64,000 nt of DNA, taken from NCBI RefSeq assembly GCF_020382885.2, contig NC_058511.1, positions 18,466,504-18,530,503 on the forward strand, given 5' to 3'. Under the pieces are notes generated by a model. The model searched no databases. It was not told the origin of the DNA and was given only the letters and a program-made list of their open reading frames with translations. Each line of letters opens with the position of its first letter. Position 1 is the first letter of the stretch. Origin of the DNA: Scatophagus argus (taxonomy: Eukaryota > Chordata > Actinopteri > Scatophagidae). Positions 1 through 64,000 of this stretch are shown piece after piece. Position numbers and translations under genes: made by a program.

Positions 1-275
1 TTTGCATGTTCTCCCTGTGCCTGCGTGGGTTTTCTCCAGGTACTCCGGCTTCCTCCCACAATACCAAAAACATGCACATTAGGTTAATTGGCTACTCTAC
101 ATTGCCCCTAGGTGTGAGTGTGAGAGTGTGTGGTTGTCTGTCTTTGTGTGTGGGCCCTGCGATTGACTGGCGACCAGTCCTGGGTGAACCCCGCCTCTCG
201 CCCGTAGTCAGCTGTGATAGGCTCCAGCCCCCCCCGCGACCCTGATGGATAAGCGTTATAGAAAATGGATGGATA
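1..275 (+). repeat. Dispersed fish retroposon tail (L2/Maui-like), ends in (ATGG)n
   Basis: A 5'-truncated copy of a common teleost repeat that ends in GGATGGAT at about 266-275. The same sequence recurs at 32,283-32,550 on this strand and at 28,835-29,126 on the other. The 28.8 kb copy also keeps a tRNA-like head, so the family looks like a tRNA-headed SINE joined to a LINE-type tail. The short open frame inside it is not a gene. The family name is from memory and not verified; the repeat status is clear from the three copies in this window. Confidence 0.8.
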
Positions 276-875
276 TTACTTTGGTAAATGTGAAAGTCTC
301 CTGTACAAATAGTACTTGAGTAAAAGTCTTGGATCTGATATCAAATATACTCAACATCAAAAGTAAAACTAGAAGTAAATACATATGTACGTACTCAATA
401 CTAGCGGTTGACCAATGATTGACCTGGCTCTTCAAGAACTTTTCAATATTTTCAGCAATGTCTAGACTTTAAATTAAAAATCAATCTATTAATGTAAAAA
501 TAATCATTAGAATATTAAATGAAAATAATTATTAGATCCATGCCCCACTCTAAAACGAGAGATTTCCAGTGGAATATTCTTTTCAAGTTGAACACTGACA
601 CTGAGTTACAACAATCATGGCTGTAAAGGGACTTTTTTTTTCAATTTATTAGAACAAACAGCTGTCTTCTCGTCTTATTGACTTTCATCCTGTCAACTTA
701 CTTTCTGGTAGAGGACAAGTTGTAGTGTGCAGGAGGAGAGGAAACAAGCAGGAGTTTTGTTTTGTTTTTTTTTCTGAACAGCTCTCCAGAAGTGACAATC
801 TCAGCAGCAGGGACACGCTCCCTCTCTGGCTTCCTTCCTATGAACGCAGACCCTCACAATGTTTAGGGGCTCTGG

Positions 876-962
876 CCAAGACGGAGGCACCCCTGCTGGG
901 AAATGAACCCAAGTCTCTGGTGGTGGGGGACTGCTCTCCCTCTGCGCCGCACAGACGTGCCA
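876..962 (-). repeat. Possible tRNA-derived SINE head
   Basis: Read on the minus strand, this stretch has a GCGCAGAGGGAGAGCAG segment resembling a tRNA A box and, about 35 bases on, a GGGTTCATTTCCC segment resembling a B box. That spacing is typical of fish tRNA-derived SINE heads. No full SINE body or A-rich tail was identified, so this may be a short relic. Confidence 0.35.
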
Positions 963-1287
963 TGCCTTGTACAATTTAACATAAAACTCTCCGTCAGCCA
1001 CCCACTTCTGGTTCATTTCAGGGCTAGTCTGTAAAGGGTAAGTAGGGCACTTTGCCATTTCAATAATAGCTGCATTTGCAAAGCTTACAGCTGCAGGCCA
1101 CAGCCTTTATATGGATTTAGAGCAACCTTGCAGACTGTGGCGTAGTTAAGTCGTGATAATATATTCAGCTGCCTGTGTCTTCTTGAAACATTGTCATGGA
1201 GTTCACTGTAAATAAATGACATGATAGAGGACTAATTAAATCCAAAATGTTTCATCCCCATTCCCTAGAGCCCGGACGAATGTGATT

Positions 1288-1297
1288 TGATTGACAG
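1288..1297 (+). promoter_or_regulatory. PBX/MEIS-type composite site
   Basis: The decamer TGATTGACAG matches the known PBX-MEIS/PREP composite consensus exactly. It lies in a slightly GC-richer patch (about 1,260-1,350) within otherwise AT-rich non-coding DNA. A single 10-mer is weak evidence of function without conservation data. Confidence 0.25.
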
Positions 1298-4200
1298 GTC
1301 AGGACTGCCAGTGGGCTACGAGCCCTCGCTGAAAGGCTGACTGACAGACGCTGCTGAGGAGTGGATTAAAATGTACTCTATCTGCAATGGCTTTCTGCAT
1401 CTATGCTACACCAGAGAGGGATTTGCCAGGCGATTAAAGCATTATGGAGGAAGCAAAAACGAGGGCCTTGTTTCAGATCAGAACGGTGAACACTTCAAAA
1501 ACATCGAAAAGCTTTTGTGTGTTCACAGACAGACAGAATAAATAACTGATCTTATTTCCACGGCAGCAACCCTGAACCACACTACAATAGGGAAACTCCT
1601 GAATGGTTGACAGGAAGAGGGAGATGCAGAGAAAATCACTGTGTATGTAATTTTACATTGTAGCATCTGGAGCTTTTTCTACAAAGAAAAAACACTGGAG
1701 ATCACACACTGGACACTGGATAATATCATCACGCTATTTAAAGATATATAGACCAACACTAAATGGCTGGTTACTGTTCTTGAAAGACCCTAACATGTAG
1801 GAGGGCCCTCAGAGGAAATTAGGCAGTTCTGTTTTACATTCATTAGATTTAGCTTTCACCCACAATGGTATCTGTTTGAAGCAAAGGAAAGGAAAATCTT
1901 TTCATTTGTAATGAAAATCTCATTGCAAGTGATCCATTTCTTTCTAATATATTATACTCACACAGTATGCTGTGAAATGATATCATCATATGCACTGTCG
2001 AACCATGACCGTAAATATATATTCAAAATGGCAACAGTAGGAATATGATCTGTGGCCTTGGGGGGTCATTGTGAAAGTGGCACACTGAAAATCAAGCCCT
2101 GTGATGGACAAGGCCCAAATCCGGATTGCCAGTGTGACATTACTGCCAGCAATCATTTCCTTTGTCAGCATCTCGCAGCAGCAACAGCAATGCAGAGAAA
2201 TGACGCTGCATAGTCAAACAGAGAGCAGAGCGTAACACAGAGGGCAGACAGGCAGCAGGGTTCAGAGACCGTACGCTGCAGTGGAAACAGGTCGGAATAG
2301 AACCTCTCGGTGGGGAGTCTGACACGTTTTCTTTGTCAGATGAGGTGAGTGCTCAGAAGCAAGGGTTCCACATATCAACAGACATGCTTCCACTGTGCTC
2401 TGCGTGGAAATCTGCCTACATCAAGTGAAACTGGAAAGTTCACAATGAAACTGATAGAGACCATAAAACATAATTAGCTACTTGGCAATTCAGAATTTCA
2501 AACAGCACAGAGAGGCTTTGTTGGGACATAATATCGTCTCTGTAACTCACACATGACACTAGACACAGCTGGGAAACTCACAGCAAGTTAATTATGTATG
2601 GAAAATCTCAAGTCCATTAACATACGTACAAAAAGCACTCCTGTTTTCACCTCAAAATAAAAACACTTGTCATCAAGTCCACATGCCCTAATGGTAAACA
2701 CATTAATAAATAATAAAGCGATGTATGATGATGCACTGTTCGGCTGTCCGACAGTCCATGACCTGATCCCAGTCACCACCGCGACATGCAGGTTTTTTTT
2801 AATCTGTTTGGATCATTTTAAACATATTTCACAGTCACTGTGATCAAACATCCACTTGACAGTCTATTCTGTTTTCTTGAAATGAAGTTAGTGGTTTTGC
2901 TGCATTTACCATAATTAAGGCTGGGTATCAAACCTCCGTACTTTTTTTTGGTAACAACTGACAGGAAATCTACTCTCTTTATCAGCACAAGTGCTGGAAA
3001 TACCCGGTGTGTTCTTCACGTGAGAGACTCAAAGTTTTGTCATGTGCTAAATTCCTCAAACAAAAAAGTCTTGGAAGAGGGCTCGGTTTTGCTTTACATA
3101 CACTATCAGTAAGACGTGAAAACCTGCAAACTGTGTGGCTGCACTGCTGAACATCAATGTAAAGTGAGTCTGGACAGAAACCTGTACCTCGCACACCTGT
3201 ACCCCACTGATGTTTTTCTGTAGTCACACTGCAAAGAAAATACAGTATGTCAGCATGGATGTGCAGCAAAATAAGCACCAAAGCCCCAGTATCTGTCACA
3301 AGACTGATCTTCTTTTTCCTTATTTACTACACACCCTCGATACTCCATCAGCCAGAGAGTGCTGTTCTGTTTTAATGTGTATCAAATCAACTCATTCAAC
3401 TCAACTTACTCTTGATTATTCTCTATTATTTCAGATAGGTTTCTCCAACAAAGTGAACATAAACACAGCAAATATTTTGACAGATACACAATTTTAGAAG
3501 GAATGTGGATTTCTACTTTTTGTTTTCACTAAAATCAATAAAATTGGTGATTTTTGCTGGGCTCTTTTATATCTAGAGAATACGATTTATAGACTGGGCC
3601 ATCATTTTATGCTGTTGCACATTTTACCTTTATCATAAAATTTGGCCGTATTATCTCAGTTAACTGTTCAGCCCTAATGTACAGTACATGTGCTGTGCTA
3701 ATCACATCAGCTAGACAAATACACTACTTATAAATGACACAAAATGTTAAATAAATCATGGAGTCAGTCACTCTCCCTGCTGCTTCTCTAACCATCACAT
3801 GATGCCTAGAATGTCTGGCTAGCTGTTCAGACATATGGAGCAAACATGTTATAGGAACCTACCATTGCTATTCCACTGCTTCAGCAGCAGTATAAACTTT
3901 CGGTTTGGGTGGCGGCTGGCAGAATTAAAGGATTTCTGCTCGATTTATTCAGTGGTAAGGTTTTAAATAGAGTGAGGCGCTCCAGTGCACTATTGAACTT
4001 CTGAATAAAGGCTAAATGGACTTGAGAGCTAAATGGAATTGGAGAGATTAGGGAAAAAAATGAGGAAGATTAAAACGGAAAATGTTGAGCAGGATATGAG
4101 AGAAAGCCACGCTGGCTGGTGCTCTCATGCATCGCCTGCGCTCCAGATGTAAATGAGCAAGTGTGATTCTTTACAGAGGATGTGAAGCCACACTTGACAA

Positions 4201-7200
4201 GCAGTCAAGTCAAGACTTTGCACATTCAGACCCAATGCACACATAAGCAAACACAAAGATGAGCTCTGGCAGGTGGAAGTGGCGGGCTGACAGGGGGCCG
4301 CGATAGGATCTGTGCTACTTGGGCTCCTTCATGCAGGACAAACAACTCCTGCTAATTGAAATCCTGTGAAGAAACATCCCTAAGATGGACATCATGGGTC
4401 CTATGTTTACAAGCTATCATGCAAGGGTATCACTTTCACACATCATTTGCTCCCTTGGTTTCACTGCAACGATGACCTAACAGCGCATGCCTGATCCGCA
4501 AACATTCCTAATTTTAAATGAAAGTGATGGATTGTGTAAAAAGCAAAAAAAAAAAAAAAAAAAAAGGGACAGTGAAACTAACTAACTGGGTTAATTAGCA
4601 GAAAAGAAAACTAACAGTTGTCCTATGGAGATGCTGGAGAGACTGCAGACATTCAGTTAGTGGTGATCATATGATCTGTAGTTCTGCTCTCACATGTCAT
4701 TGTGCCTCCCCACCAGCTCTGTCATAACCCGCATTCATCCATAGTTCAACATTTACTCATATGTAACAATAACTTCATTTCAGCTTGCGAACGTCACGAC
4801 TCAGCCACCAAGTGCAGAGAGAAAAAAAACAAGCGAGAAGAGAGACACATTTCATCCCTCTCCACTGGAAACGTGACACAAAGGACAACATTGTTATGGT
4901 ATCTTTCTGACCTCTGAGGTTCTGGCATGACGCTGAGCGCAGAAAAGCGGCTGACTGTACTCCCAGTCCCGAACGCATGAGCCGGGGCCATCTGACCCAC
5001 CGCGAGCTCCATAAGATGACGTCAAATCCTGGACTGAACCCTTTCGCAGAGGAGAAGTCTTTTCTTCTTCAGCTTTAGCTAATGAGACGGAGCGAGGGCT
5101 ACATTTAATCATTCATGTGTGAACACTCAGATCTACTGGGTCAGATTTGATACTATCAATGAAGATACACACTCTCAACTCAAATCTGTACATGCAGCTT
5201 TCAATTCAAGGTTTATTCAAGCTTTTGTGCATTACTTGTAACGCACAATACCAACCAGGACACAACGCTGTATGTGCAGTCAGTAACAATTTGAAGCAAT
5301 AATAATACATAAATACACTGACTTAAAATAGGGCAAGTACTGTCTTTGTTACAGACACTTGTCCCCCCTTATAGCTCATTTCTGCCATATGTGAGGGGGT
5401 AAGAACTCAGTACATAGCACTTTATGGCACAAAATGTCACACAAACCACTAGCTATCACTGATGTTGGTGATACTAGATCATATTTTATGGAGCAAATAT
5501 TTTCTGGGTTACCTCTCTAAAGTCCTCTGGCTACTAAGCTTCAACTCTCTGTGATTTGGTTGTGTTCCCTGAACGTAACTGCTGCCTACTGTAGCTGCAA
5601 GTTAGGTTTGTTAATCATGCAGTCAGGTGATTCTTTGGTTTTTACACTGCTATCACAGGAGCTTTGGACCATGGCCAGGAGGAGGGGGTTTTTAGGTGAG
5701 GGACTGTGGGGGATACAATAAAGAAGGCATGGAGCTGCGGCAGGGTGGGCACCAGAATCAGTACTGGGTGAGTGGGCAACAGAACTGGGCTCACAATCCT
5801 CTTAGGACATTATGACAGGGGTCAAGAGACTGAAGAGGACACTGATGGAGGAAGCTAAAAAAGAGAAGACTGACCAAGCAAGAGGCTTGGTAGGGGTACG
5901 GATGCAACTGACAGTTAGTTTCATTAAGCTGCCAAATTTAGTGTAAATTTTAAGATATTTACTGTGTGGTCTGTTTCATTTAAAAAAAATACATAATCAG
6001 CAAATATTAACATTTTGAAAAATGGTTAACTTGTTTCAGTTTTAATCCATTTTTCCTGCCAAGTAATTAACAGCAACTGGAACATTCCTGAAAGAAGTGA
6101 GATGCGACTGAAAGGTGAGAAAAGCTACCGATTGACCCGTGAACCTGAGAATGTCTTGTTTCACATCCTGTTTCCAATTTTTAAGAATGAACTCACAAAC
6201 TAGAGCCCAGCTGAGATCTTGGTCACAGACATATTGGCTTTAGCCACCGGAATCCAGTACTGGCCAGACATTATTACAAACTACAATAGGAATGCATTAA
6301 TCATTCAAATCAAATAAACATTCCTGATATTCACTGCATCTTCTGCTCTTCACTCCCTTTTTTTCCCTCACTGTAAACTGAACATGTGCGGTTTTGGAGC
6401 TGCTTTTGGACATAACAAGCAATTTATTTTTGACTTTAAATAGATGTAACTATTGCTCACTATAACTATTACTCAGTGAAACTGATCAACCTCCTTCAGC
6501 TCTTTTCAAATCAACAAGTAAAAGGTGATATGTTCACAGAATGCCATTTTACTGTAGGGAAAGTGTGCAATTGTTAAGTAACAGAGATTAGAGGTTACAT
6601 AAAACTGCAAAAGGATGAGGATTAGAGCTCTGTCATGGGTGCTGCCAGCTCTCTGCTCTGACTACTAGACAGGGACCAGGTCCAAAACTGTCCAAGATGG
6701 CTCCTGCCACGATGTGCACGATGTGAGTAACCAAAGTGACATTAGCAATGATGCAGTCACCGCGAGCACACTTCACACCTGCACCTGTACCTAATAGTAG
6801 CCATATGCCCCTTTCTCAGATGGGTACACAGATAGATCACAGCACGGTGGAGCAGTACATCATATGTGTACAGTGTAGTACACAGGGCCAGCATGGCTTT
6901 TGTACAGTAAAATACTCTAATAACACAGCTATGGTATGCAACTAACTCAGTTAACTAACATTTGAAACAGTTGTGTCAGGTTCTAGGCCAGCAGCAAAGT
7001 GATCCACATGGTGGAAAACTCCAACCACACCACTGTATGTGTCAACTGCTTTGCAATTATCAATCTAAAAATTTGTTAATGGTCATGCATCATTAAACTA
7101 GAATACTACCTGACATGTCCAAGGCCTTGAGTTAGATCCTGCTCTATTTCATAATCATCAGGCCCCATCTTGAAAGTCCCTGTGTCAAAATCTAGTTATA

Positions 7201-9417
7201 GGTTTTACAGGTTTATTATTATTACAGTTTTGAGCTCATTTTTGCCCCAGGGTCCCATAGCATATCATTCTAGCTAAAATTAAGGAATCCAATACTGAAA
7301 ACAAAAACCACAAGTCCATGACATCAAAAAACAGACTGCATACTAAAGTTCCCCTAGGTCATTATTGGGATTATTTATCATCATTATTTAAGAGCAACTC
7401 GTATGTGCTTACACATCTACTACAGCATTAGATTTCCTCTCTGTGATAACCTGCCTGCCAGCACAAAGTATCTGTCAGTCAGTGAGAGGGTGAACCGTGA
7501 TTAGGAACAAAGTACTTCAACAGAGTATCACCACAGCTGGAGAGGATGAGAGGCTGTCTAACTGGGCCTAATAAAAGGGACTTTCATCAGTGATACCATA
7601 TATGCCTCACCTAGAGTACAGTATCAAGAATAAAAAAAAGAGCCACTCTTAATGCATAAAAAGTCATGAGTCAGACAGGGACATCTGCATACAGGACTGA
7701 ACTACAAAAAAATACCAAATTTTTTTATTGTTATCATTGTTTAAGAGCAGTAATTCTCCAGTTTGGCAGGAATATTGCTGACTACCAACAAACATCAAAT
7801 GACAGGGATTCCTACAATTCAGATCTTCAAATGTTGAGATCTGTTCTCACTTCGACAAAAAAGTGATATTTCATAAAGCAAACTGTTTCCTGCCCTTGGT
7901 ATCAAAGTCTATAACCTCTCGACAGAGGTTGTCCCAGCAGCCTGGGGAAAGGTCCGAAGGTTCACAGCCTTACAGTACACTATGATTCCATACGTTGCAC
8001 TTGCAGCCCCTGGACTCAGCAGGCCACAACATCACACGGTTACAAAACAGTTTTTCTTGCTGCAGAAATCTTACACTTAGCGGAGTAAGCGAGCTGTCTG
8101 CCAGCTGCCGGCACTGCTCAAAACCAAAGGAAGCCAGCTTTCTGAAAATAGAGATAATAGTACTTTTGCAGCAAAGGGAAGCAGGGGAAATTACAACTCC
8201 ACACATCATGTTGCAACACTTACAGTTTCTGCAGTTTTCCCTTGAGTGCCACCTAAAATACATTCAAATCCAAGTGGCATGTCTTGCTGTCTACCATATG
8301 TTGTAACTACAAACTGCTTGTAGCCACAGAGACACTTCTTAAGGGAAGAAATGCTGATGAAACTGAAAAACTGTGGGGCATTTAATAGCAGCAGCTGATA
8401 TAATCAATTACGATGATTTTGCAAACACAATGAGCAGAATGAATGGCTGCGGTTCAGACCTGGAGAGGTTTAATGGGCCGACTGAACGGATGGAGGGATG
8501 TCTGTCTTTGTTTTAAAAGGTGACAGGGGTGGCAGGAGCAACTCAGATTACAAAATAGGAAAAACAGAGTGAAATGGCCCTTACATGAGCAGGAGGAAGG
8601 CTGGTATCATAGGAAGACATTCATATCCTCAGCAAGCGTGTAACACATGTGACTTGTTGAGAAGAATACAGAACGGGGATAAAACGTGACAAACACTGTG
8701 TTATCCTCCAGGAGAGATACAACAACTTGAGTGGATAATATTAAAGTGATGCTGACACACTGAGTCTGCATCACACACCTTCTCCTGTGATGGAATGCAA
8801 CCTTGTTCTCAAAGTTAACTGAGCACTATGGGTTCCCTATTGCATGCCAGAAAAAGCCTAAATGCATCCCACATGACAGAGCCACTGTCAGTCATAAGGG
8901 GTTGTGTCCTTCATCTGACTCCACTAAGCATCAATAGGAGATGCTGATGATGATGATGGGAGAAAGTGGAGAGAGAAGAGGGAGGGAGGGAGGGGGTGGC
9001 ATGGTAAACAACCGAGCAGAGGATCAAAAAAACCAATGCGTCAAGATGCTAAAAGCCTTATGTGTGACAACAAAACACATTACTTCCAATTTGCCATTGA
9101 CCGCGGATAACCTATTTGAACAACTATAGCTTCGGGGGCTGTTTGTTCATCCCAGTTACACGGGCTAAGATGTGTGCTGGTGTGTATATTTCACAGACTA
9201 CACGTAGTGTATCGCATTAAAAACAGCCGACGCCTCACCCAGACAGTCTTTCTACATAGAGGAGGTGTAGAAACGTGCAGCTAGCTAACAGGCTAAGCAC
9301 CTCCGTACAAGAAATGTCAATAATAGTAATGCATGAAAGAAATCAAAGTAATTCATTCCGCTTTAGAGATACCAGCAAACTGAATGATGAGTAAAACTGA
9401 AAACAATGTCTCTTACC

Positions 9418-9650
9418 AGTTCAAACGCGTCTAATAATCCACAGGACTATATCACATTGCCGTTGTAAGGAAATTATTTCACAGCAATAAAGACTGCGGC
9501 TCTGTGGTGGCCCTGATGTCACCGTACTGCTCGTCGTAGCCGCTGCGTGTGATGGCGTAGCTCTGCAGGACCACAATGAAACTACTGCTGCCTTCACGAG
9601 CTGTCGGAAATATAGAAATGAATAGAAGTATTCAAACGCCACAAACCAAC
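9418..9650 (-). other. Candidate non-coding first exon, perhaps of fyn
   Basis: On the minus strand a GC-richer block ends at 9,418 in a strong donor (CTG followed by GTAAGAG). The block has no long frame with recognisable similarity, so it would be 5' untranslated. A CCAAT/GC-box cluster lies about 430 bp upstream at 10,060-10,088. The orientation and position would suit a 5' untranslated exon of fyn, the minus-strand neighbour of CCN6 in human. The upstream limit at 9,650 is approximate, and the exon call rests on one splice site plus composition. Confidence 0.3.
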
Positions 9651-10059
9651 AAAGGGGTGTAAGTTATTAAAAAGAATTCTATAGAGAGTTGTAACAGACT
9701 AAGTATGTTTTTTTTGCTTAATAATCGATTCGAGGTATGATATTTTAAGGGCAGAGGACGTAAAGTCATGCAAAATTATGTAAAGGGTTTGGTTGGTGAC
9801 TTTGTTAAAATTACAACCTGTCACATTGTTAAACTTTAATTAGCACGGTTATACAGCTCTGTGGAGTGTCTTCAAAAAACTAAACAACTGTGGATATTTA
9901 AACTTTAAACTTTTAACTATTAACTCTGTTACTTTTTTTTGCTTACCCTTCGTTGCTTTTATTTCAATCAATGGTACCGACGACTCAGCTTCCAGAGCTT
10001 TTCAGGAGTAAGTGAAGAGAGCATAACGGGCCTAGTTCATTGACTGACAGGACCATCAT

Positions 10060-10088
10060 CCAATCAGAGGGCAGCAATTGGTGGGCGG
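10060..10088. promoter_or_regulatory. CCAAT box pair with GC box
   Basis: CCAAT is at 10,060-10,064, an inverted CCAAT (ATTGG) at 10,077-10,081 and a GC box (GGGCGG) at 10,083-10,088. Three promoter elements within 29 bp in AT-rich DNA suggest a real promoter, read either way. The minus-strand candidate exon at 9,418-9,650 is the nearest possible transcript. No TATA box was found at a fitting distance. Confidence 0.4.
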
Positions 10089-10859
10089 TGAATGGGACTG
10101 GGATGAAGAGTATATTTACTGCATGAACAGATTTAATCGTTTCAGCTGTCTAGTATACCTATGACAAAGTTCAGGTTCAGTTTATACATAAATCATCAAA
10201 ACTAACAGACAGTAGATTTTTATTAGCCTTTAAAAGTTTAATTACAAGTATGACAAGGTCTCAGTAAAACATACCATACTTACATTTAAGTTCTGATATT
10301 TCATAGTTAGATTTCTGATGTAAATATGATTTTAGTAAACGGTCGGAGATTACATGCTATATTTCTTCCAACTGACTGATTGATTATATGAAAAACAGCT
10401 GTACAAACGGAAGCGTGTCTTTTGAGTTTTACTTAACGCTGGAGCGCCACCTTCTGTTTACACATGGAACAACATTTAGTCCGAGGCTCATTCTGAGGGC
10501 AGCTCATCTTCACACTGTAATCTGCAGCTCGAGGAAACACCTCAACAAACAAAAGATACAGCTAGAAACACGCTTCCTGGAATCATAATAACACATGCTT
10601 CATCATAACGTTTCATTGTTGGTGGTAAGTGTATTGTATGTTTATTCAGTTAGAAGAATCAATGCTGCTTTGACAGTTTCATCTTGGCAAATACGTAGGT
10701 AATCATAAAGCATTATAATCCCCATCAGTCAACCTGGTTTATAACTGGTCAAAAGTATCCATAAGACATTTGAACTTATAATTCATCATGAATCAGAGCA
10801 ATATTATCGCATGACTGTCGATTTAGTGCATCAGAAAGCATCATGTGCAGTGCGTACAG

Positions 10860-11096
10860 CTGTTGCTCAGGAGGTAGACTGATTATCTATCAGTCAGAAG
10901 GTTGGTGGTTCAATCCCACATGTTGTTAAAGTATCCTTGGACAAAACCAAATGACTGCTCCATCGGGGTGTGAGTGTTCGTGTTATCACTCCTCCATGGT
11001 ATCCTGTGTATCAGTGGGTGAATGCTCATGTTGTAAAGCACCCTGAGTGGTCAGTCACACTAGAAGAGCGTTATGTAAATACAGTCCATTTATAAA
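10860..11096 (+). repeat. tRNA-derived SINE
   Basis: The head has an A-box-like GCTCAGGAGGTAGACTG and a B-box-like GGTGGTTCAATCCC. The body continues with the typical fish SINE text (GTATCCTTGGACAAAACC, then AAAGCACCCTGAGTGGTCAG) and ends in TATGTAAATACAGTCCATTT. This resembles a widespread percomorph tRNA SINE. Mismatches to the usual consensus indicate an old copy. Confidence 0.8.
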
Positions 11097-11099
11097 TCA

Positions 11100-13215
11100 T
11101 TATGGCTTCCCCTATAATGAACTATACATGAGGTCTGCATAGAAAGTGTTAACTAACTAACACACACTAAAGCACTATCCACCAAAATAGTGAAGTTTTG
11201 AAACATCATTGCATTCCATCTACACTTGCCATGATATTATGGAGCTGGAATAATGCTAAATCAGTATTTCTACTTGTGATGTCAGAATACTTGCATACTG
11301 CTTTTGGTGGGTTTAATCTTTTATAAACCTTTTTGTGAGATAACACATTGAATCTTCAGTCCTCAACCTTTCACCCTGAAGCCCCAGCGACGCTGTTAGT
11401 TACTCAAGTGTTCAGCTGTTTGACATGTCAGAAAGTAATAATTTTATTAATCACACCTGCTCGACATTTCAAAAATCTTTGATGCTATTGTTGGACCTGT
11501 GTAGGACAAGTCAGACAGTCTGCTATGAAAAGTGTATATTCAGGGTTGTGGTCACGCCTCGTTTTTAGCCTGATCACGTTGCCCAGTTTGGGAACAATTT
11601 TGCTTTTCTCCAAACTAATTGTAAAGAAGTGTTAGTGGTTACAGTGCTTCTTCTTGCTACTATTTACTTTCCTTTAATCAATTTTCTTTTTTGTCTGAAA
11701 GGAAATTTCTGCATTGCATTATGTCATCTAGAAAATCTTGGCCTTCTACAAAATTTTAAAATATACACATTAGCTATTAGTCCGTACTTCAGCTTCTGCA
11801 GTTCATTTCTTTTGCTTTGAGCCTCCTCCCCACAACCCGGTGCGAGTGTGATCTAACGAAACAGCATCACGTAAATTTCGCTAACAAATCTTTATTGTAA
11901 AGATAAAGTAGAAAAAAAAAAACTTCTCACAACAACTTCAGTCACAGAAATCTGTAACTGTATCAACACCGTGACTTCATGATATACATCAGTAATATCA
12001 AAAAGACAACATGTAAGGGCCAAGTCAAACATTGAAGTGTTTTTACTTACAGTAGTATTTCAAGTATTTTATCACGAGCTGTCACACTGGATGTAATACT
12101 CACCGTGCATCAACAGGTGTAATTGTTTCCTTAAACAGGTTCCTGCTGTTGGTTATGTCTGTCTGACCCCCCAACAAACTGTGCATTTAACACTCATCGA
12201 GGATATGGACCATGGACTTGTGTTGTCGCCAGAGAACCAGACAGCAGAGACTCCCAAATACTTATTGTTTACTGTATGAGCTCAACACTGACTAAGTGTG
12301 GTAAAAAGGACGTTATCTCTGTATTGACACGTAAGATTCCACTGAATAAGTTCAAGAAAGAAGCTGTTGTCACTTAGAGTCTATTTTTACAGGGGAGAAC
12401 AGACGACTGAAAGAGTTTCATGACATGGTGTAAAAACATGGTGCAACAACAATCACCTGAAGCTCAGTACCATCAAAACCAATGAGGCTGCGGTGGACAA
12501 CAACGCTTCAAATTCAGTATGTGACCAAATGTGAACTATGGTCACAGTCCGTCATTTTGCAGTTGATTAGAAATACTATGATGTCACAGCAAAGTTGACC
12601 TTTGACTTTTTGGATATAAAATATTTTCACTTCATCAGTTTATCTTTTATTTTATTTATGTGACGTATTCAGTTATGGCTAAAAACGTTTTTTGATGTCA
12701 CAGTGACTTTTGACCATCATACTTGAGCTCACCTGGATGTTGCGACAAGTCATGAGGTAGATGCATCACTATTAAACCTGTTTCATAACCAGTAAAAACT
12801 CCTTGTAGCTGCATTAAGTGTTCATAGTCTTGCACCTCCCAAAAAAAAAAAAAAAAACCCCAAACAAGTCTAATGTTGACTTCCGCTGGAAGCATAAACA
12901 CATGCTTTAGAATGGTCCTGAAAAATGCTGACTGCCTCATGAGATGAGGCAGCTCGCACTGATGCTGTTTGTCAGTCTGTCCTCGTGCTGTCAGCGATGC
13001 CAGTTTTCCTCACAGAAGGCTCAAAGATGACCGGCTTCACACCATCATCCTCCTCACTGATGAGAAAAAAAAAAAAGAAGAAGATGGAAACATTTTATTT
13101 AAATCATCCTTGAGCTTCAGCTGTAGAACAAATAATTTTTTGTCTATACAGTGCACCAGCCCACGGAACATCTACTACCAGGCTGAAAGGAAACTATAAC
13201 TGCATACACATAACT
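11100..13215. other. Non-coding stretch with probable reverse-transcriptase relic
   Basis: No gene exon was recognised. Around 12,420-12,530 the plus strand reads like a decayed non-LTR reverse-transcriptase segment of the form W-C-x3-N-x-L-x-L-x3-K-T, a motif common in fish LINEs. At 11,890 the minus strand carries AATAAAG in a context that could be a poly(A) signal for the SLC22 gene upstream on that strand, so an unrecognised last exon of that gene may lie in this interval. Confidence 0.35.
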
Positions 13216-13688
13216 ACGCTATATAGACAAAAGTATCTAGACACATCTCTTTATGGGATTGCTCTTCAGGGGTTGGGCTTTATTCCTTACTTCCACTGAA
13301 AAGAAATCTTAATGCTTCAGCATACCAAGACATTTTGGACAATGCTATGCTTCCAACTTTGTGGCAACAGTTTGGTGAAGGCTCTTTTCTATTTCAGCAT
13401 GACTGTGCCCCAGTGCACAAAGCAAAGTCCATAAAGATATTGTTGGATGAGTTTGGTGTGGAAGAACTTAACTGGCCTGCACAGAACCCTGACCTCAACC
13501 CCATCGAAAACATCTTTAGGATGAAATGGAATGGGATTGCAGGCCTTTTCGTCCAACATCAGTGCCTGACTTCACAAACACTGCAAAATCTTGTGGCAAG
13601 CCAAAACTGTCTACAACTTTAGAATGAGATGTCACAGTCCCTGTTGGTGCAATGGTCAGGTATTCCAATACTTTTGTCTATATAGTGT
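13216..13688 (+). mobile_element. Tc1/mariner-like relic with transposase remnant
   Basis: Both ends carry the inverted repeat TATATAGACAAAAGTAT (left at 13,216, right ending at 13,688). Inside, 13,335-13,622 encodes 95 residues of the transposase catalytic core, including [14 protein letters not shown] and WPAQNPDLNPIEN, which hold the second D and the E of a Tc1-type DDE triad. The N-terminal DNA-binding part and first catalytic D are missing, so the copy is non-autonomous. It lies just downstream of the SLC22 gene's last recognised exon. Confidence 0.85.
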
Positions 13689-13833
13689 ATGACATCATAC
13701 AATTAACTACTCAATCTCTATGTGCTTTGTGCTTTGTGCTAATATTGTTACAGACAAAAAGCAAAAACAAAATGAGCGTGGTCTAACAGCCAAATGTCAG
13801 TGTCAGTGTATACTGGCTGTGATTTTCCCTTTC

Positions 13834-16800
13834 CTACCTGACCTTTTTTGTTGTTGTTGTAGTAATTTGGGTGAACTGACCCTTTGAAAACAATGGTTTA
13901 AAAGTAAGTGTGTCAAACCTGAGTTTGGGTCCCTCCACATCTTCAATAGAGTCAGGAAGGGGCTTATTGGCTGTCTCAGGAAGCAGCAGTGTGAGAGCAG
14001 AGCCCAGAAGAGGGCACAGGCCACACAGAACCATGGGAGCATGTGGGCTGATGCTCCTCAGAAGGTACATCATGGGAGCCAGGACCCCCCCAGTCCGAGC
14101 ACACATGGAGCCTATACCAATCCCATTTTGTCTGCCAGTGACAAGGAGTGACAAAACAAAGAGAGTCAGAACTTTAAGACACATCATCAGGGGTTCTCCT
14201 GAGTCAGTTTCTCTGCAGCCATCATGAAACAAGGCCTACAATCTTCTTCCCACCTCTCAGTGGGTCAGCTTGTGATGCCGACCACTCTCTTGTCACAGTG
14301 GTTATTTATTTAGGTGGTGAGATACAAGTAGCTTTCGAGTGTGGAGGTTAGGGATTGATGGTCACTAGCAGAGCTAAAACAATGTAGAATGTGTGGGGAT
14401 GGACACAGATATCAGTATTGGGGAGTAAAAACTGTTAAAGGGGATAGGCTAAAGTAGATTTTATATATTGAATTTCTAGTCTCTTGTTTGACTTTTTGTG
14501 AGTCAGTAGGTTTGTTAATGTTAATGTGGATGAGGCTGTATTTCAAACAGTTATCCTTAACTTTTAGCAATCTATTATGACATATCTGCTGTTGACAGAG
14601 AGTTTGGGAGGTAAACACTCACCTGATAACTGTAGGGAACACTTCAGCGGAGTAGACATAAATAATGGAAAGAGAGGCCGTAATCCCAAACTTCCCAATC
14701 ATGGCCAGCACAGTTTTCATAACTGATAGTTCTACAGGAGAGGTCAAAGAAGAGTGAGCTAAAAGTTCTAACATGCTGTAAATACCGAAAGGATAAACAT
14801 GGAAGAGGTTCATACCACTGGGGATGAAGATGGTCAGCAGGCAGGCTGTGCCACCCACCGCCAGGAAAGCTAGCTGGGAGAACTTGCGAGAGCGGTTGAG
14901 GGTGAAGAGGGTGATGGTACGTGCAGGCATCTCTACAAGGCCAAAGATCATCTGGGTCAGATAGATGTTCATTCCAAAGTCAGAAATGTTGAGAGACAGC
15001 CCATAGTACACGAGCACATTCGCAAACCTGAGACAGATGGGACAAAGAGGAGGACAACATCACTTTGGAGGACAGTTTAACATCCTTCACGTAATCATAT
15101 AACCTCTTTATTACTCTCCCTGTAGCGAGAAGACAGAGGAGACCCTCATGTTCTACATCAAAGCACTTAAAAGTCAGTATGGTATATGTGAATTTCTCAT
15201 ATGGTTACATTATCAGTCAAATGAATTGAAGGCATGCAGTTTTAGCATAATTATGTTCAAAAATTACACAAATATTTACAAGAAAGAATCAACTGTGTTG
15301 CTGTTTGTCACAGTGTCATTCTTAATATGCCCACTGGATGGCGCCAAAGTAAAGAATGCTCAAGACCTATACATAGTGGCTTTAATAATGCTTAAAAAAT
15401 ACGCTGAACTTCAGCACAGTGCACATGCAGCTTTATCCTTATCCCGGTGTGGAATATGACAATGTCTGCATGGAACACAGGTAACCTAGCTATTACAGTA
15501 CAGGTTAGGTCAGAGAACAATGAAGCACAGGGCATGGTTAATTACACAATCTCAACCTTTTTTAATCTGACAATCAAATAAATTAACTTAAAGATGCATT
15601 TCTTAGGCTCTGATGCAGCCTGCAGCCTGCAAAGTATCTACTTGCTAAAGTTATCAAACAAGTGCAGTGGAGTATAAAGGATGCTGTTTGCCTCCAAAAT
15701 GTAGTGTTGTAGAAAATACAAATACTCAAAAATGTAATTAGCTCAACTGTTTTTGAATGCATCAGGACAGTGCCTATCAAAGTGAGCAGTGTTTTGTATT
15801 ATAGTTTTGTGGACACACTCAGCAACTCTGTAGCCCTTCTGTGTTTGGTGTCTCCAGTATTGATAAAGCATGGACATAAGGCCATAAATGCTTTAAGGAT
15901 ACACTTCAAATTCTGCTTAGATGCCTTGAAACTGATAATAAGTATGTAAGGCAGTATTCTGCTAATACTCACCAGAGATAAAAAACAATCAGAGACTGCT
16001 TCCTCATTGTTGGAGTTCGAACAAGGTCTATAAATGAGTGCTTTTTTGTCACCTCTGGTTTCTCTTCAATTTTATAGACCTGGTGAAACAAGGCAAGAGA
16101 CTTTGGAGTTATAAAAGGTTATAAGGTGATAAAAAAAGACAGTATTGTTTAATCAGTTTGCATGTTTAAGAGATATGACAACATTTATGCAAATGGTTGC
16201 TTCTGAGTGAGCTAGAGCCATCAGTTTGAAATTAAGGTAGCATACTCCACTCAGTACTCTCACTGCTACTGAAGAGTAAGACTATTCAGTATTATGCAGT
16301 AATGATCAATGAATTCTGAATTTGTCACATGTTCTACATTGTAATTGCTTGTCTTCATCATTTTTCAGGGTGCGATAGCATTTCAAGACCTTTGAGGCCA
16401 ACATGAACTTTAAACATTAGCATGTTTGGCTAACTAGCTCCATACCATGGCAATACAGACAGGAACACAGCATTCACTCTACATTAGTTTGTGGGCTTTG
16501 AGGTTAACAGCACAGAGAAGAAACCGTTCATGACTAGCACATGTAGTGTTTGCCCACTGTGCGGAAATACTTTAGAATTTTGGCTAACCTTTCCCCCAGT
16601 TACATTCTTGTTCCCCATTACACTTCTCGACCCTTCCAATCCTCAAATCTTGGCCTTTTATCCACCCCAGTTCCAGGTTCAAAACAAAAGCTGATCAGGT
16701 GTTGTAATGACAACCCTCTGGAATCATCATCAACAATTAGATTTGCTGAATCTCTGAACTGTTTCAAGCAGCTTCTAAAAATCCATCTTCATAAGCAAGT

Positions 16801-19800
16801 CTTTTGAAAGATCTCCATTCCTGTCTCATATTTGTTTTAGTCTGGTCAGTCTCTCATTATTTTGTGTTTTATTTTTCTAGAAAAGAAACATAGCTAAAGT
16901 ACAAGCATTTCTAAATCTGAAAGATACCGCTTAATTGATTCATGCCTTTATTTCAAGCCGACTTGATTAATAAAACACACCATTTACTGGTATCCTGAAA
17001 TAAAAAAACTATGAGAGACTTCAACTCATTTAAAACTCAGCTCAGCTATTAACCAGTACCAAGAGAAGAAAAAGCATATTAGTCCAGTTATAGCTGACCC
17101 GCTCTGGTTTCCTATAACATTTAGAATTGATTTCAAGGTCTTCTTTCTTAAATACAAAGTTCTTTATGGACTATGACCAAGCTACATTGCTCACTCCATT
17201 GTTCACTATTTGCCTTCAAGAACACTGTGATCATCTGCTTCTGGTTTGTTGAAGGTTCTCAGCAAAGACTAAAAGAAAATCTGGGGCACAGCTTGTGTCA
17301 ATTATGGCCCAAAGCTGTGGAACACACGGCTTATAGATTTATATATATATATGTAGTATATAGTATATATATATATAGCTCCCCAAATACATCTAAAAGA
17401 AAGCTAAAAACTTTCCTTTTCTTTTTAGCATCATTTATTTATTTTTTTTGTCAAAACACAACATGGACAGGGTCATCTTAGATAGATATACTATATAGAC
17501 ATAAGTATTGGGACACACCTCTTTATTATTTAAATCTGAGGGCTATTGAAATATGGGGCTGTTTCTCATAGGTTGGGCTTGGCCCCTTACTTCCAGTGAA
17601 GGGAAACACCTTTTAGATGAACTGGGAAGAATATTATGAGCCAGACTTTTTGGTCCAACATCAGTGCCTGACCTCACAAATGCTCTACTGCATGAATGGG
17701 CAAAAATTCCCACGGAAACACATCTTGTGGAAATCCCTTCCCAGAAGAGTGGAAGCTGTTATAGCTGTCTGTGTATTTAGAATGTTTAAAGTCCCATTAA
17801 AGTCCCTGTTGTTGTAATGGTCAGATGTTCAAATACTTTTGTCTATATAGTCTATACTCTATATTCAACTTTACTATTTCATTGTTATTATCAGCTTCAG
17901 CCTTTTACCACAATGTCATGTACAGTATACAGCCATCATGTATTTATGTGGCATTTAAGATCCCATTTATATGCATTCTTGTTTTACAATTTGTAAGATT
18001 TAAACGTTAAATATAACCCATGGAGCTAATGTTTGCTTAATTAGAGCTGATAAACTGACCAGTGTTGAACAGATCTACTTGTGACAGTGACTTTTGACTG
18101 TGATGGGTATTTGTTATTACTGTTAACATTTTGAAAAGATTAAGTAAGTGATCAGTAAATCTAAAATATCTATAGGTTAGTAAATAATAAGGAATGTTGG
18201 ATCTCTACCTGACACATCTCCAAATCTTTGGTTAGGGGCTTCCCATTGATCTGTGCTGCTTTCCGGATCAGTTCCCATGCTTCCTCTCTCCTGTCGTTGG
18301 CCATTAACCAGCGAGCTGACTTTGGCAGCACCCTTAAAAAAAATGTTAAGACAAATTGCTTAAGTGACACTTTGATAGATATTTTACACTGTGGATAAAT
18401 TGACTCATCATGTTAACCTTAATTTATGTTGAAAAACAGTATCATAAGTAAAATCTAGAGCAAGAGAAAAACAGTGAGCTACTTCTCAAAGTAGGTCAGT
18501 ACATTTCCCTGTACTGCTACACTAAAAGTATAAGAGGAATTTGTCATGCATGACGCAGCGCATTTGCTACACATTTCATTTCCGATCATAGCTGATGAAA
18601 GAGAGTAACATTTATCACAGACTCTCGCTATCACGAGCACAACTCATCCCAGAGTGTTGCTGTTGATTTTATAAAAATACTGTGAAAGTCATTTTTTTTG
18701 GAAATTGGGCCTACAGAACACATTTCATCACTCACCAGATGTAGAAGATGAAGAGGAAACCAGGTGCAGAGATAGCCAGCTGCAGTTTACGCCAGTCTCT
18801 TATGAAGTACGCCACTCCAGCTAGCAGAATGTAGCCAAAGCCAAAGAAGTAGTCAGTGATTATCCCGGCTAACATCCGCTGCTTCGATCCTGTCCACTCT
18901 GTCCCTGAGTGAGAAACAAAAGGGACAGGAACACATTTTGGAACACTTTTGCATTTAGGAATAAAACTTGGTCCCCCTCTTTACAGCCATAACAGCTTCC
19001 ACTCTGCTTTCCACAACAGTTTGTGTGAGTGCACTGATGTTAGACCAAAAGGATTTTCTTGCAATCTACATTCCAGGTCATTCCAAAGGTGTTGGATGGG
19101 GCTGAGGTCAGGGCCCTGTGCAGGTCAATTAAGTTCTTCCACACCAAACTTGTCCAGCCATGTCTTTATGGAGCTTTGCTTTGTCCACTGGGGCGCAGTC
19201 ATGCTGGAATAGAAAACTTAACCAAACTGTTGGCACAAAGTTGGAGGCATAGCATTGTCCAAAATGTTTTGCTATGCTGATGCATCAAGATTCCCTTGTT
19301 GTCTGGATACCTTTGTCTATATAGTGTCTATAACAGCCCAATACCACACCTGAATTCAATAATAAAGTGTCTCCCAATACTTTTGTCTATATGGTGTAAG
19401 AGGGGGATAGATTTGTGATATCCACTGGTGAGATGTGTGCTGCAGCTTCAGTTTCTTAACCTATTAATCAGTGAAACTGTAAATCTGTAAATACTTTTCA
19501 CTAGGCAAACAGACGCTAATGAAAACTGGTCTAAGTGAGGTCTGTGAATTATGTTGAGTACCTGTAACATTCTTGGTGGAAAGACAAGTTGCTATTTAGT
19601 TTCACATGTGTAATTCTGCAAAACTATAAGCACCACCAAAGCTGTAAGCACAATCAAAATCCTTCCAGTCATCTCCATTGCACTGAGATTCAGCACATAC
19701 ATACATACAAGTTACACAAGGGAGACATTTGAAAACAGGGAAAATGCACTCAATCTGCCTGACTAGATAACACATTGCAAGTCTTATGAACCGAGTGAAC

Positions 19801-22284
19801 ATACCCTTCCATACCAAGGCCTAATATAAAAGTTTGATTTAATTTTGCAAGAGTAAAGCACTGCTGCACTGTGGGCGTTTAGGTTTAATGAGTAAAGGTT
19901 TTAATTAGTAATTTTTGGCTGAATACATCTGTGGTTTCCACCACTGAAGCTAGTTTTCCAGAGGTTGTAGTAGTTGATGACAACGATGCCAATATACACA
20001 AAGCAGCAGGCTGTGATTCATGCTGCTCGTTGTGTAACGTTGATAGTAGCTACCTAGTGCCCCTAAATTACAATTAAATTGCAGCTAACAAGCTAACATT
20101 TCATCTGTGCTCTGGGCAGTGTTCTGCTGTCACATTAACAAGCTCAGTGCCATGTCATACGTTTCATTGATTGGTTGTCTATAAAACTGATCCAGGGACA
20201 TTTTAGCCTGCGCACCCTTGGAAACTGAAATAAATTAAAAGGTAATTTTTGGCTATTTCTGGTATTTCAGACTAATGAAATTGGGCATCTCCTGGCAAAG
20301 CATAGGATACATATTGCACAGATTTAAACTTATTAATTATGAAAGCCACAAGCAAAATCAAAGGTATTATATTCGTCATAATGCGTTCCTACAATGAATT
20401 GGAGTGACAATGAAATTTGTTGTAGTACTGACCTAGAACAAAGGCATTCATGATGACACCAGAGATTGACGTTCCAACCATAAAGCGAAGGGCAGTATAG
20501 ACATAGAAGTTAGGGGCGAAAGCAGCACCAACCCCAAAAACAGCCTGGATAGCCAGGTTGATGAGGATGATGATCCTCCGACCATACCTGGAAAAAGACA
20601 ACACATTCACAAACATGGTCATTCCGTGTAAACAAAACTCAAAACTGTCCTGATACAAAATTCTTGGACAGTACATGATTCATTTTAAGTTAAAAAAAAT
20701 CAGAACTGGGGAGTGAGCAGCAAGTGGTTCTGTTATCTATTCAGTAATGCTCTGCAAATGGACATGTGCTATCAAACTTACTTATCAGCTAAGCTCCCAA
20801 ATACAACAGCTCCAACTAGGAGGCCAAACATGTAGATGGATGAGCCCAAGTTGTTCATGTTGGCATTATCACAAACCAGGTCCCACTGCAAAAAGCACAT
20901 AAAGGTATGTCAATTAAAAAACAATACTAAAAAACACACCATTATATATAATTTCTATTTCATTTTCCATGAAAAGGGCAGATTCCTGACCACATTTGTG
21001 TTCCCCAGCGGATTAACCCTTTCTGTTCAGAACATTGTATGCTCCACCTTCATGTGAGAAATCTCTTGATATAAAAGGCTGGTTGTCTCCAAAGGGAGTA
21101 AACTATTTTGATTTTTGTGACCTCATGGTCTTTCCTCTAGCACCAAACTTCTATAAATGTTTAAATTTAGGGCCCACTCATCAGTAGTTCTAGAAATCAA
21201 GAAATCCAGCATTTGTTCTGTTGAACACTTTCATATTGATGAAGTAAGAAACACTGTAGTCTGTTAGGACTTCTCCTAAGCCTATGAAGTTTCATTCCTA
21301 GTTTAACAAAGGCACATCTTATGGCTACATTTAGGTTGTCTATACAAGGATGTCTATATGAGGCCTGCTCAGTTGAAGAACCATTAGTAGTAAAGTATGT
21401 ACGGCTCTGGGCTTTTATTAAACACAGATGGAACCAGGCATCTTCCCATCAAGGTCCACAGTGGAGGACTGACTACCTTCCAAAGACAACTAAATCAACT
21501 GCACAACTCCTGCCTATTGCCCAGTGACAGTGGTCCTACAGCTGATCCGTCATGTTGCCACATGCAAAATTGCTTTGTCCAACAGCATCATGTATTTCAT
21601 GTAACTCTTCCTTCTGCCCACCGATCAGGTTCATGTGTTACAAAACATGTTTTGTAACACAGGTTCATGTGTTACAAAACATAAGAGGGTGTGTAGGAAG
21701 TCTCAGAAGATGCCTGCACTGCAGGAGTCCATCTTTCAAGTGTCACTCAGTTTGATCCTGTCTCAGATATCGCCAGAGCCCACTGTAATAAAACTGTGAA
21801 GGCCCTCCGCATTCCTTAGCTGCATGTGGCCCACATGTTATACAGATTAGGTGTGAACTGTAGATACTGAGTAAATTCAAATCCAAATTTGAGAGTCTGT
21901 CAGAGAAGTTGTTGGTTTTTCACTCACCTCAGTTACTATGGTGCTTTGGAAGATCTCTGTGCTGTACTCCCAGCCCCCCTGGCAGCTCCCAGAATGCTGT
22001 CCAACGTCAAGAGCTACAGCACCGCTATGATTCAAGGGGACTGTGCAGGACAGGTCAGACTGAGCATCAGCAGCAGACACAAGGCTGAGGTTGAAGTTTG
22101 CAGATGCTGGAATGCCAGCTGAGGGCCACGTGGAGCGGCATAAATGTGGAGGAACAGCCCCAGTGAAGACAGAGACCAGCATGTGGAATGCCAGAAAGAT
22201 CTGAGGTAAACAGATCCATACATACAAGATCTTCTGGAACTTCCCAAAGCCCCCGATAACACAGAGAACTTCATTAAAATTCAT
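13834..22284 (-). CDS. slc22a13-like: SLC22 organic anion transporter, SLC22A13/OAT10-like
   Basis: A 12-helix major facilitator of the SLC22 family, which moves organic anions, urate or cations across the plasma membrane. Exons: 21928-22284, 20782-20885, 20433-20587, 18736-18904, 18209-18332, 15973-16079, 14816-15027, 14623-14731, 13834 or 13919-14131; all phases match. The start is the second Met, giving the usual MNFNEVL..GGFGKFQ head. TM1 is followed by a large loop with Cys residues and N-glycosylation sites (NLS, NHS). The family hallmarks are EWDLVC, the MFS motif GSLADKYGRR, and [37 protein letters not shown] favours SLC22A13 over the carnitine transporters. The conserved PESARWL reads PKSARWL here. 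The C-terminus is unsettled: exon 9 either reads through to a stop at 13834 (544 aa) or uses a donor after 13919 and joins an unfound last exon. Confidence 0.88.
16540..16810 (+). pseudogene. Non-LTR retrotransposon reverse-transcriptase C-terminal relic
   Basis: The plus-strand frame ends in [14 protein letters not shown], matching the SFKxxLKTHLF end of many fish LINE reverse transcriptases. It is fragmentary and lies in an intron of the SLC22 gene on the opposite strand. A second relic of the same region of such a protein lies downstream at 17,030-17,460. Confidence 0.5.
17030..17460 (+). pseudogene. Second non-LTR reverse-transcriptase relic, broken frame
   Basis: In a frame broken by stops, the plus strand reads segments such as [16 protein letters not shown] and a GPKLWN-like motif. 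These correspond to the FRI.FKI...YKALNGLAP and LWNSLP landmarks of fish LINE reverse transcriptases. A TA-rich simple repeat at about 17,340-17,378 interrupts it. The copy is inactive and sits in a SLC22 gene intron. Confidence 0.5.
17488..17855 (+). mobile_element. Tc1/mariner-like non-autonomous relic
   Basis: It begins with CTATATAGACATAAGTATTG and ends with ACTTTTGTCTATATAG, the same inverted repeat as the 13.2 kb copy. The interior keeps only decayed transposase end sequence ([11 protein letters not shown]) and has lost the catalytic core. It lies in the intron between exons 5 and 6 of the SLC22 gene. Confidence 0.75.
18956..19397 (-). mobile_element. Tc1/mariner-like relic, reverse orientation
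   Basis: The minus strand encodes decayed transposase core text equivalent to the CAPVDKAK...[12 protein letters not shown] region seen in the other copies. On the plus strand the right side has two copies of the terminal motif TTTGTCTATATAGTG or close variants, at about 19,310-19,325 and 19,380-19,397, so part of an end is duplicated or two elements are nested. The left inverted repeat was not found. The copy lies in the SLC22 intron between exons 3 and 4. Confidence 0.65.
21626..21682. repeat. 26-bp perfect palindrome inside a 34-bp tandem duplication
   Basis: Positions 21,635-21,660 read the same on both strands: GTGTTACAAAACA then its exact complement. The 23-base segment starting CAGGTTCATGTG at 21,626 is repeated exactly at 21,660, a 34-bp period. 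It lies in intron 1 of the SLC22 gene and could arise from slippage on a hairpin. Confidence 0.85.
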
Positions 22285-22699
22285 TTCTCTGGCCTTTTGT
22301 AGATGCACACATAAACTCTGTAACTGATCAAGTCTGTTTCAGAAGGTCCAAAAGGGCTCCTAAAATGGAGCTGCCAAAGGTGCACAAGGAAATAAAGTCA
22401 GAGAGCCAAGCGTCAGTCAAATGGCAGAGACAGTAAAATGAATGTGTGCCAGGCTGATGATAACAGGTATCCTCATTCAGATGAAGTCACACCTGTGTTG
22501 TGCTCCAGTCTGAGAAAACCCTGTGGCTGTCTGTAGTGCAGTAGTGGACTGTGGAGCTGTCTGAGGATGATTTAACCTCAGCATGATGGGAGTGGACTAA
22601 AAAGAGAGAGAGAGAGGGAGGGGGGGTGTTGTCTGTGGGAGGAGCTGCTGGGTGTTTTCTCTTACTCTGCCTTCTCTTACTCAAAAAGTTTCATAACAT

Positions 22700-25600
22700 T
22701 AGATCTATCTCAGGTATCCCATTTTTCCTTTAAGTTTGTGGTGAACGTTTGATATTTTGGTCTATGGATCTTTTTGACAAACTTCACTCATTGGATTTTT
22801 AAGGAGAGCAGTAACAATGGAGTGTAAAAACACCTTTACTTTCACATACTTTTACTTTCTCATGTTTACATTGTTTTTGAGAGAATACAAAAGGTATCTT
22901 GTGGCCTTGGTTTTTCAGTAGTAAAACGTGTTCAGTTGCTCTCAGTGCAACACACCGACTAAAAGACATTCCAGCTGGTATTCAGCAATTCATCTGACAT
23001 CGGATGCCATGTGGGGGGGAGTGAGTGTCTAAGTTGGTGACACAAAAGAAGTAGATAAATACAGCAGGGAGGGATTTAAGCTGCTTTGGCCACTCACCCC
23101 CATCATCATTAACTCCTATTTCTCTGTCTTCTTAGGTCATCTCTTGGCTCAAGCTATTGTCATAAAGTTAGAAAATGGGAGTGATTTATTTTTTCGCGTG
23201 AGCCTCAAACTACTGTGTGGCTCAAACCCGACATCATAATCAAAACCATTCACATAACTGGAAAGAATAAAAGTTAAAAGATTTTGCCGCTGGAAAGATG
23301 ATCTTTGCATAGAGCCTGGCTGTCTCAACAGCAGAAAAACACAAATAATTTTTAAGCTGGTGCTACATGATCACAGAGAGCAGACAAAAAGTGTGGTGGT
23401 ATTCCGTTTTGTTCAAAAAGTAAAAAAACCTACAACAACCAGAATGCACTGCACCCACATGGACCAATGAACACTCTGGCTGCTGGGTGATGAGCTGTGT
23501 TGTTGGCTCGTCCCTTTTCAAGTGGCACAAAATGGTGGCCTTGTCACAAACTGTGGTTTCACTGTTAAAGCTAAACCGTACACTGAAATATGACACAGGC
23601 AGCTCAGTGACAGAATCTTGATTTCTATTTGATCGACGCTGCCTCATTTCGACAGTTTGAGTTCAGCGAGCTTTGATTCAGAAGCAGGAAACAACATGGT
23701 GGTGGCCTGGTCACAAACTTTCTCTAAACAGTATAATGGTACATAGGTTTGATTTTTCTATTCCCCTAGAGATTTGTTTATTTTTATACTGTTATATTTT
23801 TATCTTTTTCTCATTTAACTGCATGGCATTAGTCCTAAGGTGATAGAGAAACAGTATTTCGATTCTTCTGTATGTCCTACACATAGAGTGAATTTACAAT
23901 AAAAATCTTTGAGTCTAAAATATGTTTCTAAAAACATTTGAGGTGAGAAATAGGCAATGTTGTTGGCAGCATCTTCCTCTCTACAGGAAGTAACCACCTT
24001 CAAAACAGAAACCTATTTTTTTCCTCCTAAATCAGAATGGTAATGGTTGCAGCCAGGCCTTTCCCCAGCACTGACTCAGCGCTGTGGGCTTCATTAAGTC
24101 TTTAAATCTCAGCTTCACGATTCAGCCATTGTTTTTCTATTGTTTTAACACATACACATAAATCATACTAACCAGTTTAATAGATTTATTGCCCAGCTCT
24201 GACTGACATACATGGCAAAAAAATGAACCTATTCAGTGGCAAGCAAAAAATATAATTAAGGGTGAGTACTGCATGTTGCAAAACAAGTTTCCCCCAGGGA
24301 TAGAATGCATTGCATCACAGGCCCTGACTGAAATACATTCAATGGCCTGGTGCCAAGGATAGTAACGGATGACTCTGGGAGATTTTTTTCCTATTGCTTG
24401 GAGGAAGAGGACAGCACACAGACTTGCTGTTTTCATAGCTTTCTCTCTCCTTCTTTCAAACAGCATTATGATGAATCAAAGACCAAGTTTCGGCTTACAC
24501 AGGGGGCCAGGAATAATGGGTTGAAAACCACACTATACAACACGCAAGGCATGACTGATTGCATTCTTCAGTAATATGGAAATCAGCTGTCCCACTTGTA
24601 CCCTTCTTTGCTTTACACTTGGTAGCACCATTTTGTGGGTAAATCAAAACAAATCACACCAAACAAAGAATAGTAAGTGAAATTCCGCTCTAATTTGGAA
24701 TATACTACATCAAATCGAAATGGTCAAAGCTTAACTTCACTTGTAGGAAAACACTTAAGAAACTTTTCATGTTCATGTGGTGATGAATCCAGATTGTCAC
24801 CTTGCACATGGTAAATTACTTCTTTATTTCCTTGTAGTGCTTCAGAAAACCCAATCTTCAGTTGTATCTTTATCCTACCAACATATACAGTAACAAACCC
24901 ACTGGTTGCACAAGAAGTACATACCTTTAAACCAAATGGCTGTCCTGGAACAAGGGCAATTCAGGCTGGGTGGTGGGTGGTGAGGGCTGGGGGTGCATAG
25001 ACAGTGATGCATAATATTTTTATATTAACATTGATTATTGTGATAGTAGTAGTCGTAATAGTAACAGTAGTAATAATAATAATAATGCAGAAATATAACA
25101 GTTGTGTCAAGCAGGTCCACAACAGGAGGTCCAGACATGATCCATGGGAACCTGAGACACGAGAAAGCACAAAGAATGCAGGGAAGAAGTCAAGTTAATG
25201 ACATGCATTGATGGGCCATGAATGTGTGGAAGGAGAGTTAGAGAAGGAGAGAGAAGCTCAGTGCATCATGGGAGATCCCCGGGCAGTCTAAGCGTATAAC
25301 AGCATAACCGCAGCAAGCCCTAACTATAAGCTTTATCAAAAAGGAAGGTTTTAAGTCTACTCTTGAACGTAGATAGGGTGTCTGCCTCCCGGACCGAAGC
25401 CGGAAGATGGTTCCATAGGAAGGGAACTTGATAACTAACGGCTCTGGTTCCTGTTCTACTTTTGCTGACTCTAGGGACCACAAGTAACCCTGCATCCTGG
25501 AAGCGTAGCGTTCTTTCACTGACAGTGTTTGCTGAAAATAAAGAGGATTTGATTTTGACTGACAAGGTTAGGAGGTTAAGGACAGAGGTCTTGGACCAAA

Positions 25601-28600
25601 ACCACTTGCTAGACTATATGTGTCAATTGGCTTTTAGTGTAGATAGTTGCTGGTAGTTTTAGACCATGTTTGACTAATGTGATACATAAAAAGTTAATTA
25701 ATTCCGAAAAGATATACAAGTCAAAGATGAGAGGTGCCCCACATGCATTTTGATTTCTTCAAGTTTTTTCAAATTACCACTTAAGCCCAGAAACATAACT
25801 TAAAGAAGAAATGAGTCGCCTTTTCAATGCCACCAGGACTAGTATAAATTGGATGGGGTTGAGGTGCTTCTTCATTGCATATTTATTTTCTTATTGTCAA
25901 GAAGCTTCATCTGCTGACTGCATAAATAGATGGACAACATGAGAACTCTCCAAAAGACATGTCAAAACATCTTCATTGTTCCCTGGTGGCTGGCTACCTT
26001 AAAAGTCATAAACCCTTCCCCCCTCTATGTTAGCAGATGGGAAGTGGGTGGTGGTTTCTGTCATTTTAGGTAGTTCTTATCACACTGATGAGTTTGGTTA
26101 GCTAGTTCGGTAGCTATTTAAGCTATAAAAAGGAGGTGAAACATCATTACTGACCTCTGAATGCCGCTTACTATTGGGTCAAATGGGACAGTTCTGTGGT
26201 GATGTCATTTGGAGCCAGTGGGAGGAACTGGAGACACATCAATCATTATATATTTCAGCAGTCCCAACACACTGCAGGCTATGGTCCTTTTTTGTTTCCA
26301 GTGAAGGAAATACGCAACATTGCCAAGCATTAATCCTATAGCTAAGATAATGAGGCAATGCATTAACTCCTTACATAAATACATCACATAAATTCTCATG
26401 AACTTCTGTTTCTGCTACTATGTAAGTACTGTTTTCCTTTTTTTTTTAAGTCGAAAAATCTGTTGAATTGTGAAAGTTTTCATTCAAAATCAGTGGAAAG
26501 CATTTTCACACAAGCTGAAAGTATTCACCTTACTCTTAAAAAGATTCAACTTGCGAGGCATTTCAGAATGTTGTGTGAGGAGGACCGAGTATACTAGAGG
26601 GACAGAGTGGCTGCTTACCTGCTGAGAGCCAGGAAGCTGAGGAGGTATGAGTCAGGGGTAGACATGAGTCTCGGGGACGAATAAACACTTGCAGTCACAC
26701 CAGCTTCTGCTCTGATCTCAAGCTGCTTACCAGTGGGAGAAGAGCACAGACTTTTTTTTTCAAACTTTTAAAATTAAAAAATCAATTTACCTTCACTCTC
26801 TTTGTGTACAACCGGTCAGCAGCAGTGAACCGAGGTGTAACGGCATGTATGTAATTAGTCTCTTATTGTCCTTGTTGACTACTGAGAGGAGAGAGGAAAA
26901 AGAAGCTGGAGTTTTCATGATTATTTAAAAGACCTTAGTCCTATTACTCTCAAGAATAATCTGTTGCCTACTTGGCCAACATTGGCAACATTGGACCTCA
27001 GTGGTCTCACTATTTTACATACAGTATACACAGTTAACATAGAATTATTGGCCAGTCCTGAACTGTAGTACAATACCTTAATATCTATAATATCTTTAAA
27101 AAGTCAGATGCTTACACCGTGTTAGCAGACATGTGGAAACAAAGCTGGAATGTCAGACTAAGAAACCTAACAGGATGTAATGCGGAAGGTTGCACAAAGA
27201 GCATTAGCTTTCAGGATGAGGCACCAACCCTCAGGCACAAGAGAAGACAATTAGTCCTCTACCAGCTCCAGTCTCACACATAAAACTGTAACAGAGGGAG
27301 GGGACCTGTAACACCAGATGGCTCAAAGGTATAATTCAATATTATGGGAAATATGGGTTTGCATTCTGTCCTTGGACTTTAATCAACCATAGTACTCAAA
27401 CCAGGGGTTGTTAAAGTTGAAGCAACAAGCAATGAGTAGCTAGATTTTGAAAGTGTCAAGCTGAAAAAATTCCACGCTCTTCTCATGAGACTTCCTCCAA
27501 AGCCACTTCTTTGAAACACCTGAACGTGCCTGACTACCCTGACAGCCTGTATCTCCTGCTGGGAGGTACAGCATGTGTCAGCAGCAGTTCTTTAAGTCTA
27601 ATAAATGCATGAATGTATAACTGTTTTAATGTCACTAATACTATATAAAAACAAGGTAAACAGCCATCATGAACATACCTCAGTCTGAAAAGGCAACCCG
27701 GCCTCACAGTTACTGCTCACTGTTGTGGGTGCACTTAAGGCTAACGGTGTTAGTTTTCAAACAGACAGTTGCTGCGGCAGGGCGCGTTCTTCAGCGCAGA
27801 GGGTTACTGTTTGTTGCTGTGCGTGAGTGCTTTTAGAGACTGGTTTAGCTGTTCAATGAGTCTGTTTTCACTGCTGCAGTCATTCAGCTTGGGGCTGTTC
27901 AAAGTACATGACTGTCAAATATCCAACCTAAAACTAACTTCAGATGTCAAAGTGCAGCGCTTTGTTGTCATCTGCAACCATATCCAACTTCCCTATGTCT
28001 CACTCACATGTTGGAAAACATGAAACAACATAAAAACAAAGAACATGCTGTTGCTAGTATTCACAGCTGTCAGGCTAGCATGTCAGCATAGATGGTCAGC
28101 ATTGACATTTTCCACTAAAAATCTTAGCTGGGTGCTGTAGTTAAACAGGTGAAGAAGTTACCCACGGTGTGTACAAGATGCCACTCAATGATGAGATACA
28201 GCAGAGTTGTTTGTTTTTTTGTAGAGGAGGAGCTTCAAGTATGAATGTTTTGTAATCCAAACAGAGCAATGGGTGTGTCAAATGCTTGGCACACAGTACT
28301 ATCAGAGTACAGAACAGTGAGGTAACTGGTATGCTATGGTTGCCATTTATATTGTTTTCATGATGCCTGAGTTTCAATTACTTTCCTGGCATGACTGCAC
28401 TATCCACATTCCCACGGTGCTCCCGCCACCACTTCAAAGCATTCTGTAGCAGGTTTAATACGCATTTCAACATCTTCAGCTCTGTGATAATATGGTGCTT
28501 GTTGGTGTGCTGTCTTAAGGTATAGCTTCAGATTATCAACATCACTCAACATACAAATTCTCACAGACTGTTTTCGCATGTATAGTACAACAGAGAATTA

Positions 28601-28834
28601 AATTCTCTCAGCACTACTTATTTTTCACGTAAATGTAGAATTTTTTTGCTGTTGATTTGACGTCACTCCTTGGTTAAGGCAGGGGTAGCTAGTCATGCTC
28701 ACAGACTCAGCTCAACTGATTTATTAAATTTGCAACTGATTTATTTGGCAGTATGCCAGACCACATTTAGCTGGAGATAAGTTTTGGAAATCAGAAGACA
28801 ACAATGTGTCAGCAAAACACCACCTACAATGCAT
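22700..28834. other. Intergenic stretch without recognised genes
   Basis: This is the upstream side of the SLC22 gene. No conserved exon, RNA gene or paired splice sites of a known family was found. A GA-rich tract lies at about 22,598-22,626 and a trinucleotide (ATA/GTA-type) repeat at about 25,028-25,087. A LINE-like fragment is listed separately at 25,240-25,660. Short open frames on both strands here lack recognisable domains. Confidence 0.5.
25240..25660 (-). repeat. Non-LTR retrotransposon 3' fragment
   Basis: The minus-strand frame 25,320-25,565 reads GLLVVPRVSKSRTGTRAVSY, then LWNHLPASVREADTLSTFKS and RLKTFLF. This is the typical C-terminal end of a fish LINE reverse transcriptase, here still open for about 80 residues. 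The DNA itself is a common fish dispersed repeat. The catalytic domain is absent, so this is a 5'-truncated insertion. Confidence 0.65.
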
Positions 28835-29126
28835 CCCATCCATCCATTTTCTATACCGCTTATACATCAGGGAGGGGAGCTGGAGCCTATCCCAGCTGAC
28901 TACAGGCGAGAGACGGGGTTCACCCTGGACTGGTCACCAGTCAATCGCAGGGCCAACACACAAAGACAGACAACCACACACACTCACACCTAGGGGCAAT
29001 GTAGAGTAGACAATTAACCTAATGTGCATATTTTTGGGGATTGTGGGAGGGAAGCTGCGTGACTCGAACCTGGAACCCTCCTGCTGTGAGGTGCCAGTAC
29101 TAACCACTGCACCACTGGCGCATCCT
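28835..29126 (-). repeat. tRNA-headed SINE with LINE-like tail
   Basis: Read on the minus strand, it begins at 29,126 with a tRNA-like head (GGTGCAGTGGTTAGTACTGG, then GGTTCGAGTCAC as B box). It then jumps to the tail sequence shared with 1-275 and 32,283-32,550, and ends in (ATGG)n at 28,835. Part of the middle seen in full-length relatives is missing. This copy shows that the three tails in the window belong to one tRNA-derived family. Confidence 0.8.
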
Positions 29127-31200
29127 GAACCTGAAAGATGGTTAAACGATTAGAAGGAATGTTGATTCTCCTGATAAATTAAATAACTCTTGTGAGCCTG
29201 GTTTTTCTCTGTCGTTGTTGCTGAAGTTGTCTGTCACGTTGGATGCAGAAGTCTGTAGGGTCAGTGAGCATAGCTGGTTACTCTTAGGATGATGGAAATT
29301 CCCATAGTCGCCTTTGTTTTCCTGTGTGTGTGTTTCTTACGTGGCGCCTGTCCAGATTTGTGTTGTCCTTACCCGATTGCCAATTATACAACACACTTGT
29401 TCCTGATCAAGCCAATCATCTCCATGCTGAATCTGCTGTATGAATCACTATCTTTATATCTTTATATCTTTCACTATCTATATATCTTTATAACTATCCA
29501 GGTGATCCTCTTTGTTCTTGTGGTACCATATCAGGCTCTGTATTTTTCATGAAAGATTATGAAACTCCTTGGTGTATGGTAATCTTTGTCTTTTCTATGT
29601 CCAGGTTCACTCATCTGCCCAGTCTACCCTGCCCTGTTCAGCTCCGGACTCCTTTTGGTTTTTGAAACACTACCTCATCTTACTAAACTTTTGGGATCAA
29701 ATCTTGAAAGACCATATGCGCTCACCTGCCGCCCAACTCTTCTGGAATGTTCTTTTAGTCCAGTGACTCCTATGTTAGTCAGTCATCTTGATTTTTATGT
29801 GTAGTTTTGAGCATTCAGATTCTTAGTAAGTTTTTTTTATTTAACTTCCTGTTTCTGAGTCTGTTTTTGGGTTTACCAGTTCTGACAAACTTAACAGTTA
29901 TGTACTCCACACTCCACCATCAATTTCTGCAAAGCTTCCAATATTCAAAATCTACCGAGTTCATTTCTTGTCTCAGAAATTGGCAAAGCCCATTTGTGGA
30001 ATCAGACTTGCTGGACAGTGAATGTTGCTTGTGAGTGCTTGCTTTTATCACTCTATTCAGTTCAATTCAGTTTATTTATAAAGACCTTTCCAATTAGAGC
30101 AGGTCTAGACCAAAATCTTTAACTAAACTTTGTAAGCGCTTGGCGACAATGGTGAGGAAAAACTGCCTTTTAGAAGGCAGAAACCTCGGAGCAGACCCCG
30201 GCTCAAGATGGGCAGCCATCTGCCTTGATCGGTTGGGTTGGGGGTACAGTACTGTACTTTTGGTCAATTTTTTCTGAGCTAAATTCTACATGACACATGT
30301 TCGTTAACCAGACTAAAAGCCATGCTAACAGCTCTCTGAGACTGACTCAGCAACACTTGGAGCTAAATGCTGATGCCAGTGCTGAACTATGCTAACATGC
30401 TGATGTTTAATCTTTTACATTTACCATATTAACCATAAGTAACGTACTTAATATATATTTAATCTTAATCTTTATGTTTAATCATACGTTGGTTGATCAA
30501 AAATACTACCACAAACAGTGGTAATAGCGGGCATAGCAGTTATAGGTATTATTATTATGAATATGTAAGTTTTACTCCGCTCTGTCCATGTGAAATCTCA
30601 AAGGGGTGTTGGCTTTACGTGGGTGGAGGTGGAGAGCAAGCTCTGAGAAGGACCTCTTTACCCAGTGTAAATAATAATGGAATGTTAACTCAAATACATG
30701 TCAGTCCACATTAAGTGGGACCATATAGCACCAGGCATCAACATACAGTGAATGCATTTACAAACTAGATTTTTACTCATGAATTCAGTTTTTAGTCTTT
30801 TAAGAAGGAAGTAGACAGTATTTCTTCAAATGTATTTTACTGAGTGCTATGTAAGAGCCTGTCACACATGATTTACAGATTTAACTGTTAGTTGCACCCA
30901 GATAAATGTGAGCGAGGCCCACAGACTAAGAATAAACAAGTGGGCAGGACCTGAAGGCCTTGCAGCGGCTCAGCAGTTATGAAGACAAATATTTCCCCTC
31001 TGGATCAGTAAGGCAGGGAAAGGTGTGTTTGGAGAGGAGACAGAGGGGCGCTTTGTCCCCTTCTTCGACAGGTCAGTCCCCCCCACCCCTCAATTCCTCT
31101 CTCCCTCTCCTTCTGCTAGTCTTCCTCCCTAAATCCCACCTTCCAGCTGCCTCGTCGCCCTGTGCCCTCCTGGAGCTCACACAGACCTTCTCACTTAAGA
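29127..31200. other. Intergenic stretch upstream of ccn6
   Basis: No gene was recognised. The plus-strand frame at 29,289-29,552 is hydrophobic but has no known domain, and its context looks like decayed repeat. A fish dispersed repeat lies at 30,055-30,245. The last 200 bases before 31,202 are pyrimidine-rich, and should include the ccn6 5' untranslated region; no clear TATA box was identified. Confidence 0.45.
30055..30245 (+). repeat. Common fish dispersed repeat, unnamed
   Basis: It starts with TTCAGTTCAATTCAGTTTAT and contains AGAGCAGGTCTAGACC, GGAAAAACTGCC and AGAAACCTCGGAGCAGACCC, and ends CATCTGCCTTGATCGGTTGG. This text is familiar from many percomorph genomes as part of an interspersed element. 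I cannot assign the family without a library search. Confidence 0.6.
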
Positions 31201-31201
31201 G

Positions 31202-34200
31202 ATGCTATCACTTCTATGCCGCTCCCTTCTGCTCATCCTTGCTCAACAGGTAAGAACATCATTATCTTTTGCCATTTTAACACAACAGATAGACGGCATC
31301 CAACTCTTGCATGTATATGGAGCGGAGAAAATACACAAGCGAGATGCTTGAAAGTTGAGACAACTGACAAAAAAAGACAATAGAAAATGTACTAGTTTAG
31401 GATTGTTTTTGGGGAAACTGGTGTATTTTTCAGGCTTTGCCTCTTTATTAGAGTCCTGGAATGTTCTTATTGCAATATTGATTGTTTTTTTTTTTTTGGT
31501 GGTGTTACTTAGTGGGCTCAAGATTTGTCTCTCTTTCATGAGTAAAAACTGGCAAAAGGGGAGCAGTCTTTGTATTTAAAGCTCCTGTGGATCCATTTTC
31601 ACACCATGAAATGAGCTCATTCAGTAAACCTGGCAGACAGGCTTCAGATTTTTGGCATAACCTTCAGTGACCCTTGGAAGCACACAGCAGTTAGGGGAAT
31701 TGGAGCACAAGTGGCACTATAACAAATACCAAGCAAAGCAAACTAAAACTCTTGTGTTTGCAGGATCGTCACTAGAATATTTATAAGCTGTTGGGCTCAC
31801 CACTTCAAGCCTTGCAGTTTAAACCTCAACATAGACTTGAATTTTTAATGTCTTCTTATTGCATGTGGAGTTAGATTGAAGGTTTAAAACACTTCTATTA
31901 CACATTCAGAATTCTTGCAATTGACAGTAGAAAAGAATATATCACACTTAACTCTTGCCAGAGTTAGTGTGATGTTATTTTACAGCTGTAATGTTGTTAA
32001 AACCATCTGATCCACGAATACCTCCATGGCCTACTTTTGTAAGCCCTATGTTAGAACGTTGTGGTGAAAATTCTCTTAAACGAAGCAAACTAACAACAAC
32101 TCCAGTGTTCCAAGAAGAAACTCACAGTCACAGTCTGTATCTGAAGTAACACCCCATTTACTATATGGTGCACTATATTTATCATGTAATGAACACTGCT
32201 TTTTCCTGCCAATCCCACTATGCAATTTGCTGCATTTATGTGACCCTGCTGCTAAAGTGACTACTTTAGAGTGAGTACTTTAGTTTGCATGTTCTCCCTG
32301 TGCCTGCATGGGTTTTCTCCAGGTACTCCAGCTTCCTCCCACAGTCCCAAAAACATGCTCGTTAGGTTAGTTGGCTACTCTACATTGCGTGTGTGTGTGC
32401 GTGTGGTTGTCTGTCTTTGTGTGTCAGCGCTGCGAGTGACTGGTGACCAGCTCAGGGTGTACCCCGCCTCTCGCCTGTAGTCAGCTGGGATAGGCTCCAG
32501 CTCCCCTCCCCGATGGATATGCAGAATAGAAGATGGATGGATGGATGAATGATCAAGAGAGAGGTTTCAGCTCACGACCATGAGCTCCTCCTCATTGACC
32601 ATTCCACGCAGCTCTGTGTGAGAAAGTGAGTGAGAAAATGCCTTCTGCATGTGGAGGAAAATAAGGGTCATTAATATTTTGGCAATATTTTGGTGCTGCT
32701 TCACTGCAGCCATTCTCGCAGGGGTGGCTGCCCCCCCCCCCCCACACACACAGCAAGCTTGGAAAAGCTGCCAACGACAGCGGCGACGACAGGGTGAGAT
32801 TGGTTTTGAGAATGGACTGGAGAGAGATGACTCTATAGCGTGAACGTGGGAAGCACTCAATAAAACCTGCCATAACAAAAACCACCAGTTAATGAAGTCA
32901 AATGACTCTCAATTTTATTTACTTTTTTCAACTGCGATTTACTTGTTTAGTACACTGGTATTTGTGACAGGAAATACCATATTGTCTGTTTATCATCTAT
33001 TTTAATTGTGTCATACCCTCATATTAAGTTAATTATCCTTGTCTGAAGTAGGGTGATGTGTCACATACAATTACACTGAGGTTTTAGAGAGTATGGAATG
33101 TCATTTCAAATGTCCCGGTGTAAGTATCCAAAGACATCAGAGCACTAATTACCACGCCACACAGACGCCGAGTTCAGTGAGGCCATCTACAGTTACAGCA
33201 TATAAGGTAACTATAAATACTGCTGCTGTACAGTGACACTTTTAAGCCATTTGTGCATTAGGCTAGGATGTTTGATTTGGTTAAGGTTCCTGATTATTAA
33301 TCATATCTGCTAACTAGAGGTTTCTCTCTAAGATTTTGAGGTTTTTGGGAGAATACAAATTTAATAATGTTTAAAATTGATAAAATTAACATCTGCCACC
33401 AGCCAAATGCTGATGAAATCGCTCAGCCTATCAGCCACGGTGACAGGTGAATATAAGTTGCATAACAGAGTCATTTGTGACAGACTACAACCAAAGATGA
33501 CAGACAGAATTGATTGCCCCATGTTGCTATTTTAAAAGCTACTTTAGCTTTCATATTTTGCACCTTTTTGCCCCTGACTGGACAGTTGATCTGATTGGAT
33601 GGTCACTGCGCAAAGTTGGCAATGTGCTGATAGGCAGCTCAGTCGTACCAACAGGGTCAAAATTTGCAACAAAATTGTGACTTCAGTGTCGCTTTTGTGT
33701 GTCCGTTTGTCCGTTTGTCAGTGTGTCAGACTTTTTGAAACCTCACTGTTGAAAATATCCCTACATTAAATTTAACAACACGCACATAAAATATCTCTAC
33801 AGCTGCATTCCAGTTTGTGCATGCAATTTTTTCCCCCTGCCCACAGAAGGTAATGTACAACTGCAGGCTGTGAAATTATTTAATGTGATTTCACTATGTC
33901 AAAATAATAATAACACTATTTTGCTTCCAATAATGGCCTTTAAATTGTATATAATGGGAAAGCACTGATAGAGAAACGCCCATCCTAGACATAAACTCAG
34001 TATTAGGAATTGAAGTAAATGTAAATGTAAATATGTACACTTTCCATGGCACAAGATACAAGGAACAAACTAGTGCTTTTTAGCTAAATATCAAAAGACT
34101 TGCTGTTTTGTCAAAGCCAAAGCCAAAGGAGCAGTAATGTTGTTGTGTCGACTGGATATGTAAATAAGCAACTGGTTGTTAACGAGTCAGCCATATCACT

Positions 34201-37200
34201 TTTATAAAATAATGAGTCACTGCTATGATGCTGCCTCTCTAAGTGTCTAAAAAATATTTAATGCTTATTTAATGAAAAAAAAAATACATTCTACATTTTA
34301 TTATTGTTAACAAATTAAATAAAAAGACCAAAACCAACAATGAATAAATTCTGTGAATAAATAAATTCTTCTCTTCCCTGTTTTCGATTCTCATTTCTAA
34401 GCCCATTGATACATACAGGGGACATAAATCTTTAAAAAATGCTCACATTATCTATAATTTTACTGAAAAAAAGGCTCAATAATTCATCTAACAGACGGTC
34501 ACTGTAGCTTTTAGCATATATTCTTCAAACAGAAGGAGACAGTGCATTTGTAAGGGCTTATTATCAGCATTCTGGCATTGTCACTGCCACACGTGACAAG
34601 TGTGTCTGCTGTAAGGACTTGAAATTCAAACCTAACCAGCAATTTGCGCTATGTTTGTATTTTCTGTCTGTATTATGAATGTATTATGACTGGTCTGTAG
34701 ATATCGCAGGTAGTCAAGCCAAACCACACCAAACCGCAGAAATCTCCCAATGTTTAATGGACCTTCCAAGCTAAAGCTACTTCATTTTTTCTCATCCTCC
34801 TGAAGCCGTTCTACAGGGTGGAAGATGGTCAACGATGACTAAACAACAATGAGTTATATTCAATATCAAAGAGCTATATGGAAAATAAATAGATAACAGT
34901 GATGATGGTAAGCACGTATAAACTGAAAACCCTTCAAGTCACATGTTTCATAGTCAGTAATTAGACTCCACCACAGCCCAACAACTGATGGTATCTCCCC
35001 CTGTCACACACAAGACCAGAAGGCTGGAGTTCGAGTCCCCGACAGGAGGGAGTTTTTTTTTCTTTTTTCTACCAACCTCTGTTTGTCACTCAAGAGAAAT
35101 GCTTCCAATTATGTCTCTGCATAATCCCTGTAACAGCTAGAAAAGTTGCACAAGGTCGTGGACGTGCCAAAAATGGCAGTGCAGTGTTTCTCTTTAGTGC
35201 AGTAGAAAAAAATCTCTGTCTGTCACGCAGAAGACTGGGGATTGATTCCCCCGACTGGGGAAGAAAAGTTTTCTACAAGTTGCTGATTGCTCAGCAAAAA
35301 CCATACTGCAGCATCAAACGTGTCCAAGTGGCGGTAAGGTTGACTTCTCTATTAACAAGCAGCAGCGGTTTGACTGCAGTTCTACACATCGTACTGAGGG
35401 TCTGATAATCTGACTCACTACGCGTAAATTTTACTATCCAGGGTCAATAGCAAAGAAGTGTGTTTTCGCCTGGTTTTGAACAGGGGACCTTTCGCGTGTT
35501 AGACAAATGTGATAACTACTACACTACAGAAACCACATTTAAAGGTGATGAGTGCACATACCATGTGAAAATATCTGTATACTGAACACACACACGCTCT
35601 CTCTCTCTATATATAGATCTACATACACATCCTTTTCTTTTTTAAAAAAAAAATTAAAGCTTTCTGAACATGTTGTGAGAATAAGAAAGAAAGTGCCATG
35701 TTAAAGGGATGTTTTCAGGACGGCTACCGCCTCTCTAGGTGATTACACAAAGGCTGTAACATCCTACATCACTTCTGTGACGGCTGCTGTCTAGCAACAC
35801 ACCAACAGTGTGAGTTGTAACATCACCAAATCGTGTCCCATAGCTCAGAAGGAAGCGTCCAGGAGCGGGAACAGGGGCGGATTTAAAGAGGCCAAATACA
35901 GGTTTAGCACAGCACTGAGCGAGAGGCTTATCAGCTGTAATCAGGGAAACTTCAATAGCGACTCTGCTTCTGTCTGGAAGAACAAAAGGAACAGTCCTGA
36001 CACTGTCCCCCCGTGACTCCAGATCCACCTCCCCCATCACAGCAGGGGCCTCTGGCCTGGGTCTTTCCACAACTGCCCACCCCTGAGGCCCCTACCTCTC
36101 CCATCTCAAGCAATGTCTCTTCATGCTGGAGAGAGTTGTCAAGACTGTTCAGGAGATACAAGCCCCACAAAGCAACCGCACCAGACTTACCTGCCAACCA
36201 GGTGCACTGTGCTGATCAGACACGTGTCACAGGGTTTCTGCAGGATTCAACCAGTTAAATTTAAGACACTGTAAGACCCACTTTAAGACCCTTTAAAGAC
36301 AATTACATTGTGTGCCTACTTGCTTCATTTGATAACACTGATAGCCGAAATGCTTCCGTACAGAAGCTTTTAAGCCAGGGGTTGCCGGTAATACAAAAAT
36401 ACAAAGTAGGCCTGTTTGGCACTGATTGATGATCAAGCTGCTACAATATGTTACTGATGCATTTTTGACCTTTTTTGTTTCCGGGTAGGCTGGTAGGATG
36501 GCCTACAGCGTGAGTTCAAATATCAATGTCTGGTTTTTGCCAGACATTGGAGTTGACCCTATGTTCTAAGGTAAATCTGCTTTTTACTATTGAACTAACA
36601 GTCAATTTGCCAGCTTAACTGTGATATATCCTGGAGTGAGTGGGATACATGCAGATAAGAATTCAGCCACCAACAATATACATAACTACACAAACAACTA
36701 CTGCAGAAGTAGTGGGGCACTCAACTTTCTGTCATGGCTCTTTAAAATCTAAATAGTTTGGATCATAAAAGTGCTCATTCTTACCAGTCTGTGTAAGATT
36801 ATGAAGTATCCTATGTGCAAGCTTGACATTTTGGTCTGACGGCGGCACTGCAGGAAACGAATCTTTGAAAAGCCCTGTCATTACACCCTAATCTTGGTGT
36901 GGAGGATGTTTGACCTGTCCTGATCTGGGTCTCCAAAATCATTAGCAATCATCATCTGGAAGCCGTCATGAAACGACAATGTTTTGATGAAAAGCATTTA
37001 CTCACATTTTGCGACCATTTCTGGAGACGGTACGACTAAATTTGATAACTAGCAACAGCAGTGCAACTTGCAAATATGACGCATCATCGTATATTGTGTC
37101 AAACACTAGGAGCAGCTTTTAGAAAACAATTTTCCACATCCGATCATCTCATCCACTTTCTCAATAAATATGCAATTCTTGTTGCTGCTCAAAGCGTTTT

Positions 37201-40200
37201 CCACCTCAGTCTCCTTTAAGGATTGATCAGATTACCACAATTTATAAAAATGCAATGTTGTGAAGACACAGCTATCTGTTCACAGGACATTCTTATCAGC
37301 CAGCTGTCACTTTGTTAGTTGAGAATCCAGTCTACAGTGTAGTTCATACACTTAACTAATAAACCAGAGAATTGTTTTGGCTCAGAACATTTCTGTAGCA
37401 CATCTACACATATCCTGTTGAACAGTCTGCCCACAAGTGTTGCTGTACACAGCAGTAATAGCAGTTACCTTATGGGTCCTGTCTGATCTCGATGTCAGGG
37501 ATGCAGCGGGACACTTGAAAGCTTTCCTCTAGAACAACTCAGTGTTTTTGTTTGCGATAGAGTCGGCATCACAAGGAATCTAATAATGGACTAAAAACAA
37601 AGCAAAGTTTGCATCAGTTGATTATCACAACTTTTTTTCTTTAACAGCATGTTGTTATTGATGTAAACTATTTATTATCTTTAGATAAAGAAGTAATACA
37701 ATTAACAATAGCAAAAAAAAACCCCAAAAAAACAAAAATCCTGAATGTGTATAGAACTCTGTGAATCCGGTCAGATCTGAGTCATTTTGTGGTTTGAAGT
37801 CAGCAGTCCATCAGATGAGTGGTGGTGAGGACACTCAATGCACATCTCTGTCTTAATCCTCACCTAGTGCTTCAGCAGGGCTCAGAACAATGGACAGCTG
37901 GCTCCCAGAGATGGGCGGGCTGCGACGGAGAGGCGCCAGTTCTGCCAGTGGCCCTGCAAGTGTAGGGAAAGACCTTACTGCGCCCCGGGGGTGAGCTCCG
38001 TTCTGGACGGGTGCGGCTGCTGCAAGAGCTGCGCCAGGCAGATCGGAGAGCCGTGCAATGAGAGGGACATCTGTGACCCACACAAGGGCATGTACTGCGA
38101 CTTCTCAGCCGACCAGCCGAGATACGAGGTCGGAGCGTGTGCATGTGAGTGGCTCTTATCTTTTCTTGAATTAGACATGACAGGGAAGGTGAATTCCATC
38201 AGTGTCTGTTTCAAACTAAATCCCTGACTTTCTTACAGCTTGGGCAGTAGTCGTGTAGTAGTGTACTACTACACTACTAGTGTAGTAGTAGTGTGTTGCA
38301 AACTGTTGCCAGGTGTTCAAAGTTTCAAATTCTGGTACTGCAACAACCTTCATTTCAAGTCTATGTTCTTCAAGCTTACACACCACAGGGACGCTTTACT
38401 GGGCGTTGAAGCAAGAGCTCGACAAAAAATAACAGTCATGTATATTACATAAAATTTACATAACATTTCTTTGGTGAGGAGATTAAAGCCAGATTTCACT
38501 GAAATCTCTCATTCCAATCCAATCTGTCAGATGAAGGCTGGTGAGGACCTCTGTGGATCTCTGTCCTTGAACTATGCTGCTCTTAATGGACTAAATCAAA
38601 CTGAATGTTGCTCTGAATCCACATGGCAAATACGGTATTACCTTTGTGTCACGATTCTGAATATTTACTATTCCATCCAAAATAAGAAAATAACAATGCT
38701 GTGATATCTAGAGGATGATGATTGATGCAGCTTTTTTGATTTTTATTGTGTCCGGGAAAATAATTGTGTGATAATTTTATTGGATCAGTCCAAAACGTTT
38801 TTATGTAAAAATCTTGGGCCGACTTGATTCGGAGTAACATCATTAAGAGCGGTGCATTGCTTGCATTACAACTGTCAAAACTACTCAATTGATTAGTGGA
38901 TCAGAAGAATATTAGCTGTCAATTATTTAGCTATTCTGTGGAGTCAATTTTTAAGTAAACTGTCAAACGGTTCAAATTTCTTAAATGTAAGGATTTGCTG
39001 CTTTTCTTTGTCATTGCTGACTGGAAATGAAGAGTCTTTGGATTCTGGACTGTTGAAGCAATTTGAAGCAATTTTTTTTCTTTTTACATCAAATGGCTTT
39101 TTAGAGACTGAAAACTAATTGCCTGATTCTGAAAACAGCAAGCAGGTTATTTGAGAAAGAAAATAAACATTCATAGCAATGATAATCAGAGTCCTGACAT
39201 GTTTCCCTCTCTCTTTCAGACATGATGGCAGTGGGCTGTGATCTGAATGGAGTCCACTATGAGAACGGAGAAGCTTTCCAGCCCAGCCCCCTCTATAAAT
39301 GCACATGCATTGCTGGATCCATTGGCTGTACCCCTGCTTTCATCCAGAAGCCTGCTGGACTCTTAGGCCCTGCCCCGCTGATGAGCAACACGCCAGCCGG
39401 CCTTCGCAGCCCAAACAAGCACCAGCAGGACACGACCTACATGTCAGGTACGTGTTTAGAAATTTGCCTGTGTAGAAAGGCTAGACTGTCTAGTCTGAAA
39501 TGCTGGCTGCTCTCCAAGCTTGCTGGAAGGGAAGAGGAGTGGGCATTTCATTACTGTGGCAGCGGGAGCAGAGGGAGGAGTGGGGTGTGGCTGGCTGCGG
39601 TTAGACCGCCTCAAAGAGGAAAACAGGAAGATGGATGGTTCCAGTTAGAAACAGGAGGAGGGACAGCTCACTTTTTTTTCTTTTTTTATTAAAAAACACC
39701 AAACATTCAACTCTGATGTGCCAATGAGTTTTTTTGCTTCGCCTGTTATGGAAAATATATTTAGTGAAACACTAACTTAATTTGTCACTGTGGAAAAACA
39801 GATCACATCGTTTTGATTTGAAAAGCAAGAACTGACATGCACACAAGGAAAAAGATAGCAGAAAGTGAATTCTCTTGTGGAGGGTAAGACCAGGACTCTG
39901 GTGTATAATAATAAACGATGCGTACGCATAAAGACCACACATACGCCTGTTGTCACTGGTATTATGATATGATCTAAAAGTACATGCGGTGAGAATGTGC
40001 ACACCTCACATATCCTAAAGTGATCACTGACTGTGTTATTATTTTGGCAGAGTGGAGAGATTTTACAGAAATCTACAGTGGAATCATTACCTCCTTGCTA
40101 ATGATCTTTTCATATGAACCCAAATTGTGGAGCACCTTGTTAAGTCTGTGTCAGAAGCTCTGTCGATTAATCATTGTTCATCCTTCTGCCATCTAATAAT

Positions 40201-41283
40201 GATGACTATGATGACGGTTCACAGGCATGTGTGATGAATCAGTGGTACTGGCACTATAAACAGCCACAGCTGTGGGTAAGGGTTGCGCGTAACAGCAGCT
40301 GTTCTGATGCTGTTCCTCACTGATGAAACACAGCAGAATAAACTGCACTGCGTTTCTTCTTTGCCATTCTTCCCAGGTCTAATGAGAGGTGAAGCGGGCA
40401 CTAGTGTTGATATGCAAACAGGGTGCTATTGCATCCATTTATGTGGAAGTGGAAATGAAGCTTGTGCATGTGTGTCTGTTTCTGCAATGACTGAGATTCA
40501 TAAAACGGAGTCAGGTTTTACGAAAATCTGACGGAAAGAATGGGTATGCACAATTCTGTCTTTGTGCTTGCACAAAGTTTTGTGCATCTGGTTCCAGGTA
40601 TTTGAAGTCTTTTGGTTGCTTCTGATCTGAGCTCTGCTTGCCAGTACAGAGGCACACAGACTAGTTCTTTGTGCAGGGTGTTGTTGACACAGTGCCCTTT
40701 AACTGTAATACTGAAAGCTTACAGGGATCCTCCTTTAGCCTGGAAGAAGAACTGTCTGATCCAGAGCACCCCATGGAGCCCCTGCTCCAAAACCTGTGGC
40801 CTGGGCATCTCTGTGCGAGTCAACAACGACAACAGCAAATGTGAAATGAGGAAGGACCGACGCCTCTGTCTGCTTCGACCGTGTGAGAGGAGTGTGATGA
40901 AGAGTGTTAAGGTAACAACTTAGTGAAATTCTATTCGTGTGTTGACATAGTTTGGTATAATCCAAAAATACACTCTTAAAAATCACTATTCCCTCTCACA
41001 GGTGCCAAAGGGAAAAACCTGCCGGCCTAAATTCCAAGCAAAGAAAGCAGAGAAGCTGTCGCTCTCGGGGTGTACCAGCACCAAGAAGTTCAAGCCCATG
41101 TACTGCGGTGTCTGTACAGACAAGCGCTGCTGTGTCCCCAACAAGTCACGCATGATCAAGGTCAACTTCACATGCCAGGGAGGCTCCAACACACAGTGGA
41201 AGATGCAGTGGATAACATCCTGTGTGTGCCAGAGGAAGTGCAATGATCCAGGTGACATGTTTTCTGACCTGCGGCTGCTCTAA
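31202..41283 (+). CDS. ccn6: CCN family member 6 (WISP3)
   Basis: A secreted matricellular protein; human CCN6 loss causes a cartilage disease. Exons: 31202-31249, 37868-38144, 39220-39447, 40718-40911, 41002-41283; 342 aa against 354 in human, phases consistent. Exon 1 encodes the signal peptide ([16 protein letters not shown]), which joins CFSRAQ as in human LAQ-FCCRVQ. Exon 2 is the IGFBP domain (GCGCCKSC). Exon 3 is the VWC domain, where only four cysteines remain, the known CCN6 peculiarity. Exon 4 is TSP1 ([13 protein letters not shown]) and exon 5 the cystine knot ([10 protein letters not shown], ending CVCQRKC). The exon 2 acceptor is TAG at 37,865-37,867; the later CAG sites break frame or homology. 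The first exon is 6.6 kb away and is the least certain part. It converges on tube1. Confidence 0.92.
32283..32550 (+). repeat. Second plus-strand copy of the (ATGG)n-tailed retroposon
   Basis: Closely similar to 1-275, beginning with the same TTTGCATGTTCTCCCTGTGC and ending in GGATGGATGG. It lies in ccn6 intron 1 in the same orientation as the gene. Like the first copy it is truncated at its 5' side at the same sequence, which suggests a common truncation point or a shorter family. Confidence 0.8.
32551..34967. other. ccn6 intron 1, no further features seen
   Basis: AT-rich intron sequence. A C run of about 14 followed by CA repeats lies at about 32,731-32,751. No exon, RNA gene or transposon relic was recognised on either strand. 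Confidence 0.5.
34968..35052 (+). pseudogene. tRNA-Asp(GTC)-like pseudogene
   Basis: The anticodon loop CTGTCAC (anticodon GTC) is preserved in TATCTCCCCCTGTCAC. The T-arm side reads GAGTTCGAGTCCCCGACAGG, close to the Asp form. The D-arm half is badly decayed and extra bases lie between anticodon stem and T arm. It is followed by a T run (35,054 on), as after Pol III genes. Start is approximate. Confidence 0.5.
35188..35262 (+). pseudogene. tRNA-Asp(GTC)-like pseudogene, second copy
   Basis: TTTAGTGCAGTAG matches the D arm and CTGTCACGCAGAAGACTGGG the anticodon and variable region of tRNA-Asp; the T arm reads GGATTGATTCCCCCGACTGG. The D-loop and anticodon stem are altered by A-rich substitution, and one extra C is in the T stem. 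TTTT follows shortly. It lies about 210 bp after the first Asp-like copy. Confidence 0.6.
35461..35533 (-). tRNA. tRNA-Val(AAC)-like gene, probably a pseudogene
   Basis: The minus strand gives 73 nt with GTTTCTGTAGTGTAGTAGTT, TATCAC, the anticodon loop CTAACAC (anticodon AAC), GCGAAAGGTCCCC and TTCAAAACC, matching eukaryotic tRNA-Val(AAC) throughout. Against the usual sequence, the T stem has two mismatched pairs and the acceptor stem one. Several changes (for example TTCGAAA to TTCAAAA) are C-to-T or G-to-A at CpG. The D loop has lost one of its invariant Gs. A clear Pol III terminator is lacking. I judge it tRNA-derived but probably inactive. Confidence 0.65.
35735..36258. other. GC-rich island with overlapping open frames, unrecognised
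   Basis: In AT-rich intron 1 of ccn6 this half kilobase is unusually GC-rich. It is open for 111 codons on the minus strand (35,735-36,070), 81 codons on the minus strand (35,952-36,197) and 81 codons on the plus strand (36,013-36,258). None shows a domain or family I recognise. Open frames in several phases are expected from high GC alone. It might be an old repeat, a processed-gene fragment or a regulatory island. Confidence 0.35.
36259..37867. other. ccn6 intron 1, distal part
   Basis: AT-rich intron sequence with an A-rich tract at about 37,710-37,738. No exon or mobile element was recognised. The pyrimidine-rich end at about 37,846-37,867 is the acceptor of ccn6 exon 2. Confidence 0.5.
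38252..38295 (+). repeat. TAG/CTA triplet hairpin
   Basis: A run of GTAGTAGT, ACTACTAC and again GTAGTAGTAG blocks can fold back on itself as two overlapping hairpins. It lies about 110 bp into ccn6 intron 2. It is probably a decayed triplet microsatellite. Confidence 0.7.
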
Positions 41284-41508
41284 CAGATCCATCCAGAGAC
41301 ACGGTCACAGGAGACAAGCCCTGCTGTGGCAGACTACGGAAGGAAACATACGCATACTTTGGCTATTAAGTTGCCGTCAGCAGTGGTGATGTGCCTCAAG
41401 GAATCTCAGAGAAGACTTTAGCTGAAACTAAAACAAACAAACAAAAAAACCTCATTTCATCAGGGAAATGGCTGGCATCATTCAGATAATGATGAAATTA
41501 TTAGTTAC

Positions 41509-41514
41509 AATAAA
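41509..41514 (+). terminator. ccn6: ccn6 poly(A) signal
   Basis: AATAAA lies 226 bp after the ccn6 stop codon, the first canonical signal downstream. It is followed by GT-rich sequence (CTTTGTGAACCTCTGTCC), as at cleavage sites. Confidence 0.6.
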
Positions 41515-41876
41515 GGCCTTTGTGAACCTCTGTCCTCAGGAAATGTATGTGCAATAACAACAAGGAACATGGCCAGTGCAGCGCATTAAAAGCAGAGGTT
41601 GACTCATTCACAGCACCTATTAATATCAATGGTCAGGGATCTCAGAAAAGGCAAATTAGCTCACACTATGGCTTGAGCTGAACTGTTCCACTGTCATTAC
41701 ATGTTGTTCCTGCTTATTTCTCCACACAGGGAAAACATTTAATCAGGTTATAAATTAGACAATATTGATATATAACTTATAAACGTATATACAAAAGACT
41801 TGGTTGTGTGAAATCATTTTTTTTTTTTGAAAAAGACTGCTATACATGCGAAGCAGCCGCACAACAGAGCAGAACC

Positions 41877-44800
41877 TCATCTGGCCATGCTGAGTCTGGG
41901 GGCGTCAGGCATGAGTCTCCCCTTGGTGAAATCCAGATGGTGGTACTCTTCAATCAGTGAGCTGAGAGAGCTGACGGCGTCTGAGAAGAAGCTCTGCTCC
42001 ATCCCTTCCACATGCAGGTAGTGGTGTAAGTGGGCCTTCACAGACACAGAGAAAGGTATTTTACAAACTGATGTGCACTCCTCTTTCTCGCTCTTAAAAG
42101 AAAGCATGCAGCAGTACATACGGAAAATTAAAAAAAAAAAGGGATGTCCCGCCATCAAGAGATTGGGATTAACGATTTCTCGTCGCCAGTCACTGGATAG
42201 CGAGCTCAGTGAAAAGCCGACCAGTGACTGCTCAGTTGTCCCTTTTTCAGCTTTCTGTTTTATTAAGTTTTTAGATTCTCCCTAGATATTGTGTTGCCAA
42301 TAACAGAGAGGAGAGGCTGTTCACAGATGGCCTACAGTGAGGCGTGTCCTGGTGCATTGTTTTGCTTTTGAGGCCGGAGAAAACAACTGCGTCACTGACC
42401 AGTAAAGACCTAGTCAAAGGTGCAATGTTTTTGCTGCTATTTAAAGGGCGCATCATTTAGATGGCAAGATCAGTTTACTAAATTTGACTGAGGGAACGGA
42501 ATTAAACGTTTAGCTTCTGAAATAAAGATTTTTAGACAGCTCTAACGAAGCTCAGAATTTATCCAGAGGACAGTTGGCTGACTCCAAACAGTTTCACTGT
42601 ATGGACCTGAACTATGTGTGATCTTTTGGATGTGTAGAAGAACACGGGATATTAATTAACATTAGATCCTGACTGATCCTGTCAGCGTGTTGGGACATTT
42701 AAATAATCACTGATGTTAAGCTGCTGTGCCACATGCATACAGTGTTTCTCTTAATTGGAAGATGACCTTATTGTTTCTGCTGCAAGTAATGTAGTTAATC
42801 AAATCATTTTTATGACCCAGCCCGCCTGATTTGCACGTCAGTATGACACACAGCAGCCTCTGTGATGGGACAGAGGATCATGAGATGATGGAGGCAGAGG
42901 GGCCATCACCCAGGAACAACATGCCTGTCCTTCAATAACAAAGAAAGAGGAAATGCTCATATTTGGACAAGGTGATAGATTCCTTGATAAGTGACAGATT
43001 CCATTGCCGAACCTTCTGATGGGCTAAAGACTGCAGAATTTCTTAAGATGCACCTTTTTCCTGTAAAGCTTGGTAAAGCGGTCTCTCAGCTCCATGAATG
43101 TGGGCTTCACGCAGGTGTTGTTGGCCAGGGCTAACAGGGAGTGGGAGTGACCTACAGGAGGCACTGAACACAGGCCCGTCTTCCAGCCTTCCTGGTTCCA
43201 CGAGACAAAAGGCAGTGAGGGCCTCAGTCTAGAGCAGGAAGAACATTACATATCAAATGCAAGAATGGAGATTCAAAGGATTTATATTTCACTTATGGAA
43301 TAATCTACAACATTGAGGCCAAACATGCTGAGGCCAGTATAAAAATGGTACTGCAAAGTAACGGCTCTCAGCTGATAGAAGTTATTTTCGTGACTGATTT
43401 ATCTTCTGGTGATAATTTCTTTCATTAAGCCAAGACATAATTAGATAGAGACACTGTCACACATCTTTTTGTTTTGTGTCTGTACTTTTTTTGGTGGGGT
43501 GGGGTCCCTGCATATTACACTCTTCATAAAATAATAAATGAAATAATAAACTAAAAAATATCCACCAGTTTCTGACATTCCAAGGTGAGGTCTTCAGTTA
43601 CTCATTTGAGCAGCTGAAAAGAAACACAGACAACAGCAAAATATGCAGCAGTCCATCCGTTGGTTAAGCTTCCTTGGTAGGCAATACTACAGGGCTCTTC
43701 CTCCTCTTTTGCACCATGGTCACACATAAGTATCTGCTCTCACAGCAGCTTCTGTTTCTCTTGACATCACCACATATGAAAACAAAGTCTGCAGGGAGTG
43801 CTGAGGGGGCGGAGCAGTGGAGAAGCGGGTGTTTACAGAGTCATGAAGCCTTGCTGTCGGTGCTGAATGGTAGTACTATTTGGGCAAAATGAGTATGAAG
43901 GTCATCTATGGGCCTAATCGTGGTGGGCGTACAGACACGTTGGCTGTTTTGTTGGTGCAGAATGAATGGGAGGGTGGTGCTCTGACCTCTCGATGTTCCT
44001 GCGGAGGTCAGACACCTGCACGTTGCCTCTGACCATGAGGGCGCAGGCCAGGTATAGGCTGTGTTTCGGGTCGGCTTGGATTAGCTGGTGGTCTTTACTG
44101 AAGGCATCGGTGAACATCTGATCCAGTCTGGAGGATGCAGTTAGAAAAGAAAAAAAACCCCACAAAACAAAGCTTAGTGCATCTTAGAAAATAACAGCCT
44201 CTGGTGTTTGTTTCAGCAGTCCATTTACATCTTTACTGGCTATAGTTAAGTAAGCCGAGTTAGACTGAGGGCCAATGTGTGAGAAAGAAGAACTTTTGTA
44301 GCTTTATTTATCCAGGCATGTTTTGCTGAGCCAGCGAGATATTTTTAAGCAACACCCCGCTCTGCATTCATAAAGTCACATATATTCAACTCTGGGAGCT
44401 GCTCAGTACAACCACAACTCTTTCAGACCAATGAGCACCTCCTCTGGAGCACATGAGGCCTATATGGCTCACACAAGGCCACTTTCATGGCGGTTGTTGT
44501 TGGGGAAAAGTTGGGAGGCAGATCAAATGGTGCTTTTCCTGTCACAAGCTTGCAGCATAAACGTCCGGTCGCCACCCTCCCCATGCGAGTAAATGAAAGC
44601 CGGCTTTGTGGTGCCTCTTGATTTAACGGTGGGACTGATCAGTCCAGAAGTTAATAATCATGTATATTAACAAGCAGATAGAAAAGTGGAGCTCTTCTCT
44701 GGAGCCCCAGACAAGGAAAATGCCCATGTTTTCAAATAAAAATTTGATTTCATCATATAAAATTTGTCATGAGACATATTCATATTATAAAATGCTGTTA

Positions 44801-47800
44801 ACTAAATCAACAATCCTTAATCAATAAAGCAACAAGCCCGACCTGCGATACATTAAGTTCCACATGACCAGTGCTATTTCATCATTACGGTTCAAGTACC
44901 AGCGTGACGAAATACAACCCACTTTCAATCAGTGAGGTCATCACTGCAGGGGTTCCCTTCTCATTCATCTTTACAGTCAAGATGAGGCACGTGTTGTGGG
45001 AACGACGGAGTTTAAGCGAGCCCAATATGTGGAGCTCAGCAGCATTCAAAACAACTGTGAGATAAAAATAGCGGCAGAGAGCTGACCTTCTGGTGGGGAC
45101 GCTGATATCTGCCAGTGTGTAGAGAGGAGTGAGGCTGGGCACCAGATAATGTAAACGAGGGTAGGGCACCAGGTTCATGGCAATCTCATTCAGATCCATG
45201 TTGAGAGATCCTTCAAACCGTGCTGAGCTGCGACAAAGGAAACTTACAGTTAGAGGCATGGGAAAAACTGCTGGAGGTCACACTGATTTTGTCATGAGCC
45301 ACTCACTGAATAACAACTGTATAACGTATGTCTATGTCTGTCTGTCTGTCTGTCTCTCTATGATCATAGACCTACTTAAAGCCAATGCTAACATTACCCA
45401 CCAACAGCTGAATGCGAGTAGTGGTTAACCATTGCAGCAGAGCCCAGCTGTCAGGTGATTTTCACTATGTTCAAACCCAACAAAAAAAAAAACTGCGATG
45501 CAGGCAGGCTGACATGTCATTTTATTAACAATTTCTTCATGGTCTGTAGCCATTTTCTCATTCCACCCTGTTACATTTAATTTAATGAGTTTAATTGAAA
45601 CTATCAAACATTCCATCAAAAAGGATGCAAAAAGGTACATATTGCTATTGTTTCAATGGCCAGGCTTAACCAGCCCCTTTCCCAAAGCATACAGGAGTCT
45701 GCTGTATGTGAGCAAACAGTGGTACAATACCTGGTAATATTGAGCAGCAGGTTAGCCACAATGTTATTCATGGCATCAAAGGGCTTCTCTGCCCTGCTGA
45801 GCCCACCCTGCCCAGAAATGATGGTGCTGTCTCTCTTGATCACCGACCCTGGCTTTCCACCGTGAGACATACATTTAATCTTGTTCACAATGTCGCCCAG
45901 TGACTTGAGGAGGAGAAGTGAGGGAGAACAAAAACTCATTAAAGCTCATTTCAATTTGGGCATGCTGCAAAGATATTTGCAGAGATGGGGAGAGCCTGGG
46001 GACTTTTACAGCGTACAAACCTGGTTTTCAACAGGCAGGACACAGTCAGCGTGCTCTGTGAGCTCCCTCATTGCCAGCACACTGTTGTAGGGAGACGTGA
46101 CGACATCATCCTCCGCAGATGGATATATGGCGGTGACGATTCGACACACCTCAGGGAACTCTTCCTCCAGCAGGCTCAGCACTCTGGTCCCCAGGCCAGA
46201 GCCCGTACCTCAAATTCAAGATCAGCACATTTAGTTTCTGGTGTAAGCTGACGTTTTTTAAGGTCATGCAAGCCTGGCTTACATATGCAGAGTAGAATAC
46301 TGCAGTAGCCTGATTTTGTCAGCTAAATTTCCCAGACATAAACCTTGTTTCTCAGGCATGTATAGATATAAGGCAGGTATTTTGAAAACTGATACATATT
46401 TGTGCTGTCTTTGTGCCTTACCTCCTCCCATAGAATGAATGAGAAAGAAGCACTGCAGACAGTCACAGTGCTCTGCTGCCTTCCTCAGTTTATCGACTAT
46501 CTGCTCCCTGTAGGCTGAACCGTACGTCATGTGTCCGACCGCCCTGGACAAAAAGCAGCACATCACTGTATATTAGGGCTTACATTTAGAAACTAAGATA
46601 TTATATAGACAAAACAGCTAAGAAATTTATAGACAAAACAGTTATTAATTAATCAGTGGATTAATTAATAATGAAATAATTATTAGTTGTAGCCATACAA
46701 AATATACAACAATAAGAATTTAAAAATTAGCTTTCTCTGCATATGAACTTAAGAAGCTGAACAAGGACTTTGCACAGCTCTAACAAAACTTTGACAGAAT
46801 ACACATCTCTGTCTCACGTGAACTTCTTTTTAATATGTTGAAAAATCCTCTCCCAGTATCTGATAACAGCAAGCATGTCATTGCAAAGCTGATTCTTCCC
46901 ACAATGGCTGTCAGCCTAAAGCCTATAGAGGGAATATTCACAGCAGTTCTGCCAACAAGCACAACCGACCTTTCAATCGTACTACACTATGTACGCCTGA
47001 GAAAGAGCAAAGTGGGGGAAAAACGACAAACAAGTTTCTTTGTTGGGTATTTGAATGTGTGTGGCTCAGTAAGATTGCAGGTTTTAATATTAAAATACAA
47101 TATACAGACAAAAGTATTTGGACACACATCTTTTTATTATTGAATTCAGGTGTGGGATGGGGCTGTTTTTCAGGGGTGGGCTTGGCCTCTTACTTCCAGT
47201 GAAGGGAAATCTTAAAGCTTCAGCATAGCAAGACATTTTGGACAATGCTATGCTTGCAACTTTGTGGCAACAGTTTGGGGAAGGTCCTTTTCTATTCCAG
47301 CATGACTGTGCCCCAAGTCCATAAAGACATGGTTGGATGAGTTTGGTGTGGAAGAACTTGACTGGCCAACACAGAGCCCTGACCTCAACCCCATCCAACA
47401 CCTTTGGGATGAACTGGAACAGAGACTGTGAGCCAGGCCCTTCCGTCCAATATCTGAAGGCACAAATGCTCTACTCCATGAATGGGCAAAAAATTCCCAG
47501 AGAAACACTTGTGAAAAGCCTTCCCAGAAGAGTGGAAGCTGTTACAGCTACAAAGCTGTCTGTGTGTTTAGAATGCAACGTCAGTAAAGTCTCTGTTGAC
47601 GTAATGGTCAGGTGGCCAAATACTTTGTCTATATAGTGAATTATTTAGGACTTTCAAAAAACACTCTGCCAATCCAATTTCCCTGAACATCACGCTCTGT
47701 ATGATGTAATGGAACGTGTGGATGACTGTAAACAAGACATGTTAAAACTGATGACTGCTGTCAGCCATGTGTGCTCGTGAGCCGATGTCCTGTGGCTAGT

Positions 47801-50800
47801 CTGTCTCTCACCAGTTGTTGCCTGAACCTGACACGTCCGTAAGGAGCTGAGTGCTGTCGAACACTTCTCTCAAAGGGCCCTGTAGGATCTCATTGACTAC
47901 GCCCTCCTCCATGTCCACCAGCACCGCCTGTGGATTCAAATATGTGAGTAATTAGGAGAGCACATATATCTCACTTCTATTATATGCAGAGCTAACGCCT
48001 TTCACCCCTGCCGTCATTCCATAACTCCTCTTTGTAACCTTAACCAATGGATGCCAAACCTTTCATTACGCAGAATCCAACCCTGACCTTGACCCTGACT
48101 CTAAAATAAGCCGTTGCCCCTGTGAAGACCAGAAGTACTAAAAAAAATGTGCTCCTACAAGCTGTTTTCTGGTAATAGGCAGAACTTACCCTGGCCTTCA
48201 GATGTTGGATTCTCCCACCAACACCACAGGCCCCCCCACCACTTTTCCTGGGAAAGCAAAGCAAAGCAAGGACTCAAAGGACTCCAACTATATGAAGGCA
48301 CATGTCTCAATCCATATCGCAGTTACTGGATGAAGGCAGCTGTGAATACCTTGAGTCCACATTTCTGAAAAAGCTACTGAGAGCCTCGTCATACAGTCCT
48401 TTCTGCGTAGGGGAAAAACACAGGATATTAGGAGGTGCCATTAGCTGCCATGGTAACTGATAAAAATGTCTTTATGAGTGTGTTTATGAGACAGGGCACG
48501 AAAAGATTGGACTTCTCTTAAAGGATAATTCAGATTAAGCCAAAATCAAATCAAAATAACTTGACCACTGACTATTGATGCTTATTAACACAATGAGACT
48601 CCTGACAAATAATCATCAGTAAAAAATGTTCAGAAAATCATATCACTTTACCGTAATGCAGCTTTTCAGAGAAGGAAAAGACAACACCTCTGACATATCA
48701 AGATATAACCACGTTAAAAATTAAAGACAAAGTCCAGTGTCATGCTGGGACATTGATATCTGGATCCAAGTCTTATTTTCAGTACATTTCAAGTTATGGC
48801 TGTCATTCTACTTTGTTAAGACAACGTAGTTCTCAAAAATATATTGTAATACTATGATATTTTAGCTGGGAGTATTAAAGGCAGTAAATCTACGAAAATA
48901 AGACCCAGGTTGGAAATATCACTTAAATCAGAGTTAAAAGAGTCAAACTAATTGATTCAACAAGGATTCGATTTAAATCAATTTCCAAATGAACTAGTAT
49001 TTCAAATCAGAAGCATATTTTTTATTTTTGCCAGGAACATTTCATCACATAAGTCATCATTCAGTTAAATGACTATTAAAAGTGCAAATTCATTAAATAC
49101 ATTAGCATTAAGCACTATCTTCTAGAACTGCAAATAAATATTTGTATTATTATTTATTTATTGGCAAATGTCTAGATTATTATTTATTTATTTTGATCCA
49201 TATAACTTCAGAAAACTGCTCATCACAGTTTCCAAGATGCCCAAAGTGACAAGTCAGGTCTCAGCAACATCTATAAATTACACTTTATCACAGTCCAGAA
49301 CACAAAAAAATATTTAATTAACCATAGTATAGAAAACAGAAAAAAGGAGCAAAAGCTCAGATTTTAAAAGCTGGAGCCAGTAAATGTTTCACACTTGTGC
49401 TTGACAACCGAAATGATTAATCACTTATCAAAATCGTTGGTTATTCATTTCAGCCCTTCTAACCCACAAGGTGAGAAATGATTTATGAAATATCTTCCCA
49501 AATTAAATGTTAATTTTTGCAGGCAAAGGATGAATCAGAACAAATATGAGTGGAGCGGTTGGTAAGGGTGTGGATCACATGCACCACAATCATGTGGGAA
49601 AAAAGAATGGAATGCTGCCATCATTACTGTTTAATTAATTACACCTGTGCTTTCCCTGCTAGTACTTGTCAACATGTCTGTTGCAAGAAAAGCCTAGGGC
49701 TATTAAATATTTAAATAAATATTTATTGAATACAATATAAGGAAACATATAATCTAAGCTAAAAGTGTACTGACTGAGGAAGTGTGTTTGGCTCTAGCTC
49801 AAGAGTGGAGCATCTTGTTAGACAGTGTGTCTTTGCAGCACTGTGTGCATTGAGGGAAGAAACACTTCAGTATATCTTTTACTCCAGTATAAGTAGCAAT
49901 ATGCAAATTGGGGCAGCCGTGGCCTAGAGGTTGGAGAAGCGGCTTGTGATTGGAAGGTCGCCGGTTTGATTACCCCACCGGACGGGCAGGAAAAATTTGG
50001 GTGTGGTGGAGTGATAATGTCCCCACCCCCCATTAGCCGGCTGATGTGCCCTTGAGCAAGGGGCTTAATCCCCAATATGCTCCCCGGGCACTTGATGCTG
50101 CCCACTGCTCCTGTGTGTGTTTCACTGCAGGTTGCATGTGTGTGTGTGTGTTTCAATCAGTGATGGGTTAAATGCAGAGAAGTAATTTCCCAGCTTGGGA
50201 TTAATAAAGTTAAAAAAACAAAAAAACAAAAACAAAAACACAAACACACGGAACAAAATACAGTCATGTATTCAAAAACTTACTTTATCAAAATACTTCA
50301 ATTACTAATTTGTTATGCAGAAAGGATACTTCTGAATAATATATTATTGTCTACCAGTTATTAATACATTGATATTTTAATCATTTTAACGTTGCAGCTG
50401 GCAAATGTGGAGTTTATTTTAACAAATTTATATTTTAAATTTTATATTTCAGGCTATAATGCATAAGAATTTATTTGTATCTTTAAAATAAAAAGTAACT
50501 AACGATGCCAAATGAATATCCTGAAGGAACAAGGACACGAGGATGTACTCGCAGAAAGTTGCATAAAATGAAAATAGTCAAGTGTAAAGTATCTCAAAAT
50601 CGTAATTTAGTACAGTACTTTAGTAACTGCACTTTCCTATACTGACGGTGAGTGTATTAGCACTTACTTTATTGACATGGGCATGTTCTCGCAAAGCAAG
50701 ATCCCAAAACCTGCAGCCAACCTGGTTGCCACACTGTCCAACTAAAGAACACGGGTTAAAAGCACAATTAACATGGGTGAGCTTAATTCGTCCATGTAAA

Positions 50801-51037
50801 TCAGTCGTAAATCAACTCAACAAGCCAAGCAGCCATATTGAAGTTATGAGCGTTTACCTAGTTGATAGATAGTGGTGCAAACGTTACCTGACTACAAGGC
50901 TAACACAACACAGCAGACGACAGCTAGCTATAGGTAGCTATAATATTAACTCGTTTCTTGATACCAACATTAACTACTTCACTTCAAGTGACTGCACCCA
51001 CGTTTTACTCACCTTGGACAACAACTGACTGTGTCAT
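41877..51037 (-). CDS. tube1: Tubulin epsilon chain (tube1)
   Basis: Epsilon-tubulin, needed for centriole triplet microtubules and centriole stability. Twelve coding exons: 51013-51037, 50668-50741, 48350-48402, 48190-48247, 47812-47927, 46422-46543, 46021-46208, 45731-45903, 45087-45227, 43987-44127, 43054-43228, 41877-42035. All phases agree and give 474 aa against 475 in human. It starts MTQSVVVQVGQCGNQVG, the tubulin N-terminal fold. The GTP-binding signature GGGTGSGLG is split between exons 6 and 7. Epsilon-specific text includes EHCDCLQCFFLIHSMGGG, KPFDAMNNIVANLLLN and RFEGSLNMDLNEIAMNLVP; the end is LPRLSMA-like. Weak splice sites: the exon 7 acceptor is GAG and the exon 11 donor GTGCAT. 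It is head-to-head with dnal1 and tail-to-tail with ccn6. Introns hold a Tc1 relic and a SINE. Confidence 0.97.
45335..45358 (+). repeat. (TGTC)n microsatellite
   Basis: A short run of TGTC units followed by TCTC lies in the tube1 intron between exons 8 and 9. No function is implied. Confidence 0.7.
47097..47638 (+). mobile_element. Tc1/mariner-like relic in tube1 intron
   Basis: The ends are the same inverted repeat as the 13.2 kb element: left TATACAGACAAAAGTATTTG, right TACTTTGTCTATATAGTG. The interior keeps transposase text in shifted frames: FQHDCAP-like, then LDWP.QSPDLNPIQHLWDEL-like near 47,360-47,430 and [12 protein letters not shown] near 47,520-47,560. Frame breaks and internal loss make it inactive. 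It is inserted opposite to tube1 transcription, between exons 5 and 6. Confidence 0.85.
49910..50247 (+). repeat. tRNA-derived SINE in tube1 intron
   Basis: The head reads GGGGCAGCCGTGGCCTAGAG, with an A box in GTGGCCTAGAGG, and then GGTCGCCGGTTTGATTACCC with a B box. The body includes CCCTTGAGCAAGGGGCTTAA and TGCTCCCCGGGCACTTGATG, and the tail is GGGATTAATAAAGTT plus (AAAAAAC)n. The boxes are nearly intact and the tail unbroken, so it is among the younger insertions here. It lies in the intron between exons 2 and 3, antisense to tube1. Confidence 0.85.
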
Positions 51038-51420
51038 GGCTTTAATACACTGACTTAAGTCATATTTAATGGTAAAGTCTGTCGAAAGCTGTCCGCTAAA
51101 ACGGCTTTTTGAAAAAACATTTGAACGCGTCTTTTACTCGCGCCTCCACTATGTTTGGTCGAGTGCTGATGACGTGTCACCATTGCTTTATTAGAGAAAA
51201 AATCGTTCGACCGCTCACTGAGAAAAAGAATCTTTCACAAAAAGATACAGCCACTTATAGTATACGATATACACAGTAATGTTAACAAAAGCAGTCCATT
51301 GTTATTTCGTTCATGTAAGATTAAAAGATGTTATCTCAACATCCATGTCATTGTTACATTACACAGCTTGTAGGCTGCTTTTCAGTGTCATAGCAACCAG
51401 CGTAGATCTCAGCCGTCAAC
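51038..51420. promoter_or_regulatory. Shared bidirectional tube1/dnal1 promoter
   Basis: The two start codons face away from each other with 383 bp between them, so both 5' untranslated regions and both promoters must fit here. No TATA box is evident at a fitting place. An X-box-like site lies at 51,384-51,397 next to the dnal1 start, and a second half-matching site (ATGGTGAC on the minus strand) at 51,176-51,189. A CRE-like TGACGTGTCA lies at 51,170-51,179. X-boxes bind RFX factors and drive ciliary genes. Confidence 0.75.
51384..51397 (+). promoter_or_regulatory. X-box-like RFX site
   Basis: AGTGTCATAGCAAC fits the general X-box pattern RTHNYYWTRRNRAC at all but one position (G for T at position 2). 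The right half AGCAAC is an intact RFX half-site. It ends 23 bp before the dnal1 start codon, within or near the expected 5' untranslated region. Confidence 0.45.
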
Positions 51421-54112
51421 ATGGTGAGTGGTTGTTTTGTCGGACCGTTAGGAGTTGCTATTTTCTTTTATTTTAGGTAATTTATGCTGTCTTAACTGTA
51501 ACCTCAAGTAATGACTTTGCTTTGCTTGACATCACATTTAACACTATTGTCGCTGTGAGCTAACATGGGCTACCTTTAATTAGCTAGTTAGCTCACCCTA
51601 AATGTTAAATTAATAAAGTGTAACGCAGCTGGCTAACATCAACTCTGCTCTAAACACATGTGGATGTCTGTGTATATTTTGTCGTTTTTCCTATTGTTAA
51701 ATCTTAATAAAGCCAAAACCCCAAAAATGAAAATGATGAAGAAGACGGTGTATGTTAAATTCCTACAGCGTAGTAAGCAGCGTGTGTTTAATGTTACACG
51801 TTTGCTAGCTTGTCTGCAGTGGTATTTTGTTGCTGACTACATAATCGCCTCTCCCTGTCTAACTGAACTGGATAATATTCCTCCAGGCCAAAGCGACGAC
51901 TGTGAAAGAGGCACTAGTCAAACTGGTGAGTGGCATACAGATACAGCTGGAAAACACTTATACGGTGTGATGCAATTATTTATTAGTGTTCTTATAGACA
52001 CTTAGATTTCGTGAATTGAAGTTCATTTTGTAGTTCCATAACTGTAACACAGTTGTAGTTGCACCTTTTGATGTGTGTGTGTGTGTGTGTGTGTGTGTAC
52101 AGGAGGAGAAATCAGGGGAGAAAGTGAGCGAGGCTAAAGCCATAAAACTGTATGGCCAGATTCCTCCGATTGAGAAGATGGATGCATCTCTCTCCACACT
52201 CACCAACTGCGAGTGAGACCTGTAGCAACCTAAACTGCCTTTTACAACAGTTAGTCAATGTATTAGTCATTGGTTGATGTGTTCAGTATCTTGTACCACA
52301 AGGTAGAAGTAGTTGCAGTAAGTCTGCTTTTAACATTCCCATATCTAACTAAAGTGAGACAAACTTCTGAATACCTTTTTATGTTTCTGCAAGCAGTTTG
52401 GAGACATTTTAAACCATGACAGTAGTCTAGTTTAGGTCATTTATTGTCCTTGTGCATGTCCCTGATTGAAGGTACATCAAAAGTACAGACTTCAGTGCTT
52501 TGTTTTGCAGAAATTCAATTGATCAGCAACAATAATTGACAGAATAAATCCACATATTTAGCAAGTGGATCTAGTGTTTAGTCACTAATCTTTGAAATGT
52601 TATTGTACTGTATCTTCCACAGGAAGCTGTCTCTATCCACCAACTGCATTGAGAAAATAACCAATCTCAACGGCCTGAGTGAGTGAATAAATACACACTA
52701 TAACCACACACAAACACAATCTGCTGACAGATGGAAATGCTGTTGTAATGCAATGTTGGATTGTGTGCTTCCAGAGAACTTGAAGATATTGTCATTAGGA
52801 AGAAATAATATAAAGACGTTAAGTGGGCTGGTAAGTTACATATAAAACAGAATGAACACTAACTAGACTGATTTTCTTTTATCATCTCTGTCTTTTGCAT
52901 CATTCCTTGAGTCTTTTTGACACAGTTTTTATAACTTTTTCTAACTTGAAGGAATTTCAAAATTGGTTACACATGCTGTATACACATTTTGAATGAGCAT
53001 TATTATCTTTCAGTTGTGTTTCTGTCTGTTTGTGCATGTGTGTGTGTGTAGGAAGCAATAGGAGACACATTAGAGGAGTTGTGGATCTCCTATAACTTGA
53101 TAGAGAAACTGAAGGGAGTCCAGTGCATGAAGAACCTCAGAGTCCTCTACATGTCCAACAACTTGGTCAAAGAATGGGGTAAGCTACATTCAGAAATATA
53201 CACATAGCTAATTAGATTGGAAAAATTACTATGTTGTGTTTATTAATGGACATTTATGAGGCTAAGTGACCCATTTCAGAAAAAAAATCTACTTATCTAA
53301 CTCCTTCTGTTTTATTTAGGATGATAAACATGTCAGGAGTGAATTTTTTTAATATTTTTTTTCAGTGATGCAAGGTTAGCTGCATTGTCTGAGGAAGCAC
53401 AGCGGCTTCTTCATGTGTTGTGGAGAGGAAAATGCTTATCAAAACTGACACAAAGTTTAATTGAGAGTAGTAAAGGTTTCTAACTTCTTAGCAATGATCT
53501 CTTTATTTTATGGCAATTATGTTTTTAAAGCCAATGCACTGATCATTTATTAGCATTGAAAACCTCAATGTGGCCCTCTTTAATTTGGTATATGGTGTCT
53601 TCTGCGTTGGGTAGGGGAGTTTGTGAGGCTGGCTGAACTACCATGCCTTGCAGACCTGGTGTTTGTTGGAAATCCTCTGGAGGAGAAACATTCAGCTGAG
53701 GGAAGCTGGATGGATGAAGCCACTAAAAGACTACCGAATCTAAGGAAACTAGATGGTAAGAGTGTTAGCGGACATTGCTGTATAAATAACTTAACCACAA
53801 GCTAATTATTGCCATGTGATTCAGGGTAAGAAACCATTTTGGTAAAAAAATGCTGAAACACTTTAAATAGAGCAGTTTCTTCAAGAAAATTCCTATTTTC
53901 CCCATTGTAAGCACCAAATTATGTATTTCTTTCCGGGAAATGTCCCAGAAACTTTGACAAAACAATGACTGACTTTTACTCTGTCAGTTAAAGTACAAGG
54001 CACATAACAGAAATAAGTTGCTGTGTGGAAGATATGATTGGTGATTGTCTTGTTGTTTCCAGGAACCCCAGTCATCAAACAGGAAGAAGATGAGGGAGCA
54101 GGAGAGAGCTGA
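51421..54112 (+). CDS. dnal1: Dynein axonemal light chain 1 (dnal1)
   Basis: A leucine-rich-repeat light chain that binds the outer-arm gamma heavy chain and tubulin in motile cilia; human DNAL1 mutation causes primary ciliary dyskinesia. Exons: 51421-51423, 51887-51925, 52103-52212, 52623-52678, 52775-52830, 53052-53178, 53615-53755, 54063-54112. Phases agree and give 193 aa against 190 in human. The first coding exon is the start codon alone, followed by [10 protein letters not shown] as in human. Leucine-rich repeats: [40 protein letters not shown] and [11 protein letters not shown]. The cap is [13 protein letters not shown] and the tail is acidic. Two acceptors (exons 3 and 6) follow TG repeats rather than pyrimidine tracts. 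It shares a promoter with tube1 and converges on lama4. Confidence 0.97.
52072..52098 (+). repeat. (TG)n tract at dnal1 exon 3 acceptor
   Basis: About 13 TG units run up to ACAG, the acceptor of dnal1 exon 3 at 52,103. The tract replaces the usual pyrimidine tract. UG repeats in RNA are the known binding target of TDP-43-type proteins. Confidence 0.9.
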
Positions 54113-55670
54113 AAAGCACAACTATCTCCAAAACTAAAACTGTCTTCCTCAAGAGACTTTCCTTTTAAGTTTTATGTGGTTTGTAATGGTGCTTTCCTTT
54201 ATATAAAATGGGACTTTGTTACAGACTATTAACAAGCACAAAACAACCAACAAATACACAGAATGTGTATGTTTTAGATTTGAAAAGGTTTTGTGGCTTT
54301 AGGACCAGAAAGCGGTTTTAATGTGAAACTACAAGCACTTTTGCTATTTACAGTATTTTTTGGTACTGTCAAACTTTGAAGGATATTCAAGCTTAATTAC
54401 TGTAGTTTACTGAAAACTTATGTAGCCGAAAAATGCAACTAATTTACACTGTGTTTGTTTTTACGGTGCCCTTGATTTATATGATTCATTGTGTTTTAGC
54501 AAGAACTGAAGCACAGCGTATCACAGTCACACAAATAAGCAGAGACATCTGTGTGGACCAGATCATCTTGGAGCTCCATGATGCACATTCCTCTTTCCAT
54601 AACATCACCATGGAGCAATGGCCAAAGGACAGAAACTGTAGGTTAATGTTGGGTCTGTAGTTTCCATATTGTTCCTGTTCTATTAAATATGATACAAAGA
54701 TTAATGTGTGTAGCGTATCCTCATTAATTACCAATGTATGTGTGACATGATTTTAATATTTAAACATTCTACTTGAGCATTCTGTGTCCCAACAACAAGT
54801 TTCAACAAGGCCATGGTTTTCAGTCAGAAAAAAGGGGTTTGCCAACTGCAAGTCGGAAGAAAGTTGCTGCCCCCAGTGGAGGATTTTAAATATTGTTGTC
54901 GAGAGAAGAAAAAATGGAGCTGGATATTGACAGGTAGATCGTGATGCAGACTCTCTACTTGTCTATTCAAGTATAAACTGTACATATATTATCATATGTA
55001 CACATGTTACAGCAGTGTGGATGGGTAGCTGACAGATGTGGATTCAGTGTATTAAAATTTTGTTTTTGCAATACAAACAGTCTCTGAGAAGCTGAAGGAA
55101 ATGCAAAAAGTGTTGCGGCCCCATACATAACTGAATTCAATAATAAAGAGGTCTGTCCGAATACTTTTGTCTATACAGTGTACGGTAACATAGAATAAAT
55201 GAAATGAGTGTGAATATGTAGCACTTTTTCATCGAATACCTAAAATAAACATTACACCAGGACCAATAATTCAGACAGGAAAAGTACCATTACTTTCTTA
55301 ATTCTCTAGCTGTTTCCTCTAGTTGGAAAAAATCCACCTAACATGCAGTAGAGGGCAGTGTTTCCATATGTATCTCAAGTCTTAGACTATGGCAACAGAT
55401 GAGCAAAAAAAGAACAAATGATAGAATTAATACAGATTTTACAGCAGGAATAAAAAGTTCCACTTGAATAAAGTCCATCCTGTCCGTCCATGTAGTAGCT
55501 CAAGCTGATGTCACACAAGTCTAACCAACATCCGTACCCTACAGACAAAACAGCGTGCTTTCTCTCCTTATTTTCTAAAATAGTGCAACGCTGACTTGTA
55601 ATAGTCTGAAGAGAAACAAACAACAAACAAACAAAAAACAAAAGCCAAGCTCGCATGGATGTAAAATATC
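54113..55670. other. dnal1-lama4 intergenic region, including 3' ends
   Basis: This holds the dnal1 3' untranslated region (a possible ATTAAA signal at 54,682-54,687) and the spacer to the lama4 3' end. Short open frames here show no known domain. The solo Tc1 end at 55,123-55,182 is the only recognised repeat. Confidence 0.5.
55123..55182 (+). mobile_element. Solo end of the Tc1-like family
   Basis: AACTGAATTCAATAATAAAG followed by ATACTTTTGTCTATACAGTG matches the terminal 60 bp of the elements at 19.4 and 47.1 kb. No partner end was found nearby, so it is a remnant. Confidence 0.65.
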
Positions 55671-55676
55671 TTTATT
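55671..55676 (-). terminator. lama4: lama4 poly(A) signal
   Basis: AATAAA on the minus strand (ATGAATAAAGATATTTTA), 462 bp past the lama4 stop codon. It is the clearest signal in the expected interval and would place the lama4 3' end near 55,650. Confidence 0.55.
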
Positions 55677-56137
55677 CATGAGAAATAAAACAGTACAAAA
55701 AGGAAAGCTGTGAACATGAGCTTGTAGAAAAAAAATGGCCACTGAGATTATAAAGAATTGAAGTAAAGACCTTCAACTTCAGAGAGATAACTGAAGTCTA
55801 AATGTTGGACAAACCATCAGGATCAAAATGGTTCTAATCCTGAAATCTGTTTGCATTTTTCTAAGTAGTGGGTTTATTTTCTGGTTATTTTATCATTATT
55901 AGTATTATTTTCTTCAAATTTAAAGAATTTGGTCATTATTCTCAGGATGAGACATTTTCGTGTAAAACAATAACAAATAACAAATTACCTTAAAGAAACA
56001 GAAACAAGGACAAACATCTGACATAGAGTGAAAAGAACAGTGACACCACTTCTCTTAATGGTTATGCTTTACAGAAAGAGTTTTTAATGTGTTTGGTCAG
56101 TGCTGTACTGGGGACAGTGACTGGGTGGCCACAAGTG

Positions 56138-59100
56138 TTATGCCGCTGGACAAGTTCCAACGCTGACTGCTCCACTGACCAGTACAGCTTTGCTGAAGCT
56201 CACTTGGCTGTTATTGATGGTCAGGTTTCTCATACAGCCCACATAGGCCTTCCTGGTGGCAATGCTGTCTGGAAGGAACAGATCTGAGAGGAGGAAGGAG
56301 ATTATGATTAGAAAGGTGTAAGGGTATAATGGGAGAAAAGCTCCAAAACTGTGATCCTGGCTCACCTGGAGCTCCACCAATGAACACTGGCTTCCTGGTA
56401 TCCGTGGAGCTGGGGTTCAGAGGCCCCACCACATGGTTGACCTCAGAGTCCACATCCAGCTGGACCACGTTGGCATCCCGGATTACTATGATCGACCAAG
56501 GCAGAATCCATCAGTATAACCAAAACGCTTTAAAACCCAAGGTGTTTCAAGAACAAAGCACTGTGACTTATATTCCTTATTCCTGTATTCAGACATTTTA
56601 CTTAAGTACCAATACCACAATGTAAGTAAAGTAAATGTTTTGTATTTAAATGTTTACCTAAGTTAAACTATTAAAGCATTAACACAAAAATACACTAAAG
56701 CTCAGAAAGTAAAAGTGCTCACCATGTAGAATGACCCCTTTAGGCAATACAGAATTAACATGTTGCAGAATTTTAAAGGGTCACTGCAGCTATTTCACAT
56801 ATTAAGATGATTTCCTTAAAGGTCATGGTTGTGAAAACAGCCATAGAATTTCTTCTATGGCTCGGGAGAAAACCTTAAATTCCTGAATAACATCATAATG
56901 ATGCCAACAGGGTGACCGTTACCTCGGCTTGGAGATTACAAAACAGTAAGCCTGTAAAACTGTCTTCATGGATTTTGAAAGAAATGAGCATAATTTAATA
57001 TTTAATAATTTAGTAATTAAGCTTTAATGGAAGGTGGTTTCAATTCAAAAGGCTGTTACTGAGTTGCATTATGGGAAATGTAGGATGTTTCTGGAGCTTG
57101 ATCCATGTAAGGGACAAAATGTCATAACCTTTCAGTTTTTGTAGCTCAGGTTTGACCTTTTCTCAACTTTAATATTGTAGCCAGTGGATGCGAAGCTGAT
57201 TCTAACACTGTATACTATAGCAGCTATCCAGTGTATACCTGAAATTATATATTGTGTATATGATACGCATGTAACGTTGTGTATATGATACAATATGATG
57301 CTGGTAGTTCAACTAAGAGCAAGGCATCACGCTTTATCACAAAAAACTCAACTTAAATCATTTTAATGAAGTGAATGAAAAGAACCTCAAAACTGTACTT
57401 CAGTACAGCAATTGAGCAAACGTTCACATTCAATGACAGTGTTCAAAAGTGGATTTAAATCCTTATATGTACAATAGATCTGTATTAACGACACTGCCAC
57501 AATCAAGCTGAATAAAATATTTTCAGGTGAGGTTTGGCTTGCAGCACATCTGAATAAAGCTGAATAAAAAGAACTATCAATCAGAAAGAGTAGGGACTGT
57601 TCAAATAGCTTGCATTGATTTTGGGCAATGCAAATGTGTGTAATTTAAATTTTGCCACTCCAGGACAACATTTGTCATTACTTCAGATAATGAAGGTGTT
57701 AGACAGCTGCTATGGGTGTGCTCATTTGAGGGAGTTGTTAGACCAACTCATTGCTTGAATCTTTGCTTAACAGCAACAAAACTAAAAATGACATTGATGG
57801 TGTGCGGCCCTAGCCACCGTTGGCTCTTTTCCACTTTTCAGCGCTCATCTCTTTAGTTGTTTTTCTTTTAATTAGCATTTGAATGTTAAATTGGAAATGC
57901 TCACCGGTGATTCTGTGCCAGCTGCCAGCACACACACCCTGTCTTGGTGATACCTTTGTGAAGAACTCATGAGACCCATCGTTCACAAGAACCACCACCT
58001 GGAAAACAGACGACAATTATTTATCCATACTTTATAATCAGAAGATGCATTTAGGATTAACATTATCTGTCCTGAATGTGTATGGTTTTCTGGATTAGTA
58101 TGCCGTTGACTTACGTCTCCTTGATGAATGTACATGGTGAAATAGCCCTCTGCTGTGCGCACATGCAGTAGCACACCAGATGCCACACGGGGGCGAACCT
58201 CCACCACCAGCTCAAACCTTAGCCCGAGGTCAAATGTTTCATCTGAGGAAGAGAGGCAGAGAGGGCAAGATGAAGTGAGCTCTGTGTGCGTTATCTCTGG
58301 ACCTTATCTTCTTGTCGAATTAATCAGCCATGTTTCTCTGTGGTGTGAAATTACTCGACTCGCCCAACAGCTGCAGCTCAGTCCCCAACTTCCTAGGGGC
58401 CTTCACCTTCCCCCATTCTCTCCTCGGCACAGACACAATTTTACCACAGCTGCGCTGAGGGTATCAAGTTCCGTCAACCAACCAAACTCTCTCCATGCAC
58501 ACGGAATGGTGAAAGACTAGAGGGACTTGTGGGTTTCCCAAAAGGAAATTTAATGAGCCATGTAACATAACAGATGTTCAGTCTGCAAAGAGTTGCAGAT
58601 CCTGCCAAATGTCCACAGTGTCAGATTTGGGAAGAAAGGTTGCACAAACTTTGTATGCATAAAAAATGATTTCGAAAAACATTCCTGCAGTTCACTCACA
58701 GAGTTAAAGCAAGGCGTCTGGACTTGTGAAGATTGACTTGAAGACGTTTCGCTGCTAATCCAAGCAGCTTCATCAGTTCTGAAAAAACTGTCTGGTGGGG
58801 AACAAATATATACACCTCAGTGGGTGTGACTAAGTGAAACTAAATAAAACAAAGGATCTGATAGTCCTGCCAATTTGTCTAAGTTTTCAAGTCAATCTTC
58901 ACAAGTCCAGATGCCTTGCTTTAACTCTTTGAGTAAATATGACCTGGATGACTGAGAATCTCCACAGATAAATTCCTGCAGTTCATGTTGAAGCTCAAGA
59001 GGAGAACAAGTCTCTGCCTTTTCTTTTTCATTAAAAAAAAAAAGACTAGATATGTACCTAGCACGACATATCCTCCGTCTTCTGAGAAGTAAGTTCCTGC

Positions 59101-62100
59101 CTCAGAGAGTCCCTCAAAGCATGGAGTCACCCCAAAAGTCTCTGCAGTGGAGGACATCAGCTGCCCATCAAGTTGGAGGTTCTTCAAACAGCCGGTAAAG
59201 CTGTATGCAGAGCTTCTCTAAAGGAACATCCATGGAAACACATATAAGAAGACAGAAAAATAAGAAAAATAAGAAGTTCAAAATTCAGTTTAGTAAGTGG
59301 TGTAAAGCGTGAAAGGAAAATGAGACATTGTTCCTATTACAAATAAAAGTCAGCTCAGTACACTCAGAAGTTTTGCCACTGCCATTGGCTTATTGTGGTA
59401 TAACTTGTAGCTTATGGTGGCTAATGCCAGCTAATTTTGGATAGATTTGGCTGTATAACTGACTGCTTAATCAGTCGGTTTACCTACTTAATGACTCTTA
59501 TCTTGTTGGACTACTGATATGATGCATTTTGGCCTTTATCAGTAATTGCTGTTACATAAGGTAGCTTTAAAGCAGCAGCAATCAATATTTTTAACAGTTC
59601 ACCTAAAAATTATCTTCTTCCCTCCATGCTGATGGAAAGTGTGGTGAAGTTTGTCAGTCCACAAAATGTTTTGCAGCAAAATAGCATTGCAGCATTCTCT
59701 TTAACAATGAAGGAGCGGGAAACTTGTTTTCAAAGGTACTTTCAGCTTAGCGGTTTCAGTGAAGTTTTCAGGGTGTAAATAAAGTCATTTCAAATCAGTT
59801 AGCTTCTTCAGTTGTTCATGAGAATGTTGCTATAATGTTTTGCTCTGAAGCTTCAGAAATGCTTTATGGACTAAGAAACCTCACCTGACTTTCCATCAGC
59901 TTGAGAGTGAGTAGATAATAACTGTGAAAGAAAATTACTTTTTATTACTGTAGGATGCCCTCCTGTTGAGTTCTAAGAGGAAGACGTTCACACTGGTGTT
60001 GAAGTTGAGTCGAGCTGACAGGACTATATATACTCTAGAAGATTTAGTACAAGATCACTGTTTCATTCAAGGTGAGACCTTGACAAAAGATTCATACATT
60101 TCAACTGACCTGTGCTGAGTGTGTTTTTAATGTTAAATCTCTTCCACATAAACTTTTAACCCATACCTGAACATTCTTTTGGGCTCTCCCTGGAGGGACT
60201 CCTCCAATATAGATGGGACTGCTGACATGCCAGGAGACACTGCTTCCTTGAACTCTGTCTTGCAGCACTGTGAGGCCATCAATTATTAACCGCCCCATAC
60301 TCCCATCACGGATAAAAATAACCTTGAGCAGAAGAAGAAGAGAGAAGGTTGATACATAACTAAACATACATCCACTCATGTATATATACTGATTGAAAGA
60401 ACTTACATTGTGCCATGCACCGTCATTGTATTTATCTTCGCTCTTGATTTTGACTCTTTGATCTGCGACGTTGAATGTGTACACTAGCTTCCCATGAGCC
60501 AGGAAGAGAGCCATGAAGTTGTCCTCTTGGACATCAGATACATAAAAGATGAGGCCAAAGGGTGAGTGGGTCTTTAGGGACAAGGAGAAGTGGGACCTGG
60601 GAGACGGTCGGTACATTTAGTTATGTAAAAGAGAGTACATGTGCAGAGTCAGATTTTGAACAGACTTGACCTTCAGGTTACTTTGCTTTACATACCTCTC
60701 AGAAAAGGAGTCTGGGAGGTCTGAGTAGTGGTGCCTGCTATTGGCGATGCCACCGTAGTGGAAGGCTTGGCGAGTTGCTGTGGGACTTGAGGAGAGGTAG
60801 CAGGGTTCAGTGTGCACCTCTGATGGCTCCTGGTCATCACTGTTCATTTCCATCAGCCCATGGTGGAGGCCAGACTTCTCCCTGCTAACCTATGAAAGCA
60901 TTTATTGAATGTTAGGATGGCCCAGATCATTGAAACCACAAAAAAAAAGACAGACCCTCCCCCGGAACAATGGTATTCATCGTGGTCTACTGAAGACACT
61001 CTTTTTATTTTACCTTCTGAGACTGGTTCTGTTTGGCTCTAGAGGAGTGCCTTGACAGTAGAGCAGCAGGGGGGCGCTGGACTGGACAGTCCTGCAGGGA
61101 AGTTTGAACTTTCTCTGTGTATCGCTGGAAGTCCTCAGACTCAATGTCCCGGTCCTGTCTACAGAAACACAGAGAAGCAGAGTGCTTCAGAGATGCTCTC
61201 AGCACACCAACATGTCCCCATAGCAACAAACTCCTTGTCCTTAACTACTTAGCTCACAGCTGCAGGAACTAGAGCCAAATCCTCAAATAGAATGCTCTCA
61301 ACATAGTCTCAGTCGCAGTAGAGAGATGTGAAGGGGACACTTTAGTCTAGTGTAACCTGCAGGATAAATTATTTGCATCCTCTCTTACTCTAGTAACTGT
61401 TCACTGATTGTTTACCTGTTGATGTAGGCATAGCTGATGCAGCCTGTGAAGTTCTTTAAGCTGCTGCTTGGAGACCCTCCATAGTAGAAGGTCTTCACAG
61501 TAGACCCTGATGGGGATTTTGCGGCTGATGACGGACGTTTCTTGTCCTGCTTGTCTTTGTCGTCCACCAAGAGTGAATATCTAAGGTGAACAGTTAAACA
61601 GTCATTCAAACCTGATACTAATACACTATCCACACTAATACTGTCTTTTGAAAATGCTCAGCTTTTGCTACATTACCAATTTGTGTCCAAACTACTCCAT
61701 GATACACACTATATGATATAATATATATATATTATTAACATTTTGCTTACAGCTTGGAGTAGCGCATTCCTTGTAATATTCCACTAACATGAAAAATACC
61801 GTAAACCCAACAACTAAAGGTATGATATGGAGTATGTTTTCAGGAATTTTTTCTTTTATATTTCTTCATTTTTCTGCTTGAATGCAATAAAAACACATCC
61901 GCTTGTACTTTATTTGTTTTCTGCACCTACAATTAGGTGGTAAATTCATCCACTTACTGAAATCTGAAATCTGAAAGATTATGTTAATTCATTGATTCAT
62001 GTGCAGGTGCAGTTGATGCTACACATGATTTTTAAATAGCCACACTTTTTCAGTCCACAGGACTTTTACATACCATTTCTTTCTGTCAGCATATACTGGC

Positions 62101-63799
62101 ATTAAACTGGAGATCACAAGGTGGATTCTAAATCTTAGAACAAACTTTGAGTAGAAGTTAAAAATGTGTAACTTGAGCGATTCCCTGCATAAAAAAGTCA
62201 CAGCGCCCACTGGCAAACCAGTCCAACTCTGGACCACTGAGGGTAAAGGAACTGAAAACAGCACATATTCTATGTTAATTTTCACTTTGAGTATCTAATT
62301 TTCCCACAAAAAAAAAAAAAAAAAAAAAAAAACTCACAATACTTTCACACTGCATATTCTTAGCCCAGGCCTACATTCCTACCACACACAGTTTGTTAAC
62401 CCAGGATCAGCCCAAGCCCAGGGCTACATGATTGACACTGTACTTTTACCAGCCCTAGGTTAAGGAACACATGACTAATTGACACCCATGTGACCACCCA
62501 TGTGACTACTCTTTTTGTTACTTTAGACCCATTTCACACTGGCACCTTTTAGCCCCATGTTTACGTGACTTTCAGGGGATAACTCCACATACTTGAGGCT
62601 AACCCTACGTTGGAGCAGGGGCAGTGAGCCCACTTTGGAATATGCAAGGGTTGTAGCAGTGTGAAGTTAATGCTTCTAGCTCCATACTAAGTGTGAAAAG
62701 CAATCTGATCATTCTGAAATGTAATTAATAGGGACTGAGAACTGAATTGGATTCTGCTGTCTCCATATGTTTAAATTTAAGTCTATCTAATGTTATACAG
62801 CTGAGAGGAAACACCTGTTAACAGGACTCTGCAGCTGTGAAGTTGAATACTTACTTCTGACTGTTCACTGAGGCCACTAAGAAGTGTGTCCTTCCGTCGT
62901 TGTATTGCTTTTTGTGTGATTTAACTCGAGTGCCTCTGCAGTTCAACACCACTGCTCCGTTCTCCAGGGAGATACTGAACTCATCAGACTGAACACAAGA
63001 CAAAATAAGTTTATAGTTAATACATAAGCGGCACAGAAAGGTTTTGAAAGGATTTCTTTTCCTCTAGTTCAAAACATATTAAAGGCAAATTCTTGATTTA
63101 TCTTATCTTTATGACAAAGTGATGCTTTTGATCCATGTTTTAACTCCAAAGTTAAAGTTTTAAAGGTAAATGCTGTACCAAAAAGTAATTTCCTCACACA
63201 GTCACGTGAAATTTAGCATTACAGTTAGCATTTATCTAAAACGAGAATTTTATCCATATGTATCAAAATAAAGATTAATGTATACCCCCTCGCTGTGGAA
63301 AAATAGAAGTCCGTTGGGCTGCAGTGATCTAAAGTTAAGTCCTCCCTCAAAGTTGTCGAAGGGTGAAATCTTCCCTGTGGATCCCAGGTAGCCCTCTCCA
63401 GTGAAATAGGCTTTACGGGACATCTGTCACAATGAAAACACACCTCACTTTCATTACCTATCACCTTTCACTCTCAGCTCAGCCTTCAGTTCAGTAACGG
63501 GAATATTGATTGACTCAGTTGTTGTTACTATAATTGTTGAACTAGAACAGCCATTTATTTTCTCTAAATTGAGAGTGAAAATTATTTGTGTATGCATTCA
63601 GACATTTGTGAGATCCAGTGCATTATCACAGACAGTTTGTATCTGGAAAGCGGTGGAGGCAGCACTTACAAAGGACTCCTCAGGGCAGCCACTGCTGATG
63701 CCAATGGTACCAGGCTCCTCCAGCAGGTTGAAGTCTTTTTTCTGGAACTGGAAACCTTTCACACAGCCCTTCAGGCCTACAGCAGCAGACAGCTCAGGC
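56138..63799 (-). CDS. lama4: Laminin subunit alpha-4, C-terminal LG domains (partial)
   Basis: The alpha chain of laminins 411/421 in vascular and muscle basement membranes; the LG domains bind integrins and dystroglycan. Thirteen exons seen: 63670-63799, 63286-63423, 62855-62988, 61416-61580, 61014-61158, 60696-60889, 60407-60596, 60167-60322, 59058-59217, 58115-58242, 57905-57998, 56366-56485, 56138-56283. Phases agree; 632 residues to the stop. They cover the end of LG2, LG3 (FDNFEGGLNFRSLQPNGLLF), the LG3-LG4 linker, LG4 (SPFGLIFYVSDVQEDNFMAL) and LG5 (WHRITVIRDANVVQLDVDS). The final SGAVSVGTCPAA matches human LAMA4 (SGAVSINSCPAA) rather than other alpha chains. The 5' two thirds lie beyond the right edge. 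An inverted-repeat element sits in the intron at 58.7 kb. Confidence 0.97.
58694..58934. mobile_element. MITE-like element with long inverted repeats
   Basis: The outer 43 bp on the left (from AGAGTTAAAGCAAGGCGTCT at 58,700) and on the right (ending at 58,928) are reverse complements with one mismatch; with the flanks the match extends to about 49 bp. The middle is about 140 bp and codes for nothing. It lies in a lama4 intron between the exons ending at 59,058 and starting at 58,242. No certain target duplication was found. It resembles a common fish repeat text (ACTTGAAGACGTTTCGCTGC). Confidence 0.75.
62308..62332 (+). repeat. Poly(A) run
   Basis: An uninterrupted run of about 25 A in a lama4 intron. 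It may be the tail of a retroposon, but no recognisable body precedes it. Confidence 0.8.
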
Positions 63800-64000
63800 C
63801 TGTGGTGACACACATATTGTCACCATCTTATAGTGAGACATCCTTCTTACAGTATGCTGCCAAATTACAAAGTAGGTTTACTTATATCTGCAGTGCACTA
63901 ATATAATATTTTGGCCACTTGGCCACAACAAACTAAAAACACATCTCTTATAAACAGTTTTTATGGTTGATGGGCTAGCAAACAGTTAATTACAGAGCAA

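Follow-up and report, generated by a model that had tools for sequence, protein, structure and literature searches.

TMEM138 and TMEM216 are neighbours in some vertebrates and lie apart in others, and Lee et al. reportedly described their shared cis-regulation in 2012. The history of this pair is said to have been revised in a later paper on basal vertebrates, which by analogy would be a warning for dating the pairing of tube1 and dnal1 presented here. In human, TUBE1 and FAM229B form a divergent pair, with FAM229B sitting between TUBE1 and LAMA4, and DNAL1 is located on chromosome 14. A review (PMC12148096) gives the arrangement of TMEM138 and TMEM216 as head-to-tail, over about 23 kb, with RFX4 and co-expression reported, and TUBE1 and FAM229B both stand in the gene list that one of two papers (PMC4457201, PMC9318831) gives for the human 6q21-q22.33 segment, where their order is not given. 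Medaka has 1737 divergent pairs (start sites <1000 bp apart), amounting to 13% of genes, and 49.68% of its non-overlapping divergent intervals are <400 bp (PMC11676430). Because of this base rate a divergent pair 383 bp apart is ordinary, and adjacency alone is no demonstration of co-expression.

The tube1-dnal1 pair of Scatophagus argus lies in a window of 64,000 nucleotides, the whole stretch of DNA that was analysed, and comprises the following features.
51038..51420, no strand: stretch separating the start codons, a putative bidirectional promoter for both genes (sequence, CpG, motif scan)
41877..51037, minus strand: tube1 (epsilon-tubulin), 12 coding exons, 474 aa, intact (exon assembly and Pfam)
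51013..51037, minus strand: tube1 coding exon 1, 25 nt (exon assembly)
51421..54112, plus strand: dnal1 (axonemal outer-arm dynein light chain 1), 8 coding exons, 193 aa, intact (exon assembly and PDB)
51421-51423, 51887-51925, 52103-52212, 52623-52678, plus strand: dnal1 exons 1-4 (exon assembly)
52775-52830, 53052-53178, 53615-53755, 54063-54112, plus strand: dnal1 exons 5-8 (exon assembly)

The start codons stand head-to-head, that of tube1 at 51037-51035 on the minus strand and that of dnal1 at 51421-51423 on the plus strand, and the gap between them (51038-51420) is exactly 383 bp. Exon assembly on the minus strand gives tube1 11 of 11 GT-AG introns; dnal1 has 7 of 7 and reads in a single frame, the ATG alone being its entire first coding exon, and neither assembled frame contains a premature stop. 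The tube1 product matches Tubulin (6e-53) and Tubulin_C (1.7e-31) in Pfam and 158 distinct PDB sequences at E 1e-50 or better, and among the matches listed (60 of the 158) all are tubulin-named, mostly tubulin beta; human TUBE1 served as a guide in choosing the tube1 exons and in applying the label "epsilon". Among PDB sequences dnal1 comes closest to 8j07, in its dynein axonemal light chain 1 chain (E 2.9e-98 over residues 1-188), and a DNAL1 query against prokaryote and viral collections returned no confirmed relatives. The full frames and the Pfam and PDB matches bear out the identities that an earlier note on this DNA had assigned to both genes, and the two exon assemblies confirm its divergent layout with 383-bp spacing. 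As neighbours on opposite strands with their heads facing, tube1 and dnal1 are a genuine, intact, compact divergent pair in an ordinary arrangement, the 383 bp being measured between start codons and set against a definition of <1000 bp between transcription start sites.

The promoter character of the interval was assessed by CpG content and by pattern matching, which add two features.
50761..51523, no strand: continuous run of 383-bp windows (step 20) with CpG observed/expected of at least 0.87, both first exons inside (CpG scan)
51415..51421, plus strand: forkhead-like GTCAACA (RYMAAYA), overlapping base 1 of the dnal1 ATG (pattern match, no chance comparison)

At a GC content of 38.4%, the interval has a CpG observed/expected ratio of 1.14 versus a window mean of 0.32, a value attained by 0.14% of the window's 383-bp stretches (step 10); its raw count of 16 CpGs is attained by 1.1% of such stretches and is less exceptional than the ratio. 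Ratios of at least 0.8 were also found at 4721-5123 (two windows, 0.81) and at 50201-50703, where CpGs are few (5-7). Neither strand of 51001-51440 contains TATAWAWR, CCAAT, GGGCGG or CACGTG, and the matches obtained there are two TTTGAA, one TGACGT and one RYMAAYA (no chance comparison made). The interval is CpG-rich and TATA-poor, as bidirectional promoters are, and its CpG and motif pattern would fit an open TATA-less promoter region. No repeats were found in 50900-51560, and Rfam at gathering thresholds returned nothing for 41000-64000. As separate observations, the two TTTGAA motifs (CHR-like, cell-cycle) lie 12 bases apart at 51108-51125 in the CpG-rich tube1 half and would fit cell-cycle control of tube1, and a second CpG-rich stretch, gapped and with ratios up to 1.03, lies at 9061-9983; Pfam found no domains in the six frames of 7001-11900 around it, and it may belong to a gene not yet recognised, as its promoter or first exon. 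By eye, Tc1/mariner transposase-like fragments were seen at 13227-13619, 17546-17814, 19044-19277 and 47251-47633, the last falling in tube1 intron 5, and about 49910-50245, in tube1 intron 2, looks like a SINE of tRNA origin that carries an A-rich tail.

We favour, at a probability of roughly 0.75, an ordinary compact teleost divergent pair in which both genes are transcribed outward from one CpG-rich region of <400 bp. The CpG peak spanning both first exons fits this shared promoter. The tube1 half, with most of the CpGs, would probably be a broad promoter of the housekeeping type, open in most cells, and the dnal1 core promoter would probably lie within the last 190 bp before the ATG, although with untranslated first exons the start site of either gene could shift. 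Cilia-specific input from RFX and FOXJ1 may reach dnal1 through weak local or more distant sites. A rearrangement may have put dnal1 beside tube1 in the Scatophagus argus lineage or an ancestor, or split the two elsewhere.

Two independent core promoters abutting within the same interval, a CpG-rich housekeeping one for tube1 and a cilia-specific one for dnal1, with control not shared, would have an anatomy identical to that of the shared promoter and differ in wiring; we rate this somewhat below even odds. CpG richness is also compatible with such an arrangement, the CpGs being unevenly split, with 12 of the 16 in the tube1 half (51038-51230) and 4 in the dnal1 half. Depending on which of the reported tissues is considered, one-sided expression was seen in 45-61% of medaka divergent pairs, against co-expression in 37-52% in the same tissues (PMC11676430); the latter figure and the shortness of the 383 bp speak against this reading.

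The earlier note had read the interval as a promoter with X-box-like sites, and two such sites are indeed present.
51384..51397, plus strand: X-box-like site AGTGTCATAGCAAC (consensus and matrix scoring)
51176..51189, minus strand: second, weak X-box-like site AAAGCAATGGTGAC (consensus and matrix scoring)

The scoring used a loose consensus, RYYNYY-WW-RRNRAC with a 2-base spacer (the X-box consensus in PMC4168999 is RYYNYY N(1-3) RRNRAC), the consensus strings GTTGCCATGGCAAC and GTNRCCATRGYAAC, and a symmetric RFX matrix; the matrix was hand-written from a consensus, and neither it nor the strings other than the one quoted are JASPAR-derived. AGTGTCATAGCAAC, 23 bases from the dnal1 ATG, consists of one perfect half-site (TAGCAAC at 51391) and a degenerate other half. 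Its score of 13/14 on the loose consensus, to which the earlier note had pointed, was reproduced, and we rejected it as evidence: the window has 182 strand-positions scoring at least as well, 54% of its 383-bp stretches contain such a match, and so do 173 out of 300 dinucleotide-shuffled versions of the interval. Stricter models give lower background counts, the site matching GTNRCCATRGYAAC at 11/14 (as good in 31% of stretches and 77/300 shuffles) and GTTGCCATGGCAAC at 10/14 (9.7% of stretches, 23/300 shuffles), and ranking 16th in the window by the matrix, where 9.0% of stretches are equal or better and 15 sites score at least 8.19 (rounded) versus 15.6 expected. The opposite-strand site is there as described, at 10/14 against GTNRCCATRGYAAC, and with rank 114 in the window by the matrix it is negligible. 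A CRE-like half-site, TGACGT at 51170, adjoins AAAGCAATGGTGAC; an HLA-type X1-X2 layout of RFX-like and CRE-like halves at 51170-51189 was considered and set aside, as its spacing looked wrong by eye. Scanned for RFX motifs with these strings and this matrix, the 383 bp yielded no site beyond chance, the strictest models finding sites as good in 9-10% of stretches, and the pair serves as a reminder that matches to a loose X-box consensus require a background count.

These counts bear directly on the proposal that RFX factors would activate both genes jointly in multiciliated cells by binding X-box-like sites within the interval, which is compatible with the shared promoter, adding a mechanism to it and excluding nothing, and which we consider doubtful. 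The perfect half-site close to the dnal1 ATG speaks for it, as does a further one, GTTGCTA at 51454 in dnal1 intron 1: two perfect half-sites, as in 51001-51500, are matched by 1% of equal stretches, with bounds picked post hoc. At least one perfect 7-base half-site is present in 11% of the stretches, as well as in 208 out of 2000 shuffles, and the site at 51176 leaves no second RFX site of weight. HEATR2, a target of RFX3, and further targets are described as having sites that pair a good 3' half with a degenerate 5' half (PMC4168999), and core promoters in multiciliated cells are enriched in RFX motifs (PMC5245798). Purely multiciliated control would be odd, because centriole duplication, too, involves tube1 (PMC4741028). 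In the main text of an RFX2 paper (PMC3889689), as far as available, Dnal1 is named once, in a gene-network figure legend, and tube1 is absent. Given DNAL1 biology, RFX co-regulation is plausible; the motif statistics give it no support.

The origin of the pairing was approached through the genes on either side.
37868..41280, plus strand: CCN-family gene, ccn6/wisp3 by position only (Pfam; limits from open reading frames)
56141..64000, minus strand: laminin alpha gene, lama4 by position only (Pfam; outer limits by eye from open reading frames)

The CCN-family gene has IGFBP, TSP1_CCN and Cys_knot above the Pfam cut-off and VWC below it, and the laminin alpha gene (domains at about 56360-62990) matches Laminin_G_2 at 4e-22 in one frame, the other two being weaker and near the cut-off. 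Beyond the CCN gene the minus strand encodes an SLC22-family transporter, with SLC22A6 as top PDB relative of 20392-20679 (E 8.8e-9) and no Pfam match in the three minus-strand frames of 14501-20703. The order in the window is SLC22-like (-), CCN-family (+), tube1 (-), dnal1 (+), laminin alpha (-). Human 6q21 lists in two papers (PMC4457201, PMC9318831; map order not stated) name FYN, WISP3/CCN6, TUBE1, LAMA4 and MARCKS, one of them also giving SLC22A16 some genes ahead, and support the placement of TUBE1 on human chromosome 6 in the earlier note. The CCN6-TUBE1-LAMA4 block looks conserved, with dnal1 the extra gene in it, out of place because the flanking genes match the human block. An Arctic charr gene table (Table 4 of PMC10478403) gives 13 genes in the vicinity of one LG14 window; FYN, SLC22A6, LAMA4, TUBE1 and WISP3 are among these and DNAL1 is not. 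The list may omit genes, and it hints weakly at a pairing that is less than universal. A remnant FAM229B gene was weakly rejected, a FAM229B query reaching a best E of 2.5 in the window. Pfam on the three plus-strand frames from 51421 returned LRR only (E 0.001 in one frame, E 0.1 in two), in a search that small split exons can escape. We found no statement on the tube1-dnal1 pair in the part of the literature covered by our search; one paper names both as cilia-associated proteins and is, in its available text, silent on gene order.

A more elaborate history, in which a rearrangement in ray-finned fishes set dnal1 beside tube1 in the place that FAM229B has in human, the inherited CpG-rich tube1 promoter came to serve centriole and axoneme genes together, RFX acted through the local half-site and an intronic X-box and selection kept the pair, appears improbable to us; if true, fish would have in tube1-dnal1 their equivalent of TMEM138-TMEM216. 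Both of the best RFX-like palindromes in the window fall outside the interval.
48444..48457, no strand: top RFX-like palindrome of the window, GCTGCCATGGTAAC, tube1 intron 2 (hand-written matrix)

By that matrix, GCTGCCATGGTAAC and 61214-61227, the other of the two best and situated inside the laminin ORF span, are far stronger than the X-box-like sites of the interval, with two scores of at least 16.5 seen versus 0.12 expected per 64 kb (two such sites in 1/60 simulations; 3/60 for the better site alone). Candidate RFX input through intronic sites, chiefly the one at 48444 about 2.6 kb from the pair, is nevertheless very improbable in our estimate, this palindrome having been picked post hoc with a hand-written matrix and sitting about 42 bases from the tube1 exon 3 splice acceptor, where other constraints act.

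As it stands, the pair is an ordinary divergent one that lends itself to testing. Should the two genes be co-regulated, one promoter would link centriole maintenance with the supply of outer-arm dynein, and lineages with and without the pair could be compared as to whether adjacency alters cilia gene expression. Like human TUBE1 with FAM229B, tube1 has a divergent partner toward the LAMA4 side; unlike in human, this partner in the fish is dnal1. With TMEM138-TMEM216, ciliopathy genes with reportedly shared cis-regulation, the locus has in common that two cilia genes are neighbours, and it differs in being head-to-head across 383 bp rather than head-to-tail across about 23 kb and in being described here from sequence. 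The interval resembles vertebrate bidirectional promoters in that no TATA was found and in being CpG-enriched for its own window. With the divergent pairs of medaka tube1-dnal1 shares the opposite orientation and, in its ATGs, a spacing of <400 bp, whereas its GC of 38% is below the medaka divergent-promoter mean of 42% (PMC11676430) and, as a further difference, its two genes both encode members of the centriole/cilium system.
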